From an uncultured Pseudomonadales bacterium (GTDB lineage: Bacteria; Pseudomonadota; Gammaproteobacteria; Pseudomonadales; Balneatricaceae), in contig CALKFY010000027.1 in assembly GCA_938084925.1 (NCBI GenBank), forward strand, positions 54,661-118,660: DNA of 64,000 nt, written 5' to 3'. The notes under the pieces are model-generated. The model was not told the DNA's origin. It made no database searches and saw only the letters and a program-made list of their open reading frames with translations. Made by a program: the position numbers and the translations under genes. Below are positions 1 through 64,000 of this stretch, one piece after another. Each line of letters opens with the position of its first letter. Position 1 is the stretch's first letter.

Positions 1-1
1 T

Positions 2-1303
2 CAGGGTGAGTTACAACAGCTAACTAAGGACCATAGCTACTGGTCTGGCAGCCAGCATGTTTTGTCACGCGCTCTGGGTTCCGAAGTGCAGGTAAAAATT
101 GACTACTATGTCCACCCTTTGGAACAGGGAGACCTAGTGCTCTTGGCAACGGATGGCGTGCACCATTGCATTCGCGATACGCGTATTATGGAGCGTCTGG
201 TGGCAAGTAGTTTGGTACTGAGCGACACCGACCTAGATGAATCATGCCAGCAGTTGGTAGCTTGGTGTGCTGCCTCGCAGAAGGTAGATGATACCACTGC
301 AGTGATGTTGCGTGTAGACCAGTTGCCGCCAGCAAAAAGTCCAAATAAAATGTCCAACACACACTTGCCGATACCACCAGCGCTGCAAATAGGCCAGCGC
401 TTGGATGGTTATGAGGTGGTGGAGTGTTTAGGTGCCACCAATAGAAGCCTGATATATCGTGTCATAGATGCGGCGGGGCAGTCATTAGTACTGAAAGCAC
501 CCAGTGACAACATCGCTGATGATAGCAAGGCTTTAGCCCTGTTTGCTCAGGAAGAATGGCTTACCCGTAGTCTCAAACACCCTAGTCTAGTGAGTGGGAT
601 GGAGCGGCCAAGAGATGCCACGGCAACCTACCTATTGATGCCTCTAGTGGAAGGTGCGAACTTGCGTCAGTGGCGTGTAGATCAAGAACACACCAGTTTG
701 GTCGAAGTGCGGGCTATTATTAAGCAGCTTATCGAGGTGGTGCGCCATCTGCACCGTCAAGGCATTCAGCATCGGGATTTACGACCCGAAAATATACTCA
801 TTGATGAGCATGGCAAAATTACCTTGATAGATTATGGTAGCGCCGCTGTGGCGGGCCTGCCCCCAGATACCGAACAACGCGTTGGCGCCCTTGAGTACAG
901 CGCTCCGGAATTGGTGTTGGGGCAACCCTGTCGCCAGCCCGATGCCTTTGCCATCGCCTGCATTACCTATGAATTGCTGACGGGGCACCTGCCCTACGGC
1001 GACAAGCCTGCGCGCTGGCAAGCTTTTACCCGAGTATCGGAATTCCGCTATCAGTCGTTACTCACTTGGCGGCCAGACCTTGCAACTTGGTTAGACGCTA
1101 GCCTAAAGCAGGCTTTGAGCCCCGACGCGCGCCAACGTCCGGCAGCCCTGTCAGAGTTTTGGCAAGACTTAAATGAGCCCAATGCCGAGCTAGTAGATCA
1201 AAGCTGGGTACCACTGATGGAGCGTAACCCATTGCGTTTTTGGCAATCGGTCAGTGCGCTCTTGTTATGTTTTATGCTTGTGCAAACTTGGCTGTTGTGG
1301 TGA
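2..1303 (+). CDS. Bifunctional PP2C-type phosphatase / Ser-Thr protein kinase, C-terminal part (5' end outside window)
   Basis: The frame is open from base 2, so the start codon lies upstream. The first ~100 codons are the end of a PP2C-like phosphatase domain (GDLVLLATDG, then DDTTAVMLRV). A eukaryotic-type kinase domain follows, with ATP-site lysine in LVLKAP, catalytic loop HRDLRPEN (Arg where Lys is usual), DYG in place of DFG, and APE-like SAPEL. A single hydrophobic segment at the extreme C-terminus (about nt 1240-1300) should anchor it in the inner membrane. In Pseudomonas the same fusion lies between a nitrate transporter and nirBD-nasA, the neighbours seen here. A role in nitrate assimilation is inferred from that context; the substrate is unknown. 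Confidence 0.88.
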   Translation, partial: QGELQQLTKDHSYWSGSQHVLSRALGSEVQVKIDYYVHPLEQGDLVLLATDGVHHCIRDTRIMERLVASSLVLSDTDLDESCQQLVAWCAASQKVDDTTAVMLRVDQLPPAKSPNKMSNTHLPIPPALQIGQRLDGYEVVECLGATNRSLIYRVIDAAGQSLVLKAPSDNIADDSKALALFAQEEWLTRSLKHPSLVSGMERPRDATATYLLMPLVEGANLRQWRVDQEHTSLVEVRAIIKQLIEVVRHLHRQGIQHRDLRPENILIDEHGKITLIDYGSAAVAGLPPDTEQRVGALEYSAPELVLGQPCRQPDAFAIACITYELLTGHLPYGDKPARWQAFTRVSEFRYQSLLTWRPDLATWLDASLKQALSPDARQRPAALSEFWQDLNEPNAELVDQSWVPLMERNPLRFWQSVSALLLCFMLVQTWLLW

Positions 1304-1307
1304 TAAT

Positions 1308-1324
1308 TGCACAAAAGAGGTGCG
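1308..1324. promoter_or_regulatory. NtrC-binding site upstream of nirB
   Basis: TGCACAAAAGAGGTGCG contains GCAC and GTGC half-sites separated by 7 bp, the geometry of the NtrC consensus TGCACC-N5-GGTGCA. Its centre is about 100 bp upstream of the start expected from the sigma-54 element at 1391-1406, a normal enhancer distance. It lies just after the kinase stop codon. It partly overlaps a possible weak hairpin (AGAGGTG 1316-1322 / CACCTCT 1332-1338). Confidence 0.8.
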
Positions 1325-1390
1325 CTTCTGACACCTCTGTTTCTTTCCAATATTGCCCTAGCTCATTGTAAAATAACATTTTTATATTAT

Positions 1391-1406
1391 TGGCATGATT
1401 GCTGCT
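1391..1406 (+). promoter_or_regulatory. Sigma-54 (-24/-12) promoter of nirBD-nasA
   Basis: TGGCATGATTGCTGCT fits the RpoN consensus TGGCAYR-N4-TTGCW with one mismatch, and GG and GC are separated by exactly 10 bp. Transcription would start near 1417, leaving a leader of about 190 nt before nirB. With the NtrC site 75 bp upstream, this predicts induction under nitrogen limitation. Confidence 0.8.
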
Positions 1407-1416
1407 ATAGGTTAGC

Positions 1417-1607
1417 TAGGCGAATGACGATTAGCTAAGTGCCATCAAGGTGCGCTGCTAATACGACACGATAAGCCGGGCAGCAAGGAGCGCCCTCCAC
1501 AAGACTCCAATAATTAATTAAAGACAAAGACGTCTGCCGCTTCTGGCTCTGCTACCTTAGGTAGCAGTACGTCTTGTGCTGTCGCGGCAGATATTGGGAG
1601 TAAAGCA
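1417..1607 (+). promoter_or_regulatory. Structured 5' leader of nirB
   Basis: The predicted leader has no ORF worth calling. It contains a perfect 8-bp hairpin, CTGCTACC-TTA-GGTAGCAG (1549-1567). This is enclosed by a longer-range pairing of TCTGCCGC (1533-1540) with GCGGCAGA (1584-1591), which ends just before the Shine-Dalgarno GGGAG (1596-1600). A further hairpin-forming stretch is GGGC...GCCC around 1477-1494. No T-tract follows these stems, so they are not classic terminators. Nitrate/nitrite leaders in other bacteria are antitermination targets of NasR/NasT, but I could not place a convincing ANTAR double-hexaloop motif. Confidence 0.45.
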
Positions 1608-4136
1608 ATGTCTGTAACGCGTTTAGCCGTAGTTGGTAACGGCATGGTCGGCCACCATTTTTTGCAACAACTAGTCGATCAAGGCGATATTCATCAGTAT
1701 GCCATTACGGTATTTAGTGAAGAATCACTTCTGGCCTACGACCGGGTACAGCTGACCAAGTATATGCAAAGTGGCAGTGCCGAAGCGCTGAGCTTAGCCA
1801 GTCTGGAACAATATAAATCCTGGGGTATCGAGGTTAAAGCCGGGGTCGCCATTGAGACCTTGGATACGCAAGCGCAGATGATTACTGCCAGCGATGGCAC
1901 GCAGCTTGAATATGACAAGTTGGTACTGGCTACGGGTTCTTATCCTTTTGTGCCCCCTGTGCCTGGTCACGATGGTGCGGCCTGCCATGTTTATCGCACT
2001 ATCCCCGACCTGGAAGGTATAAAAGTAGCGGCCAGCAATGCGCGTTCTGGTGTGGTTATAGGCGGTGGTTTATTGGGTTTGGAAGCTGCCAAGGCCTTGG
2101 TTGATCTAGGCTTAGATACCCATGTAGTGGAATTTGCCGATCGTCTTATGATTCAACAATTAGACGCCGAAGGCGGCGAGCTACTGGGTAGTAAGATCCG
2201 TGACCTAGGCGTCAAGGTGCATACCCAAAAGAATACTCAAGCAATTGTACCGTTAGAGCACGGTGGTGTGCAGTTACAGTTTGCTGATGGTGAGCTATTA
2301 GAAACCGATGTGGTGGTGTTTTCTGCCGGTATTCGCCCCCGTGACCAGCTTGCCCGTCAGGCTCAATTAGATGTGGGTGAACGTGGTGGTATTGTCATCA
2401 ATGATCAATGCCAAACTTCTCAACCCAATGTTTACGCGATTGGCGAATGTGCCTTATGGCAACAACGCATCTTTGGTTTAGTGGCACCGGGCTATCAGAT
2501 GGCAAAAACTGTTGCCGCCCATATCAATGGCCTAGAAGGCAGTTTCCTGGGTGCCGATATGAGCACCAAATTGAAGTTGCTGGGTGTGGATGTGGCCAGT
2601 ATTGGTGATGCTCAGGGCAACACGCCAGGCGCCAAAACATACCGCCTGTTTGATGAATACCATGGTCACTACCATAAGCTGGTGGTGGATGAGACCGGTG
2701 AATTCCTGCTAGGTGCTATCTTAGTTGGCGATGCCGAACGCTATACCGAGCTGTTACAGATTTACCAAAACCGCATGAGTCTTCCAGAGCACCCAGAAAT
2801 GTTGTTGCTTTCGGTGGATGATGAAGCCGGTGGCGGTTTTGCGATGGAATTGCCTGCTAGTGCTAGCATCTGTTCTTGCCACAATGTCAGTAAGGGTGAT
2901 GTGGTACGTGCCGTACAAGGTGGTTGTTGCAATGTTGCTGAGGTGAAGGGTCAGACTTGCGCCGCGACTGGTTGTGGTGGTTGTATGCCAGCTCTTACCA
3001 AGGTGGTGCAAGACAGTTTGTTGGAACTTGGTGTAGAGGTGTCTAATGACCTGTGCGAACATTTCGCCTACACCCGTCAGGAACTGTATGACCTGGTGCG
3101 TGTGGAAGAGCTAAAAAGTTACAACGAAGTACTAGAGCGCCATGGCCAAGGTTTAGGTTGTGAAATCTGCAAGCCAGCGCTGGCCTCTATTTTGGCTTCT
3201 TGCTGGAATGATTATGTTTTGGCCAATGACCACGTGGCACAACAGGACAGCAACGACCGTTATCTTGCCAATATTCAAAAAGACGGCAGTTATTCCGTGG
3301 TGCCTAGGGTGCCGGCTGGAGAAATTACCCCGCGGCAGCTGATCGTGCTAGGCCAAGTGGCCGAAGATTTTAGCCTGTATTGCAAGATTACCGGCGGTCA
3401 ACGCGTCGACCTATTGGGTGCTCGCCAAGATCAGTTGCCAGCTATCTGGCAACAACTGATTGAGGCTGGTTTTGAAACGGGTCATGCCTATGGTAAATCC
3501 GTACGTACAGTGAAATCCTGTGTGGGCAGCACCTGGTGTCGATTTGGCGTTGGCGATAGCGTCAAATTGGCCATCGATATAGAGAACCGCTACAAGGGCG
3601 TACGTTCACCGCATAAACTCAAGTTTGCCGTGTCCGGCTGCACCCGTGAGTGTGCCGAGGCGCAAAGCAAGGACATTGGTGTGATTGCCACCGATAAGGG
3701 CTGGAATCTCTATGTTTGTGGCAATGGTGGCATGCGCCCACGCCATGCTGATTTGCTGGCTACGGATTTGGATCAGCAAACTTTGATCACCTATATAGAT
3801 CGTTTGTTGATGTTCTACATCAAAACCGCCGACCGTTTGCAACGTACTTCCACCTGGTTTGAACAGTTGGACGGGGGCTTGGATTACTTGCGTCAGGTAG
3901 TGATTGATGACAAGTTGGCAATAGGCGCTCAACTGGAGCAACAGATGCAGGCCTTAGTGGATGCTTATCAATGTGAATGGAAGACGACTTTAGAAGACCC
4001 GCATGCAGTAACGCGCTTCCAGTCATTTGTGAATAGCCCGGCCACCGATGCCAGCATCGTCATGGTCAATGAACGTGATCAGGTGCGTCCAGCGACCGCC
4101 AATGAACGTATTGAGCTAGTCTCAGCCAGCATTTAA
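1608..4136 (+). CDS. nirB: Assimilatory nitrite reductase [NAD(P)H] large subunit
   Basis: Cytoplasmic siroheme nitrite reductase, reducing nitrite to ammonium with electrons from NAD(P)H. In order: FAD-binding GNGMVGH near residue 10; NAD(P)-binding GGGLLGLEAA near 150; a BFD-like [2Fe-2S] region with CSCHNVSKGD near 423 and CGGC near 460; a second CEICKP near 518; ferredoxin/siroheme domains with CVGSTWC near 637 and SGCTRECAEA near 676, which hold the [4Fe-4S]-siroheme ligands. At 842 aa it is full length. The ATG follows GGGAG by 7 nt. nirD starts 11 bp downstream, so the two subunits are co-transcribed. Confidence 0.97.
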   Translation: MSVTRLAVVGNGMVGHHFLQQLVDQGDIHQYAITVFSEESLLAYDRVQLTKYMQSGSAEALSLASLEQYKSWGIEVKAGVAIETLDTQAQMITASDGTQLEYDKLVLATGSYPFVPPVPGHDGAACHVYRTIPDLEGIKVAASNARSGVVIGGGLLGLEAAKALVDLGLDTHVVEFADRLMIQQLDAEGGELLGSKIRDLGVKVHTQKNTQAIVPLEHGGVQLQFADGELLETDVVVFSAGIRPRDQLARQAQLDVGERGGIVINDQCQTSQPNVYAIGECALWQQRIFGLVAPGYQMAKTVAAHINGLEGSFLGADMSTKLKLLGVDVASIGDAQGNTPGAKTYRLFDEYHGHYHKLVVDETGEFLLGAILVGDAERYTELLQIYQNRMSLPEHPEMLLLSVDDEAGGGFAMELPASASICSCHNVSKGDVVRAVQGGCCNVAEVKGQTCAATGCGGCMPALTKVVQDSLLELGVEVSNDLCEHFAYTRQELYDLVRVEELKSYNEVLERHGQGLGCEICKPALASILASCWNDYVLANDHVAQQDSNDRYLANIQKDGSYSVVPRVPAGEITPRQLIVLGQVAEDFSLYCKITGGQRVDLLGARQDQLPAIWQQLIEAGFETGHAYGKSVRTVKSCVGSTWCRFGVGDSVKLAIDIENRYKGVRSPHKLKFAVSGCTRECAEAQSKDIGVIATDKGWNLYVCGNGGMRPRHADLLATDLDQQTLITYIDRLLMFYIKTADRLQRTSTWFEQLDGGLDYLRQVVIDDKLAIGAQLEQQMQALVDAYQCEWKTTLEDPHAVTRFQSFVNSPATDASIVMVNERDQVRPATANERIELVSASI

Positions 4137-4147
4137 AGGAGCTTATT

Positions 4148-4495
4148 ATGTCTGTACAACAGTGGGTTCAAGTGTGTGATCAGCAACAGCTACTAGCCAA
4201 TGCTGGTGTAACGGCCTTAATAGGCGAACAACAGGTGGCGGTATTTTACGTGCCGGCCAATGATCAGGTATTTGCCGTGGACAACCTAGACCCGGTAACG
4301 GGTGCCCAGGTGATGGCGCGAGGCTTAATAGGTAGCCAAGGCGAACAAATGTATGTGGCATCGCCGTTGTTGAAGCAACGCTATTGCCTACACACAGGCC
4401 AAGGACTAGATGACGACGCACAGCGCCTTAATAATTGGCCTGTGCGCTTAAATGATGGCATGGTAGAAGTCGCACTGGAGGCAGCCAGTGCTTGA
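4148..4495 (+). CDS. nirD: Nitrite reductase small subunit
   Basis: A 115-aa NirD-type protein with a Rieske-like fold but, as in other NirD proteins, without the Cys-His pairs that bind a Rieske cluster. It partners NirB. The start is supported by AAAGGAG 8 nt upstream. Its last codons overlap the GTG start of nasA by 8 bp, so translation of the two is probably coupled. Confidence 0.93.
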   Translation: MSVQQWVQVCDQQQLLANAGVTALIGEQQVAVFYVPANDQVFAVDNLDPVTGAQVMARGLIGSQGEQMYVASPLLKQRYCLHTGQGLDDDAQRLNNWPVRLNDGMVEVALEAASA

Positions 4496-7166
4496 TATTA
4501 GTGATGTCACCATTACTAAGACAACCTGTGCTTACTGCGGTGTGGGTTGCGGTATTGCCGTTAAGCAGGAAATACATGCAGGCCAAGTGATTCATGTTGA
4601 CGGCGACGTTAAACATCCTGCCAACATGGGCCGCCTGTGTATTAAAGGGGCTAACCTAGATAGCACTCTGGTGCAGGCAGGTAGGTTGTTGACGGCTCAA
4701 GTGGACGGTGAGCCGGTGAACAGCGAGAAGGCCTATGACGCTGTTGCTCAGCGTTTACAGCAGGTGATTAGCGAACACGGTCCCGAAGCGGTAGGCTTCT
4801 ATTTGTCCGGACAGTTGCTAACCGAAGACTATTATATTGCCAACAAACTTTGCAAAGGCTTTATTGGTAGTCCAAATTTAGACACCAATTCGCGCTTGTG
4901 TATGTCATCGGCGGTGGTGGCGCAACAGCGCGCCTTTGGCGAAGACTTGGTGCCAGGTTGTTATGACGACCTAGAACAGGCTGACCTTGTGTTGTTAGTG
5001 GGTTCTAATATGGCTTGGACGCACCCTATTGTGTTCCAACGTTTGCTTAAGGCCCGCGAGCGCAATCCAGCTATGCAAATTGTGGTGTTGGACCCGAAGC
5101 AGACAGCAACGGCGCAGTTGGCAGACATGCACCTCGCTCTAGCCCCTGCTAGCGATGGTTACTTCTTTACCGGCTTGCTGGCTTATCTAAATCAGCAAGA
5201 TGCACTGGATTTGGATTATATTCAGGCCCACACGGAAGGCTTTTCTGAGGCCTTGGCAGCAGCGCTTGTTGCTACCCCTGATATTGCTAGTGTAGCCCGC
5301 CAGTGTGACTTATCGGCCGCGCAAGTGGCCAAGATTTTCGCCGCTTTTGCTAACACTGACAAGGTGGTGAGCGTTTATTCCCAAGGCGTTAATCAGTCCA
5401 ATACGGGTAGTGATAAGGCCAATGCCATTATCAACTGTCACCTTGCCACAGGTAAGATTGGTCGTCCTGGTGCTTGTCCATTTTCTATTACCGGTCAGCC
5501 CAATGCCATGGGAGGGCGTGAAGTGGGTGGTATGGCCACACAGCTAGCCGCCCACCGCAGCTATGACGATCCACAACAACGGGCTCAGGTAAAACAATTT
5601 TGGCAAGCACCGCAGTTGCCAGAACAAGCTGGCTATAAGGCAGTTGAACTGTTTGATGCTGTCTCGGATGGGCGTATTAAAGCCATTTGGATTATGGGCA
5701 GCAACCCCGTGGTGAGTTTGCCCAACGCCGATAAAGTACAGCGTGCGCTAGAGCAATGCCCATTGGTCATTGTTTCAGAAACCCATGCCAATACTGATAC
5801 CGCAGCATGTGCTGACATTCTACTGCCAGCCAGTGGTTGGGGTGAAAAAGACGGTACTGTCACTAATTCAGAGCGTATGATTAGCCGTCAGAGGGCCTTT
5901 GCTCCCACGCCACAAGGTGTGCGCCAAGATTGGCAAATTTTGTCAGCGGTAGCACAGCGTATGGGACATGGGCAGGCCTTTGCTTTTACCAGTAGTGCCG
6001 ATATATTCCGCGAACATGCACGACTATCGGCCCTAGAGGACGATACGCCACGGCAGTTCAACTTGGGCCCCTTGGCACAAATATCCGATCAACAATATAC
6101 CGACCTGCAACCCTTGCAGTGGCCGGTACACCGTGATGACAATAGTGCAACTGGTTGGCAGGGTAGCCCGCGTCTGTTTGCCGATGGGCAGTTTGCTACG
6201 CCTTCGGGCAAGGCTTATTGTTATGCTGTAAGTCCTGCCTTGGCGCAAGGCGAATCTAGTCAAGACTATCCCCTATGGCTGAATTCAGGCCGCTGGCGTG
6301 ACCAGTGGCACAGTATGAGCCGTACCGGTGAAGTTGCGCAATTGAGCAAGCATGAGCCAGAGCCGCGCATCGAGATGCACCCTTTTGACGCCAAGGCTTA
6401 TGCCATTACCGACGACCAGTGGGCACGTGTAAGCAGTGCTCAGGGTGATTATGTGGCACGGGTGCGTACCACTTCCTCTTTACGCCAAGGCCAGCTATTT
6501 GTACCGATCCATTGGAACCAGCAATATGCTAGTAAGGCGAAGGCGAGTAGTTTGGTTGCGGCGATTGTTGATGTCAGTTCCGGGCAGCCACAATTCAAGC
6601 AGGTGCCGGTGAAAGTTGCGCCATTAACGATGCAGTGGCAAGCGCGCTTGGTTTGCCGTCAAGCGGTGTCCATGGCCGAACATGAACATTGGGTAAGGGC
6701 GCCGCTACAGGATTTCTGCCAATACCAATTGGCGGGTAATAGTGAGTTTGCTTGGGTCGATTGGTTGCGTATGGTTTTGCCTGAGCAGGATGAAACCATG
6801 GTGCTGCAGTCTAGTGAAGCCCATAGCTTGCGTTTGGCCGTATACCAAAAGGGCCGGCTGATGGCGCTCTTGTGGGTGGCCAAAGAACTGCCCGTCATTA
6901 ACGACGACTTGATTTATAGCCTGTTGCAGCAACCGCGCTTAAACGCCAGCCAACGCTTACAAGCCTTGGCTGGACAAAAAGGCCGCAAGGTGGTGGCAGA
7001 TAAGTTGGTGTGCGCTTGTATGCAAGTGACAGCATCGGCTATTGATGAGGCCATTGACCAAGGTGAAAGCAGCCTCGCGGGTTTAAAAAACAAGCTCGGT
7101 TGCGGTAGTGGTTGTGGCTCTTGTCTAGGTGAAGTGCAGGCACGCTTGAACAAGGCTTACGCCTAA
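4488..7166 (+). CDS. nasA: Assimilatory nitrate reductase catalytic subunit
   Basis: Molybdopterin-guanine-dinucleotide enzyme reducing nitrate to nitrite for NirBD. The N-terminal [4Fe-4S] motif is CAYCGVGC (residues ~14-21) with a fourth Cys in GRLCIKG (~51). The central regions are typical of the NapA/NasA/FdhF family (for example IMGSNPVVSLP). A C-terminal BFD-like [2Fe-2S] module (CACMQVT near 841; CGSGCGSC near 872) is found in NasA proteins that take electrons directly. Length 892 aa. The start is GTG inside the 3' end of nirD. No signal peptide, so cytoplasmic. Confidence 0.96.
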   Translation: MLDISDVTITKTTCAYCGVGCGIAVKQEIHAGQVIHVDGDVKHPANMGRLCIKGANLDSTLVQAGRLLTAQVDGEPVNSEKAYDAVAQRLQQVISEHGPEAVGFYLSGQLLTEDYYIANKLCKGFIGSPNLDTNSRLCMSSAVVAQQRAFGEDLVPGCYDDLEQADLVLLVGSNMAWTHPIVFQRLLKARERNPAMQIVVLDPKQTATAQLADMHLALAPASDGYFFTGLLAYLNQQDALDLDYIQAHTEGFSEALAAALVATPDIASVARQCDLSAAQVAKIFAAFANTDKVVSVYSQGVNQSNTGSDKANAIINCHLATGKIGRPGACPFSITGQPNAMGGREVGGMATQLAAHRSYDDPQQRAQVKQFWQAPQLPEQAGYKAVELFDAVSDGRIKAIWIMGSNPVVSLPNADKVQRALEQCPLVIVSETHANTDTAACADILLPASGWGEKDGTVTNSERMISRQRAFAPTPQGVRQDWQILSAVAQRMGHGQAFAFTSSADIFREHARLSALEDDTPRQFNLGPLAQISDQQYTDLQPLQWPVHRDDNSATGWQGSPRLFADGQFATPSGKAYCYAVSPALAQGESSQDYPLWLNSGRWRDQWHSMSRTGEVAQLSKHEPEPRIEMHPFDAKAYAITDDQWARVSSAQGDYVARVRTTSSLRQGQLFVPIHWNQQYASKAKASSLVAAIVDVSSGQPQFKQVPVKVAPLTMQWQARLVCRQAVSMAEHEHWVRAPLQDFCQYQLAGNSEFAWVDWLRMVLPEQDETMVLQSSEAHSLRLAVYQKGRLMALLWVAKELPVINDDLIYSLLQQPRLNASQRLQALAGQKGRKVVADKLVCACMQVTASAIDEAIDQGESSLAGLKNKLGCGSGCGSCLGEVQARLNKAYA

Positions 7167-7271
7167 CCCAGTCTATAATCTATTTTTGGCAGGGCTTAAG
7201 GTGCCTAGGATTGAGTATATGATCTTGCCACTGCGCACATTGCTAGTCATGTGGGAAGCTTGGATGCGATG

Positions 7272-7418
7272 TCAGCCTAGGTCGCGGAACATAAACTCGA
7301 TACAAGGTGCACGATGGGTACAGTTGCGAGTGTAATAACTCAGCAACTCGTCGACATCGTTGGCTTCAATCAGCCGTATATGGCCATGGCAAGTGTGGAA
7401 GTTGGGCTGTGACAACAT
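7272..7418 (-). CDS. Small 48-aa Cys/His-containing protein following radA
   Basis: An ORF too short for usual cut-offs: ATG at 7418, TGA at 7272. It starts 8 nt after the radA stop on the same strand, with a partial Shine-Dalgarno (TAGG) about 8 nt upstream. The product begins MLSQPNFHTCHGH and ends CIEFMFRDLG, with three Cys, four His and balanced charged residues, which reads as a real folded peptide rather than shadow translation. In-frame stops immediately upstream exclude a longer form. I do not recognise the family. Position suggests co-transcription with radA. Confidence 0.5.
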   Translation of the reverse strand: MLSQPNFHTCHGHIRLIEANDVDELLSYYTRNCTHRAPCIEFMFRDLG

Positions 7419-7426
7419 GGGCTAAC

Positions 7427-8812
7427 CTAGAGTGCCTCAAGGGCATCTTGTAGGGTTTTGATACCCACGATATGCATATTAGCCAAAATGGGGTCGGAGG
7501 TGACTTTGGGTACGTTGGCAATAGGTACAATAGCTCGGGTAAAACCGTGTTTAGCAGCTTCGCGAATACGCTCTTGACCGGAAGGTACGGGGCGAATTTC
7601 GCCAGATAGGCCCACTTCGCCAAATACCACTAGCTGTTGATCCAAGGGCTGACCACGTAAGCTAGAAACGATGGCCATCAACATGGCAAGGTCCGCACTG
7701 GTTTCGTACACCCGCACACCGCCAACCACGTTAACGAATACGTCTTGATCACCCGTATGCAAACCACCATGACGGTGCAGTACCGCCAAGAGCATTGCCA
7801 GACGGTTTTGATCAAGGCCAATGGCCACGCGTCGTGGGTTATTGAAATGGCTTTCGTCCACTAGCGCTTGTAGTTCTACTAATAGTGGACGGGTGCCTTC
7901 CCAAACTACCATCACCAAGCTACCTGCAGCGGCGCCTTCGGCTCTGGAAAGGAAGATAGAGCTTGGATTTTTGACTTCTTTAAGGCCCGTTTCTACCATG
8001 GCGAATACGCCTAGTTCGTTAACGGCACCAAAACGGTTTTTGTGGCCACGTAAGGTGCGGAAGCGACTGTCGTGATCACCTTCCAATTGTAAGGAGCAAT
8101 CAATCATGTGCTCCAATACTTTCGGGCCTGCTAAGTTACCGTCTTTGGTAACGTGACCGACTAGCAAGAGAACAGTATTGCTCTGCTTGGCATAGCGCAC
8201 TAACGCAGCAGCACACTCACGTACTTGGGAAACGCTGCCTGGTGCCGAGGTGATGTCAGCCAGCTGCATGACCTGAATAGAGTCGACCACTAATAGTTTA
8301 GGCTTAACACTGTCAGCCGTGGCAATGATGGATTCAACATCCGTTTCTGCTAACATCTTTAGGTTGGTGGTCGGTAGCTCCAAGCGCTGAGCACGTAAGG
8401 CAACCTGCTGTAAGGATTCTTCGCCAGTCACATACAAGGCGCTCATCTGCTGAGCCATGGTGCACATGAGTTGCAGCAACAAGGTACTTTTGCCTGCGCC
8501 GGGATGGCCACCAATTAGAATGGCAGAACCTGGCACTAGGCCACCACCTAACACACGATCTAGTTCGCCGATATTAGTGCTAAAACGCGGTACCGTGGCA
8601 ATGTCGACGTCGCTTAGGTCCACCAGCTGTGCCGCAACACCGGCATAGCCCTTAATACCTTTTGCGGCGATAGCCGCGCCACCTTTGGCAACGGGGCCAA
8701 GACGAATTTCTTGCAAGCTGTTCCAAGCACCGCAGTCGTTACATTGACCTTGCCACTTGCTGTAGTCGGAGCCGCAGTCGTTGCAGACAAAGGCAGTTTT
8801 TTGCTTGGCCAT
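7427..8812 (-). CDS. radA: DNA repair protein RadA
   Basis: RecA-like ATPase that promotes branch migration during recombinational repair. It has an N-terminal C4 zinc finger (CNDCG ... CNDCG, residues ~10-27), Walker A GGHPGAGKST near 102, the RadA-specific KNRFG motif near 259, and a C-terminal Lon-protease-like domain without a protease site. At 461 aa it is the normal family length. Convergent to nasA. Confidence 0.96.
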   Translation of the reverse strand: MAKQKTAFVCNDCGSDYSKWQGQCNDCGAWNSLQEIRLGPVAKGGAAIAAKGIKGYAGVAAQLVDLSDVDIATVPRFSTNIGELDRVLGGGLVPGSAILIGGHPGAGKSTLLLQLMCTMAQQMSALYVTGEESLQQVALRAQRLELPTTNLKMLAETDVESIIATADSVKPKLLVVDSIQVMQLADITSAPGSVSQVRECAAALVRYAKQSNTVLLLVGHVTKDGNLAGPKVLEHMIDCSLQLEGDHDSRFRTLRGHKNRFGAVNELGVFAMVETGLKEVKNPSSIFLSRAEGAAAGSLVMVVWEGTRPLLVELQALVDESHFNNPRRVAIGLDQNRLAMLLAVLHRHGGLHTGDQDVFVNVVGGVRVYETSADLAMLMAIVSSLRGQPLDQQLVVFGEVGLSGEIRPVPSGQERIREAAKHGFTRAIVPIANVPKVTSDPILANMHIVGIKTLQDALEAL

Positions 8813-8830
8813 GTTATGAGCTTATATTTA

Positions 8831-8889
8831 GTAGGTCGGGTTTTAACCCGACATTTAGGACCTGTTTTGTCGGACTAAAGTCCGACCCA
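8831..8889. repeat. REP-type double palindrome (radA-hemB)
   Basis: Two 18-bp palindromes, GTCGGGTTTTAACCCGAC (8835-8852) and GTCGGACTAAAGTCCGAC (8869-8886), are separated by 16 bp. The first is preceded by GTAG. The same unit recurs at 13038-13088, 33321-33340 and 35988-36053. This arrangement is typical of REP/BIME elements at gene ends, and a RAYT transposase relic is present at 20475-20990. Confidence 0.85.
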
Positions 8890-8891
8890 CA

Positions 8892-11877
<2,986 letters not shown>

Positions 11878-12126
11878 GGTGGCGAATCATAGCATAAGGG
11901 CTTGCTAGACCCTATGGCAAAGGCCCTTGAATCCCCGTAAAAGCTGGTAAAAAGAGCAACAAAGTGTGAAGGGTTTGTGAAGAATTGTTGTTCTGGGTAG
12001 ATAATTTTGATGGTTATGGCATATTGCACTAGTTATTAGTCATTTTAACCCTATATAGATAATAGCTGGGTGGTCATGCAGTGTTGGCAAGACCCCTAAC
12101 CAAATAATTAATTTGAAGGAAAGATC

Positions 12127-12801
12127 ATGAAAACTACCCTTAGTCGTCTGGCGGTAACCAGCGCACTAGCCCTGTCTGCAGCAACAGCACAGGCCGAAGT
12201 AAATCTGGAAGATCCACAGCAAAAAGTAAGTTACAGCGTCGGTATGCTGATTGCTGGCCAGTTGGCTAATGACTTTGATGATCTAGACCTTGCAGCTTTT
12301 GTTGAAGGTTTTAACCAGTTCTACGGTGGCGAAGCCACTGCCATCACGTCACAAGAAGCTATGCAAGCTGTACAGGCTTACCAACGTGATCAAGAAGTAG
12401 CGAAGAGCGCTAATGCAATGGCAGAAAGTGAAGCCTTCTTGGCGGAAATGGCACAGCAAGAAGGTGTAGAAATCACCAAGTCTGGTCTACAGTACAAGGT
12501 ACTTGAAGAAGGTGCTGGTGTGATGCCACAAGCTACTGACACAGTAACCGTGCACTACAAGGGCACGTTGATGAATGGCCAAGAGTTCGATAGTTCTTAT
12601 TCTCGTGGCGAACCAACTTCTTTCCCGCTTAATGGCGTTATTGCTGGTTGGACCGAAGGTCTTCAGCTAATGAAAGAAGGCGGCAAGTATGAATTTTACA
12701 TTCACCCAGATCTAGCTTACGGTCCACGTGGTGCTGGTGGTTCCATTGGCCCTAACGCAGCATTGGTATTCCAAGTAGAATTGATCAAAGTTGGTGAATA
12801 A
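12127..12801 (+). CDS. FKBP-type peptidyl-prolyl cis-trans isomerase, exported
   Basis: A 224-aa Mip/FkpA/FklB-type folding helper. The N-terminal signal peptide MKTTLSRLAVTSALALSAA ends near AQA-EVN (~residue 23), so the product is periplasmic or outer-membrane associated. An N-terminal helical dimerisation region is followed by an FKBP domain (VTVHYKGTLMNGQEFDSSY ... GWTEGLQLM ... YGPRGAGG). The ATG follows GAAGGAA by 7 nt. A bidirectional terminator lies at 12995-13023. Confidence 0.93.
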   Translation: MKTTLSRLAVTSALALSAATAQAEVNLEDPQQKVSYSVGMLIAGQLANDFDDLDLAAFVEGFNQFYGGEATAITSQEAMQAVQAYQRDQEVAKSANAMAESEAFLAEMAQQEGVEITKSGLQYKVLEEGAGVMPQATDTVTVHYKGTLMNGQEFDSSYSRGEPTSFPLNGVIAGWTEGLQLMKEGGKYEFYIHPDLAYGPRGAGGSIGPNAALVFQVELIKVGE

Positions 12802-12994
12802 GCCCGATTAAGGTTGGTTTAGGTGTGTTTATGCCTAAATTGGCTGTTGTTTAGGAATTTTTCCGATACAACTACTGCCATTTTCTAGCTATCCTACACA
12901 TATAGGATTGATGTTAGCCGGATTGGCCGACAGGGAATGGCAGGATGCCTGACAATATTTACCACATGGATATGGTTGTGTTGTTACCGAAAAC

Positions 12995-13023
12995 AAAAAT
13001 CCCAGCCAATGGCTGGGATTTTT
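12995..13023. terminator. Bidirectional rho-independent terminator
   Basis: AAAAATCCCAGCC (12995-13007) pairs with GGCTGGGATTTTT (13011-13023) around an AAT loop. The A and T runs at the base let it terminate both the FKBP gene from the left and the PuuD-like gene from the right. Confidence 0.88.
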
Positions 13024-13037
13024 ATTGCTTATAATTT

Positions 13038-13088
13038 GTCGGGTTAAAACCCGACCTACATGATTTGTAGGTCGGACTTTAGTCCGAC
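13038..13088. repeat. REP-type double palindrome
   Basis: GTCGGGTTAAAACCCGAC (13038-13055) and GTCGGACTTTAGTCCGAC (13071-13088) face each other across an inverted CTACA/TGTAG spacer. It is the same family as at 8831, 33321 and 35988. It lies just past the stop of the minus-strand gene at 13099. Confidence 0.85.
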
Positions 13089-13098
13089 AAGCATCAGC

Positions 13099-13728
13099 TT
13101 ACAAGAAAGTCAGTACGGCTACCATTACGGCAGTCAATGCCAAGGAGCTGTGGATAGCACCCTTAACAGTAGTCAAAGGACCTTGCTTGCCTTTAAGAGC
13201 GTTAAGCTCAAGCAAAGCAATGATGGCCAACATGGCGATCATGGAAGGTGCGCTCCAGTCTAGCTGTGCGTAGCTGCTTAGGCCGCTGTGACCAGGGGAA
13301 GCCAGCATACAGAACACCATAGGCGCAGAGAACAATACGTTGTGACGAGAAGCCAAAAGGGCTTTTGCGCCAGCAGCAGCTGCGTCGCCATCTTTCATGC
13401 CTAGAGCGATTTGCTGGTTAGGCCAGATGATCATCCATACGTTCAAGAACATCAAAGTACCAAATGCAGCACCAATCCAGATGTAGTTGTTCATAGCAGT
13501 TGGGATGGTGAATAGCATAACCACACCAGTTAGGAAGGTACCCATAGCACCCCAACGGAACCACCAAAGAGCGCTTGGCGCTAGCTTGGCTTTGGCGTCA
13601 GATAGGCCTTCTGGGCTTGCTTGCTTGAAGTAGCCGCCTTGGATGAAGTTGAAGTAGTAAAGCATGCCAATCCAGGTAATACCGAATAGCACGTGTGACC
13701 AACGGAACAAAAATCCTAAAACTTCCAT
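13099..13728 (-). CDS. PuuD-type (urate hydroxylase N-terminal domain) membrane protein
   Basis: A 209-aa polytopic protein with about five or six hydrophobic segments. It resembles the membrane domain of PuuD urate hydroxylases (FRWSHVLFGITWIGMLYYFNF at the N-terminus, ASRHNVLFSAPMVFCML in the middle), with conserved His residues suited to haem binding. The C-terminal cytochrome c domain of PuuD is absent, and no purine-catabolism gene is adjacent, so I would not assign urate oxidation. Stand-alone copies of this domain are common and of unknown role. It may be an inner-membrane haem protein. Confidence 0.72.
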   Translation of the reverse strand: MEVLGFLFRWSHVLFGITWIGMLYYFNFIQGGYFKQASPEGLSDAKAKLAPSALWWFRWGAMGTFLTGVVMLFTIPTAMNNYIWIGAAFGTLMFLNVWMIIWPNQQIALGMKDGDAAAAGAKALLASRHNVLFSAPMVFCMLASPGHSGLSSYAQLDWSAPSMIAMLAIIALLELNALKGKQGPLTTVKGAIHSSLALTAVMVAVLTFL

Positions 13729-13924
13729 AATGAGCCTCTCTCAATGGTTTCTTTTGGTGGGCTGAGCCCTTATTAGGTGGGGCTATTGTACCAAGGTCGA
13801 AGGCTATTGGAATAACTTGGCCGCAAATTGTGCCGTTTTTTAAAGGAAAAAGTGGCCTAAGTCCTTACAGAAGTTAGGTTTATTGGTGGTTTTGAGGGTT
13901 TTTTGGCAGGCAGTGAGACATTTG

Positions 13925-13947
13925 GGGTCAGACCTGAGGTCTGACCC
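13925..13947. repeat. Perfect 10-bp inverted repeat downstream of trxB
   Basis: GGGTCAGACC-TGA-GGTCTGACCC. It lies just past the trxB stop on the minus strand but has no T-tract on either side, so it is either a weak terminator or another short palindromic repeat, unlike the GTCGG family. Confidence 0.6.
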
Positions 13948-13968
13948 TGTAATGCTGAATAAACTAGG

Positions 13969-14943
<975 letters not shown>

Positions 14944-15032
14944 CTAAATTAGGCATAGCAAAAATATGCGCCCGACGATACCATAATTCAAGCGTTAGAA
15001 CGGCAAAAAACAGAAATAGTAAGGAAACAAGC

Positions 15033-15683
15033 ATGTTAGATTGGCAAAACATTGATACGGTCATGCTCGACATGGATGGCACCTTGTTGGATTTGCATTT
15101 CGACACCTATTATTGGTTGCAGCATCTACCTCAGCGTTATGCTGAAATTAAAGGTGTTTCCCTTAAGGAGGCGCAAGCTTATATATATCCTAAACTGAGG
15201 GCCCAAAAGGGCCAGTTAAATTGGTATTGTTTGGATTATTGGCAGCGAGAACTAGATATCGATATTATTGCTTTGAAAAGAGAAATCGACCATAAAGTGC
15301 AGTTTTTGCCTGGTACCGAGAGTTTCTTGGATTGGCTAAAAACCACTAATAAGCAAATTTTTTTGGTTACTAATGCCCACAAAGGCAGCCTAGCGGTAAA
15401 GCAGCCCCATGCACGTTTAGACCGTTGGTTGCATGGGATTTATCATTCTCATGACTATGGCTACGCTAAAGAGGAGCAAGGATTTTGGCAGGCTTTGCAA
15501 GCTGATATAGGTTATGACTTAGCGCGCACCTTGATGGTGGATGATAATCTACAGGTGCTCGCCGCTGCAGAGGAGTCGGGTATAGGTCACTTGCTGGCTA
15601 TTAGCGAGCCTGATACCCAAAGACCTGCTCAGCATACAGGTGATTTTGAAAGTGTGGCCAACCTAGGTTTGGCAATCCCTTAA
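15033..15683 (+). CDS. yrfG: HAD-family nucleotidase YrfG (GMP/IMP nucleotidase)
   Basis: 216 aa. The HAD motif DMDGTLLD (residues ~12-19) carries the nucleophile and acid/base Asp; FLVTNAHKG and MVDDNLQVLAAA give motifs II and IV. The N-terminus and the gene order yrfG-hslR-...-hslO-pckA match E. coli YrfG, which dephosphorylates purine nucleotides. The ATG is preceded by AAGGA at a 7-nt spacing. Confidence 0.9.
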   Translation: MLDWQNIDTVMLDMDGTLLDLHFDTYYWLQHLPQRYAEIKGVSLKEAQAYIYPKLRAQKGQLNWYCLDYWQRELDIDIIALKREIDHKVQFLPGTESFLDWLKTTNKQIFLVTNAHKGSLAVKQPHARLDRWLHGIYHSHDYGYAKEEQGFWQALQADIGYDLARTLMVDDNLQVLAAAEESGIGHLLAISEPDTQRPAQHTGDFESVANLGLAIP

Positions 15684-15714
15684 CTAGAATTCAGTTAACA
15701 ATGAAGGACAAGTA

Positions 15715-16107
15715 GTGACAGAACAGACAGCAAAGGTGCGCCTAGATAAGTGGCTATGGGCCGCTAGGTTTTTTAAAACCCGCGGCGTCGCTAAAGCCGC
15801 GATCGAAGGAGGTAGGGTTCATTACGACGGCCAGAGAAGTAAGTGCTCACGTATCGTAGAGCTTGGTGTCGAATTGACCATACGCCAAGGATGGGATGAA
15901 AAAACCGTTAAGGTTCTGAGTTTGTCGGAACAGCGTCGTGGTGCCCCAGAAGCCGCTAAAATGTATAAAGAAACCAGCGCTAGTGAGGCCAAACGGGCCG
16001 AGCAGACGGCTGCTCGTAAAGCCATGGGCGGTGGCATATCAGATCATCGACCCAGCAAAAAAGAGCGCCGTGACCAATCGCGTTTTCTACATAGTTTTGA
16101 CGAATAA
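15715..16107 (+). CDS. hslR: Ribosome-associated heat shock protein Hsp15
   Basis: 130 aa. An S4 RNA-binding domain occupies the first ~60 residues (VRLDKWLWAARFFKTRGVAK), with a basic C-terminal tail. Hsp15 binds 50S subunits carrying a stalled peptidyl-tRNA so that the chain can be rescued. The start is GTG, with AAGGA 6 nt upstream. It lies 31 bp after yrfG in the heat-shock cluster leading to hslO. Confidence 0.93.
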   Translation: MTEQTAKVRLDKWLWAARFFKTRGVAKAAIEGGRVHYDGQRSKCSRIVELGVELTIRQGWDEKTVKVLSLSEQRRGAPEAAKMYKETSASEAKRAEQTAARKAMGGGISDHRPSKKERRDQSRFLHSFDE

Positions 16108-16126
16108 CTAGGCCGGAATCTCCAAT

Positions 16127-17011
16127 ATGTTAGGTATGGTATTACAGCTAATTGAAATATTAGCCCCAGTGTTTATTTGTGTTGGTTTAGGTGTGGCTTG
16201 GGTGCGCATGGGCCAGTCCTTTGACACGCCTATGGTAACCAAGCTAGTGACCGTGATAGGCACGCCCGCCATGGTGTTTTATGCTCTAGCTACGGCGAAC
16301 TTGGATAAGTCTCTATTTATGCAAATGGGGCTGTCGGCTTTGTTGGCTAACGCTCTGTTTTTGCTAGCGGGCTATGTATTGTTGCCTATGTTTGGCATGT
16401 CACGGCAGGCGTTTTTGCAAACCCTAACCTTCCCTAATATAGGCAATGTAGGCCTGCCTTTATGCTACCTGGCCTTTGGAGAGCAGGGTTTAGCCTTAGC
16501 CATTGCCTTCTTTGTGGTTTATGTGGCCATTCAATTTACCGTTGGTATCGCCGTAGTAAGTGGTGGGTTTTCGGCCCGAACACTACTGACTATGCCCGTA
16601 ATACCGGCAACTATTATAGCCATGCTGTTCTTGGTATTGGATGTGCCGGTACCCACTTGGTTGCTCAATTCCACCCATATGATTGGTGACTTAACCATTC
16701 CTTTGATGTTGTTCACCTTAGGCGTGTCCTTGGCGAGCCTTAAGCTGGGCAACTTGCGCGTGGGCTTTGGTTTAGCTGGTTTACGTTTGCTCTTGGGCTT
16801 TTCTGTAGGAATGCTGTTGGTATGGTTGCTGGGCCTGCAAGACGAAGCTGCTGCCGTGGTGATTTTACAGTGCAGCATGCCTGTTGCTGTCTACGCATAC
16901 CTGTTCGCCCAGCTGTATAATCAGCGTGCCACGGAAGTGGCTGGTGTGGTCATAGTTTCTACGTTAATGAGCATAGTGAGCCTGCCGTTGCTTTTGTTAT
17001 ACGTGTTATAA
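16127..17011 (+). CDS. AEC-family (auxin efflux carrier-like) transporter
   Basis: 294 aa with about ten hydrophobic segments in a 5+5 pattern. Typical family features include FPNIGNVGLPLCYLAFG in the first half and MIGDLTIPLMLFTLGVSLA in the second. Inner-membrane permease; family members move malate, malonate or other carboxylates, and the substrate here is unknown. It sits between hslR and hslO, which are neighbours in enterics, so it was probably inserted into that cluster. Confidence 0.85.
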   Translation: MLGMVLQLIEILAPVFICVGLGVAWVRMGQSFDTPMVTKLVTVIGTPAMVFYALATANLDKSLFMQMGLSALLANALFLLAGYVLLPMFGMSRQAFLQTLTFPNIGNVGLPLCYLAFGEQGLALAIAFFVVYVAIQFTVGIAVVSGGFSARTLLTMPVIPATIIAMLFLVLDVPVPTWLLNSTHMIGDLTIPLMLFTLGVSLASLKLGNLRVGFGLAGLRLLLGFSVGMLLVWLLGLQDEAAAVVILQCSMPVAVYAYLFAQLYNQRATEVAGVVIVSTLMSIVSLPLLLLYVL

Positions 17012-17058
17012 TTCGCACCAGTTTAGTTAGCCCTCTTGGTAAATATTGGAGTTAGAGC

Positions 17059-17964
17059 ATGGCTCAGGATTTGATGCGCGGTTTTATGTTTAATGATATG
17101 GACATTCGAGGTGTGCATATTAGTTTGAACGAGAGTGTGCAGGCCCTGCTGAAAAAGCACGACTACCCGGTTGCTGTGTCATCTATCTTGTCACAATTGT
17201 TTATTGCCAGTGCCCTATTAAGCGCTAACTTGAAGTTACAAGGGCGTTTGAGTGTGCAGGTGCGCGGTGATGGGCCTTTGGAATATGCCATGGCGGAATG
17301 CCGTGTAGAGCAACCAGGTACTCTAGAACCTCTATCATTGAAAGGTTTGGCGCGCCATGCCGAACAAGTTGATGACAACCTAGATCTACACGCTCTAGTA
17401 GGCAAAGGACAATTGGTTATTACTATTGAGCCTGATGAAGGTCAGCGTTATCAAGGTATTGTAGCCTTAGATCGTGAAACCTTAGCCGAATGCCTGGAGG
17501 GCTATTTCTATCAGTCCGAACAGTTGCCAACGCATTTGCAACTAGAAATGGGTGATGAGCAGGCAGCAGGATTTATGGTGCAGCGCTTACCAGCAGGTGT
17601 CAGCGATGAAGCTCAAGCCGATGAAGATTGGGAGCTGGTGCATGCGTTAGTGGCCACCTTAACGTCTCAAGAGTTGCTTGAGTTGCCGGCGGAGCAAGTC
17701 TTGCACCGTCTATTTCACGAGTATGACGTACAAGCGTTTGCCCAGCGCCCTGTTCGCTACCAGTGTGACTGCAGTCGTGAGCGTAGTGCTCACGCCATTG
17801 TGGCTCTGGGGCAAGCAGAAGTGGACGATGTGTTAGAAGAATTGGATCGTTTGATTATCGATTGCCAGTTCTGCAATACCCAATATACTTTTGATAAGGT
17901 GGATTGCCATATGCTATTTAATCCAAATTCTAGTACTTCAAGTGGGCAGGGTACGCTGCACTAA
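17059..17964 (+). CDS. hslO: Redox-regulated chaperone Hsp33
   Basis: 301 aa. The C-terminal zinc switch is present as CDC (near residue 235, YQCDCSRERS) and CQFC (near 272), the four Cys that release zinc under oxidation to activate holdase function. The N-terminal domain is typical (LIASALLSANLKLQGRLSVQ type). GGAG 8 nt before ATG fixes the start. Followed by a terminator at 18014-18048. Confidence 0.95.
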   Translation: MAQDLMRGFMFNDMDIRGVHISLNESVQALLKKHDYPVAVSSILSQLFIASALLSANLKLQGRLSVQVRGDGPLEYAMAECRVEQPGTLEPLSLKGLARHAEQVDDNLDLHALVGKGQLVITIEPDEGQRYQGIVALDRETLAECLEGYFYQSEQLPTHLQLEMGDEQAAGFMVQRLPAGVSDEAQADEDWELVHALVATLTSQELLELPAEQVLHRLFHEYDVQAFAQRPVRYQCDCSRERSAHAIVALGQAEVDDVLEELDRLIIDCQFCNTQYTFDKVDCHMLFNPNSSTSSGQGTLH

Positions 17965-18013
17965 CAGAGTATTATTTGGCTTTTCAGCTCGCTAATTTCA
18001 GTCACCTCCCTTA

Positions 18014-18048
18014 TATACGGGCCTCTTGGCCTGTATAGACAATTTTTT
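18014..18048 (+). terminator. Rho-independent terminator of hslO
   Basis: TATACGGGCC (18014-18023) pairs with GGCCTGTATA (18028-18037), 10 bp with one G-T pair and a TCTT loop, followed by a six-T run at 18043-18048. Confidence 0.85.
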
Positions 18049-18299
18049 GCAACTAGTTTCAGCCGTTATAAGTTCTATCAATGGACTCTATATTTAGCTT
18101 TTTCTTGTCAATTCTGGCATAATGCAGCCCTCGTTTTTCGGGGTGAGTTTGATGTTAAAAATCAGGCTCAGGAAACACACACCCGACTAACGCTGAAGAT
18201 GCTGGGCCTTACTTGATACCCAAGTAGGTGACCCGATCATAGACGTTCCCGCTGGTCTAACCACAACCTAGACCACTGGTAAAGCAAAGGTACCCTTAC
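18049..18299 (+). promoter_or_regulatory. pckA upstream region and leader
   Basis: Non-coding. It contains a small hairpin GGTCTA (18254-18259) / TAGACC (18269-18274) shortly before the start codon, and no obvious strong Shine-Dalgarno (only AAAGG 18286-18290). I see no known riboswitch signature. Regulation of pckA may act here, but nothing specific can be named. Confidence 0.35.
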
Positions 18300-19856
18300 A
18301 TGAACGCAGCCGCTGAAGCCCCCACAACCTTCATGCAACTATCTCCCGCTGACCTAGTACAAAAAGCCGTTGAAAACGGTGAAGGTACTTTGGCAAGCAC
18401 TGGAGCTCTAAACGTAATCACTGGCGTCCGTACTGGTCGTTCCCCTGCGGATCGATTCGTTGTACAAGATGCAAGCACTCAGGACACTGTTGAATGGGGT
18501 GCGGTTAACCGCCCTGTTACTCCTGAAATCTTTGATGCTCTTTGGGCTCGAGTTGAAGACTATTTGGCTGGCCACGACAAGTACGTTGCCAACGTTCACG
18601 TAGGTTCTGATGCAGATCACTACATCCCTGTTCGCATGACTACGCAAACAGCTTGGCAGAACCTTTTCGGTCAAAACCTTTTCATTGTTCCTGCTGCCGC
18701 TGATTACAACTCTGGCGCCAAGCAAGAATGGCAAATCCTCAACGTTGCTGGTTTCGAATGTGTGCCTGAGCGTGATGGTACTAACAGCGACGGCACCGTA
18801 ATGATCAACTTTGCTCAACGCAAAGTATTGTTGGCTGGCATGCGCTACGCTGGTGAAATGAAGAAGGCCATGTTTGGTGTGCAAAACTTCCTGCTACCAG
18901 ATGCTGACGTGCTACCTATGCACTGTTCTGCTAACGTTGGCGACGAAGGCGATGTTACCTTGTTCTTCGGCCTATCTGGCACGGGTAAGACTACCCTATC
19001 TGCTGACCCTACTCGATACCTTATTGGTGATGACGAGCACGGTTGGGGCAAGGGCGTAGTATTTAACTTGGAAGGCGGTTGCTATGCCAAGACTATCGAC
19101 CTAAGCCAAAAGAACGAGCCAATTATCTGGGATGCTATCCGCTTTGGTGCCATCGTAGAAAACGTATACCTAGACGAAAACACTAAGGTTGCGGACTACT
19201 ACAACACAGACATCACTGAAAACGGTCGTTGTGCATACCCTCTAGAGCACGTTGAAAAGCGTACTGAAACTAACCTAGCTGGTGAGCCTGGTGCCATCAT
19301 CTTCTTGACCTGTGACCTGACTGGCGTATTGCCACCAGTATCCATCTTGTCTAAAGAAGCAGCGGCTTACCACTTCCTAAGCGGCTACACGGCTTTGGTT
19401 GGTTCCACTGAAATGGGTTCTAGCTCTGCTATCAAGTCTACCTTCTCTACTTGCTTTGGTGCTCCTTTCTTCCCACGTCCAGCTGGCGTTTACGCTGAGT
19501 TGTTGATGAAGCGTATTGAAGAATTCGGTTCCAAGGTATACCTAGTAAACACTGGTTGGACCGGTGGTGCCTACGGTACTGGCGATCGCTTTAGCATCCC
19601 CACTACTCGTTCCATTATCGCTGCTATCCAGAACGGCAACATCGAAACTGCTGAAACGGTACACTTAGACGGTATCAACGTTGATATCCCTGTGTCTGTT
19701 GAAGGCGTAGATGATGCTTTGTTGAACCCACGTAACACTTGGGCTGACAAGGCTGCATACGATGCAGAAGCGGCCACTTTGATCGGTAAGTTCAACGAAA
19801 ACTTCAAGCGTTTCGACGTTGCAGAAGCTATCGTTGCTGCAGGTCCTCAAGGCTAA
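18300..19856 (+). CDS. pckA: Phosphoenolpyruvate carboxykinase (ATP)
   Basis: Converts oxaloacetate and ATP to PEP, CO2 and ADP, the entry step of gluconeogenesis. P-loop [11 protein letters not shown] near residue 222, metal/oxaloacetate site LIGDDEHGW near 243, and the ATP-PEPCK signature with the 518-aa length of that family. Codon use is strongly biased, as expected of a highly expressed gene. It ends in a strong terminator (19882-19906). ppsA at 49076 supplies the partner gluconeogenic route. Confidence 0.97.
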
Positions 19857-19881
19857 TTAGCCCAGCGCTAATTAAACTAAG

Positions 19882-19906
19882 AAAAAGCTCCTTCGGGAGC
19901 TTTTTT
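19882..19906 (+). terminator. Rho-independent terminator of pckA
   Basis: AAAAAGCTCC-TTCG-GGAGCTTTTTT: a stable TTCG tetraloop hairpin with a T6 tail 25 bp past the stop codon. Confidence 0.93.
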
Positions 19907-20022
19907 ATGTTCAGGATGAAGGGCATGCCCTGGTGACAGTGGATTTTTGGTAAAAATCACTTGATTATTGACTGCCCTGTTGGTTGGCACAAGCACCTTT
20001 ATACCCTGCTCTTCATACTATG

Positions 20023-20325
20023 CTAGCTGTTCATGATTGGAGTAACCCGCGCAGCCAATACGACGAGTTTTTCAGACTGAAGCTCAGCTTTAGCTGCCTT
20101 AGCAATAGGCCCCAACAAACAATTATCTGTGCCTTCGTCCGCCACTTCATGGTGAACGATTAAATCACTATTGCCTTCTACGGCTTTTTGTATGTTATAA
20201 CCAATCCCCCATGCCATCACGGCCTCTACCAGCCCGGTTTCATACTTATCTGCTTGCGGTAAACGATTGAGGTAGCCGTAGATATAGAGCTTGAGTAAAT
20301 AATCTGGGTATCTTGTGAAAGCGAT
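20023..20325 (-). pseudogene. IS1182-type transposase relic
   Basis: Minus-strand translation gives LLKLYIYGYLNR (about 20305-20260), then VMAWGIGYNIQKAVEGNSDL and VHHEVADEGTDN with PIAKAAKAELQSEKL. These are conserved blocks of IS1182-family transposases (LLKLYIYGYLNR...; GYNVQ.AVD...LIV.HEVTN.G.D). The region between the two blocks is shortened and both ends are missing, so this is a decayed fragment. It marks the left edge of the accessory region after pckA. Confidence 0.75.
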
Positions 20326-20474
20326 TTTGAGGCTAGCTAAAGTTAGAAAATAGAGCTCAGCTATAATTTATCCATCTGAATAGCACTCTATTTCTGGCAT
20401 TTTCTTATTTATAGACTAGTGTTATTGCTTACAAAGTACACTATGATGAATCGTGCGGCGGGATTTGGCTTGGC

Positions 20475-20990
20475 CTAGCCAGTGCTAAAAGCTATTGTCG
20501 GCTCTTCTCGATTAAACACTTTTGGGTGGTAATACTCAAACTCCGTAGCGTGTTTTAACCAGTTCTTTGGTTGTATATTAAGCCGCTCAAGAATAGGCGG
20601 TTGAGCGGCGGTGATGGCGCCGAGCTTGTCTTCTCGAACCACTTTGCCGGTCCAGTCTACCAGTTGTAGATAATCCCCCCAAGCACAAGGAATGCCTGAC
20701 TCTTGATGTTGGTTGGCGACAGGTAAAAACGGCAAGAGGAGCTTTATATCACCGCTAAACTTTCTCAAAGTCGAGCTTTCTAGCTGTTGTTGAATAGCGA
20801 GCTCTGGATCAAATAGTGGCGTTATACGCTCTTTGATACTGGTGTAATTGGAAGTTTCGGGTGTTGCCGCCATGCTTGCACGAACTGGGTTTAAATCCAC
20901 ATAGGCCATGCAACTAAGCAAAGCTTCTTCGCTTTTTAAACACTGGGATTTATACCTGGCTTCCCAAAAGTGGCCACGGCAACACTCACT
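20475..20990 (-). pseudogene. REP-associated tyrosine transposase (RAYT / IS200-like), 3' fragment
   Basis: The reading frame contains RGHFWEARYKSQCLKSEEA and LLSCMAYVDLNPVRA, the hallmark C-terminal half of RAYT-type transposases, then ~120 further residues to a stop at 20475. Homology begins abruptly at about 20990, where the plus-strand Rhs frame takes over, so the catalytic N-terminal half is gone. RAYT proteins mobilise REP palindromes such as those at 8831, 13038, 33321 and 35988. Two further decayed copies of its 3' end lie at 23274-23487 and 24629-24902. Confidence 0.85.
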
Positions 20991-22916
20991 AAAGCCCAGC
21001 TAGAAGCCAAAGCCGAACTTGAGCGTTTTCATGACCAAAATACCGGCACCTACGCCATGTGGAGCGCCGTTAACCGTGATGCCAGCGGGCGCCTGATGTC
21101 AGAAAAGGCCGGTAATCAGCTCATTACCCATCGCGAGTTTGACCCTTACAATGGCGAACTAATGCACCTGCGCACCGGCACCGGTATTGGTTTGGACAAA
21201 AACAGTCCTTTACGTCACCTAAGTTACACCTACGATGCCCACAGCAACGTGACCCAGCGTCAGGACTTGGCCAACGGCCTAACAGAAACCTACCAATACG
21301 ACGCCTTTGACCGCTTAGCGCAAACCCAAAGCCAACACGCCAGCTACCAAAAGACCCGTACCTATGGGTATGATTTGCAAGGCAACATGGTGACCAAATC
21401 AGACACCGGCAGTATGGACTACAACAGCCGCAACCAATTAACCCAGTTGACGCTCAACAACGGCACCAACAGCCAATACGGCTATGATGCCAACGGCAAC
21501 CAAACCCATGGTAATGGCCGCAGCATGACCTGGAACAGCTTTAACAAACTCAGCCGCCTAAGCCAAAATGGGCACACCACCGAGTTTTGGTACGGCGCCA
21601 ACCGCCAACGCCTAAAGCAACATGCCACCCGCCGTGATGGCAGTGTGCACACCAGCTACTACCTTAACCCTGTGTATCGTAGCAACCGTTTGCAAGACAA
21701 AGAGGGCAACATCACCCTACAAACTCAACACTTTATCCATGCCGACGGCAAAGCCGTAGCCATACTTGTGCGTAGCTTACATAATGGTCAAAAGAACAGT
21801 GACCAGTTCCGCTACTTGCACCAAGACGCTTTAGACAGCATTGACACCATCACCGATGCCAATGGCTTGCCCGTAGAAAAATTGTCCTACGGCGCCTTTG
21901 GTGAACGCAGAAAGGTCACTGGTACGCCACTGGAAACCCCCACCAGAAACCCCAGCGTGCTTACCGAACGCGGCTACACAGGCCATGAATACCTAGATCA
22001 AATAGAATTGATCCACATGAATGCCCGCGTATACGACCCACAAACGGCCAGGTTCTTAAGCCCAGACACGGTGCTACAAGCGCCGAATGTGGCTCAAAAC
22101 TACAATCGTTACATTTACGTGCTTAACAACCCGTTAAAGTACACCGACCCCGATGGCCATCGTTATCGCCAAAAGGCCAAGAGCCGCAAGAGCCATTCGC
22201 AATCAAGGGTACGTAAAAACTCCTATGCCTATGGCACAGGTAGCCGAGACCGCCACCCAGGCACGGGTAACAATGGTGGTAATTCACCGGCACCGGGTAA
22301 TGCGGGCAATGGTAACGGCAACAACGGCAATGGTAATCGCAAGCCAACAGCCAAACCAAAACCGAAGCCAAAGGCGAATCCGTCTAATGTTACTGGGGTG
22401 GGTGGAAGGCCGGTATACTCTAACAATAATCAGGATTTGGCTAAGCAGTATGGGTTGTATGGGTTGGGTAGCACAATGACTTCTAATGCTAATGGCAATC
22501 CGACTTATAAGACTGTTGACGCTAATGGCAATCCGATACGTGGACTGGGTGACGTTATGGGACAGAATAGTCAAATGAGTCAAAATCCTGATGGTACTTG
22601 GCAGGCTAGAGGCAATAGCGCATTTAATGTTGCGGGTACTGATTCTTCGACTGCGACTCATTCATGTAAGGACGGTATCACCGCTTGTGCATTTTTTTGT
22701 GCTCTTTTTGGTGGTGGAGATAATGAATACACCAATGCAGCGGGAACTGTGTATGATTCAAGCAGCCAAGCATATGAAATAGTGGCAGGAGGAAATACGC
22801 ATAAAGCGATGGATGCTTTTGTGTACTTATCTACTTTTATTTCCCGGTATAATAATCTGTATGATAACTACTGCCCTAATGAGTGTGATAGGCAAGCGAT
22901 TTTCAGGAATGAATGA
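20970..22916 (+). CDS. Orphan Rhs-family C-terminal fragment with variable toxin-like tip
   Basis: 648 codons from an apparent GTG. Residues ~10-390 carry degenerate YD/RHS repeats (YQYDAFDRLAQ, YGYDANGNQ) and the Rhs-associated core (GYTGHEYLDQIELIHMNARV near 335, then RFLSPD, YIYVLNNPLKYTDPDGH near 392). After that boundary come a basic stretch, a Gly/Asn-rich linker, a KPKPKPK segment, and a unique ~200-residue tip with a Cys-rich end (CKDGITACAFFCALFGGG ... YCPNECDRQ). The 5' part of the rhs gene is missing: the frame begins inside a RAYT relic. Probably a displaced rhs tip cassette; the toxin activity is not recognisable. Confidence 0.8.
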   Translation: MATATLTKAQLEAKAELERFHDQNTGTYAMWSAVNRDASGRLMSEKAGNQLITHREFDPYNGELMHLRTGTGIGLDKNSPLRHLSYTYDAHSNVTQRQDLANGLTETYQYDAFDRLAQTQSQHASYQKTRTYGYDLQGNMVTKSDTGSMDYNSRNQLTQLTLNNGTNSQYGYDANGNQTHGNGRSMTWNSFNKLSRLSQNGHTTEFWYGANRQRLKQHATRRDGSVHTSYYLNPVYRSNRLQDKEGNITLQTQHFIHADGKAVAILVRSLHNGQKNSDQFRYLHQDALDSIDTITDANGLPVEKLSYGAFGERRKVTGTPLETPTRNPSVLTERGYTGHEYLDQIELIHMNARVYDPQTARFLSPDTVLQAPNVAQNYNRYIYVLNNPLKYTDPDGHRYRQKAKSRKSHSQSRVRKNSYAYGTGSRDRHPGTGNNGGNSPAPGNAGNGNGNNGNGNRKPTAKPKPKPKANPSNVTGVGGRPVYSNNNQDLAKQYGLYGLGSTMTSNANGNPTYKTVDANGNPIRGLGDVMGQNSQMSQNPDGTWQARGNSAFNVAGTDSSTATHSCKDGITACAFFCALFGGGDNEYTNAAGTVYDSSSQAYEIVAGGNTHKAMDAFVYLSTFISRYNNLYDNYCPNECDRQAIFRNE

Positions 22917-23245
22917 TGAGAATTATTTATAGTTTTAGCTATATTGTGTTTTTATGTGTTACGTTTTTATTTATAGTCGTTTCTGCTCTAGGAAATGGCG
23001 GGGTTGCCATCGAACCTATTTTGATAGTGGTAGTAGTTTTGGTAATAAACAGGTGTACAAGTTGCTCTAGCTTTATTATTAAAGTTTTATCAATTGTTCT
23101 AGTACTAATGGTTATATTAACTTATTGGAGCACAGTGAAAATTTACTGGGAATCAATGCCTATTGCTTCATATATGGTTATTATTTTTCATGGACCATAT
23201 TTGATATTATTGGTGTATGATAAATTTTTTAATAACAGCAACTAG
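22913..23245 (+). CDS. Small membrane protein, candidate immunity protein for the Rhs tip
   Basis: 110 aa, starting at an ATG that overlaps the rhs stop (ATGATGAG), so the two are translationally coupled. It is very hydrophobic, with about four membrane segments (residues ~3-25, 30-48, 52-74, 85-103). DNA is markedly AT-richer than the rhs core. In rhs loci the gene directly after the variable tip encodes the cognate immunity protein. A membrane-embedded immunity protein would suit a toxin acting at the inner membrane. No family recognised; function inferred from position. Confidence 0.65.
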   Translation: MMRIIYSFSYIVFLCVTFLFIVVSALGNGGVAIEPILIVVVVLVINRCTSCSSFIIKVLSIVLVLMVILTYWSTVKIYWESMPIASYMVIIFHGPYLILLVYDKFFNNSN

Positions 23246-23273
23246 AAAACAGCAACTAGGACATGCACTGCTC

Positions 23274-23487
23274 AAAAGAAAAACCAAAGTATGCGTTCTG
23301 GCTAACCAAACAAATCGGCGTTTTTTTAAAAGGTTAGGAAGGTGACCAAAAGCGGCTGTATCACGGCCTTTTTGGCATATTTCGCTCAGTCATGTGCCTC
23401 GGCTACAACCGGTCCTCTGATGAATGGTACAGCGGGGTTTGATTTGGCCTAGGCAGTACTAAAAGCTATGGTTGACTCTTCTCGATT
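23274..23487. repeat. Decayed copy 2 of RAYT 3' end plus flank
   Basis: It shares a long imperfect alignment with 24629-24840 (common GTGCCTCGGCTACAA, TGATGAATGGTACAGCGGGG, AGTACTAAAAGCTAT). On the minus strand it still encodes the last residues of the transposase, NREESTIAFSTA and a stop, matching NREEPTIAFSTG at 20475-20510. The rest of 23246-23881 has no gene I can support. Confidence 0.7.
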
Positions 23488-23881
23488 AAGCGAGTAACTA
23501 GGACAGGCGCGCTTGAAGGAATTTGACACACTTAACGCTTCGAACCACGAAACTTTCAGCCATTCCAATTACATTTTTTGTATCAACATAAAAGCTCCAA
23601 AATAGGGGCTTTTGGGGTTATTTGGCGCATGAGAAAGAGTTGACCTGTGAGCGGGCCATGATGAATGCAAAAATGTGGTGGCTACTCTCTTTGAATATGT
23701 GTGCTGGCTCGCAATTTTCATTGCTATAAAAGAAAAAACGATACGGGCCAAGTCTTAATATTGTACACATTGGAATAGCTTAACCAGTATCGGGAATTAA
23801 CACAATCTAAGCATTTAACCCTTTGCACAACGGCGCGCGCAGCGTGTCCGGCACCCAAAGGGCGCGTATTGCTGCAGCTTG

Positions 23882-24100
23882 TTAGCTAGCACGCGATTCT
23901 TGCACCGCGTCTAAGATATCATCTGAGGTTGCCGAGGTAGCTACACCTTGAATATCAAAGGGTGATTTAGATTTAGGTTTTTTTGAGCGTAGCGAAAAGA
24001 CCGCTCCATCGCGACGGCGAATTTCAACTTCCTCTCGTTGCGCGAGCTTCAAAATTTGTGACAAATTTTGACGCGCCTCTGAATAAGTAAATGCTTTCAT
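23882..24100 (-). CDS. Phd/YefM-like antitoxin
   Basis: 72 aa. The N-terminus MKAFTYSEARQNLSQILKLA matches the DNA-binding domain of Phd/YefM antitoxins, followed by EVEIRRRDGAVFSL and a polar C-terminal tail that would wrap the toxin. The start lies 4 nt after the stop of the PIN-domain gene at 24105, so the two form one operon in which, unusually, the toxin comes first. Confidence 0.82.
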   Translation of the reverse strand: MKAFTYSEARQNLSQILKLAQREEVEIRRRDGAVFSLRSKKPKSKSPFDIQGVATSATSDDILDAVQESRAS

Positions 24101-24104
24101 AGTT

Positions 24105-24494
24105 TTACTCTAAAACATCTATGCCCAAATCTAGAGCTACTGCCTTCATACGCTTATCTAATGTAATAAGTGGGTAAGAGTATGTTAGCGCGCAATTTAA
24201 AAAGTAGGCGTCATATGCATAAATATTATGTTCAATTGCTAATACAAGGGACTCATGAAGGTTAGCTGTGACAAGCCTAACTGGAATCTGATTTATAATT
24301 TTTTGAGCCTTGATAGCCTGAGCTTTAGTAAGCTGCTTTCGTTTTATCATTGCTGATAATGCATTACCTACCTCATAAGGCAATATTTCTGGGGATATAA
24401 TCGATGATTCTCCGGTAACCCCAATGATCCATTCTTTGGATTCTTCTTCCAAGGCAACTGCAAGAAATATGTTGGTGTCTGATATAACGTTCAT
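24105..24494 (-). CDS. PIN-domain toxin (VapC-like ribonuclease)
   Basis: 129 aa from ATG 24494; a 5-codon longer form from a TTG is less likely. PIN-fold acidic residues are visible: D in VISDTNIFLAV, E in LPYEVGNAL, D in YAYDAYFLNCAL and D in LITLDKRM. These proteins cleave RNA and are held by the downstream antitoxin. Just upstream is the palindrome ATTGTACAAT (24501-24510), overlapping TACAATTGTA, a probable autoregulatory operator. An 11-bp inverted repeat flanks the pair (23882-23892 and 24544-24554). Confidence 0.85.
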   Translation of the reverse strand: MNVISDTNIFLAVALEEESKEWIIGVTGESSIISPEILPYEVGNALSAMIKRKQLTKAQAIKAQKIINQIPVRLVTANLHESLVLAIEHNIYAYDAYFLNCALTYSYPLITLDKRMKAVALDLGIDVLE

Positions 24495-24500
24495 GCCTAA

Positions 24501-24514
24501 ATTGTACAATTGTA
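24501..24514. promoter_or_regulatory. Candidate operator of the PIN/Phd operon
   Basis: Overlapping palindromes ATTGTACAAT and TACAATTGTA lie 7 nt upstream of the toxin ATG. Toxin-antitoxin complexes normally bind such palindromes to repress their own operon. Confidence 0.45.
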
Positions 24515-24628
24515 ACTATGAATGTCAAGTTGCATGAAATACAGTGCTAGCTAATGCCTTGCTCACAGGAAAATTAGGAGGGTGCAGTGACTAGGGGATG
24601 ACTGGGGGGACTGGGACAGACATCGCCC

Positions 24629-24902
24629 AAAGGAAAGCCGGAGCAAGCGCTCTGGCTAAGCAAACTAATCGTCGTTTTTTGATAAGTTAAGTAGGTGGCC
24701 GGAAGCGGCTTCATCATAGTCTTTTTGGCTTATTTCGCCCAGCCATGTGCCTCGGCTACAATCGGTTCTGTGATGAATGGTACAGCGGGGTTTGACTTGG
24801 CCTAGTCAGTACTAAAAGCTATTGTCGTCTCTTCTCGAACCCCTTTCCGGTCCAGTCTACTAATTGTAAATAATCCTCTCAGGTACAAGGGATACTAGAT
24901 CG
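24629..24902. repeat. Decayed copy 3 of RAYT 3' end with internal deletion
   Basis: Minus strand still reads IPCT*EDYLQLVDWTGK and then jumps to REETTIAFSTD-stop. Compared with the copy at 20475-20990 (GIPCAWGDYLQLVDWTGK ... NREEPTIAFSTG), the codons between are missing. The jump falls at TCGAGAAGA, a sequence present at both deletion ends in copy 1. The left part aligns with 23274-23487. Confidence 0.7.
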
Positions 24903-24969
24903 TTTACCAATAAAGCGGGCTGATGAAACACGGACCTACCAATTAAGTGTAGGTAAGCCCTTGTTGTAA

Positions 24970-25263
24970 TTAGGCTTCAGTTGAAGGCTTGTTAGTTTTG
25001 CTAATCAGTGGCTCATTTCCGGTTGAAGAAGTGTTTGCTGTGCTTTCTAACATGGTTTCTATGGCCTTAACTTGGACGTTTGTCGGTGGGTGTTTGTGAG
25101 TTTGGCTTGGGTCATACATTCCAACGCGTCCATCGGTGCGCCACATTCCCACATCTCGCAGCTGTGAATCTGACAGGTGGGCAACTGATTGCAAGTTTTT
25201 GCGAGCTTGAGCACGCTGTTGGTGACGAAGTAACAATATCCGAATTAAGCTTAATAAAGCCAT
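24970..25263 (-). CDS. DUF1127-like small protein
   Basis: 97 aa. The first ~45 residues (LRHQQRAQARKNLQSVAHLS, then DSQLRDVGM) match the DUF1127/YjiS pattern of a basic helix followed by LxDxQLRDxG. The C-terminal half is polar and Thr/Ser-rich. Small DUF1127 proteins elsewhere affect RNA or phosphate/carbon metabolism, but no role can be assigned here. The upstream region (25351-25440) holds two inverted repeats, which may form a structured 5' leader. Confidence 0.6.
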   Translation of the reverse strand: MALLSLIRILLLRHQQRAQARKNLQSVAHLSDSQLRDVGMWRTDGRVGMYDPSQTHKHPPTNVQVKAIETMLESTANTSSTGNEPLISKTNKPSTEA

Positions 25264-25350
25264 ATCAACCTCCTTTTAATTAAAAAAGTGGCCGCTATAA
25301 GATTTGTGGAAATTGTTCTGTAGAGAAGTCTGTAAATAGATAGGACAATT

Positions 25351-25373
25351 GGCCACGAATGCTATTCGCGGCC
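25351..25373. repeat. Imperfect inverted repeat upstream of the DUF1127-like gene
   Basis: GGCCACGAAT-GCT-ATTCGCGGCC pairs except for one position. A second inverted pair, CATCC/GGATG, lies around 25419-25438. Neither is followed by a T-run on the minus strand, so a leader or operator role is more likely than termination. I see no gene in 25264-25534. Confidence 0.4.
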
Positions 25374-25534
25374 AAAGTAGCACTATCTACTTAGCCGCGA
25401 AGCCCTGGTTTTGGGCATCCACGCAAAGACGCAGGATGTGGCAACATATCGAATAGAAATGTAGTACATGTGGCGTCTCTTTCACTAGGTAAGTTAGATA
25501 GTGTGTTTAAGTTAAGTACAGCAATGGTAGTTTG

Positions 25535-26002
25535 TCAAATCAAATTGCATACACTGCCAAATGCCAAAAACGGCCCAAAGGGTATACTTGATGGTGTTGG
25601 TTTTTGACCAACACCTTTTATTACTAAAGCCACAACAATGCCAGCAATACTGGCTACTAGCAAAATGTTGGCAAGTGGCTGCCAGCCAAGCCAAGCACCA
25701 ATAGCGGCGAGTAGTTTAAAATCACCGTGTCCCATACCTTGGGCGCGCCGAATAAGCCAATAGCTGTAGTTAACGAGCCACAGTACTAGGTAGCCACAAA
25801 CAGCACCTATTATCGCGTTCTTGCTGTCCAGCAATCCCCAATCGAAAACACTTAAAATTAAACCCATCCATAAAAGTGGCTGGGTAATTATGTCGGGTAA
25901 TAGACCGGTTTTTATATCTATGTAAGATAGGGCGACTAGGCTGCTAACAAATGTGCCTACAGCCAAGGTGTGCCACTCCAATACTAATAGCGTACTAGTC
26001 AT
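25535..26002 (-). CDS. Prepilin peptidase (A24 family), catalytic domain only
   Basis: 155 aa, polytopic. The two catalytic aspartates of type IV leader peptidases are visible in YIDIKTGLLPD and GMGHGDFKLLAAIGAW. The N-terminal zinc/methylase domain of PilD is absent, as in short TcpJ/CpaA-like peptidases. It overlaps the SIMPL-protein gene by 8 bp (ATGACTAG), so the two are co-translated. No pilin gene is adjacent. Confidence 0.85.
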   Translation of the reverse strand: MTSTLLVLEWHTLAVGTFVSSLVALSYIDIKTGLLPDIITQPLLWMGLILSVFDWGLLDSKNAIIGAVCGYLVLWLVNYSYWLIRRAQGMGHGDFKLLAAIGAWLGWQPLANILLVASIAGIVVALVIKGVGQKPTPSSIPFGPFLAFGSVCNLI

Positions 26003-26672
26003 TTAGCTGGTAACGTATTAATAGCTGTTTACTAAGCTGCACGTTGCCTGCTTGTAAGCTACTTGGTACCTGTGCGGCGTCTGCCATAGCTGATCGTGCT
26101 AAAGCGTATTCTGGTCTTGGAGTGCTACCACTACCCGACTCGGCAATATAAATAACTGGCCCTAGTTGGCGTTGGTTGGCATGAGCTAAAGTTAGGGCCT
26201 TTTGTCTGGCGTTATTACTGGCCGCTTCTAATAATTTTGTTTGCCAATGTTGGGGGTTGTTGAGCTTGGCTTGATAGCCGTGTAAACGGTTGCCGCCACG
26301 CTGTGCTAGGTCAACAAGCAAGCCATCAAAGCTAGAAAAATCCCGCACTTTAATATGCAAGGTACGGCTGGCTAGGTAGCCCGTAATAACGTTTTTTTGG
26401 TAATCGTGGCTAGCTTGCAAGCCGAGCTGCGTGGTGCGCATATCGTCATCACGAATATGCCGGTCTTGTAGAAAAGTGACTAGCTTGGCCATATCTGTAG
26501 CGTTATCGCGGGCCGCTTTGGCTGGGTCTATGGCGCGGGTATCCAGGCCAATATTGAGCTCGACATAGTCGGCTGGAATGGACAAGTTGGCCTGTCCCAT
26601 GACCTCAATGGTAGCTTGTGCCCAGCTTAAATTAGCGTGTAGCAGGGTTGCTGCAAGTAGTATCCATTTCAT
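25995..26672 (-). CDS. SIMPL-domain (DUF541) exported protein
   Basis: 225 aa with a signal peptide (MKWILLAATLLHANLSWA, cleavage near AQA). The SIMPL pattern begins IEVMGQANLSIPADYVELNI and continues with YLASRTLHIKVRDFSSFDGL and a C-terminal KQLLIRYQL strand. It should be periplasmic, resembling E. coli YggE. Function poorly known (linked to stress in YggE). Upstream of the prepilin peptidase gene in one operon. Confidence 0.82.
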   Translation of the reverse strand: MKWILLAATLLHANLSWAQATIEVMGQANLSIPADYVELNIGLDTRAIDPAKAARDNATDMAKLVTFLQDRHIRDDDMRTTQLGLQASHDYQKNVITGYLASRTLHIKVRDFSSFDGLLVDLAQRGGNRLHGYQAKLNNPQHWQTKLLEAASNNARQKALTLAHANQRQLGPVIYIAESGSGSTPRPEYALARSAMADAAQVPSSLQAGNVQLSKQLLIRYQLND

Positions 26673-26831
26673 GGTTATCTCCCTTTAATTGGAACTCTAT
26701 AATCTTTCAAACCTATTTTTAGTATGGCAGGTTATTTCATAGTTTCCTGATTCACCGTCGCGTTAGTGCGTAGTTACTTAGACCAGACATCGGGTAGAAT
26801 GGTTTCCATTGTTTTCAAATTGGTAAAAGAA

Positions 26832-27869
26832 ATGACAAGTTGGAGTGATTTAGGGATAACCCTCCCCGTTGTGCAGGCACCTATGGCTGGATCTCAAGGC
26901 AGTGAATTGGCGCTAGCCGTAGGTCAAGCCGGAGGTATGGGCTCTATTCCTGCTGCCATGCTGTCAGCAGAGCAATTAGCGTCAGAGCTCAGCATCATGC
27001 GGGCGGCTAAGCGGCCTTACAATGTGAACTTCTTTTGTCATCAGCCACCTGTTGATCAAGATGATGCTATGGAAGCTTGGCAAGAACGCCTACAGCCCTA
27101 CTTTACAGAGTATGAACTGGATGCTAAGGCTATTCCGAGTGCCGCTAGTCGCCAGCCTTTTAATCAAGCCGCGGCTGATTTGGTGGCACCCTTTCGCCCA
27201 CCCGTGGTAAGTTTTCATTTTGGCTTGCCAGAGCCGGATTTATTGGCACAGGTGAAAAATTGGGGCAGCTTGGTAATGAGTAGCGCTACGACCTTGGCTG
27301 AAGCGTTATGGTTGCAAAAACATGGCGCGGATGTGGTGATTGCGCAAGGTGTCGAAGCGGGTGGTCATCGAGGTTTGTTTTTGTCCAATGATTTGAATTT
27401 GCAGTTGCCGTTATCTGAGTTATTGCCAGCCTGCCTTGAGCATCTAACTATCCCGGTTATTGCGGCAGGTGGCATAGGTTCAGCCGAACATGTACAACAG
27501 GTGCTGGCTCAAGGCGCTGTAGCGGCACAAATAGGCACCGCCTATCTGCTATGCCATGAGTCCAAGAGCAATGCCTTGCAGCGCCAAGCTCTAGCCAATG
27601 CGCAGCCAGGCAGTACACAGCTTACCAATATATTTTCTGGGCGCCCTGCCCGAGGTATCACTAACTTGGCCATGCAAGAATTAGGGCCTATTTCTGATCA
27701 GGTGCCCGCCTTTCCGTTAGCAGGCAATGCCATGGGTATGCTGCGCCAAGGTGCCGAAGCCCTAGAGCGTGATGACTTTACACCGCTTTGGTCAGGCATG
27801 AACAATCAGTATTGTGAGGCTATTTCGGCTAAGCATATGACCCTGCGTTTAGCTGGCGTTGCAGAATAA
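26832..27869 (+). CDS. Nitronate monooxygenase / FabK-like flavoprotein
   Basis: 345 aa from the ATG at 26832; an in-frame GTG at 26766 would add 22 unlikely residues. It is a TIM-barrel flavoprotein starting LGITLPVVQAPMAGSQGSEL, with FMN-binding features VIAQGVEAGGHRG, VIAAGGIG and the C-terminal TNIFSGRPARGI. This family oxidises alkyl nitronates such as 3-nitropropionate; some relatives are enoyl-ACP reductases (FabK). The QAPMAG and GGHRG context favours nitronate monooxygenase. The MOSC gene follows 24 bp later. Confidence 0.85.
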   Translation: MTSWSDLGITLPVVQAPMAGSQGSELALAVGQAGGMGSIPAAMLSAEQLASELSIMRAAKRPYNVNFFCHQPPVDQDDAMEAWQERLQPYFTEYELDAKAIPSAASRQPFNQAAADLVAPFRPPVVSFHFGLPEPDLLAQVKNWGSLVMSSATTLAEALWLQKHGADVVIAQGVEAGGHRGLFLSNDLNLQLPLSELLPACLEHLTIPVIAAGGIGSAEHVQQVLAQGAVAAQIGTAYLLCHESKSNALQRQALANAQPGSTQLTNIFSGRPARGITNLAMQELGPISDQVPAFPLAGNAMGMLRQGAEALERDDFTPLWSGMNNQYCEAISAKHMTLRLAGVAE

Positions 27870-27893
27870 ACCGGGACCTCAGGAGAACAAAGA

Positions 27894-28535
27894 ATGTCTA
27901 TCGTATTTGTTAATATAGGGTTGCCTGAGGCGCGAATTGATCGCCATGGCGAGTCGTTTATTACCGCCATTGCCAAGCAGCCTACGCAAGATACCTTGTT
28001 GCTTACGGCGGAGGGTTTGGTTGGCGACGATACTTATGATGAGGTGCACGGTACCCCTGATAGAGCCATGCATGTGCTTAGCCATGAGCATTATGCTTAT
28101 TTTACTGAGCGTGCTGGTGCCCCGTTAGAGCATTGTGCCTTTGGTGAAAACCTATGTGTTTCTGGTTTAACCGAGCAGGAAGTTTGTGTGGGTGATATCT
28201 GGCAATTAGGCAATGCCAAGGTACAGGTGAGCATGCCCACTGAGCGCTGTAGCACCATTGGTCGTCGCTTGCATTTGCCCGCAATGTTGAAGTGGATTCA
28301 CGAAGAAATGATGACCGGTTACTACCTACGAGTACTAGCAGCTGGCACGGTGAACGTCGCTTCCAGCATTACTTTGCTGGAACGTCCTCACTCAGATTGG
28401 AGTATCGATCGCCTCAATCAGCTGTTGTTTAATCAGCGTAATAGGCAGGAAATGGCGCAGGCTTGTGCTTTGACAGAACTATCAGAAGAATGGAAACAGC
28501 GGGCTTGGCAGTTGTATGACCGTGCCGGTGTATAG
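27894..28535 (+). CDS. yiiM: MOSC-domain protein, YiiM-like
   Basis: 213 aa. The MOSC core carries the conserved Cys in PTERCSTIGRRL and the typical GDDTYDEVHGTPDRAM and FGENLCVSGLTEQEVCVGD blocks, followed by a C-terminal three-helix region as in YiiM. YiiM is a molybdenum-cofactor enzyme reducing N-hydroxylated compounds. Tight spacing to the nitronate monooxygenase gene suggests joint detoxification of oxidised nitrogen compounds (inference). AGGAG precedes the ATG. Confidence 0.88.
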   Translation: MSIVFVNIGLPEARIDRHGESFITAIAKQPTQDTLLLTAEGLVGDDTYDEVHGTPDRAMHVLSHEHYAYFTERAGAPLEHCAFGENLCVSGLTEQEVCVGDIWQLGNAKVQVSMPTERCSTIGRRLHLPAMLKWIHEEMMTGYYLRVLAAGTVNVASSITLLERPHSDWSIDRLNQLLFNQRNRQEMAQACALTELSEEWKQRAWQLYDRAGV

Positions 28536-28566
28536 CTAGCTATATAAAATTTGGAGTTATGTCTAA

Positions 28567-29271
28567 ATGAGCAAAGCATCCATAGAAAAACAGCTAAAGG
28601 CTTTAGGCAATACTGAAATAGCCAGTCATTCTCAGCGGTTTTTTAAAACAGGACCTGGTGAATATGGTGAAGGTGATGTGTGTCTTGGTATTCGCGTGCC
28701 CGTTTTGCGTAAGCAGGTAAAAGGGCTACGTACAGAGCCCTTAGCCGACGTATTGGCTTTGCTAAAAAGCCAGTACCATGAAGCCCGCTTGCTAGCTCTT
28801 TTGTTATTGGTGGATCGCTTTGAACGTGGTGATGAAACAGCGCGCCAGCAAGTCTATGGGGCTTATCTAGAGCACACAGACTATATCAATAATTGGGATT
28901 TGGTGGATTCTTCTGCCCACAAGATTGTGGGCGCTTACTTACAAGATAAGCCACGGGACTTACTGTATCAGTTAGCTAGCTCAACCTTGTTGTGGGATAA
29001 GCGTATTGCCATGATCGCTACTTTTTGGTTTATTAAAGACGGTGATTTCGTCGATGCCCTAGCCCTGGCAGAAAGGTTTCTACAGGAGCCCCATGATTTG
29101 ATGCACAAAGCTGTGGGTTGGGGGTTGCGTGAGGTAGGCAACCGCGATCGAGGGACAATGGAGGCTTTCTTACTCCAGCACTATCAGGCGATGCCGCGTA
29201 CCATGTTGCGCTATGCCATTGAAAAACTACCAGAAACTCGACGCCAAGAATATTTGAAGGGAACAATTTAA
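28567..29271 (+). CDS. DNA alkylation repair protein, AlkD-like
   Basis: 234 aa, all-helical HEAT-like repeat protein. It begins with LKALGNTEIASHSQRFFKTG and GIRVPVLRKQVKGL, and contains NNWDLVDSSAHKIVG and LMHKAVGWGLREVG, the family hallmarks, including the Trp/Asp residues that recognise 3- and 7-alkylpurines in AlkD. A cytoplasmic glycosylase-like role is expected. It lies 31 bp after the MOSC gene, so it may share its transcript. Confidence 0.9.
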   Translation: MSKASIEKQLKALGNTEIASHSQRFFKTGPGEYGEGDVCLGIRVPVLRKQVKGLRTEPLADVLALLKSQYHEARLLALLLLVDRFERGDETARQQVYGAYLEHTDYINNWDLVDSSAHKIVGAYLQDKPRDLLYQLASSTLLWDKRIAMIATFWFIKDGDFVDALALAERFLQEPHDLMHKAVGWGLREVGNRDRGTMEAFLLQHYQAMPRTMLRYAIEKLPETRRQEYLKGTI

Positions 29272-29326
29272 ATTTCTTGGTTGCGCCCATATAAAAGCTA
29301 ATCAGCAGTTACAAAAGCCGCGCACT

Positions 29327-29352
29327 GAGCCGGTATATAGAGCCGGTATATA
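29327..29352 (+). repeat. Tandem 13-bp duplication before tex
   Basis: GAGCCGGTATATA occurs twice head to tail, starting 37 bp before the tex ATG. A recent slippage duplication in the 5' untranslated region; it could alter spacing of promoter elements, but none is clear. Confidence 0.7.
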
Positions 29353-29363
29353 GAGACACATTC

Positions 29364-31676
29364 ATGATTCATAAACAAATTGCCCAAGAGCTATCGGTAC
29401 AAGACTGGCAGGTAGACGCAGCCATTAAATTATTGGATGAAGGCTCAACGGTGCCATTTATTGCCCGTTATCGCAAAGAAGTCACGGGTACCCTTGATGA
29501 TACCCAGCTGCGCACCCTAGAAGAGCGTTTAGGCTACTTACGAGAATTGGATAGCCGCAAGCTAGTGATACTTAAAAGCATCACTGAGCAGGGCAAGTTA
29601 ACGCCGGAGCTAGAAGCTTCAATCAATAGCGCTGACAACAAGACACGCTTAGAAGATCTATATTTACCTTACAAACAAAAGCGCCGTACCAAGGCGCAAA
29701 TAGCCATCGAAGCTGGCTTACAGCCTTTGGCTGATATGCTGCTGGATAATCCTATGTTGGAGCCAGAGGCAGAAGCGGCTGCGTTCATAAATAGTGAAGC
29801 GCAAATCACCACGCTCAAAGAAGCCTTGGATGGCGCTAAGCAAATTCTCATGGAACGCTTTAGTCAGGCGGCAGACTTGTTAGAAGAACTGCGTGAAAAG
29901 GCCTGGCAAAGCGCCCAGTGGCAAGTCAGCGTGATTGCTGGCCAAGAACAAGCAGGCGCTAAATTCCAAGATTATTTTGAATTCCAGGAAGCCTTCAAGA
30001 CCCTGCCATCCCACCGGACCCTAGCCATTTTGCGTGGTCGTAATGAAGGCATATTGTTAGCCCAAGTTGTTTGGTCAGATGCTGGCCATGAACCTTTTGA
30101 AGGTCGTGTGGGTAGCTATTGGCAAATATCCAACCAAGGTCGCCCTGGTGATAAGTGGTTGCAAGAAGTGGTTACTTGGACTTGGCGTATCAAACTAGCT
30201 AGCCAGCTAGAAACGGCACTTATTTCGCGTTTGCGCGAAACAGCTGAAGACGGCGCTATTCAAGTATTTGCTGATAACCTCAAGGACTTGTTGTTATCGG
30301 CCCCGGCGGGCACCAAGGTGACCTTGGGCTTAGACCCAGGTTTGCGAACAGGCGTGAAAGCCGTGGTAGTAGACGCTACGGGTAAGCTTATCGCCTTTGA
30401 GACTATCTTCCCCCATGTGCCGCGTAATCAATGGCAAGAATCCTTGGTGCTGTTAGGTAAATGGATAAAGCAGTACGGTGTGCAACTGGTGGCCATCGGT
30501 AATGGTACCGGATCGCGTGAGACCGACCGTTTGATGAAAGAGTTGCAAGGTCTGTTAGGTGCGGATGCGCCACAACGTATTATCGTAAGTGAAGCTGGTG
30601 CTTCTGTGTACTCAGCTTCGGCTTTGGCGGCAGCTGAATTTCCTGATCTGGACGTTAGTTATCGCGGTGCTGTGTCTATTGCTCGCCGCTTGCAGGATCC
30701 ATTAGCAGAGCTAGTAAAGATCGACCCCAAAGCCATTGGTGTGGGTCAGTATCAGCATGATGTGTCACAGGTCCAATTAGCTCGCCGCTTGGATAACGTG
30801 GTGGAAGACTGCGTAAACAACGTTGGTGTGGATCTGAACACCGCCTCAGCGCCACTGCTGCAACATGTAGCAGGGCTGAACAAGAGCCTGGCTGAAAACA
30901 TTGTTTTCCATCGCGATTTGCATGGTGCTTTTAATAACCGTAAGCAACTGATGGAAGTATCTCGTTTAGGTGCCAAGGCCTTTGAACAGGCGGCAGGTTT
31001 CCTACGTATTCGCCATGGTGACAACCCACTTGATGCGACATCAGTGCACCCTGAAGCCTATTCAGTAGTCGATAACATGGCTAACAGTCTCAGCTTAAAA
31101 GTAGGTGAGTTATTGGGCCATGCTAGTTTGACTAGCCTGAAGCCAGTGCAGTTTGTAGCGGATAACTTAGGCGAGCAGACCATTAAGGATGTATTGGCCG
31201 AGTTACGTAAGCCAGGCCGCGACCCGCGCCCAGAATTTCGTATGGCAAAACTTGCCGAAGGCATTGAAGACATTAAAGACCTAGTTGTTGGCAGTGTTAT
31301 GGAAGGTACCGTAAGCAATGTCACCAACTTTGGTGCCTTTGTGGACTTGGGTGTACACCAAGATGGTTTAGTACATATTTCTGCCATGTCCCATAGCTTT
31401 GTGAAAGACCCGCGCAGCCTGATTAAGGCCGGTGACATCATTAAAGTAAAAGTTATGGAAGTGGACGTGCCACGTAAGCGTATAGGTCTGTCTATGCGCT
31501 TAGACGACGAGCCAGGTGCTAGTGATGACAATAGAGCGGCCAAGCGTGGCTCTAATCGTAGCGCCGAGCAAAATCAGCACAAAAAGCACAATCAAGGGCA
31601 GCGTGCTGCTCAAAAATCCGAGCCAGCTCTAGGTAGTTTGGCGGCAAAACTACAGGCCGCCGGTTTGAAGCGATAA
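29364..31676 (+). CDS. tex: Tex-family RNA-binding transcription accessory protein
   Basis: 770 aa, the full Tex architecture: N-terminal helical domain (PFIARYRKEVTGTLDD), YqgF/RNase H-like domain (LGLDPGLRTGVKAVVVD near 325), helix-hairpin-helix pairs (GVDLNTASAPLLQHVAGL near 490), and a C-terminal S1 domain (GSVMEGTVSNVTNFGAFVDL near 645) followed by a basic tail. Binds nucleic acid during transcription; exact role unsettled. Confidence 0.95.
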   Translation: MIHKQIAQELSVQDWQVDAAIKLLDEGSTVPFIARYRKEVTGTLDDTQLRTLEERLGYLRELDSRKLVILKSITEQGKLTPELEASINSADNKTRLEDLYLPYKQKRRTKAQIAIEAGLQPLADMLLDNPMLEPEAEAAAFINSEAQITTLKEALDGAKQILMERFSQAADLLEELREKAWQSAQWQVSVIAGQEQAGAKFQDYFEFQEAFKTLPSHRTLAILRGRNEGILLAQVVWSDAGHEPFEGRVGSYWQISNQGRPGDKWLQEVVTWTWRIKLASQLETALISRLRETAEDGAIQVFADNLKDLLLSAPAGTKVTLGLDPGLRTGVKAVVVDATGKLIAFETIFPHVPRNQWQESLVLLGKWIKQYGVQLVAIGNGTGSRETDRLMKELQGLLGADAPQRIIVSEAGASVYSASALAAAEFPDLDVSYRGAVSIARRLQDPLAELVKIDPKAIGVGQYQHDVSQVQLARRLDNVVEDCVNNVGVDLNTASAPLLQHVAGLNKSLAENIVFHRDLHGAFNNRKQLMEVSRLGAKAFEQAAGFLRIRHGDNPLDATSVHPEAYSVVDNMANSLSLKVGELLGHASLTSLKPVQFVADNLGEQTIKDVLAELRKPGRDPRPEFRMAKLAEGIEDIKDLVVGSVMEGTVSNVTNFGAFVDLGVHQDGLVHISAMSHSFVKDPRSLIKAGDIIKVKVMEVDVPRKRIGLSMRLDDEPGASDDNRAAKRGSNRSAEQNQHKKHNQGQRAAQKSEPALGSLAAKLQAAGLKR

Positions 31677-31759
31677 TGCTTCGCATTTAGCTTGTTTAAT
31701 TACATATATGACAGGTATGCTGTAATTCTATTCAGTTGCCTACTTTGGGAGACAAAGCT

Positions 31760-33322
31760 TTGCTAAAAAGCATTTCCGAGACACTTGCAGATTTGCAAGG
31801 TACACCTGTGGCTGCGGCCCTGCAAAACCTACAATGCGGTATCGAAAAAGAAGGTTTGCGTGTCGCCAGTGATGGGCGTATTGCTCATACTGACCATCCT
31901 AAGGCCTTAGGGTCGGCACTGACCCATGGCAGCATTACTACCGACTATGCCGAAGCTTTGCAAGAATTTATAACTCCTGTGTTCAGCGAGCCTGAAGCGG
32001 CTGTTGATTATATGCAGCAATTGCATAGCTTCAATGCTCGTGCTCTAGATGTGCAGCAAGAGTACCTGTGGCCAGGGAGCATGCCTGGACATCTAGATGG
32101 CGAAGACGATATTCGTATTGCTGAATATGGTAGTTCTAATACGGGTAAGCTTAAGCACGTATATCGTGTCGGCTTGGCTTGGCGTTATGGCAAGATCATG
32201 CAGTGTATTGCTGGTATTCACTATAACTTTTCGCCGCAAGAAGATTTTTGGCAAGCTTATCAAGCTTATATGGGGGATACGGGCTGCCCAAAGGTTTTTC
32301 ATTCGGCTCAGTATTTCGCCCTGATCCGAAATTTCCGTCGCCACTCTTGGTTACTATTGTATTTGTTTGGTGCTTCCCCTGCTTTGGATGCCAGTTTTGT
32401 TGGCGGCCGCTCGGTAGATTTGGAGAAAGGTGCTGGTGAAAGTTTAGTTGGGCCATACGCTACCTCTTTGCGTATGAGTGACCTAGGCTACAGCAACAAG
32501 GTGCAGTCGGTTCTTAACGTTTGTTTTAATGACCTACCTAATTATGCCAAATCGTTAGAACATGCTATTTCTACACCTTTGGATCAGTACGAAAAGCTGG
32601 GCGTAAAGGTGGATGGCGAATACCGTCAGCTAAATGCCAACTTGTTACAGATCGAAAATGAATTCTATAGTGATATTCGTCCTAAGCGAGTGGCGCGTTC
32701 TGGTCAGAAGCCAGTGCATGCCTTGTTTGAAGGCGGCGTAGAGTACGTAGAAGTACGTAACCTAGATCTCAACCCATTCTTACCTGTTGGTATGGATGTG
32801 CAGCAAGCTCATTTTGTGAATGTATTCTTGGTGTGGTGCCTGCTTAAGGGCAGCCCTATCATCGGTGACGATGAGTGCGAGACTATCAGTGCCAACCAAG
32901 CCGCTGTAGTACGTGAAGGCCGCAAGCCTGGTCTTAATCTACAGCGCTGTAGTGGACCTGTGAGCTTGCAAGCGTGGGGTAATGATATTTTATCCGAGCT
33001 AAGAGAGGTGGCGGCGTTCATGCCTAATGCTGAAGCTTGTTTGGATGCGATTTCAGTTATGGCTGAGCGTGTTGCAGATGCTAATAAAACGCCTTCTGCG
33101 CAAGTTCTAGCAGCCATGCAGGAACGTGGAGTGTCTTATGTTGAGCTGATCATGCAATTGGCTCAGCAGCATCAGCAATATCATCTAGATACCGATATGG
33201 ATGCAGATTTGTTATCGCAAATGCAGGCCCATGCGCAGCAATCATTGCTAGACCAAGATCAGTTAGAAGCCGAGCAACAAGACTCCTTCGATGAGTTCTT
33301 AGCCAACTATCTAGCCCAGTAG
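31760..33322 (+). CDS. gshA: Glutamate-cysteine ligase
   Basis: First step of glutathione synthesis, joining glutamate and cysteine with ATP. I place the start at TTG 31760 because GGGAG (31747-31751) sits 8 nt upstream, giving 520 aa, close to the E. coli enzyme (518). An earlier in-frame TTG at 31736 has no ribosome site. Family motifs include GIEKEGLRV near the N-terminus, GIHYNFS near 150, and VEYVEVRNLDLNPF near 325. The TAG stop is supplied by the REP palindrome that begins there. Confidence 0.94.
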   Translation: MLKSISETLADLQGTPVAAALQNLQCGIEKEGLRVASDGRIAHTDHPKALGSALTHGSITTDYAEALQEFITPVFSEPEAAVDYMQQLHSFNARALDVQQEYLWPGSMPGHLDGEDDIRIAEYGSSNTGKLKHVYRVGLAWRYGKIMQCIAGIHYNFSPQEDFWQAYQAYMGDTGCPKVFHSAQYFALIRNFRRHSWLLLYLFGASPALDASFVGGRSVDLEKGAGESLVGPYATSLRMSDLGYSNKVQSVLNVCFNDLPNYAKSLEHAISTPLDQYEKLGVKVDGEYRQLNANLLQIENEFYSDIRPKRVARSGQKPVHALFEGGVEYVEVRNLDLNPFLPVGMDVQQAHFVNVFLVWCLLKGSPIIGDDECETISANQAAVVREGRKPGLNLQRCSGPVSLQAWGNDILSELREVAAFMPNAEACLDAISVMAERVADANKTPSAQVLAAMQERGVSYVELIMQLAQQHQQYHLDTDMDADLLSQMQAHAQQSLLDQDQLEAEQQDSFDEFLANYLAQ

Positions 33323-33340
33323 GTCGGGTTTCAACCCGAC
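33321..33340. repeat. REP-type single palindrome at the gshA stop
   Basis: GTCGGGTTTCAACCCGAC (33323-33340), preceded by GTAG, whose TAG is the gshA stop codon. Same family as 8831, 13038 and 35988, but only one palindrome is present here. It lies between convergent genes. Confidence 0.82.
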
Positions 33341-33345
33341 ACTAT

Positions 33346-34275
33346 CTAAATAAAAATGATGGCGCAACCGACTACTACTGTTGCGCTCCCCAGCCAGGCG
33401 TAGCGGTTGGGGCGTTGTTTAGTGATCAGCCATAAGATGGGCAATATAAGTATTGGCGAAGTTGCCGATAGGGTGGTTACTAGGCCCACAGAACCTTCTT
33501 TTAAGGCATAAACCAATAGGGTCATGCCCACTACTAGGCCTAGGTTGGCGCTGATAAACGAGCGCAGTGCCCAAGGCCAGGTCATGGGGTTCTTCGCCTT
33601 GCCGAACTTAATAGGTAGGGCGAGCATGGTCCACATACATACGGCAGCAAAGCCTACACGTATGGCTGAAGCCGCGATTGGGTGAGCGCCATCTAGTAAC
33701 ACAGGTTTAACAATAATGGCTCCGCTGGCTTGTCCAGTTGCTGCCAACAAGCCCAGCCCTACACCAACCCATAAGCGCCCAGAGACCTTTTCCATTGTAT
33801 GCTCACCTGCAGCAGAAGCGGGACGCTTGCCCCACCAGATAGCCACCATAACACCAGCTAGAACTAAGGCGCAGCCAATTAAGGTGCTGACGGATAAGCT
33901 TTCACCAAGCCAGATAAAACCCATGCCTGCAGCAATAGGTGCGTTGGTGGAAAATAGTATGGCGTTACGCCGTGGGCCAATGCGTTTCAAGGCTTGCATG
34001 AGGGCTGTGTCGCCAATGAAAATGCCAATTAGGCCCGATAATACTAGCAGCCACATACCTGACATATTTAACGTTGACCAAAGGCCTAGTAAGGTCGTTA
34101 GTAGCAGTAGCATGCCAGTGGCAACCGTTATGCGATAGCGGTTGGTTGCTGTGGCACCAAAGTGGTGAACTAGTGGCTGAGTGATTAAACCCGTAAAGGC
34201 CCACGTTGTGGCCGCGCCTAGGGCGGCGAGCTCAGCTAGTGGTAAATTGGTAAGTGTTAGCATTTTCCCTCGCAT
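33346..34275 (-). CDS. DMT-superfamily (EamA) exporter
   Basis: 309 aa, ten hydrophobic segments in two EamA repeats (ALGAATTWAFTGLIT at the start; GLLAATGQASGAIIV opening the second). Inner-membrane metabolite exporter of unknown substrate. The ATG at 34275 has AGGGG 6 nt upstream; a second in-frame ATG four codons later is also possible. Convergent with gshA. Confidence 0.85.
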   Translation of the reverse strand: MRGKMLTLTNLPLAELAALGAATTWAFTGLITQPLVHHFGATATNRYRITVATGMLLLLTTLLGLWSTLNMSGMWLLVLSGLIGIFIGDTALMQALKRIGPRRNAILFSTNAPIAAGMGFIWLGESLSVSTLIGCALVLAGVMVAIWWGKRPASAAGEHTMEKVSGRLWVGVGLGLLAATGQASGAIIVKPVLLDGAHPIAASAIRVGFAAVCMWTMLALPIKFGKAKNPMTWPWALRSFISANLGLVVGMTLLVYALKEGSVGLVTTLSATSPILILPILWLITKQRPNRYAWLGSATVVVGCAIIFI

Positions 34276-34408
34276 GGGGTGCCCCTAAAGGCTATTTTAG
34301 GGTCGAAGAGATGAGGAATCATAGCAGTTAATTGCTCGTTAGGTTAGCTCTAAACAAAGCTTGTGTTTATAATAAGTCGCTTAGCCTATCGGTATTTGAG
34401 ATCTCCCT

Positions 34409-34870
34409 ATGTATTGTCCTTTTTGCAGCCACAACGAAACCAAAGTAATAGACTCGCGTTTGGTGGCAGAAGGAGAGCAAATCCGCCGCCGCCGCGAATG
34501 TTTAGAGTGTAGTGAGCGCTTTACCACCTTTGAAGTGGCGGAGCTATTGATGCCCAAGGTGATTAAGCAAGACGGTTCGCGCCAACCCTTTGATGAAGAC
34601 AAGCTGCGAGCTGGTATTTTGCGCTCCTTAGAAAAACGCCCGGTAGGCGTTGAGGCTATCGAATCAGCTATTAACCGCATCAAACACAAGCTGCGCGCCA
34701 GTGGCGAGCGAGAAGTACCGACGCAGTTATTGGGTGAAACGGTAATGGGGCAATTACGCGAATTGGACGAGGTTGCCTATGTGCGTTTTGCCTCTGTGTA
34801 CCGCAGCTTTAAAGACTTGAACGAATTCCGCGCCGAAATCGAACGCTTGGAACAAGAGCATTATGATTAA
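34409..34870 (+). CDS. nrdR: Transcriptional regulator NrdR
   Basis: 153 aa. Zinc ribbon MYCPFC ... CLECSERF (Cys 3, 6, 31, 34) followed by an ATP-cone domain ([20 protein letters not shown]). Represses ribonucleotide reductase genes according to nucleotide levels. Its 3' end overlaps the ribD start by 8 bp; nrdR-ribD-rib-nusB is a conserved order in proteobacteria. Confidence 0.96.
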
Positions 34871-35990
34871 CCACCAAGACTACATGCACCTAGCCCTTGA
34901 TCAAGCACGCTTGGCTTGGGGCATCGCTAAACCTAACCCAGCCGTTGGTTGTGTGCTGGTGCGTGATGGTGTGTTGGTGGGACAAGGCCACACTCAAGAA
35001 GCGGGTGGCCCCCATGCCGAAATCATGGCGCTAAAAGACGCTGGCGAACGGGCGCGAGGCGCAACAGCCTATGTGACCTTGGAACCCTGTAGCCATTTTG
35101 GTCGCACACCGCCTTGTAGCCAAGGTTTAATTGAGGCTGGCGTCGCCGCCGTCGTTTATGGCTGCCAGGATCCTAATCCGCAAGTAGCAGGAAAGGGCTT
35201 GCAGCAATTATTGGCAGCAGGCATCGATGTCATCGGCCCCGTGTTAGAAGACCAATGCCAAGCAGTTAACCCTGGTTTTATGCACTTTATGGCCACCGGC
35301 AAGCCCTATGTGTTTAGTAAGCTTGCTTGTAGTCTAGATGGCCGTACCGCTATGGCATCGGGCGAGAGCCAATGGATTACCGGCCCTGCTGCCCGCGCGC
35401 GAGTGCATTTAATGCGCGCCCAAAGCTGTGCCGTGGTGACGGGGTTAGGTTCCGTGTTATCGGATAATCCGAGCATGAATAGCCGTAACCAAGAATTATT
35501 GTCTGCCGGTGTGCCAGAAGAACAGTCCGCACGCATCAAGCAACCTTTGCGAGTGATTATTGATGCGCCCTTGCGCACTCCCCTAGATTGCAAATTGTTT
35601 ACCTTGCCTGGCCCGGTGTTGCTCTTGACCACCAATGCTGATGCGCAAGCTCATACTGCCTATCAGGATAAGGGTGTGGAGGTGCAGGTAGTAGAAACTC
35701 AGGTGGCAGGCCCTAAGGCAGGTAAGATTCAGCTGCAAGCAGCAATCGACCTGTTAGCGCAACGAGGTTGTCAGCAAATCATGTTGGAAGCCGGTGCTAG
35801 TCTCAATGCCAGTTTTATGCGCGAAGGCTTGCTGGATAACCTACAAGTGTTTGTAGCGCCTAAATTTTTAGGCTCTACTGGGCTGCCGTTATTCAATCAG
35901 GCACACGAGAAATTGGCCGATGCCTGGCAAGGTGAGTTTCAGGAGTTTGCTCGGATAGGCGAAGATCTGCTCCTAAGTGTCGATTTGTAG
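34863..35990 (+). CDS. ribD: Riboflavin biosynthesis deaminase/reductase RibD
   Basis: 375 aa bifunctional enzyme. The N-terminal deaminase carries HAEIMAL and [12 protein letters not shown], the zinc ligands. The C-terminal reductase begins near residue 148 ([15 protein letters not shown]). It performs the second and third steps of riboflavin synthesis. Its TAG stop lies in the GTAGG that opens the REP element at 35988. Confidence 0.96.
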
Positions 35991-36053
35991 GTTGGACTTC
36001 AGTCCAACAATGTCGCATATAAATGACTAATGTCGGGCTAAAGCACGACCTAC
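35988..36053. repeat. REP-type double palindrome at the ribD stop
   Basis: GTTGGACTTCAGTCCAAC (35991-36008) and GTCGGGCTAAAGCACGAC (36032-36049, one mismatch in the palindrome) form a diverged copy of the family, bounded by GTAGG and CCTAC. It occupies the ribD-ribBA gap where riboflavin synthase (ribE) is often found in Pseudomonas-like clusters. Confidence 0.8.
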
Positions 36054-36161
36054 CTGCTACCTAAATGAGCCGTTTTCTGGCACAATATGGCCCCTAAATC
36101 CCCAAGAATTTAAGAATACGCGAGGCCTTGCGAATTTTAGGTCAGCGTTTGAGGTGACAGC

Positions 36162-37271
36162 ATGGAAATGAATACCACCGTAGAGCTAATTGACGACCTG
36201 CGCCAAGGTAAGATGATCATCCTCATGGATGATGAAGATCGCGAAAATGAAGGTGACCTAGTCATGGTTTCCGAGCAGGTGCGCCCAGAAGATATTAACT
36301 TTATGGCGAAAAATGCCCGCGGCCTAATTTGCTTAACCTTGACCCGTGAACATTGCGAAAAGCTGGACTTGCCATTGATGGCGAAGCATAACGGCACCGC
36401 CTACGACACTAACTTTACTGTTTCCATTGAAGCCGCCGAAGGGGTGACTACAGGTATTTCTGCTGCCGACCGTGCCTATACTGTGCGTACCGCCGTGGCT
36501 GCAAATGTAAAGGCAGAGGACATTGTACAACCTGGGCACGTGTTTCCAATCATGGCTCGTGAAGGTGGTGTTATGACTCGTGCTGGCCATACTGAAGCCG
36601 GTTGTGACCTAGCACGTTTAGCTGGTTTTGCGCCATCTGCCACCATTGTGGAAATTATGAATGATGACGGTACCATGGCGCGCCGTGATGATTTGTTTGA
36701 GTTTGCTAAAGAGCATGACTTAAAAATTGGTACTATTGCCGATTTGATTCAGTTCCGTAGCCGCAACGAACGCACCATTGAAAAAGTGGAAGAACAAAAA
36801 ATTACTTTTGAAGATGTAGAATTTGATCTGCATATCTACCGTGACACAATTTTGGGTAACACCCACCTAGCGGTGACTCTAGGTCGGGTAGAACAAAACC
36901 AAGCGACCTTGGTGCGTGTACATATGCCGGATATGCTGCGAGACATTGTTGGCGCCACTAACGGCCGACCAAAATGGTCTGCGCAATCGGTACTGAAGCG
37001 AATTGCCGAAGAAGGCAGTGGCGTGATGGTATTGTTGGGCCGTAGTGAAACCCGTGTTGGCCCTAGCATTGAAGACTTTTTTCGTCCAGATGCGCCTACT
37101 CGTCCACCCCATACCACAGGCTCTGGCGCGTTTTTGAACGTCGGTACCGGGGCACAAATTTTACGTGAATTGGGCGTGCATAAGATGCGCTTGATGAGCA
37201 CCGAAATGAAATACAATGCAATTTCTGGTTTTGACCTAGAAATTGAAGAATACATTACTTGTGAGGCCTAA
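36162..37271 (+). CDS. ribB: 3,4-dihydroxy-2-butanone-4-phosphate synthase with degenerate GTP cyclohydrolase II domain
   Basis: 369 aa RibBA-type fusion. The N-terminal half has the DHBP synthase motif DDEDRENEGDL (~residues 23-33), HTEAGCDLAR and the typical FPIMAREGGV. The C-terminal ~160 residues align with GTP cyclohydrolase II but lack the three zinc-binding Cys of active RibA (only one Cys, at the very end). It should therefore make dihydroxybutanone phosphate only, as in Pseudomonas RibB. A functional ribA must be elsewhere. Confidence 0.92.
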   Translation: MEMNTTVELIDDLRQGKMIILMDDEDRENEGDLVMVSEQVRPEDINFMAKNARGLICLTLTREHCEKLDLPLMAKHNGTAYDTNFTVSIEAAEGVTTGISAADRAYTVRTAVAANVKAEDIVQPGHVFPIMAREGGVMTRAGHTEAGCDLARLAGFAPSATIVEIMNDDGTMARRDDLFEFAKEHDLKIGTIADLIQFRSRNERTIEKVEEQKITFEDVEFDLHIYRDTILGNTHLAVTLGRVEQNQATLVRVHMPDMLRDIVGATNGRPKWSAQSVLKRIAEEGSGVMVLLGRSETRVGPSIEDFFRPDAPTRPPHTTGSGAFLNVGTGAQILRELGVHKMRLMSTEMKYNAISGFDLEIEEYITCEA

Positions 37272-37289
37272 GGGCTTAGGGAGATAAAC

Positions 37290-37763
37290 ATGTCTGTTAC
37301 TAATATTGAAGGCCGTTTTAACGATGCAAATGGCCACTACACCCTAGTTGTTGGCCGCTTTAACGCTTTTGTTGTTGAAAGCTTGGTTGACGGCGCCATC
37401 GATTGCCTAGTGCGTCACGGTGTTGATGCTGAAAACATCCGCGTGGTACGCGTGCCAGGTGCTTTTGAGATTCCTTTGGCTGCACAAAAGATTGCTCAGC
37501 AGGGCAAAGATGATGCTATCATTGCTTTGGGAGCGGTTATCCGTGGTGGTACACCACACTTTGAGTACGTATCTGGTGAAGCTTCTTCTGGTATTGGCAA
37601 AGTAACCTTGGATAGCGGTATTCCTGTAACCAATGGCGTACTGACTGTTAACTCCATCGAACAAGCCATTGAGCGTGCTGGTACAAAAGCAGGCAACAAA
37701 GGCGAAGAAGCCGCTATTTCCGCTTTGGAAATGGTTAGCCTATTACGTCAACTAGAGGCTTAA
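37290..37763 (+). CDS. ribH: 6,7-dimethyl-8-ribityllumazine synthase
   Basis: 157 aa. Conserved [43 protein letters not shown] and [16 protein letters not shown]. Condenses the RibB product with the RibD pathway product in an icosahedral or pentameric shell. GGGAG 7 nt upstream of ATG. nusB begins 3 bp after its stop. Confidence 0.96.
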
Positions 37764-37766
37764 TTC

Positions 37767-38213
37767 GTGAGCGAAAATAAACGCCCAGACCGTCGCCGTG
37801 CTGCCCGTGAACTAGCCTTACAGGCTCTTTATCAGCTGCATATGAACGATGACACAGCCACTAATGTGGAAGCCGAATTTCTTGCCGAGCAAGATTTCAA
37901 AAACGCTGATAAACGTATGTTTAGTGCCATTTTGCGTGGTGTTGCCAAGCAAACTGATGAGCTAGACGCCATGGTAGCTGAGCACTTGGACCGTGAATTG
38001 ACGGACCTAGACCCTATCGAGCGCAATATCTTGCGCATGGGTGCTTTTGAACTAAGCGATTCCGTAGCGGTACCTTATCGTGTTGTGATTAATGAATGTG
38101 TAGAGCTAGGCAAAGTGTTTGGCGCTACCGATGGTCACAAGTACGTGAACGGTATCCTCGACAAGCTGGCGGCCCAACATCGCCAGACCGAAGTGGCTGC
38201 ACGCAAGTCCTAA
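37767..38213 (+). CDS. nusB: Transcription antitermination protein NusB
   Basis: 148 aa from a GTG start. All-helical NusB with RRAARELALQALYQ at the N-terminus and RVVINECVELGKVFGATDGH...VNGILDKLA at the C-terminus. Works with NusE (S10) on boxA RNA in rRNA transcription. Packed between ribH and thiL with 3-bp gaps. Confidence 0.96.
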   Translation: MSENKRPDRRRAARELALQALYQLHMNDDTATNVEAEFLAEQDFKNADKRMFSAILRGVAKQTDELDAMVAEHLDRELTDLDPIERNILRMGAFELSDSVAVPYRVVINECVELGKVFGATDGHKYVNGILDKLAAQHRQTEVAARKS

Positions 38214-38216
38214 ATC

Positions 38217-39176
38217 ATGTCGTCAACGGGCGAATTTGATCTTATAAAGCGCTACTTCCAGCGCCCTCAGCTGCAAGCACCTGTCCCCATGGCTTTAGGG
38301 CCTGGGGATGATTGTGCGCTGCTGGATATACCTATCGGGCAGCAGTTGGCAATCAGTGCCGATACTCTTGTTGCCGGCATTCATTTTTTAGCCGACATGC
38401 CTGCTGCGCATATTGCACAACGCTGCTTGGCTGCCAATTTAAGTGATTTGGCTGCTATGGGCGCCAAGCCTGCCTGGTTCACTCTTTGCCTAACCTTACC
38501 GGACTATAACGAAGACTTTTTACAAGGTTTTAGTGACGGTTTAGTACATATGGCACAAACCTACGGCATAGCCTTGGCAGGCGGTGATACCACACGTGGC
38601 CCTTTAGCTATTAGTATTCAGGTCATGGGTTGGGTGCCAACAGGGCAGGCATTGCAGCGCAATGGCGCACAAGTAGGCGATGACGTCTATGTTAGTGGTT
38701 ACCTTGGTGATGCTGCCGGTGGCTTGGCGTGTGTGCATGAGGATGCCGCTGCGACTAGCTACTTAGCACAACGCTTTTTTAACCCTACCCCGCGCCTTGC
38801 ATTGGGGCAGTGGTTGCTTGGCAAGGCGAACTCCGCCATTGATGTATCTGATGGCCTATTGCAAGATCTAGGGCATATTATTTCCCAGTCCCAAGTAGGC
38901 GCTACTCTCAGCTTGGAGCAGCTTCCAATATCCAAGGAATTGGCTGCCAAAGTGCCAGCTACGGAACAAGAACAATTAGCCCTTGCCGGTGGCGAAGACT
39001 TTGAACTGTGCTTCACCCTGCCTCGGCAATGGCGTCCAGCGATACAAGATTATGCAGCCCTGCATGACTTGCCAATAAGCCGTATAGGCCAGATAGAGCC
39101 AACAGCAGGCTTACGACTAGAGCGTGATGGACAAGCTATACCCATGCCAGATAATCTGGGCTGGCAGCATTTTTAG
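38217..39176 (+). CDS. thiL: Thiamine-monophosphate kinase
   Basis: 319 aa. ATP/Mg motifs GPGDDCALLD (~29), AISADTLVAGIHF, and AIDVSDGLLQDLGHI (~205), then GGEDFELCFT. Phosphorylates thiamine monophosphate to the active diphosphate. The ATG lies 3 nt after the nusB stop with no clear ribosome site, suggesting translational coupling. Confidence 0.95.
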   Translation: MSSTGEFDLIKRYFQRPQLQAPVPMALGPGDDCALLDIPIGQQLAISADTLVAGIHFLADMPAAHIAQRCLAANLSDLAAMGAKPAWFTLCLTLPDYNEDFLQGFSDGLVHMAQTYGIALAGGDTTRGPLAISIQVMGWVPTGQALQRNGAQVGDDVYVSGYLGDAAGGLACVHEDAAATSYLAQRFFNPTPRLALGQWLLGKANSAIDVSDGLLQDLGHIISQSQVGATLSLEQLPISKELAAKVPATEQEQLALAGGEDFELCFTLPRQWRPAIQDYAALHDLPISRIGQIEPTAGLRLERDGQAIPMPDNLGWQHF

Positions 39177-39222
39177 CCGTTTTGCGTAAACACCATATAC
39201 AGATATAGCGAGAATTTGAACC

Positions 39223-39696
39223 ATGACCGTACCAGTAAAACCGAATTGGCGTAACCCCGTACATCTTTTGGCTTTCGGCTTCGGCAGTGGCGCAGCACCC
39301 AAAGCCCCCGGTACCTTTGGTACCTTGGCCGCCTGCGTACTGTACTTACCCTTGGCTCATTTGAGTATTACTAACTATCTGTTAGTGATACTGGTAAGTA
39401 GCATCGTGGGTATTTATCTTTGCGGTAAAACCGCCGCCGACATAGGTGTACATGATCACGGTGGTATTGTTTGGGACGAATTTGTTGGTATGTGGATCAC
39501 TATGTTGTGGGCGCCTGCCGGCTGGGGCTGGTTGCTCTTAGGCTTCGTATTGTTTCGCTTTTTTGACATCATCAAGCCTTGGCCTATCCGCTGGTTAGAT
39601 AAGCATGTGCATGGCGGTGTAGGTATTATGCTAGACGATATTGTGGCTGGCGTGATGGCGTTATTATGCCTACAAGCCGTGGTGTGGTTTATCTAG
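39223..39696 (+). CDS. pgpA: Phosphatidylglycerophosphatase A
   Basis: 157 aa inner-membrane phosphatase of phospholipid synthesis. Conserved GFGSGAAPKAPGTFGTLA near the N-terminus and HDHGGIVWDEFVGMWI in the middle; three or four hydrophobic segments. Follows thiL as in most gammaproteobacteria. Its stop overlaps the convergent dsbB stop. Confidence 0.94.
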   Translation: MTVPVKPNWRNPVHLLAFGFGSGAAPKAPGTFGTLAACVLYLPLAHLSITNYLLVILVSSIVGIYLCGKTAADIGVHDHGGIVWDEFVGMWITMLWAPAGWGWLLLGFVLFRFFDIIKPWPIRWLDKHVHGGVGIMLDDIVAGVMALLCLQAVVWFI

Positions 39697-40205
39697 ACTA
39701 GTAGGATTTTGGTGCGTGTCATGGTTAGGCGCAAACCATTTAGGCCTAGTAGCGTGAACATGACTAGGCTCCAACCAGGAATGGAAATTCCCAAGAAGGT
39801 CCATTGTACCTCGGCACAAGAGCCAGACCCTTGGATCATAGCAGTAAGCACTTCGGTAAAAGGAAAGGCTTCAACCATATAGCTAAAGCTAGGTCCGCAA
39901 GCTGGTACTTGGTCTTCTGGCAAACCTTGCAAATATAGCTGACGAATAGCTAGCCCTAACCCGCATAGAGCAAATAAGGTAATAATAGCGCCGTAACGTT
40001 TGTGACCGCCAAAGATAGGGTTGTGCAGGGCTGCTAGTAAAGCAGTGAAGGCGATACCAACATAAACAAAGCGCTGACTCATGCACAACATGCATGGGTC
40101 CATGCCCATAGCAAATTCCATATACAGGGCGCCAGCCAGCAAGGCAGCGCAAAGCAAAAGAATGACAATGAAGTCGAGACGGAATCCAGTTTGTTTCATG
40201 AGCAT
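39693..40205 (-). CDS. dsbB: Disulfide bond formation protein B
   Basis: 170 aa from ATG 40205; a TTG at 40277 would add 24 polar residues not typical of the family, and ATG 40199 is also possible. Four membrane segments. The periplasmic cysteine pairs are CMLC (after MGMDP) and the Cys of VPACGPS with that of GSGSCAE. Re-oxidises DsbA using quinone. Convergent with pgpA. Confidence 0.93.
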   Translation of the reverse strand: MLMKQTGFRLDFIVILLLCAALLAGALYMEFAMGMDPCMLCMSQRFVYVGIAFTALLAALHNPIFGGHKRYGAIITLFALCGLGLAIRQLYLQGLPEDQVPACGPSFSYMVEAFPFTEVLTAMIQGSGSCAEVQWTFLGISIPGWSLVMFTLLGLNGLRLTMTRTKILLV

Positions 40206-40372
40206 CGGTGAATAGTTATGGTGGTTAAGCCACTTTATTTTAGTTGTTATTTTCTCACCAAGAGGAGATCCATCCAACTATACTGGAAAACCTGACTTGA
40301 TTAAAGCATTAACCCTAGTACAAATATGCGGATCTGCAAGGGCCAATGCGTATTCAATACCTGTGTTGAAGA

Positions 40373-40738
<366 letters not shown>

Positions 40739-40802
40739 TTAGACATTGTATCACAGCTAATGGTTTTACCACCCCGAAAATACATTGCACAAGATCAAGT
40801 CA

Positions 40803-40818
40803 TGCAGGGATTGTGCCA
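40803..40818 (-). promoter_or_regulatory. Sigma-54 promoter of glnK
   Basis: On the minus strand TGGCACAATCCCTGCA matches TGGCAYR-N4-TTGCW with one mismatch and a 10-bp GG-to-GC spacing. Transcription would start near 40793, about 80 nt before the ATG. Confidence 0.85.
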
Positions 40819-40881
40819 AGGAATTTTTTAGGGTGTTTTACTGGTATAGTCGGGTTTGCGAGAAGACAAGAAAGCAACCAG

Positions 40882-40898
40882 TGCACCATTCTGGTGCC
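40882..40898. promoter_or_regulatory. NtrC-binding site 1 of glnK
   Basis: TGCACCATTCTGGTGCC is consensus TGCACC-N5-GGTGC with a single mismatch at the last base. Its centre is about 97 bp upstream of the predicted start. Confidence 0.87.
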
Positions 40899-40912
40899 TG
40901 GTTACTTAGGGT

Positions 40913-40929
40913 GGCGCTATAATGGTGCG
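40913..40929. promoter_or_regulatory. NtrC-binding site 2 of glnK
   Basis: GGCGCTATAATGGTGCG: GCGC and GTGC half-sites 7 bp apart, one mismatch from GCAC. It lies 31 bp (three helical turns) beyond site 1, like the paired enhancer sites of enteric glnA. Confidence 0.65.
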
Positions 40930-40930
40930 A

Positions 40931-42028
40931 CTAGATACGTTCGCCAGATTTGGGGTGAAATAAGACGGCCTTACTGGTATCCACTTGAATGTCGATCGTA
41001 CTGTGGTTTTCGGCTTGCACGCCGATTTCTGGTGATAGGCGCGCTTGTATTTCCTGCTGGTTCCATTCACCAAAGGCCAAAGTATCAGGACCGGTTGGTT
41101 CGGTTACCTGTACGGCAAGTTGCATATGGGTGATGTAAGTCGATTCTTTATATGGCTTAGGCTCGGTAATCATCTCTGGGCGCAGCCCTAAGATGACGTT
41201 TTCTAAGCCAGACGCTTGCAAGGCTTCGCTGTTTGGAATGGGCAACTCATCACGCTGTCCTGCGGACTCGATGACTAGTTTGTCATTAAACACCACACAA
41301 TCAACAAAGTTCATGGAGGGTGAGCCCATAAAGTCAGCGACAAAGCGGTTAGCGGGATCGTTATAGATTTCATAGGGGCTACTAAACTGCTGCACGACAC
41401 CATCTTTCATCACGGCTATACGATCGGCCAAAGTCATCGCCTCCACTTGATCGTGGGTGACATAGACTATGGTAGTACCTAGGCGCTTATGCAGCTTCTT
41501 GATTTCGGTACGCATTTCTACGCGTAGCTTGGCATCAAGGTTCGATAAGGGCTCATCGAACAAGAATACCCGTGGCGAGCGGGCTAGGGCTCGACCCATG
41601 GCAACGCGCTGGCGCTGGCCACCGGACAACTGGCTAGGTTTACGGTTAAGTAAATGTTCAATCTGGAGTAACTTGGCAACTTCTTGTACCGTGGCCTCTA
41701 TTTCATGCTTGGGGTATTTACGCATTTCTAGGCCAAAGCTAATGTTGCGCGCTACGGACATGGTCGGATATAGCGCATAGGACTGGAATACCATGGCAAT
41801 ATCACGTTCAGCAGGACTTAGCTCTGTGACATTGTCGTCGCCGATAAATAAGTCACCGCTGGTGATTTCCTCTAGGCCTGCTATGCAGTTCATTAAGGTG
41901 GACTTGCCACAGCCGGATGGCCCTACGAGTATGAGAAATTCACCATTGTTAATATCAAGATTGATACCTTTTAGAACCTGCGTATCAGCATAGGACTTGG
42001 TGAGGTTTTGTATATTAATTGCACCCAT
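40931..42028 (-). CDS. gtsD: Sugar ABC transporter ATP-binding protein
   Basis: 365 aa MalK/UgpC-type ATPase: Walker [10 protein letters not shown] near 37, signature [17 protein letters not shown], Walker [18 protein letters not shown]-loop VTHDQVEAM, then a TOBE-like regulatory domain from about 235. Last gene of the gtsABCD-like operon, energising glucose/mannose-type uptake. Its 3' end abuts the glnK enhancer sites. Confidence 0.9.
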
Positions 42029-42049
42029 GTTATGTCTTCTCTATTGGGG

Positions 42050-42910
42050 TTAACCTTTTACTGCGCCAGCCGTCAGGCCGCGCACGAAATATTTGCCTGC
42101 AAGTAAATAAACAACCAACGTTGGCAGGGCTGCGATGATGGCAGCAGCCATATCGACGTTGTACTGTTTGCCGCCAACACTGGTGTTTACCAGATTATTG
42201 AGGGCTACGGTTATTGGTTGTGTGCCAGGGCCGGAATAAACCACACCAAATAAGAAGTCATTCCATATTTGGGTGAATTGCCAAATCACTGTGACCACAA
42301 AAATAGGTGTCGACATGGGTAGGAATACATGCCAAAAAATGGCAAAAAAACCTGCCCCGTCTAGGCGCGCTGCACGGACTAATTCATTAGGAATGGCGAC
42401 GTAGTAGTTGCGGAAAAATAAGGTTGTAAAGGCAACGCCGTATATGACGTGCACACTCACCAGACCCGGAACTGTATTTGCTAGGCCAACCCAAGCTAGT
42501 AATTTGGCCATGGGGAGCAAGATCACCTGAAAGGGGATAAAACAGCCCAATAACAAGGCACCAAATAAGAAATTGGAGCCTTTAAATTGCCACTGTGCGA
42601 GTACGTAACCGTTAAGAGCGCCTATCAAGGTAGAAATGACTAGAGACGGCACCACAATGCGAATGGAGTTCCAGAAATAGGGTGCTAGACCATGGCAATC
42701 ACCACCCGTACAGGCCGTGCTCCAAGCTTTGCTCCAAGCACTAAAGTTTAGTGTATTGGGTAAAGCCAAAATATTACCTGTGCGAATCTCTTCAATATCT
42801 TTGAAAGAGGTCACAAGCATGACGTACAAAGGGGCCAAGTAGATGATGGCAAAGCCTAACAGCAAGCTGTAGATGAAGGCCCTGCCCATTAGTTGTTTTG
42901 ACTGTGTCAT
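42050..42910 (-). CDS. gtsC: Sugar ABC transporter permease (second)
   Basis: 286 aa, six membrane segments. The EAA loop reads ELVRAARLDGAGFFAIFWHVFLP, where it contacts the ATPase. Overlaps the upstream permease gene by 4 bp (ATGA). MalG-type component. Confidence 0.88.
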   Translation of the reverse strand: MTQSKQLMGRAFIYSLLLGFAIIYLAPLYVMLVTSFKDIEEIRTGNILALPNTLNFSAWSKAWSTACTGGDCHGLAPYFWNSIRIVVPSLVISTLIGALNGYVLAQWQFKGSNFLFGALLLGCFIPFQVILLPMAKLLAWVGLANTVPGLVSVHVIYGVAFTTLFFRNYYVAIPNELVRAARLDGAGFFAIFWHVFLPMSTPIFVVTVIWQFTQIWNDFLFGVVYSGPGTQPITVALNNLVNTSVGGKQYNVDMAAAIIAALPTLVVYLLAGKYFVRGLTAGAVKG

Positions 42911-43779
42911 ACTTTTTTCGTCCTTAGTTCAGAGTAAAGATATGGCACTAAAATAGCGAGCACACCGGCTAGCATTACCATGGCACTTGCAGCACCTAGA
43001 CCCATTTGGGCTCGGCTAAATGCGAAGGTATACATGAAGTTTGCTGGTAGATCTGATGAGTAACCAGGGCCACCTCCGGTGAGAGCTTGTACCAGATCAA
43101 AGCTCTTGATGGCTATATGCGAAAGAATGACCACAGCACCAAAAAACACTGGCTTCATAATCGGCAAGATAACATGCCAATAGGTTTGTATAACCGATGC
43201 ACCATCTAGCTGCGCTGCCTTTATTAGGGATTCGTCAACACCCCGTAGACCCGCTAGAAACATGGCCATTACAAAGCCACTGGATTGCCAAACAGCGGCG
43301 ATTACAATGGTATAAATGGCCATATCCTGTTCTACTAACCAGCGAAATTCAAAGTTACTAAAGCCCATATCGCGAACTAGTTTTTCTATGCCTAAACCTG
43401 GGTTTAAAATCCATTTCCAAGCCGTACCTGTGACCACAAAAGATATGGCCATGGGGTAAAGGTAAATAGTTCGCAAGGTTCCTTCGGCGCGTACTTTACG
43501 ATCTAAAAATATGGCCAGTAATAGGCCTAAAACAAGAGATATACCGATAAATAAAGCAATGAATATCAACAAGTTGTCTAAAGCCACATGCCAGCGTGGA
43601 TTGGCAAATAAGCGCGCATATTGATCAAAACCGACAAACTCCCATTGCGGTAGCATGCGGCTTTTTGTGAGAGATAAACCAGCGGTCCAAGCGATAAAGC
43701 CATACATGCATACAAACATGGCGATGGCAGTCGGCGCCAGAACCAGCCTTGGTAGGCTACGTTCCAGGTATCGAAGCAT
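42907..43779 (-). CDS. gtsB: Sugar ABC transporter permease (first)
   Basis: 290 aa, six membrane segments, MalF-type. EAA loop ESLIKAAQLDGASVIQTYWHVILP. The N-terminal FIAWTAGLSLTKSRMLPQWEFVG is typical of GtsB-like permeases. Follows gtsA across a 73-bp gap holding a terminator-like hairpin. Confidence 0.88.
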   Translation of the reverse strand: MLRYLERSLPRLVLAPTAIAMFVCMYGFIAWTAGLSLTKSRMLPQWEFVGFDQYARLFANPRWHVALDNLLIFIALFIGISLVLGLLLAIFLDRKVRAEGTLRTIYLYPMAISFVVTGTAWKWILNPGLGIEKLVRDMGFSNFEFRWLVEQDMAIYTIVIAAVWQSSGFVMAMFLAGLRGVDESLIKAAQLDGASVIQTYWHVILPIMKPVFFGAVVILSHIAIKSFDLVQALTGGGPGYSSDLPANFMYTFAFSRAQMGLGAASAMVMLAGVLAILVPYLYSELRTKKV

Positions 43780-43812
43780 GGTAGTGTCCCTTAAAGAGAA
43801 TTAATTAAGAAG

Positions 43813-43840
43813 GAAAAAAAGCGCCACAAGATGTGGCGCT
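43813..43840 (-). terminator. Attenuating terminator between gtsA and gtsB
   Basis: Read on the minus strand, AGCGCCACA-TCT-TGTGGCGCT (43840-43820) is a 9-bp perfect stem followed by seven T (43819-43813). Sitting inside the operon, it should let most transcripts end after the binding-protein gene, giving excess GtsA over the membrane complex. Confidence 0.85.
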
Positions 43841-43852
43841 TAAAGCCGGCAG

Positions 43853-45100
43853 TTATTGCGCGGCGGAGATAGCAGCAATTAGCTGTTGTACGCCTTGCTC
43901 GGCGCTATCTGTGGAGTTGAAGTAGTTGGTAGCCGTATCATAGATGGCGCCGGAAATTGCTTCTGATACTGCCATGCCATGGGCAAAACTAGGCACTAGA
44001 CCACCCGTTTGTGAACTGGAAACAAAGGCATCCATTGAAGCATGAGCGCAAGCATCAAAAGCTGATCGATCCATGCCTAGACGAGCAGGAATAGAACCCT
44101 TGTTAAGGTTAAACACTTCTTGGAAGTCGGTGCTTAGGATGGCACTTGCCATGGCCTTTTGGGCAGAGGTCTTGTCAGCATCACCTTGTGCAAAGTAAGC
44201 AAAGGAGTCCACGTTGAAAGTGAAGCTACCGGATGTACCTGGGGCTGCTACACAAACGTAATCAGTGCCAGGCTGCTTGTTGGCTACAGTAAATTCACCT
44301 TTCGCCCAGTCACCCATGATTTGCATACCGGCTTCGCCGTTGATAACCATAGAAGTCGCTACGTTCCAGTCACGGCCTGGAGAATTAGTATCGATATACT
44401 GGCGTAACTGACCAAAGGTTTCAAACACTTTGCGTGTAGTGTCACTGTCCAAGGCTTGTATGTTAGATTCAACGAAAGCCTGTTGATAGTATTCTGGGCC
44501 ACCTACGCCAAGTACTACGGCTTCAAATACGGTAGCATCTTGCCAGGCCTGGCCACCATGAGCTAGAGCAATATAACCCGCGTCCTTTAGCTTTTGCGCT
44601 TGCACCAAGAAGTCATCCCATGTTGTCGGAATGCTGGCACCGGCTTTTTGGAACACTTCTGGGTTGGCCCATAACCAGTTCACACGGTGTACGTTGACAG
44701 GGGCGGCAACGTATTCGCCATTGTATTTCATGACGTCAGAAACTACGCTTGGAAGAAGCTCATCCCAGTTGTCACGTTCAGCAACGTCATTGATGCTAGC
44801 TAGAAAGCCAAGCTCGCCCCATTCTTGGATAGAAGGGCCTTTAATTTGCGCTGCAGTTGGTGGATTACCAGAAATTGCGCGAGACTTTAGTACGGTCATG
44901 GCGCTTTCGCCACCGCCGCCAGCTACGGCGAAATCGCTCCAACTTACGCCTTCGCTAGCTAGTTTGTCTTTTAGGTAGTTTACGCTAGCGGCTTCGCCAC
45001 CACTGGTCCAATAGTGTAAAACTTCTACTTCACCTGCTTGTGTTACTGGGCTTAATGCTAGTGCTGTAGCGGCTGCCAATGCGCTTAATTTGAAATTCAT
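43853..45100 (-). CDS. gtsA: Sugar ABC transporter substrate-binding protein
   Basis: 415 aa periplasmic protein with signal peptide (MNFKLSALAAATALALSPV, cleavage near TQA-GEV). The mature N-terminus VEVLHYWTSGGEAASVNYL and GGGGESAMTVLKSRAISGNP resemble glucose-binding GtsA of Pseudomonas and Thermus. GAGGAC precedes ATG. The adjacent sensor kinase/response regulator matches the GtrS-GltR arrangement. Glucose as substrate is inference. Confidence 0.9.
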   Translation of the reverse strand: MNFKLSALAAATALALSPVTQAGEVEVLHYWTSGGEAASVNYLKDKLASEGVSWSDFAVAGGGGESAMTVLKSRAISGNPPTAAQIKGPSIQEWGELGFLASINDVAERDNWDELLPSVVSDVMKYNGEYVAAPVNVHRVNWLWANPEVFQKAGASIPTTWDDFLVQAQKLKDAGYIALAHGGQAWQDATVFEAVVLGVGGPEYYQQAFVESNIQALDSDTTRKVFETFGQLRQYIDTNSPGRDWNVATSMVINGEAGMQIMGDWAKGEFTVANKQPGTDYVCVAAPGTSGSFTFNVDSFAYFAQGDADKTSAQKAMASAILSTDFQEVFNLNKGSIPARLGMDRSAFDACAHASMDAFVSSSQTGGLVPSFAHGMAVSEAISGAIYDTATNYFNSTDSAEQGVQQLIAAISAAQ

Positions 45101-45200
45101 TGAGAAAGTCCTCGTTATTATTTATATGCCGAACTTTTTTGTGCAATAGTTATTCGGTATTGGCAGTGTAGGGTGTTAACTGCGCCACAACGTGGCTGAG

Positions 45201-45220
45201 TGTTACAAAGTGTTACAAAG
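45201..45220. promoter_or_regulatory. Tandem 10-bp direct repeat upstream of gtsA
   Basis: TGTTACAAAG occurs twice without a spacer. It overlaps the sensor-kinase stop and lies about 100 bp upstream of gtsA on the minus strand. OmpR/PhoB-family regulators bind direct repeats with a 10-11 bp period, so this is a candidate site for the neighbouring response regulator. Next to it is an inverted pair GCCAC/GTGGC (45184-45196). Confidence 0.5.
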
Positions 45221-46661
45221 GGAAATGAAGTGCGACTATTAATCCGCCTGAGGGTCGGTTTTTAAGTGTTAGTTCTCCCCCATGGAAATTGGCAATGCTG
45301 CGTGCAATAGATAAACCCAGTCCCGAATGTTCGTTGCTTGGCTTTTGGTCAATACGAAAATAGGGTTCAAAAACGCGTTCCTTGTCCTTGTCAGATAAGC
45401 CTGGGCCTGGGTCACTAATATCTATGTATAAGTGATGATTATCTTGCCAAGCGTGGATAAAAGCGGCGCGACCGTACTCTAGGGCATTGTCGATCAAATT
45501 GGTAAAAAGCCTTTCTAGGGCCATGGGGCGGCCTTCCAATTGTAGATTGGGTTCTAGCTCGATGTTAACGGGCAAGCCATAAATTTTTTGTTTTTCGGCA
45601 AGTTCAAATAACATTTTGCTTATGTTCACCTGCAAAGGGTTTTCATGCACGATACCTTCTTTGACAAGCTGCAAGCTACCCTTAACCATAGCATCAAGGT
45701 TTTCCAAATCACCAATCAAAGCGGCCTTGGTAGACTCGTCTTCAAGCATTTCAGCGCGTAAGCGGGCTCTGGTAAGTGGGGTTTTTAAATCGTGGGAAAT
45801 GGCGGCAAACAATCGCTCTCGATCGTTGATAAACTTCTGAATACGTTTGCTCATGGTGTTGAAAGCACGCACTGTCGCAATCATTTCTCGAGTGCCTTGT
45901 TCTTCCAGCTGTTGAGGCTTGCGACCACTGCCAATATGTTGAGCTTGGCGCGCTAGCAGGCGTAAAGGCCGGACTACCCAGCGGACTAAAAACAAGGTGA
46001 GTATCAGTACCGTCAGGGATACAACAGCGATGCTGATGAGGCGCTCGGTGGTGAGCCAATTAACGCCAACAAGCACCTTACCTGAAGGTACCGGTGTTGC
46101 TAGGTACATCCAGCTCTCATTAACGGGTAATTGCACCACCACAATGGGGCTTTGATCGCTGGGCTCAAATAAAGCGAAACGTTTCCACTTAGGTGGTAAG
46201 TCCACCATGCGGTTCTCACCAGATAGAATTTTCAAATCATTAAAACGCACAAATTGAATATCTAAGCCACTCTTGCCGCCTATTTGTGCGCTAATGTTAG
46301 TTTGAAGTTGTTCGCGCACCAATTCAGAAAATTCGTTCTGGTTTATATTTGGTAGCGCAATATGAGTAGGGTTCACTGAAACAAAATAACGTGTACCGCC
46401 CATGTCACGTAGCTGATCTAATACAATATGTTGATATTGTTTAGGCAACTTGGTGAAAAACTGAATGGTCTGGCCAATGCGTGAGCCCATATTTTGGGAA
46501 ACTTCAATTAAACGCTTTCTTTCGCTATCTTTGAGCTGCTCAATCCATAACCAAGTGCCCAGTGATTGGGCGACAAATATGCCAATTAACAAGACCAAAC
46601 TCATGCGTGCAAATATACTATTTGGCAGTAGTTTGTCGCGTATACGAGCAGTTAGCGACAT
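45213..46661 (-). CDS. gtrS: Two-component sensor histidine kinase (GtrS-like)
   Basis: 482 aa. First membrane segment ~residues 19-42, periplasmic sensor domain ~43-208, second membrane segment ~210-232, HAMP, HisKA with phospho-acceptor His in FAAISHDLKTPLTRARL (~285), and HATPase with N-box DNALEYGRA and GLGLSIARSIA. The order response regulator-kinase-sugar ABC transporter suggests it senses a sugar or derivative. Starts within the last codons of the regulator gene (10-bp overlap). Confidence 0.88.
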   Translation of the reverse strand: MSLTARIRDKLLPNSIFARMSLVLLIGIFVAQSLGTWLWIEQLKDSERKRLIEVSQNMGSRIGQTIQFFTKLPKQYQHIVLDQLRDMGGTRYFVSVNPTHIALPNINQNEFSELVREQLQTNISAQIGGKSGLDIQFVRFNDLKILSGENRMVDLPPKWKRFALFEPSDQSPIVVVQLPVNESWMYLATPVPSGKVLVGVNWLTTERLISIAVVSLTVLILTLFLVRWVVRPLRLLARQAQHIGSGRKPQQLEEQGTREMIATVRAFNTMSKRIQKFINDRERLFAAISHDLKTPLTRARLRAEMLEDESTKAALIGDLENLDAMVKGSLQLVKEGIVHENPLQVNISKMLFELAEKQKIYGLPVNIELEPNLQLEGRPMALERLFTNLIDNALEYGRAAFIHAWQDNHHLYIDISDPGPGLSDKDKERVFEPYFRIDQKPSNEHSGLGLSIARSIANFHGGELTLKNRPSGGLIVALHFPL

Positions 46662-47332
46662 GGAATAACCAATACGTAGCCCTTGGCGCGGACATTTTGA
46701 ATAGCATCAGGGTATTGCTCGCTAAGCTTACTACGTAAGCGGCTTACAGCGGTGTCGATAGCGCGATCAAAAGGAGAACTAGGCCTTCCGTGTAGAGCCT
46801 TGCTTATATCGTCTTTGCTAACCACCTGACCTTGGTGTTGCGCTAATAGCGCCAGTAGGTCAAATTCTGCGCCAGTGAGTGACAGGGGCTTGTCACTGAG
46901 CATCACTGTTCTTAACTGGTGATTAATGGAAAGCTGCGCAGTATTGGTGAGAGCCGGGGCCAGTTTTTCTACTCGGCGTAAAAGAGCTTTTACTCGAGCC
47001 AGTAGTTCCCGGGGGTTGAAAGGTTTACCCATATAATCGTCGGCACCTAGCTCCAAACCTAAAATTCGGTCTAGATCGTCACTGGCAGCCGTTAGCATAA
47101 TGACGGGAAGGTCGCTACTTTGGCGTAGTTGGCGGCACACGCTGAGACCATCTATACCCGGCAAACCAATATCTAGAATGGCCAGCGAATAATTACCGAA
47201 GTCCTCCTGCAAAAAGCTTTCCCCATCGGCAAAAGCCGCTACCTCATAACCCTGTTTGGCCATGTATTGGCTCAACAGCTGGCGGATATCACTGTCGTCG
47301 TCGATGAGTGCGAGGGGTTTTTTCTGTGACAT
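46652..47332 (-). CDS. gltR: OmpR-family response regulator (GltR-like)
   Basis: 226 aa. Receiver domain with acidic pair DDDSD, phosphorylated Asp in LAILDIGLPG (~54) and Lys in MGKPFNPREL; C-terminal winged helix (LSLTGAEFDLLALLAQHQGQ...RAIDTAVSRLRSKL). It probably controls the adjacent transporter operon, through sites such as the direct repeat at 45201-45220 (inference). Confidence 0.9.
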   Translation of the reverse strand: MSQKKPLALIDDDSDIRQLLSQYMAKQGYEVAAFADGESFLQEDFGNYSLAILDIGLPGIDGLSVCRQLRQSSDLPVIMLTAASDDLDRILGLELGADDYMGKPFNPRELLARVKALLRRVEKLAPALTNTAQLSINHQLRTVMLSDKPLSLTGAEFDLLALLAQHQGQVVSKDDISKALHGRPSSPFDRAIDTAVSRLRSKLSEQYPDAIQNVRAKGYVLVIPCR

Positions 47333-47456
47333 GATTTATTATTTTTGATGGGTTTCGAACTAGTTAAGGTTGGCAACTGATTTGATAAAAGCAACTCGGA
47401 TACCGTTATATTAACTATACTGCTAGTTAGTGACGCAATAATCAAGGATGAATAAT

Positions 47457-48962
47457 ATGTCATTAGCTATAATCCATACACGTGCCCACGTGGGTATAGA
47501 TGCACCTTTGGTGCGTGTCGAAGTGCATTTAAGCTCTGGTTTACCTGCCGTCAACATCGTTGGCCAAGCGGAAACAGCCGTACGTGAAAGTAAAGATCGC
47601 GTACGCAGTGCTATCATCAATGCTGGTTTTGACTATCCCATGCAGCGCATTACCATTAACCTAGCTCCAGCAGATTTGCCTAAAGAAGGCGGCCGCTTTG
47701 ACTTGGCGATTGCCATGGGCATCTTGGTGGCCTCGCAACAAATTCCAGATGAAAGCGTAACGCGTTTGGAGTTTTTGGCAGAGTTGGCTCTCAGTTCTGA
47801 GCTAAAGCCCTGTCCTGGTGTCCTTAGTGCGGCTGTTGCTTGTCAGAGCGCCGAAAGGAAATTAGTCACAGCGCTACCCAATGCTGACGAAGCGGCGATG
47901 CCCCAAGGTGCTAGAGTGATGGCTCCGAGCAATTTAAATGAGCTGTGCCAATGGCTATTTTATCCAGAAAAAATCCAGTGGCATCAGCGCGCTAAGGCGC
48001 CAGCAACCACGACACAGCAACTTGATTTAAAAGATGTTCAAGGTCAAGAGCAAGCTAAACGTGGATTGGTGATTGCGGCGGCAGGGTTTCACGCGGCATT
48101 GCTCGCAGGGCCGCCAGGTACCGGTAAAACTATGTTAGCAAAACGCTTACACGCCTTGTTGCCATCCTTGTCAGAGGAGCACGCTATGGAAGTCGGCGCA
48201 ATTCGTTCTAGCCTAGGTGAGTTTGATGCTAAGCAGTGGCAGCAGGTGCCATGGCGGTCACCGCACCATACGTCTTCGGCGGCAGCTTTGGTGGGCGGTG
48301 GGCGCATGCCGAAAGCTGGAGAAATAAGCCGTGCTCATCGTGGCGTATTGTTTTTAGATGAATTGGCTGAGTTTCCACGCCATGTGCTGGATAGCTTACG
48401 CCAGCCTCTGGAAAGCGGTTGGGTACATGTCGTAAGAGCGCAGCAGCAATTGCATCTGCCTGCCAAGTTCCTACTTATTGCCGCCACCAACCCTTGCCCT
48501 TGCGGTTACTATGGCGATGCCGAAGTGGATTGCCGTTGTAGCCCTACTAAGGTGGCTAGTTATCGCCAGCGTTTGTCTGGGCCTTTGCTGGACCGTATTG
48601 ATTTGCAGTTGGCTGTACAGCGTCCCGATAGCAAAAGCATACTGCGCCCAGTTGCCGGCATGGACAGTACAGCGGCCAGAATAATGGTGGCTAAGGCCCA
48701 TGACCTGCAAATACAGCGACAAGGTTGTTTCAATGGTGAGCTAACGAGTGATCAGTTGCAGCAGGTAGCAGGCCTAGAAGAGGCAGAGCAGAACTTATTA
48801 TTGGACGCTGCTAAACGTTTTGTAATGTCGCCACGCGCCATGCACAAGGTGCTGCGGGTAGCACGCACTATTGCGGATTTGAATGGTGAGGAAAGCATCG
48901 CTCGAGGAGCGCTATTAGAAGCCCTTAGCTATCGACAATTGAGTTTGTTAAGTGGCACCTAA
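47457..48962 (+). CDS. comM: YifB/ComM-type Mg-chelatase-like AAA+ ATPase
   Basis: 501 aa from ATG 47457, chosen because AAGGA lies 8 nt upstream; an ATG three codons earlier is poorly placed. N-terminal Lon-like domain (HLSSGLPAVNIVG), Walker A LLAGPPGTGKTMLAKRL near 215, Walker B VLFLDELAEF, zinc motif CPCGYYGDAEVDCRC near 350. ComM in Vibrio and Haemophilus is a branch-migration helicase for incoming DNA in natural transformation. Confidence 0.93.
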   Translation: MSLAIIHTRAHVGIDAPLVRVEVHLSSGLPAVNIVGQAETAVRESKDRVRSAIINAGFDYPMQRITINLAPADLPKEGGRFDLAIAMGILVASQQIPDESVTRLEFLAELALSSELKPCPGVLSAAVACQSAERKLVTALPNADEAAMPQGARVMAPSNLNELCQWLFYPEKIQWHQRAKAPATTTQQLDLKDVQGQEQAKRGLVIAAAGFHAALLAGPPGTGKTMLAKRLHALLPSLSEEHAMEVGAIRSSLGEFDAKQWQQVPWRSPHHTSSAAALVGGGRMPKAGEISRAHRGVLFLDELAEFPRHVLDSLRQPLESGWVHVVRAQQQLHLPAKFLLIAATNPCPCGYYGDAEVDCRCSPTKVASYRQRLSGPLLDRIDLQLAVQRPDSKSILRPVAGMDSTAARIMVAKAHDLQIQRQGCFNGELTSDQLQQVAGLEEAEQNLLLDAAKRFVMSPRAMHKVLRVARTIADLNGEESIARGALLEALSYRQLSLLSGT

Positions 48963-49075
48963 GCGGCTTTATATTGATCTAACTTAATATGCGTTAATTT
49001 AGATATTTGTTCCGACACCTCATGAGAGTAGACTAAAAGTAGACTCGATAGATGGAATTAGTTGGAGACAAAGGT

Positions 49076-51472
49076 ATGCAAAGTTTGGCAAGCGATAGCT
49101 ATATTCGTTGGTATGAAGAAGTAGACAACAGCAAGGTAGCAGAAGTAGGTGGTAAAAATGCCAGCCTTGGCGAAATGATCGGTCAGTTGCAAAGTCAGGG
49201 TGTACGAGTGCCAATAGGCTTTGCTACTACGGCGCAGCTATTTCGCGACTTCATGCAACAAAATGCTTTGCAGAAACCAGTGGCTGATTTGTTGCTGCAG
49301 ATACACTCAGACAATAGCAATTTAGCCGCAGTAGGCAGTCAAATAAGAGGCTTAGTGGCCGCTGGTAACTTCTTGCCCGAACAGCAACAAGCTATTGAGC
49401 AGGCCTACATTGAATTGGGGCAACGTTTGGGTAGCCCTGAGCCTAGTGTTGCTGTGCGTAGTTCGGCCACGGCAGAGGACTTGCCAGAAGCCAGCTTCGC
49501 TGGACAGCAAGAGAGCTATTTAAACGTTACCGGCGCTGACGACCTGTTAAATTTTTGTCGTCTATGTTTTGCTTCCTTGTACACCGATAGAGCTATTGTC
49601 TACCGTCAGGCACAAGGTTTTGCCCATGACCAGGTAGCGCTGTCTGTTGGCGTGCAACAAATGCTGGAGTCGGAGTGCGCTGGCGTAATGTTCAGTCTTG
49701 ATACAGAAACCGGCTGCCCCAGCATGGTGCTGATTAATGGCGCTTGGGGTTTAGGTGAAACCATTGTTAAAGGCTCAGTAACACCAGACCGATTTATGGT
49801 CTACAAGCCCCACCTTGCGCATGATCATTTACGCCCCATTGTGGAGCGCCAGCTAGGTAGTAAGCTAGTGAAAATGGTGTATGACGATAATGCCGAGGAT
49901 AACACGCGCACCTTGGATACTAGTGAAAACGAACAGCATCAATTGGTACTCAATGATGATGAGGTGCTGCTACTCTCTCGCTGGGCGCAGTTGATCGAGT
50001 CCCATTATGCTTGTGCCATGGATATGGAGTGGGCCAAAGACAGTCTTACGGGGCAGCTGTATATCGTGCAAGCACGGCCAGAAACCGTGCAATCCCAGGC
50101 ATCCCATAGCCAGCTGTTTGACTATCATTTGCAGGGCAGCTCCGAGTTATTGCTCAAGGGTGCCAGTGTTGGCTCGGCTATTGCAACTGGTTCCGTATGC
50201 AAGATAGATAGCCCTGCTGATATAGAACAATTTCCTGAGGGAGCCATGTTAGTGGCCCAGCGCACAGACCCTGATTGGGTGCCAGTCATGCGCAAAGCCT
50301 CGGGCATTATTACTGATACCGGTGGCCCTACTAGTCATGCTGCCATAGTTAGTCGCGAACTCAAGGTTCCTGCCATTGTTGGTACAGCACAGGCCACGCA
50401 GTTATTAGAAGAAGGCCGACAAGTGACATTAAGCTGTGCCGATGGTGCCGTGGGTAAGGTATTTGATGGCGCTTTACCCTATGTGTGTGAGCAGATAGAT
50501 TTGCAAAAAATCCCTGCTACCGAAACCGATATTATGCTTAACATAGCCATGCCAGACTCTGCCTTGCGTTGGTGGGCCATGCCCAATGCTGGCATTGGTT
50601 TAACACGTATAGAGTTCATTATTTCTAGTCTTATTGGTGCCCACCCTATGGCTTTGTTGCACCCCGAAAAGGTGACCGATGAAGAAACTCGCAACAAGCT
50701 AGCCGAGTTAGTGACGGGGTATGAAAGGCCAAGGGACTACTTCGTAGACAACTTGGCTATGGGCGTTGGCAAGATAGCGGCCAGCGTTTATCCGCGGCCA
50801 GTGATTGTGCGTATGTCTGACTATAAGTCGAACGAATACCGCGGCCTTTTGGCAGGTGAAGATTTTGAGCTACAAGAAGAAAACCCCATGCTGGGTTTGC
50901 GCGGTGCTTCGCGTTATTACCATGAACGCTATCGCGAGGCTTTCAAGCTAGAGTGTGAAGCCCTAGTTAAAGCGCGAGAAACCATGGGTTTTGACAATAT
51001 CATTGTCATGATTCCATTTTGCCGTACCCCTAAAGAAGCCGACCAGGTATTGGCTGTGATGGCAGAAGCTGGACTAAAACGTGGCGAAAATGGGCTGCAA
51101 GTTTATGTCATGTGTGAAATTCCCGCCAACGTCATTTTGGCAGATCAGTTTGCTCAGCGCTTTGACGGTTTCTCTATTGGTAGTAACGATTTGACGCAGT
51201 TGGTTTTGGGGATCGACCGCGATTCGGCAGAACTTAAACCCATGTTTGACGCTAGAGATGAAGCGGTAAAACGCATGATTGCTCAAGTTATCGAAGAGGC
51301 TCACAAACATGGTTGTAAGGTGGGTATTTGTGGTCAGGCACCATCAGATCATCCGGAATTTACTGAGTTTTTGGTGGCATGTGGTATCGATTCTATATCT
51401 CTTAATCCTGATTCTGTGCCAGCTGCTAGTTTGCATGTGGCGGCTGCGGAAGCGAGAATAAAGACTACTTAA
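49076..51472 (+). CDS. ppsA: Phosphoenolpyruvate synthase
   Basis: 798 aa from ATG 49076 (GGAG 8 nt upstream); an ATG at 49052 has no ribosome site. N-terminal ATP-grasp domain with VAEVGGKNASLGEM and SSATAEDLPEASFAGQQ, mobile phospho-His domain DTGGPTSHAAIVSRE, and a C-terminal PEP-binding barrel with SIGSNDLTQL and GICGQAPSDHPEF. Converts pyruvate and ATP to PEP, AMP and phosphate. Confidence 0.96.
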   Translation: MQSLASDSYIRWYEEVDNSKVAEVGGKNASLGEMIGQLQSQGVRVPIGFATTAQLFRDFMQQNALQKPVADLLLQIHSDNSNLAAVGSQIRGLVAAGNFLPEQQQAIEQAYIELGQRLGSPEPSVAVRSSATAEDLPEASFAGQQESYLNVTGADDLLNFCRLCFASLYTDRAIVYRQAQGFAHDQVALSVGVQQMLESECAGVMFSLDTETGCPSMVLINGAWGLGETIVKGSVTPDRFMVYKPHLAHDHLRPIVERQLGSKLVKMVYDDNAEDNTRTLDTSENEQHQLVLNDDEVLLLSRWAQLIESHYACAMDMEWAKDSLTGQLYIVQARPETVQSQASHSQLFDYHLQGSSELLLKGASVGSAIATGSVCKIDSPADIEQFPEGAMLVAQRTDPDWVPVMRKASGIITDTGGPTSHAAIVSRELKVPAIVGTAQATQLLEEGRQVTLSCADGAVGKVFDGALPYVCEQIDLQKIPATETDIMLNIAMPDSALRWWAMPNAGIGLTRIEFIISSLIGAHPMALLHPEKVTDEETRNKLAELVTGYERPRDYFVDNLAMGVGKIAASVYPRPVIVRMSDYKSNEYRGLLAGEDFELQEENPMLGLRGASRYYHERYREAFKLECEALVKARETMGFDNIIVMIPFCRTPKEADQVLAVMAEAGLKRGENGLQVYVMCEIPANVILADQFAQRFDGFSIGSNDLTQLVLGIDRDSAELKPMFDARDEAVKRMIAQVIEEAHKHGCKVGICGQAPSDHPEFTEFLVACGIDSISLNPDSVPAASLHVAAAEARIKTT

Positions 51473-51516
51473 GCTAATCGTGTTGCTAGCAGCATTACTG
51501 CCCAAAGGAGAGGTTT

Positions 51517-52326
51517 ATGTCAGAAATGTACGGGTTTGATGCCTTTTCGCCTGCCCAAATTGCTGAGCGTGTTGAAAATGTCGGGGTTAATAAAGCCAGA
51601 TTGCCCTTATTGCCTATGTTGATGTTGGGTATTTTGGCAGGTGCTTTTATTGGTCTAGGCGCTGTGTTTTTTGTGTTAATTAAAGCCGATGCCAGCCTGT
51701 CGTTTGCCACTGGGCAAGTGTTAGGCGGCCTGGTGTTTTGTATGGGCCTATTGCTAGTAGTCGTGGCTGGTGCCGAATTATTCACAGGCAATAACCTCAT
51801 CGTCATGGCTTGGGCTGATGGTAAGGTGACTACAGGTGAGGTGCTGCGCAATTGGAGCATTGTTTGCTTTGGTAATTTCATTGGTGCTGCAGGTTTAGCC
51901 TTGTTGGTGTTCTGGTCAGGTCATACGGCGATGATGGAAGGCGCTATCGCCCACAAATACGTAGCTATCGCAGAAGCGAAGACCCAGCTTACCTTGCAAG
52001 AAGCCTTTTTTCGTGGTGTTTTATGCAACGTGTTGGTGTGCCTAGCTGTCTGGATGGCTGCAGCGGGGCGTACCATTGTTGATAAAGCTGTGGTGATTAT
52101 TTTCCCTATTACGGCTTTTGTTGCTGCAGGCTTTGAACATAGCATAGCCAATATGTTTATTATCCCCATGGCCATGTTAGAACAACAGTTCGGTGCCTAT
52201 GAAATGGCCATGACGCTGACCTGGACTGGCTTCTTTGCCAATCTTGTGCCAGTCATTGTCGGTAATATCATTGGTGGCAGCTTGTTGGTAGGTTTGGTTT
52301 ATCATGTGATTTATCAACGTAAATAA
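51517..52326 (+). CDS. Formate/nitrite transporter (FocA/NirC family)
   Basis: 269 aa, six membrane helices. Family signatures: GAELFTGNNL, NWSIVCFGNFIGA, RGVLCNVLVCLAVWMA and FEHSIANMFIIPM, which build the pentameric anion channel. Substrate (formate, nitrite or similar small anion) cannot be told from the sequence; with nitrite assimilation in the same window, nitrite is possible. Strong AAAGGAG before ATG. Confidence 0.9.
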   Translation: MSEMYGFDAFSPAQIAERVENVGVNKARLPLLPMLMLGILAGAFIGLGAVFFVLIKADASLSFATGQVLGGLVFCMGLLLVVVAGAELFTGNNLIVMAWADGKVTTGEVLRNWSIVCFGNFIGAAGLALLVFWSGHTAMMEGAIAHKYVAIAEAKTQLTLQEAFFRGVLCNVLVCLAVWMAAAGRTIVDKAVVIIFPITAFVAAGFEHSIANMFIIPMAMLEQQFGAYEMAMTLTWTGFFANLVPVIVGNIIGGSLLVGLVYHVIYQRK

Positions 52327-52393
52327 GGCATGCAGGTAGGCTTCGAATCTTTTATAATCTGCGCCCTAATTTGTTATCTTCAAAGAGACTCGA

Positions 52394-54412
52394 GTGAGCC
52401 GATTAAACCCCCGTCAGCAAGAAGCCATGGAAGCCATCAGTGGCGCGGTACTGGTATTGGCGGGTGCTGGATCAGGCAAGACCAGTGTAATCACCCGCAA
52501 GATCGCCTATTTGATTGATGAGTGTGGTCTAAAAGGCCATCAGATATTGGCCCTGACCTTTACCAATAAGGCAGCACGCGAGATGAAAGAGCGAGTTGGA
52601 CAGCTGGTAGAGGGCAAAGCAGGACGCGGCCTTACGGTATCGACTTTTCATAACCTAGGGTTGAACATCATTCGCAAAGAATATGCTGCCTTGGGTTATC
52701 GCCCTGGTTTTTCCATTTTTGACTCGCAAGACGTATTAGCTTTGCTTAAAGATCTAACACACAAAGATTTTGAAGCCGCAGAAGACTCTTGTGAGCCAAT
52801 CCAGCACATGATTTCCAACTGGAAGAATGACCTGGTAACACCCAGCCAGGCCTTGGCAGGGGCCGACGGCCCAGAACAGGTATTGGCAGCGCGTGTGTAT
52901 GAAGGTTATCAAAAGACACTTAAGCTATATAACGGCGTGGATTTTGATGATTTGATCTTACAGCCCGTGCGCTTGTTTACTGAACATCCAGAAATCTTGG
53001 ATAAGTGGCAGAACCGCGTACGCTATGTTTTGGTAGACGAGTATCAAGACACCAACAGTTCTCAATATTTGCTGGTGCGTCAGCTAGTGGGCTTTCGTTC
53101 CAACTTTACCGTAGTTGGTGATGATGACCAGTCTATCTATGCTTGGCGTGGTGCAAGACCAGAGAACCTAGGCATACTACAAAATGACTACCCCAGCTTA
53201 AAAGTAGTGAAGCTGGAACAAAACTACCGCTCCACGGGGCGCATTCTAAAAGTCGCCAACGAACTCATTGCACACAACCCACACGACTTTGACAAAGCGC
53301 TATGGAGTGATAAAGGCTACGGTGAGCCGATTCGGGTGATTAGTTGCCGCAACGAAGATGCCGAAGCGGAACGTATCGCCACAGAAATTTTGCAGTTCCA
53401 GCTGCAAAACCAAGCTACGTTTAAAGACTTTGCCATCTTATACCGTGGCAACTTCCAGTCTCGTTTGATCGAATTAAAGCTGCAAACCTACAAGGTGCCG
53501 TACAAGATTAATGGCGGACAGTCTTTCTTTGGCCGCACAGAAGTGAAGGACATCATGTCCTACTTGAAGCTGCTATTGAACCCGGCTGATGACAATGCTT
53601 TTTTGCGTGTGGTGAATACCCCTAGCCGAGGCATTGGCGTGGCGACGCTTGAGAAGCTTATCAACTATGCCAAGATGCGTGGTGTGAGTTTGATTTCTGC
53701 TTGTCAGGAAATGGGCTTAGAGCAGGTTATGTCCGGTGTTAGCCTGGCCAACGTAAAGGAATTTGGTAGCTGGGTAGATCATTTGGCTGAACAAGCTGAG
53801 CGGGGGGACCCCATTGCTGCTGTACAACAAATGATCCGCGATATGGAATATCAGGATTGGCTACTACAAACCAGCAGTGGCCCACCGATGGCCGAAAAAC
53901 GCATGGGCAACGTGGAGGTGCTAGTAGATTCTCTCAAGACCTCCTTAGAAAAAGCCATTGAAAAGAACGAAGATGCTGACATGGGTGATGCCGTAGCGCG
54001 CTTGGTGTTAATGGATATTCTTGAACGTCAAGAAGAAGAGGACGATAGTGATCGTGTGCAGTTGATGACATTGCACGCAGCCAAGGGCTTGGAATACCCT
54101 CATGTATTTATGATGGGTATGGAAGAAGATCTCATGCCCCACCGCAATGCCGTAGATGAAGGCAACGTGGAAGAAGAGCGACGTCTTTGCTACGTAGGCA
54201 TCACTCGTGCTCGAGAAACTCTTACCATGACTATGGCGCGCAAGCGTAAACAGTTTGGCGAGGTTATGGAAACCACGCCCAGCCGCTTCTTAGATGAGCT
54301 GCCAGAGTCTGACCTAGAATGGGAAGGCCGTGGTGACGACGACCCGAAAAAGAACGTGGCACAAGGCCAAGCCACCCTGGCAGGTCTAAAGGGTTTGTTT
54401 GACGATTTTTAA
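52394..54412 (+). CDS. rep: ATP-dependent DNA helicase Rep
   Basis: 672 aa UvrD/Rep superfamily 1A helicase from a GTG start. N-terminus RLNPRQQEAMEA, Walker A GAGSGKTSVI, motif II VDEYQDTN, motif III DDDQSIYAWRGA, motif VI CYVGITRARETL. The length and N-terminus fit Rep rather than UvrD. Assists replication forks past bound proteins. Confidence 0.95.
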   Translation: MSRLNPRQQEAMEAISGAVLVLAGAGSGKTSVITRKIAYLIDECGLKGHQILALTFTNKAAREMKERVGQLVEGKAGRGLTVSTFHNLGLNIIRKEYAALGYRPGFSIFDSQDVLALLKDLTHKDFEAAEDSCEPIQHMISNWKNDLVTPSQALAGADGPEQVLAARVYEGYQKTLKLYNGVDFDDLILQPVRLFTEHPEILDKWQNRVRYVLVDEYQDTNSSQYLLVRQLVGFRSNFTVVGDDDQSIYAWRGARPENLGILQNDYPSLKVVKLEQNYRSTGRILKVANELIAHNPHDFDKALWSDKGYGEPIRVISCRNEDAEAERIATEILQFQLQNQATFKDFAILYRGNFQSRLIELKLQTYKVPYKINGGQSFFGRTEVKDIMSYLKLLLNPADDNAFLRVVNTPSRGIGVATLEKLINYAKMRGVSLISACQEMGLEQVMSGVSLANVKEFGSWVDHLAEQAERGDPIAAVQQMIRDMEYQDWLLQTSSGPPMAEKRMGNVEVLVDSLKTSLEKAIEKNEDADMGDAVARLVLMDILERQEEEDDSDRVQLMTLHAAKGLEYPHVFMMGMEEDLMPHRNAVDEGNVEEERRLCYVGITRARETLTMTMARKRKQFGEVMETTPSRFLDELPESDLEWEGRGDDDPKKNVAQGQATLAGLKGLFDDF

Positions 54413-54494
54413 AACTCGTTAGCTACTTATCAAAAGCTCGAATAGTGGCTAGAATGATCTTCTAAACAGCCCCAATATTTCTAGAGGATACGCT

Positions 54495-54866
54495 ATGAGC
54501 GACATGCAAAACGCCCTTAATTTACTCATCGAAGCCTGTCATGGTGCGGCCCTAAAGGGCGGCTGGTGGCACGATCCTGTTACGGGTGAAAAACTAGCGC
54601 GTAACAAAGGTGAGTTGCTGTGCCTCATCCACTCCGAAGTATCCGAAGCTATGGAAGGGGCGCGCAAAGGCATTTTGGACGACCACCTAACTACCCGACC
54701 TATGGAAGAAGTGGAACTAGCCGATGCCATTATTCGTATCTGTGACTATGCCGGTGGGTTTGATCTAGATGTGGCTGGTGCTTTGGAAGAAAAGCTTGCT
54801 TACAACGCCCAGCGTGCTGACCACAAGCCAGAAAACCGCGTTAAAGACGGCGGTAAGAAGTTCTAA
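54495..54866 (+). CDS. MazG-like nucleotide pyrophosphohydrolase
   Basis: 123 aa, all-alpha NTP-pyrophosphatase fold: GELLCLIHSEVSEAMEGAR with the metal-binding ExxE pattern and EVELADAIIRICDYA with the ExxD pattern. Probably cleaves a non-canonical or surplus NTP; substrate unknown. Ends 35 bp before a strong bidirectional terminator. Confidence 0.82.
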   Translation: MSDMQNALNLLIEACHGAALKGGWWHDPVTGEKLARNKGELLCLIHSEVSEAMEGARKGILDDHLTTRPMEEVELADAIIRICDYAGGFDLDVAGALEEKLAYNAQRADHKPENRVKDGGKKF

Positions 54867-54900
54867 CAAGTTTTATACTTATATAAACTGCAGCCAAACA

Positions 54901-54938
54901 AAAAAGGGCTAGATGAATAAATCATCTAGCCCTTTTTT
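54901..54938. terminator. Bidirectional rho-independent terminator
   Basis: AAAAAGGGCTAGATGA (54901-54916) pairs with TCATCTAGCCCTTTTT (54922-54937) around a 5-nt AT loop. It serves the MazG-like gene on the plus strand and cytochrome c5 on the minus strand. Confidence 0.94.
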
Positions 54939-54962
54939 AATGCTTAGATTAAAGCAGAAAGC

Positions 54963-55403
54963 TTACTTAGAACCGTTAACCATGTGCTCTACAGCTTCTT
55001 TTAGCTCATCATCAGAACAGTCCATGCACAACCCGCGTGGTGGCATGCCGTTGATACCGTTGATGGCGTTAGTTAGCAAGGTGTCTAGACCCTTAGCAGT
55101 ACGAGGAGCCCAAGCAGCGGTATCGCCCATCTTAGGTGCGCCAGCAGCGCCAGTACCGTGGCAAGCAGAGCATGAAGCGGTATAAACGTCAGCGCCACTG
55201 CGTGGGCCACTTGCTACAGGTGCTGCCGCAGCAACAGGTGCTTTACATTCTTGGCCTTCTACACACAGGCTGCCAACCTTGCTGATGCGATCAACAATAG
55301 AGTGCTCGCTGTTGTGGTCAGCGTTAGCGGTAATGGCGGTTAGACTTAGGGCTACAAAACCAGCGGTTAGGCTGGTGATGGCTGCATGCTTAAATGCTTT
55401 CAC
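54963..55403 (-). CDS. Cytochrome c5
   Basis: 146 aa exported monohaem cytochrome. Signal peptide with hydrophobic core LTAGFVALSLTAI; the mature protein starts near NADHN. Haem-binding CSACH near residue 82, axial Met in GMPPRG, and the extra CMDC pair characteristic of cytochrome c5. Periplasmic electron carrier. Upstream 55404-55702 is non-coding, with the tRNA promoter toward its right end. Confidence 0.92.
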   Translation of the reverse strand: MKAFKHAAITSLTAGFVALSLTAITANADHNSEHSIVDRISKVGSLCVEGQECKAPVAAAAPVASGPRSGADVYTASCSACHGTGAAGAPKMGDTAAWAPRTAKGLDTLLTNAINGINGMPPRGLCMDCSDDELKEAVEHMVNGSK

Positions 55404-55702
55404 GTAAAGTGCCTCTCTAAAATTCAGTTTGGCTGCGCTTAATGATTAAATTAATAAAGCAGCGTCAAAAAACAGCACGCATTATAGCTGTATTTACAGC
55501 AAACGTGAATCGTTGGCGAGGGCTTATGAGGTTTGAAACACTGAAATTAGTCTAATATTGGATAAAAAGTAGGGATTTAAGCTGCATGTTTGATTTTCTA
55601 GCGGCTTGTATAAGCGTATAGGGCCTTTTAAATTATGCTTAAATTGGCAAAGGCCTAACTTGAATCTACCCTACAACACCCGTATCATACGCCTTCTTCC
55701 AC

Positions 55703-55779
55703 GCGCCTGTAGCTCAGCTGGATAGAGTAGCAGGTTCCGATCCTGTTGGTCGGGGGTTCGACTCCCTCCAGGCGCGCCA
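55703..55779 (+). tRNA. tRNA-Arg (anticodon CCG)
   Basis: 77 nt cloverleaf with encoded CCA. Acceptor GCGCCTG/CAGGCGC, D-stem GCTC/GAGT, anticodon stem GCAGG/CCTGT with loop TTCCGAT (CCG at 34-36), variable TGGTC, T-stem GGGGG/CCCTC with TTCGACT loop, discriminator G. It reads CGG. Its 3' 45 bp are duplicated at 62353-62397, so it is the integration target of the adjacent element and remains intact. Confidence 0.95.
55735..55779 (+). repeat. attL: 3' half of tRNA-Arg
   Basis: This 45-bp block runs from the anticodon loop to the CCA end and is identical to 62353-62397. Sequence diverges immediately on both sides (GG versus GA before it, A versus C after it). Confidence 0.93.
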
Positions 55780-55837
55780 ATAAAATCAAAGGGTTAGGGG
55801 TTTTTGCTCTAGGCCAATTTCATTATTTTCACAATCT

Positions 55838-55856
55838 GGTTCCATATTAGGTTCCA
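55838..55856 (+). promoter_or_regulatory. Left arm-type repeat pair
   Basis: GGTTCCA-TATTA-GGTTCCA: two 7-bp repeats with a 12-bp period, 59 bp inside attL. A pair with identical repeat and spacing lies at 62214-62232 near attR. These are candidate integrase arm-binding sites. Confidence 0.65.
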
Positions 55857-55920
55857 CCTAGTTGCTCCTTGTATCAATAGATATAGCTGTTCTTGTAGTG
55901 AGCTCATATCATCTCTTAAG

Positions 55921-56646
55921 TTATACTGAAAAGGTCGATAGCACCATTTGCTCTATTGTGTCTGATAGATCAGATTGAAGCTGTGCGAAGCTACTAGGGT
56001 CTGAATAAAGGCCGCGATTAACCTCAATCATAACTGAAGAGACCCTGTTGTCTTTGTGGTAGTGCTTTAGTGGCACAATTGTGCCGCTGAATGGTGAGTC
56101 AATGGCGACAACATACCCCAGTTTTGTAAACGTTTCTGAAAGGTTACTTATTAACTCCGGTGTGGTGTGGAACATGTCAGTGCCGATACAAATATCCGGT
56201 CGATTTAAGTCTGTCTCATAGGCCAGTGGTTGCTCTGGGAAGCTATGACAGTCGATGATTAGGCACTGATCATGCTGGCCTAGGCAGCTGTCAACCATGC
56301 TAGTCAAGCTGGCGTGGTGAGGGTGATAGTAAGAGTCTATAAGTGTTAAACGTTCTGTTTCGGATATGGCTCTGAGAGGCTCTCCTTCAGCTGTTCGGGT
56401 GTAAACAACACCCATTCCAACGGACTCCATAGGGTCTTCTAAAAAGCGCTCAGGGTCGACAACAAGTCGGCTAACTGGAAACACTATTCTGTTGGCTCCG
56501 GCGCAATTGAAAAGTATGTCAGTATAGTGGTCTGTAAGTTTGTCTAGCTCTGCTGTTAACTGGGCACTGGTCAGTAAAAACTGGCTATCGTCGGGAATGA
56601 CTTTGGATGAATGTGGAATGTGTAAAATAGCGTGATTAGTAATCAT
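55921..56646 (-). CDS. N-formylglutamate amidohydrolase-family protein (element cargo)
   Basis: 241 aa from ATG 56646, with AGAGG 6 nt upstream; a longer frame to 56700 lacks a site. Family features: HAILHIPHSSKVIP at the N-terminus, VFPVSRLVVDPERF, LIIDCHSFPEQPLAYETDLN with metal-binding His/Asp, and VMIEVNRGLY. Characterised members hydrolyse N-formylglutamate in histidine breakdown, but no hut gene is present and the gene is mobile cargo, so the true substrate is uncertain. Closest gene to attL. Confidence 0.82.
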   Translation of the reverse strand: MITNHAILHIPHSSKVIPDDSQFLLTSAQLTAELDKLTDHYTDILFNCAGANRIVFPVSRLVVDPERFLEDPMESVGMGVVYTRTAEGEPLRAISETERLTLIDSYYHPHHASLTSMVDSCLGQHDQCLIIDCHSFPEQPLAYETDLNRPDICIGTDMFHTTPELISNLSETFTKLGYVVAIDSPFSGTIVPLKHYHKDNRVSSVMIEVNRGLYSDPSSFAQLQSDLSDTIEQMVLSTFSV

Positions 56647-56930
56647 ACATAACCTCTTTAGTGCTTTGGCGGAATGCTTGGCGCACAATCTGGTGATCAA
56701 ATGCCATTTTTTTGGAATAGCTCACAATAAATTGAAAATTGGTGGCTAAATTGAATCTCTTGCGGAAGGGCTCTCAGCATAGGGTTGAGGCTGGGCCGCG
56801 TCGGTACTTCACACTGAAAGTGCTTTAAGACTATAACCTCGGGAGATAATTGGCACAACAGATTCAGAATTATTCTTATACAATCAAATGGTAAGGTTAA
56901 CGAATAATTCAAAAATGTAAGGAGCAAGAA

Positions 56931-57173
56931 GTGATTGGATTTTTCAAAAATATTTTAATGATTGCTGCGGGTTTGGTGGCTATGGGGCTAGGCTCTGCTT
57001 TAGTGAAATTAATTGGCATATTGAACCTAATTGGTATAGCAGCGGGCACTGCTGCTTACTACATGTACTTTAAATCAAAGCACGAGCAAGGCTTAGCAAT
57101 TAGCTTGTCAGTTTGTTTAGCAATGGCAATAAATCTAGGTGTTTATGCGATAGCTTTCGCAAGCGTAAGGTAG
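56931..57173 (+). CDS. Small two/three-helix membrane protein (element cargo)
   Basis: 80 aa from a GTG start with AAGGAG 7 nt upstream. Hydrophobic segments at ~residues 5-24, 27-46 and 56-78, small basic loop FKSKHEQG. No family recognised. The only plus-strand gene in the element and divergent from the FGase-like gene, so the 56647-56930 gap probably holds promoters for both. Confidence 0.65.
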   Translation: MIGFFKNILMIAAGLVAMGLGSALVKLIGILNLIGIAAGTAAYYMYFKSKHEQGLAISLSVCLAMAINLGVYAIAFASVR

Positions 57174-57182
57174 GTGATAACT

Positions 57183-57482
57183 TTAAAGCTTGCCAATTAA
57201 TTCCATCAACGCGATAGGCGCAGCACTTAAGCCGATACCAATCGATACAAAAAATACTGGTTGTTGGAGTCGGTAATGTTGGTTAACGAATGCTCTAAAG
57301 CTGCCAAACGTAAGTGCCAGCATCGCAATAGCGGCGAAAGGGTAGCCTATGGCTTGGCCTAGAAGCCAAATAGACACCAAGTACCAGACGATAATGTATA
57401 TGTAATACTTGTCATTATGCTCTTTGTAGGCGGCATGTTCACGTTTCGCATAGTCTTTGTCTTTCTTTCCATGAGTTAACAT
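57183..57482 (-). CDS. Small membrane protein (element cargo)
   Basis: 99 aa. A charged N-terminus (GKKDKDYAKREHAAYKEHND) precedes three hydrophobic segments (~28-47, 48-66, 75-95). AGGAA lies just upstream of ATG. Unknown family. Convergent with the 80-aa membrane protein, with only 9 bp between stops. Confidence 0.65.
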   Translation of the reverse strand: MLTHGKKDKDYAKREHAAYKEHNDKYYIYIIVWYLVSIWLLGQAIGYPFAAIAMLALTFGSFRAFVNQHYRLQQPVFFVSIGIGLSAAPIALMELIGKL

Positions 57483-57555
57483 AAATTTCCTGTTGCTTAG
57501 GCTAATGTTGAATTATTAGGGCTATCTTTTGAAGTTCAGGTGTACGGGAGCTATT

Positions 57556-57870
57556 TGTTGCTACTTTAGCTATATATTTAAGCCTACTTTAAATGGAAAC
57601 ATGGCACCATAATAAAGCTTCTTTTTGTCTACTTTTGTCTACTTTAGATATAAATTACACTGGTTATGCCCCACTTTAGGTGTTTCCCACTTTGGTATTT
57701 TCAAACTCTAAGTGGTGAACGCTACAGGCCAAAGATTATGTGGGCTTTAGGTCAAAATACACCCTTATTCTCCACTTTCTCTGTTTAAGCGCTGGTAGTG
57801 GGGAATTAAGGGAATGTTACCCACTTAGAGGGTTGTTCACCGCTTCCTCCCCACTTAGAGCACCACTTTA
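57556..57870. repeat. Iteron-like repeat cluster (putative replication origin)
   Basis: About ten copies of a CYACTTWRG-like core, most on the plus strand: CTACTTTAG 57561, CCTACTTTAAA 57583, TCTACTTTTG 57629, TCTACTTTAG 57639, CCCCACTTTAGG 57669, CCCACTTTGG 57687, inverted CTCTAAGTGGTG 57706, TCCACTTT 57771, CCCACTTAGAG 57820, CCCCACTTAGAG 57849 and CACCACTTTA 57861. The last ones run into the repA-like stop. No gene lies in 57483-57867. Next to primase and helicase genes, this looks like an origin bound by an element-encoded initiator. Confidence 0.7.
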
Positions 57871-58938
57871 TTTGCCGATTAATATCGTGTCATTTTCTAC
57901 GCGAAGATCGCCATCATCTACCAACTTACCAAGCCATCGCCCGAAGTGCTTTATGGATAAGCCTTGTTTCCTTAAGTCGTCAATAATTATGGTCTTTGTT
58001 GTTGGGCTTCCAGTATTGGTGCGGTGTAGTACAGCCTGTACAAGTGCTTGATGGTTGTTGGTTATTCGACTGCCTTTAGGTAATGTTAGATCGCTGTCAC
58101 TGGGTGGCCTGCCTATTGGAATAACACACAACGAATCGATACTGTCGCCATCTGAATCAGTGCGTATGTGTACGCTTGTGAGATCATAAGCTTTAGGTTC
58201 TGGCTGTTCAGCATCTTTCATTTTTGAACATGTTAATATCAAAGCTTGTTGATCTTCGCCGTCACGTTTAACTCTATATTCTACATCTAGGGCAGCTGGT
58301 AGTGAGCTTGAGCCACGACCTCCGTTTTCGATGTTTTTGCCCGAATGGTGGACGACCAATACAGTAGCTCCTGTAAGTTGCTTAATAGTGTCGCATCCTT
58401 TAATAAATGCCCCCATGTCTTGCGAGGAGTTTTCATCCTTACCTCCGTAACAACGAGCTAATGTGTCGAAGATTATGAGCTTAACCGCATGGCCAGTTTT
58501 GGCTTCAATTTCGTGACAATACATCAGCATTGATTTAATTTGATCGTTATCCGCAGGAAATACCGGCATAGGTAGTCGAGCTAAGTTATCAATACTAGTG
58601 CCTTGGTGTTGTAGCTCCCAAGCTCTTACTCTCTGGGTAACGCCAAAGCCTCCCTCGCCAGCGATATATAGCACAGAGCCTTGGTTAACTTTATGTCCAT
58701 CCCAATCCTTGCCGGCGGCGATATGACAGGCCCAATCTAGTGCTAGGAAGCTTTTAAAGCTGCCACTTGGGCCGTAGATGCTAGCAAATGAGCACTCAGG
58801 AATTAGCCCTTTGATTACGAAAGATTGTTCTTTATTGTAGCCGGTGGAGCCATACTCCAGCTCTACTTTAGGTGGTTTGATTGGCAGTGCGTCCACCTCG
58901 GCTAATGTAGTGTTGATTAGTGTCGCCGGGCTATTCAT
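57868..58938 (-). CDS. RepA-like replicative helicase/ATPase (AAA_25 type)
   Basis: 356 aa from ATG 58938 (AAGGAG 6 nt upstream), overlapping the primase-fragment stop by 8 bp. Walker A SIYGPSGSFKSFLALDWA near residue 55, Walker B LIIFDTLARCYGGKDEN near 145, sensor-like VLVVHHSGK, and RGSSSLPAALDVEYRV. These are hallmarks of hexameric RepA/RSF1010-like helicases of plasmids and satellites. The C-terminal ~80 residues look like a winged helix. Likely loads or drives element replication. Confidence 0.85.
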   Translation of the reverse strand: MNSPATLINTTLAEVDALPIKPPKVELEYGSTGYNKEQSFVIKGLIPECSFASIYGPSGSFKSFLALDWACHIAAGKDWDGHKVNQGSVLYIAGEGGFGVTQRVRAWELQHQGTSIDNLARLPMPVFPADNDQIKSMLMYCHEIEAKTGHAVKLIIFDTLARCYGGKDENSSQDMGAFIKGCDTIKQLTGATVLVVHHSGKNIENGGRGSSSLPAALDVEYRVKRDGEDQQALILTCSKMKDAEQPEPKAYDLTSVHIRTDSDGDSIDSLCVIPIGRPPSDSDLTLPKGSRITNNHQALVQAVLHRTNTGSPTTKTIIIDDLRKQGLSIKHFGRWLGKLVDDGDLRVENDTILIGK

Positions 58939-59332
58939 GTAACGCTCCTTTAATTTTATCGATTCGTTGTTGGCCAAGTAGTCGCCGCTCTTTTTCATAG
59001 ACCGTCAATGGTCGCTCAGTCATTTCTACTGAGTTAATGATGGCGACTTGAAGGCGCTCATGTCTTAGCGCATCTTCAAAGCGTTGTAACTTTCTTTTGG
59101 TTAGCTCGCAACTGGTTAACTTGTTGTAGAAGAGGTCGGCTAGGTTTAGTCCCATCGCGCTTGTCACATCGGTGGTTTCACAGCCAGCAAAGCAGTGGAC
59201 TAAAACTCTGTCAACGGCTTCACTGATCGCTAAGCTAGGGGACTTATCAAGATGGGAGGGGCAGCATGCTATCCATTTTCCATTGCCGCCTGTGACTTGT
59301 TCTAAGCGGTCTAATATGTCTTGGGCGTTCAT
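58931..59332 (-). CDS. CHC2 zinc-finger primase-type protein
   Basis: 133 aa. The DnaG-like CHC2 zinc motif is visible: WIACCPSHLDKSPSLAI ... VLVHCFAGC (ligands Cys, His, Cys, Cys), then a helical tail. No Toprim domain follows, so it is either a primase fragment working with other proteins or a DNA-binding helper. Start ATG overlaps the previous stop (ATGA), with GGAGG upstream; its stop overlaps the RepA-like start. Confidence 0.8.
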   Translation of the reverse strand: MNAQDILDRLEQVTGGNGKWIACCPSHLDKSPSLAISEAVDRVLVHCFAGCETTDVTSAMGLNLADLFYNKLTSCELTKRKLQRFEDALRHERLQVAIINSVEMTERPLTVYEKERRLLGQQRIDKIKGALHE

Positions 59333-59757
59333 AGATCCACCTCCGCTAGCTCACCAGCCGGTTCTTTATGCTCCGCTTCATAGAAATGCTGAGCGGCTAA
59401 TCGCTTTATATATGGTGTAGCGTTGCGCTTGGATCTTAGTTTGTCCACTAGTTCCATCGCCTTAATCCGGTTGTCACCAGTTATGAAATAATGAGCATAC
59501 GAGGCATTGGTTCTGGCTCCTGGTATTTTCTTGCGAACTCTGTCCACTACAATGCCATGGAGTTTTTGAATACTTGATACTTCGGAATGTAAGCAGGTTT
59601 CATTATAAGCCCTGCCAGCATCATGGGTGTTTGTTTCATGACGTGTGAGTAGTAATATTAAACATACTTCGAGTTTGGTTTGGTTCTGAATTGGAGTACA
59701 ATAATCGCTCTCTAAGTGATTAAGGCTGCTCTTTTGGGTGGCTTTCTTTTTGCTCAT
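59329..59757 (-). CDS. Putative winged-helix protein of the replication operon
   Basis: 142 aa, GGAGG 8 nt upstream. The central part (LEVCLILLLTRHETNTHDAG ... HSEVSSIQKLHGIVVDRVRK) reads like a helix-turn-helix/winged-helix domain: a helix, a short turn and a recognition helix before RKKIPG. The N-terminus is Lys/Ser-rich. Operon position with primase and helicase genes suggests an initiator or copy-number regulator, possibly the iteron-binding protein. Family not certain. Confidence 0.55.
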   Translation of the reverse strand: MSKKKATQKSSLNHLESDYCTPIQNQTKLEVCLILLLTRHETNTHDAGRAYNETCLHSEVSSIQKLHGIVVDRVRKKIPGARTNASYAHYFITGDNRIKAMELVDKLRSKRNATPYIKRLAAQHFYEAEHKEPAGELAEVDL

Positions 59758-59769
59758 CAGTTCGCCCTC

Positions 59770-59988
59770 CTATGCCGCAGTATTTGGCTGGTTGGCAAAC
59801 TGTTCTAGCCACTTATCAAGTACGGCGCGATCATATATGACTTTGCGGCCAACCTTTCTGTAAGCCGGCGCAGGTACTCCGCATAGAATGCCGCTGACTC
59901 TTGATAGGCGTACTGTGCTGGATGCTAGGCCTATATGACGTGCACTTTCGTGTGTGTCTAAATGGGGTTGTAGTTGAATGTTGTTCAT
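59770..59988 (-). CDS. AlpA/excisionase-like helix-turn-helix protein
   Basis: 72 aa. DTHESARHIGLASSTVRLSRVSG, then PAYRKVGRKVIYDRAVLDKWLEQ, is the MerR-like HTH pattern of AlpA/Xis proteins (A...LG.S..T...W / G.PAYRK.GR.V.Y...DLD.W). Small HTH proteins of this type control integrase expression or act in excision. First gene of the replication operon. Confidence 0.8.
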   Translation of the reverse strand: MNNIQLQPHLDTHESARHIGLASSTVRLSRVSGILCGVPAPAYRKVGRKVIYDRAVLDKWLEQFANQPNTAA

Positions 59989-60057
59989 AATTTGCTCTCA
60001 TAAATGGTTGTTTGTTCGAGAGCTAGGTTAATCAAATAGCCTTTAATAATATTCAGG

Positions 60058-60768
60058 CTATTTTTTTGCTTTTTCTTGCTTATTAATGGCCCGTATTTTT
60101 TTTCTGCAAAATTCGTTATTAACGTGAAATCCCATAAGAGTTAAGCAGGATTCAAAAAATCGCTCGGCAGGAGAGGCGTTATTAAATGTTCCTTTTGATG
60201 GGTTCTTACCGGTGGCTTCTTTATACGTGTTGGCGAGGAGTGGCAGTATCGCATCAATTCCGACTCTTTTATCTTCGCTACCCGTGGTCATGTAGAGTTC
60301 TGCTTTACTTTTATTGGAGCAATTTTTGGTTGTGTTTTCCAGCAGGCTTAGCAGTTCAATCAACTGGACTAGGTTTTTGTGGTCATTACAAAATTTACCA
60401 TCAGCTACCCAGTCGTTATAAACATCAGTGTCGACAGCAAGTAAATCACTTAGCAATTGGTTTAACCTTATATTCAATTCCTTGTGGGTATTGCGCTTTT
60501 GTTTGTAGGTTAGGCCCTCCTTTATATATTTATCCGATTCATTATATGGGAAAGAGCTTCGTTGTCGGATCTGTTTTGCGAGCATATGTATTTGATTCAA
60601 CGGGTGAAACAAATCATATTCTCTTGCTATGTGGTTTCTGCCTTTATTGGTATTAATGCGTACAATTTCGGCGTCATGCCGAGAGATAGAGCTCTCGGTG
60701 GCTACAGCTGAAATATGTGGTAATTCTGTAAAAAAGTAATGGTGTTTAGCTTGCGGGATTTTTGCCAT
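60058..60768 (-). CDS. Unknown protein of the integrative element
   Basis: 236 aa from ATG 60768 (AGAGG 9 nt upstream). Rich in charged and polar residues, mostly predicted helical; no transmembrane segment. Features visible: a His-rich start (QAKHHYFFTELPH), a middle with repeated Leu/Asn (LNIRLNQLLSDLLAVD), and a basic C-terminus (RKKIRAINKQEKAKK). I do not recognise a family. It lies between the integrase and AlpA-like genes, a place where satellites keep regulatory or accessory genes. Confidence 0.6.
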   Translation of the reverse strand: MAKIPQAKHHYFFTELPHISAVATESSISRHDAEIVRINTNKGRNHIAREYDLFHPLNQIHMLAKQIRQRSSFPYNESDKYIKEGLTYKQKRNTHKELNIRLNQLLSDLLAVDTDVYNDWVADGKFCNDHKNLVQLIELLSLLENTTKNCSNKSKAELYMTTGSEDKRVGIDAILPLLANTYKEATGKNPSKGTFNNASPAERFFESCLTLMGFHVNNEFCRKKIRAINKQEKAKK

Positions 60769-60861
60769 CTGTCGCACCTCTGCGACCTACGATAAGGACG
60801 CTTTGCCAAGGTGGGTAGGTTGTCCACCATTTCGGTAATGAGCCTAGGCGCAGCAATTTGT

Positions 60862-62184
60862 TTAGCCTGTTATTGATACTACCTTGGTTGGCTCTAACTC
60901 TGTTTCAATAACATTGTTCGCTAGCCAGCGTTCCCAGGTTTTCATAGCTTTGGTCTTTTCAGACCAATAATCGTATCTGTCGTAGTGCTTGCTACTCACA
61001 TCATGTGTAGCGTGATTTTGAATGCGGTCACGTATCTCCTTACTTATTCCCGCTTTACCCATTAAGGTTTTAACTGTGCGTCTGATGTCTCTTGGTGTGA
61101 ATGCTTCCATGGGCAGATGAGGGCGCATGTTAGCGACTTGATTTGATAGCACACTGACGCGCTTGTAAATATCACTCTTAGGGTTTGATACGCGTGAAGG
61201 AAACAGCAAGCCGCTAGAGCCTGCTTCCAGAATCCGGGATTCAATTTCGTGCCAAGCAAAGCGATTTAGCGGGATCAGATTAGGGTTGCTAGTTTTCGTC
61301 TTGAGCATGTATATCGCCTGCTCGTTAATGTCTACGTCCTCAGTGGTGATTCGCATTAATTCGGCAGGGTGGAAGCCAGTACAAACCATTACCTTTAGTA
61401 AACTGGCGTAAACAGGGTTCATGTATTTCGTACATGAATTCCATACAATGCGTAGGTCGTTGTCACTCAAGTGTCGTGACAATGCTCTTTCAAATTTTTT
61501 CAAACTTTTAATTTTGGCTACGGGATTAATTTTAATATCAAATGATAAATTGTCATCACGCTTTTTTGTTATGTCATGGTCGTATGTGAGACCTACGTTA
61601 AACGCTGCGTGCAGGTCGCCACGAGTTCTGTTCACTGTAGTGGTTATGCCCTGTTTATACATGGCATGTAATATATCGGTAATATCGTCTGCTGTGATGA
61701 GGTTGGCTTTGCGGGCTGCCAAGTGTGGGTAGGGCTTGGTTACGTAGCGCTCAAGGTTCTTATAAACTCCCTCAGTTGACGACCTGTCTTCTGACTTCAT
61801 CTTGTCGCGGTAGACTTCAAAAAGCTGTTGTAAGGTGCCTAGGTTATTTAGTCGAGTGCGTTCGCGTTTGGCAGCTAGTTCCAGCTCTACACGCTCGCGC
61901 TCTTCCTCTGCGAGAATGAACTTTAAGTCTAGACAGTTTGCTGATTTCTTTGACAGTTTATCGGCCTCTATCCGAGCGTTTGCCAAAGTTATCGTAGGGT
62001 AAACCCCTATCTTAATGTTGGTCTCTCTACGATCTGGGTTTATTTTTCGGAAATAAAATTCTTTAACTCCACCAGACTTGCGAAGCTTATGCCAAATGAC
62101 GAGAGAGCCTCCATCATCAAGTCGCTCACTTTTTCGCTTTCCAGGTTTAAGCCCTAGTATGCTGCTGTCGTAAATCCTGCCCAT
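60862..62184 (-). CDS. int: Tyrosine-type integrase (P4-like, DUF4102 N-terminus)
   Basis: 440 aa. N-terminal arm-binding DUF4102-like domain (LDDGGSLVIWHKLRKSG ... KIGVYPTITLANARIEADKL), SAM-like core from ~120, catalytic domain from ~230. The first catalytic box reads CTGFHPAELMRI, with His where the conserved Arg is expected; the second TPRDIRRTVKTLMGKAG, with Arg in the usual His position; then NHATHDVSSKHYDRYDY with the nucleophilic Tyr. The second change occurs in relatives of this subfamily. Next to attR, and responsible for insertion into tRNA-Arg. Confidence 0.9.
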   Translation of the reverse strand: MGRIYDSSILGLKPGKRKSERLDDGGSLVIWHKLRKSGGVKEFYFRKINPDRRETNIKIGVYPTITLANARIEADKLSKKSANCLDLKFILAEEERERVELELAAKRERTRLNNLGTLQQLFEVYRDKMKSEDRSSTEGVYKNLERYVTKPYPHLAARKANLITADDITDILHAMYKQGITTTVNRTRGDLHAAFNVGLTYDHDITKKRDDNLSFDIKINPVAKIKSLKKFERALSRHLSDNDLRIVWNSCTKYMNPVYASLLKVMVCTGFHPAELMRITTEDVDINEQAIYMLKTKTSNPNLIPLNRFAWHEIESRILEAGSSGLLFPSRVSNPKSDIYKRVSVLSNQVANMRPHLPMEAFTPRDIRRTVKTLMGKAGISKEIRDRIQNHATHDVSSKHYDRYDYWSEKTKAMKTWERWLANNVIETELEPTKVVSITG

Positions 62185-62352
62185 AATGATGACCCTAGAA
62201 GATAGCTCAATTTGGTTCCATAAGTGGTTCCATCTGTAAGAATACAGTCAAGTACAACTATTAGCAATGAGTTACAAATAAGGTTTAAATATCAGTATGT
62301 TATGATTTAGATGGCTTCAAGGAAATACCATGATAACCAATAAAACAATAGA
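62185..62352. other. Integrase upstream region with right arm-type sites
   Basis: Non-coding. Contains GGTTCCA-TAAGT-GGTTCCA at 62214-62232, matching the pair at 55838-55856 in sequence and spacing. The integrase promoter must lie here, so arm binding may autoregulate it. Confidence 0.6.
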
Positions 62353-62397
62353 TTCCGATCCTGTTGGTCGGGGGTTCGACTCCCTCCAGGCGCGCCA
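62353..62397 (+). repeat. attR: copy of the tRNA-Arg 3' end
   Basis: 45 bp identical to 55735-55779, preceded by unrelated sequence so no tRNA is formed. Marks the right boundary of the element. Confidence 0.93.
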
Positions 62398-62523
62398 CAA
62401 ATTCCTTTAATATCAATATGCTAGCGTGTTGGTGTTATTTCTCTCTTGTTAAAAATGCTATAATAGTACCTTTATTGGTACCTTCCTGAGAAAGATATAA
62501 TCTTTAAAATATGGGGCATTTTT

Positions 62524-62838
62524 ATGGCAATGACAGCGTTTCAATACCGATTTGTAGAAGAGCTAATTAAGGAGCCAACTGGCAATGCATCTGCTGCGTA
62601 TAGGAATGCTGGCGGCTTTTCAAAGTATGCCAAGCAAAGTGCAAATAAATTGCTGAAACACCCTAAAATAGCTGAAGGAATAGCAAGACAGCAAGAATTG
62701 TTAGCGCAAAATGTGATTTATGGTTTGGTTGAGGCCCACGAGGACATTAAGCGTGGTATGAACTCTGCGGAAAATTCGGAGGATTGGCTAAAGGGTGTTG
62801 AAATGCTGATTCGACTGCATGGCTTAAACAAGAGCTAG
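62524..62838 (+). CDS. Phage terminase small subunit-like protein
   Basis: 104 aa. FVEELIKEPTGNASAAYRNAGGFSKYAKQSANKLLKHPKI matches the DNA-binding region of small terminases (..F..EYL.DGNAT.AAI.AGYS...A...AS.LL.NPKV). It lacks the usual C-terminal oligomerisation part, so may be short or partial. It lies outside attR, 126 bp to its right, with no large terminase or capsid genes in view. Possibly the start of a second island or a prophage remnant. Confidence 0.7.
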   Translation: MAMTAFQYRFVEELIKEPTGNASAAYRNAGGFSKYAKQSANKLLKHPKIAEGIARQQELLAQNVIYGLVEAHEDIKRGMNSAENSEDWLKGVEMLIRLHGLNKS

Positions 62839-63051
62839 CGCATAAGGCAACGCCTTTCTATGGCTGGGTTACGTCCCGGCCAGAGGAAGGTGTAAAACTA
62901 CCCTTTATTTAACCGAATACATAGACTGCTACGAAGTGTTTGACGCGACGCTGGGACGCGCAGCCGAAGGCGGCCTAGACGCAGGAACAGAGCTATGCGC
63001 AGACGCTGAAATATAGATTCTGGCAACTAATGGGCTTCGTCTAAGCTATGA
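62839..63051. other. Intergenic region without a supported gene
   Basis: A GC-rich patch (62940-63005) contains a plus-strand open stretch ending ELCADAEI-stop near 63016, but there is no start site with a ribosome signal. It could be the tail of a decayed gene. Nothing else recognised. Confidence 0.3.
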
Positions 63052-63405
63052 TTAATTAGTTGATTTGTTATCTATCCCTAAGCCTGATTGAACTCTCCGC
63101 TGTGCATTCATTATATCTGCGTCGTTGATATTCCCTTTCCCGTCACACCAGAAGCATATTCCTAATAACTTACCCGTAAGCTGGGAATGAATGCCCCCTT
63201 TACTTTTACACTTAGGGCAGGAACCTGGGCGAGTCGGAAATTGCACAGTAAGGTAGTACGATTGGCCTATGTGTCCTTTTGCTTTGTTTTGTGGAGGCTC
63301 GGGCATCGGAGGCCAAACGCCGTTGATGCATACGACAAGGTTTGATTTAACGCTCTGTCGGAATCTGTAACGAGGCTTGGTGTTGGCATTGTTTGGTTTT
63401 TGCAT
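63052..63405 (-). CDS. Zinc-ribbon-like small protein
   Basis: 117 aa from ATG 63405 (GGAG 8 nt upstream); upstream in-frame codons to 63453 are less likely. The C-terminal half has two Cys pairs with Gly, CPKCKSKGGIH and GICFWCDGKGNI, reminiscent of a DnaJ-type or phage zinc ribbon. The N-terminus is basic. Function unknown; it sits among phage and IS remnants. Confidence 0.6.
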   Translation of the reverse strand: MQKPNNANTKPRYRFRQSVKSNLVVCINGVWPPMPEPPQNKAKGHIGQSYYLTVQFPTRPGSCPKCKSKGGIHSQLTGKLLGICFWCDGKGNINDADIMNAQRRVQSGLGIDNKSTN

Positions 63406-63579
63406 ACAAAATACTCCGTACTTATGTTGATAAACAAGGTTCCAAAGAACCAAAATAGGATCGAAAACTTGGATCGCTGGAATCCGGGGCGCCCGCCTTT
63501 TATGGCTAGGGAACCTATCTAGAGGGGGAAGAGATAATCAAAAATTTATTAAAAATTTTTAGTAAGAGGAATGTTTGCG

Positions 63580-63852
63580 ATGGGGCCTAAAACAGAACAA
63601 GTAGTGTTAGAAGTGTTATCAAGTAAGGTCGATGTCAATTCGGGAATTAGCTTTGAATTCGAAGCCTTGAAACATCGAAACCGCAATACGCCACTGTTTG
63701 ATCATTACACATGCATAGAGCTAGAAGCGAGATACCTCTGCCCTGTTGAAAAGGGGAAAAAGGAAGCCTTAGCTTATATATTTATAAGTGATCTTCAGCT
63801 TAAGCACATGGCTAATGTTGAAACCTTTGCTGATTGTGTGAATCGCCACTAG
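63580..63852 (+). CDS. Unknown protein, probably truncated by an IS element
   Basis: 90 aa from ATG 63580 (AGAGG about 9 nt upstream). Begins MGPKTEQVVLEVLSSKV; no family recognised. The stop TAG (63850-63852) coincides with the start of the sequence TAGTTTCCTAGACACC, which looks like the left end of the IS that follows, so the native C-terminus may have been cut off. Confidence 0.5.
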   Translation: MGPKTEQVVLEVLSSKVDVNSGISFEFEALKHRNRNTPLFDHYTCIELEARYLCPVEKGKKEALAYIFISDLQLKHMANVETFADCVNRH

Positions 63853-64000
63853 TTTCCTAGACACCTTTTAGTTAGATAAACTAACGAAAACAGAGGTGTG
63901 TATGAAGGGTAAAAGATATCCAGAAGAATTCAAAATTGAAGCGGTCAAACAAGTTGCTGTTGGCGGACATGGTGTTGCCGATGTTGCCAAACGACTAGGC
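63850..64000 (+). mobile_element. IS3-family insertion sequence, left end (runs off the window)
   Basis: A short non-coding lead (TAGTTTCCTAGACACC...) is followed by an ORF starting at 63902. The right inverted repeat and target duplication are outside the window, so the exact left boundary is uncertain. Confidence 0.7.
63902..64000 (+). CDS. IS3-family transposase OrfA, N-terminal part
   Basis: The product begins MKGKRYPEEFKIEAVKQVAV and continues GGHGVADVAKRLG, the HTH start of IS3-family OrfA proteins. GAGGTG lies 4 nt upstream of ATG. Cut by the window end. Confidence 0.85.
   Translation, partial: MKGKRYPEEFKIEAVKQVAVGGHGVADVAKRLG

Follow-up and report, generated by a model that had tools for sequence, protein, structure and literature searches.

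A 6.6-kb island in a tRNA-Arg gene of an uncultured Pseudomonadales bacterium has a gene layout like that of Gram-negative PICIs

P4-like satellites combine an integrase (Int), an AlpA/Vis-like protein and their own replication functions with associated repeats, and their markers are the alpha replication protein together with sid, psu and delta. In Gram-negative PICIs, int is followed in turn by X, alpA, Y and primase/rep, with an iteron origin 3' of rep (PMC6092414). The definition of PICMIs requires a fis site and a DUF3987/DUF5906 primase (PMC10803314).

Here we describe an island of 6,618 bp, located in a 64-kb window (the whole stretch of DNA that was analysed), with tRNA-Arg(CCG) as its site and identical 45-bp att repeats on its flanks. 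We consider it probable that this island is an integrated Gram-negative PICI-type phage satellite, stripped to integration/excision and replication. Its features, by coordinates and strand, are:

55703..55779, +, tRNA-Arg (CCG), integration target, intact (ARAGORN; Rfam tRNA)
55735..55779, +, attL core, 45 bp, at the 3' end of tRNA-Arg (direct repeat)
55838..55856, +, putative integrase arm-site pair GGTTCCA-N5-GGTTCCA, left end
55921..56649, -, FGase-family hydrolase, cargo (PF05013)
56931..57173, +, memA, cargo protein of 80 aa, hydrophobic by eye (no Pfam family passing the cut-off)
57183..57482, -, memB, cargo protein of 99 aa, hydrophobic by eye (no Pfam family passing the cut-off)
57561..57868, no strand, putative replication origin (iterons and AT-rich stretch)
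57868..58998, -, RepA-type AAA_25 helicase/initiator (PF13481; RepA structure 1g8y; tree)
58931..59332, -, stand-alone CHC2 zinc-finger (primase-type) protein (PF01807)
59329..59757, -, p142, operon gene (relatives in sister islands)
59770..59988, -, AlpA/Xis-like regulator, 72 aa (phrog_66)
60058..60777, -, p239, between int and alpA (no confident family in Pfam or PHROGs)
60772..60848, -, conserved leader in the int/p239 interval
60862..62184, -, tyrosine integrase, 440 aa (PF00589, PF13356, phrog_1)
62214..62232, +, putative integrase arm-site pair, right end
62353..62397, +, attR core, 45 bp, same sequence as attL

The island boundaries proposed in an earlier note on this DNA, based on exact 45-bp att repeats in tRNA-Arg, were borne out, since attL and attR are the same at 45 of 45 bp (47 of 48 when stretched to 48 bp). 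The GGTTCCA pair occurs twice in the window, inside both island ends and only there, and in none of 100 shuffles; these paired motifs look like integrase arm sites. The integrase itself was recognized by Pfam (Phage_integrase, 4.6e-10, plus an arm-binding domain), as that note had claimed, and an integrase with a specific att site, one of the criteria for Gram-negative PICIs, is thus present. Among 15 genomes of the genus the integrase was found only in the window's own, and in a search by Int none of the other genomes of this set proved to contain a relative of the entire island. No close integrase relatives were detected in viral contigs, which yielded just two distant ones at 31%. In the search for an empty attB, no DNA match to the right flank of the window was obtained among the loci compared.

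The integrase, p239, AlpA, p142, CHC2 and RepA genes form a one-directional block on the minus strand, and the main ORFs of the island are all open. The 72-aa regulator matches PHROG 66 ("excisionase and transcriptional regulator", 1.1e-4), with HTH_17 below the Pfam cut-off and no match to PF05930, and is 69% identical to a gene adjoining the same tRNA in another genome (G131). Its designation as AlpA-like, made in the earlier note, therefore stands on a weak family match, backed by position and neighbours. The p142 protein has relatives in two sister islands described below, with 52% identity over 52 aa in L258 and 31% over 74 aa in L032. The leader is 78% identical to that of L258 despite different flanking genes in the two islands. 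As an RNA element it was rejected, with no fold signal and no Rfam match, and the seven matches of its 16-base core in viral contigs, none of them accompanied by relatives of window proteins, were taken as chance. An AF2 structure of p239 was discarded (pLDDT 43).

The cargo comprises a confirmed FGase-family enzyme (PF05013, 1.7e-49; structure match 2q7s, 2.6e-9), relatives of which occur in 10 of 381 genomes of the order, its own included, and memA and memB, judged to be membrane proteins from their sequence alone. An anti-phage role of the cargo was not supported by PADLOC, which gave no match for the five window proteins scanned.

The replication module consists of a CHC2 zinc-finger protein (1.6e-5 in Pfam), a RepA-like helicase, correctly named in the earlier note (AAA_25, 1.6e-40 in Pfam; structure match to RepA 1g8y, 2.2e-5), and a putative origin in which AAGTGGG/AAGTGGA iterons adjoin rep, AAAGTAG lies farther out and an AT-rich stretch separates them. 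The CHC2 gene had been termed a primase fragment; its domain was recovered, but a stand-alone gene of 133-138 aa recurs at the same place in sister islands, so it is not a fragment left by decay. The iteron-like cluster likewise held up, with ten AAGT[GA]G sites in the 384 bp 3' of rep against a shuffle mean of 0.86, and 0 of 2000 shuffles reaching ten. With its two iteron sets and AT-rich stretch 3' of rep, the putative origin agrees in layout with that expected of Gram-negative PICIs. Among related reps an iteron array was found just 3' of the gene in 22 of 25 loci and upstream in none of the 25, a count made outside the window and L258 with a pattern chosen after the repeats had been seen in the loci.

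The lineage of RepA points in the same direction. In a tree in which the label "island" was assigned by identity to the window, RepA joins the reps found in islands of the PICI and cf-PICI types in a supported clade (100/96), apart from phage-type reps. One PICI-layout island (L102) carries a relative of it. The locus L132 has a layout that we take to be of the capsid-forming PICI (cf-PICI) type; its RepA is 51% identical, int and AlpA lie upstream and repeats of a related core lie 3' of rep, but it encodes MCP, protease, portal, TerS and TerL, all of which the window island lacks. Islands of the rep clade carry either MCP/decoration/TerS or MCP/protease/portal/TerS/TerL, and one of these MCPs shares 65% identity with the MCP of EcCICFT073, a proven PICI. 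In 22 non-redundant loci that extend 3.8 kb or more upstream of rep, int was found upstream in 19, alpA in 17 and both in 15, although four of these loci (L258, L099, L032 and L033) also served as seeds of the Int/AlpA profiles, which favours them in the count. A first scan of viral contigs with the single RepA protein gave six loci at 31-37%, two of which, with ORFs inspected, look phage-like by eye; a scan of the genome collection gave eight, with one at 27% left out.

The island shares with EcCICFT073 and the EcCI of IHE3034 (PMC6092414) a terminal Int, an AlpA-type gene (a weak match in the window), a one-directional operon, rep followed by the iteron origin and the lack of lysis genes. 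Both of these PICIs have an annotated DNA primase in place of the RepA found in the window, the Pri-Rep of EcCICFT073 being unrelated to it, and both encode MCP/decoration (with TerS in IHE3034), which the 6.6-kb island does not. Capsid-morphogenesis and packaging-interference genes, absent between the att sites, occur in some Gram-negative PICIs but not all and are thus not strictly defining; phage structural or lysis genes, capsid/TerS hijack genes aside, are likewise absent, as the criteria for this class ask. The earlier remark that this gene set could not be matched to a described class is not supported, because the gene order is that published for PICIs and RepA groups with PICI/cf-PICI-type reps.

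PICMIs of the Vibrionaceae (PMC10803314) are of like size, lack capsid and packaging genes and have one small gene between int and alpA and another between alpA and the replication gene, p239 occupying the place of their int-adjacent gene. Of their co-located int, alpA and replication gene without capsid genes, int and the replication gene are clear here and the alpA match is weak. With tRNA-Arg and CHC2/RepA (AAA_25 and CHC2 only in Pfam) in place of fis and the DUF3987/DUF5906 primase, the island is best read as PICMI-like in economy, yet not a PICMI. It also shares Int, a (weakly matched) AlpA-like protein and a repeat-bearing replication module with P4-like satellites, but a P4 alpha-type replication protein, sid, psu and delta are absent from its Pfam/PHROGs matches. 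Searches of open-licence PMC papers gave no account of islands of this type from Oceanospirillaceae.

As the earlier note had stated, no capsid, packaging or conjugation family was found among the nine island proteins scanned (Pfam, PHROGs), and its picture of a satellite-like, self-replicating-looking element without structural genes is upheld. The absence of a packaging gene would also suit a plasmid-like integrative element, able to excise and replicate, whose transfer depends on transformation, vesicles or conjugation in trans and not on a phage. Int, rep and iterons look self-sufficient, and RepA shows kinship to a RepA structure of plasmid type and occurs on 25 of 72,556 plasmid records. 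We nevertheless regard this alternative as unlikely: the closest reps are those of the PICI/cf-PICI-type islands, the int-alpA-rep order is a satellite layout, and in the nine proteins Pfam detected neither a relaxase nor a partition family, nor the conjugation genes typical of an ICE/IME. Several observations do weigh against the satellite reading: RepA-type helicases are present in phages (1302 of 50,697 records) as well as in plasmids, the Pri-Rep of EcCICFT073 is unrelated to RepA, the AlpA match is weak, packaging, interference and capsid genes are missing, and neither another copy of the complete island nor a matching empty site turned up in the genomes and loci compared.

Two sister islands contain the alpA-Y-CHC2-rep block as well, one at tRNA-Ser in Nitrincola schmidtii (L032/L266) and one at ssrA in the same genus as the window (L258/L262; Oceanospirillaceae MAG JAPYOS010000001.1). 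Both share the order AlpA - Y - CHC2 - RepA - iterons with the window island but differ from it in integrase and target. The CHC2 protein is 36% identical to that of L032; in the ssrA sister CHC2 is 71% and RepA 75% identical, the integrase is distant and AlpA is clear (PF05930, 2.1e-12) but unrelated, with no BLAST match to the window's AlpA-like protein. The ssrA sister lacks cargo and packaging genes and is smaller than the window island; no direct repeat was found as its att, so its right end was put at about 11.7 kb in L258, where chromosomal genes resume. The missing packaging genes could also mean that a formerly mobile satellite has lost this module and stays in the genome as a remnant, and the genus does contain relics of similar islands: G407 has a 77-aa RepA tail and iterons at a distance of 14 kb from the same tRNA, and in G131 an AlpA adjoins that tRNA. 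Decay of this kind appears improbable here, as the main ORFs are open, the att repeats identical and the arm pairs kept, and as the packaging-less sister retains CHC2 and RepA, which argues that the reduced form has been maintained.

The contig ends 1.6 kb beyond attR, and a terminase-small-subunit-like ORF (62524-62838; Terminase_2, 1.5e-10), unmentioned in the earlier note, lies 126 bp beyond attR. This ORF is most simply taken as a separate neighbour, because another genome (G443) has a TerS/zinc-ribbon pair after the same tRNA without the island. Although this ORF and the nearby contig end could hint at a piece of a larger prophage or ICE, such an origin is very improbable given att repeats that bound exactly 6.6 kb, a still smaller sister and the island-free TerS/zinc-ribbon pair; nor was an intact larger element seen in relatives, with Int confined to one of 15 genus genomes. 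In the own genome (87% complete) no TerL of phrog_2, the single TerL family tried, and hence no resident helper, was seen.

For the PICI-type satellite that we favour, the att repeats, gene order, rep lineage, iteron array and absence of packaging genes are read from the sequence, and its life cycle can be outlined as follows. A helper phage would induce the island, the AlpA-like protein may act as excision factor/activator, and the integrase would recombine the 45-bp att cores, aided by the arm sites. The RepA-type helicase and the CHC2 protein would start replication at the iterons 3' of rep, yielding a multicopy circle or concatemer, and the terminase and capsid of the helper would package and transduce it. 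A bolder reading, to which we give less than even odds, is that Oceanospirillaceae harbour a branch of the PICI replicon lineage that is devoid of packaging genes. Its islands, of 5.7-6.6 kb, would exchange the CHC2-RepA-iteron cassette as one piece among different integrase/AlpA/att modules, and would rely fully on a helper terminase or borrow the TerS of a neighbour in tandem at the tRNA that they occupy. If so, this branch would stand beside the PICMIs as a second, independent origin of minimal satellites.

The island links a packaging-less element of a poorly studied bacterial family to the PICI/cf-PICI-type replicon lineage, in which rep travels with its putative origin, iterons 3' of the gene with the conserved core AA[AG]TGNG. 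If mobile, it would join the PICMIs as a second example of how small the gene set of a tailed-phage satellite can be, and would supply a rep/iteron signature for finding further such satellites.

The window is the terminal 64 kb of contig C27, part of a 2.38-Mb genome that is 87% complete. The ends of the island and the features that lie beyond it are as follows:

55735-55779, attL, formed by the last 45 bp of an intact tRNA-Arg(CCG) gene
62353-62397, attR, identical to attL across 45 bp
62524-62838, TerS-like ORF of 104 aa, just beyond attR
63052-63453, zinc-ribbon-like ORF beyond attR (by eye)
63900-64000, first part of an IS-like transposase where the contig ends (by eye)

From the right end of the 6,618-bp repeat unit, the minus strand encodes Int, p239, an AlpA-like protein, p142, a CHC2 protein, a RepA-type helicase, the iteron region, the hydrophobic protein memB and an FGase-family enzyme; unlike the remaining island genes, memA (also hydrophobic) lies on the plus strand. 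Relatives of the FGase-family enzyme, presumed cargo, occur in 10 of 381 genomes of the order, the window's own counted. The motif GGTTCCA-N5-GGTTCCA has exactly two matches in the 64 kb, one lying about 59 bp inward of attL and the other 121 bp inward of attR, and zero in each of 100 shuffles; these pairs at both island ends fit putative integrase arm sites, a role that we infer.

The closest counterpart is a smaller, cargo-free island beside ssrA (tmRNA) in G459, a genome of the same genus, ordered Int - X294 - AlpA - p142-like - p96 - p103 - CHC2 - RepA - iterons and followed by chromosomal genes. Its CHC2 and RepA are 71% and 75% identical to those of the window, whereas its Int shows just 25% identity across about 200 aa and its AlpA gave no BLAST match to the window AlpA, which argues that the replication cassette was retained, together with a leader, while the integration module was replaced. 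The leader, 77 bp long and 78% identical in the two islands, separates int from the gene that follows. In the window it spans 60772-60848 and stops directly before the next start codon, and the neighbouring genes are non-homologous or distant. Since CHC2 and RepA are stand-alone genes in both islands, the window CHC2 is not a broken primase, and the term "fragment" used in the earlier note should be dropped.

Among 70 reps placed in a tree, the proteins of the window and G459 pair at 100/100 and fall, at 100/96, in a set of 33 rows made up of all 28 rows of at least 44% identity and 5 others; the remaining 37 reps are more distant and largely phage-type. Within the set, 24 island reps from the viral collection and one from a Trabulsiella genome group at 100/98, a clustering partly built in because the island label was assigned by identity to the window, so that the useful point of the tree is which rows stand nearest the window rep. 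Among 22 non-redundant loci (27 in total) whose sequence extends 3.8 kb or more upstream of rep, Int was found there in 19, AlpA in 17 and both in 15, four of the loci having also seeded the Int and AlpA profiles.

The putative origin lies 3' of rep, where 10 AAGT[GA]G sites, counted on both strands, fall within 384 bp (mean in shuffles 0.86; 0 of 2000 reach 10); 11 of the 16 sites listed for the whole island are in 57561-57868. Two iteron types, AAGTGGG/AAGTGGA close to rep and AAAGTAG farther away, are separated by an AT-rich stretch. With the window and G459 islands excluded, 25 non-redundant RepA relatives of at least 44% identity with both flanks present were compared using the pattern AA[AG]TG[ACG]G, which was picked after inspection and thus gives a description with controls rather than a blind test: 22 of the 25 have at least four sites in the 450 bp 3' of rep, and the corresponding count is 0 of 25 for the 450 bp on the upstream side, 0 of 25 for shuffles and 2 of 37 for more distant reps. 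Many of these distant, phage-type reps (25 of 37) are followed on the 3' side by different repeats of their own, with a 7-mer in at least four copies. Repeats adjoining rep are therefore general, and it is the iteron core sequence, not the mere presence of repeats, that marks this lineage.

Related replication modules occur more widely. Nitrincola schmidtii, of the same family, has an island beside tRNA-Ser with Int and, further along, AlpA - p119 - CHC2 (36%) - RepA (48%). G373 has another beside tRNA-Ser, ordered Int - X - AlpA - Y - fused primase-helicase, in which X, AlpA and Y were assigned by eye; the AlpA profile search did not find its AlpA. A RepA alignment search of viral contigs returned at least 80 loci (at least 455 confirmed rows), and among the matches listed at least 43 loci (L093-L135) are 45-54% identical to the window RepA. 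One of these, L102, carries int, AlpA, RepA, an ssb-like gene, a lambda-type major head protein, a head decoration protein and TerS; another, L132, carries a major head protein, protease, portal, TerS and TerL. The L102 major head protein shares 65% identity with its counterpart in EcCICFT073, a PICI proven by experiment (PMC6092414), whose own primase is, however, unrelated to the window RepA; four Pri-Rep variants are reported for E. coli PICIs in the same source. Islands with this rep also include some that carry a protease-major-head fusion protein (L097:12042-13964 by PHROGs; L093:5131-7053 by eye), so this replicon is linked to three or more types of capsid cassette.

The tRNA-Arg gene is an integration hotspot. 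A second att copy of at least 45 bp lies 6.6-10.9 kb away in 5 of 19 family loci, chosen in part for having such a copy, and the contents differ, PDC-S37-like and PD-Lambda-4-like defence genes among them. L073:1967-8813 is an att-flanked defence cassette of about 6.8 kb with matching repeats and a single giant PDC-S37-like gene; in L076 (oriented 1742-9766) the whole tRNA-Arg gene is duplicated and a PD-Lambda-4_A-like gene is present. No integrase was seen in either. Beside the same tRNA in G131, of the same genus, L079:2421-2621 encodes an AlpA that shares 69% identity with the window AlpA, followed by a gene matching p142 at its N-terminus only (by eye), a mosaic or relic. In G407, a 77-aa RepA tail with iterons (L259:8537-8767), 14 kb downstream of this tRNA, is the relic of a related island. 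TerS matches were found in 5 of 116 family genomes, the window's own counted. Because a similar pair, TerS (35%) and a zinc-ribbon-like ORF, directly follows the same tRNA in G443 (L089), the pair beyond attR is most simply a separate neighbour of the island, which suggests a second, tandem islet. The IS-like transposase probably explains the assembly break.

Excision and replication of the island follow from its anatomy; induction and packaging are proposed on the model of PICIs and PICMIs (PMC10803314). In the likeliest course of events, a helper phage would trigger the AlpA-type gene, Int would then excise the island, RepA and CHC2 would replicate it at the iterons, and the helper terminase would package the DNA as monomers or concatemers. 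Missing capsid and terminase genes are no argument against a satellite, since EcCIMP1 is described as a transferred PICI with no identifiable capsid or terminase genes (PMC11773190) and PICMIs, as presented in PMC10803314, also lack capsid-remodelling genes. The island is neither a PICMI nor a P4 element. The earlier note had observed the island correctly, but it could not match the gene set to a described class, and the class is recognisable as Gram-negative PICI-like. As the AlpA match is weak and helper dependence putative, we file the island as working like a Gram-negative PICI, with helper dependence by analogy, rather than as a proven member. The novelty lies in the branch without packaging genes and in the swapping of its cassette.
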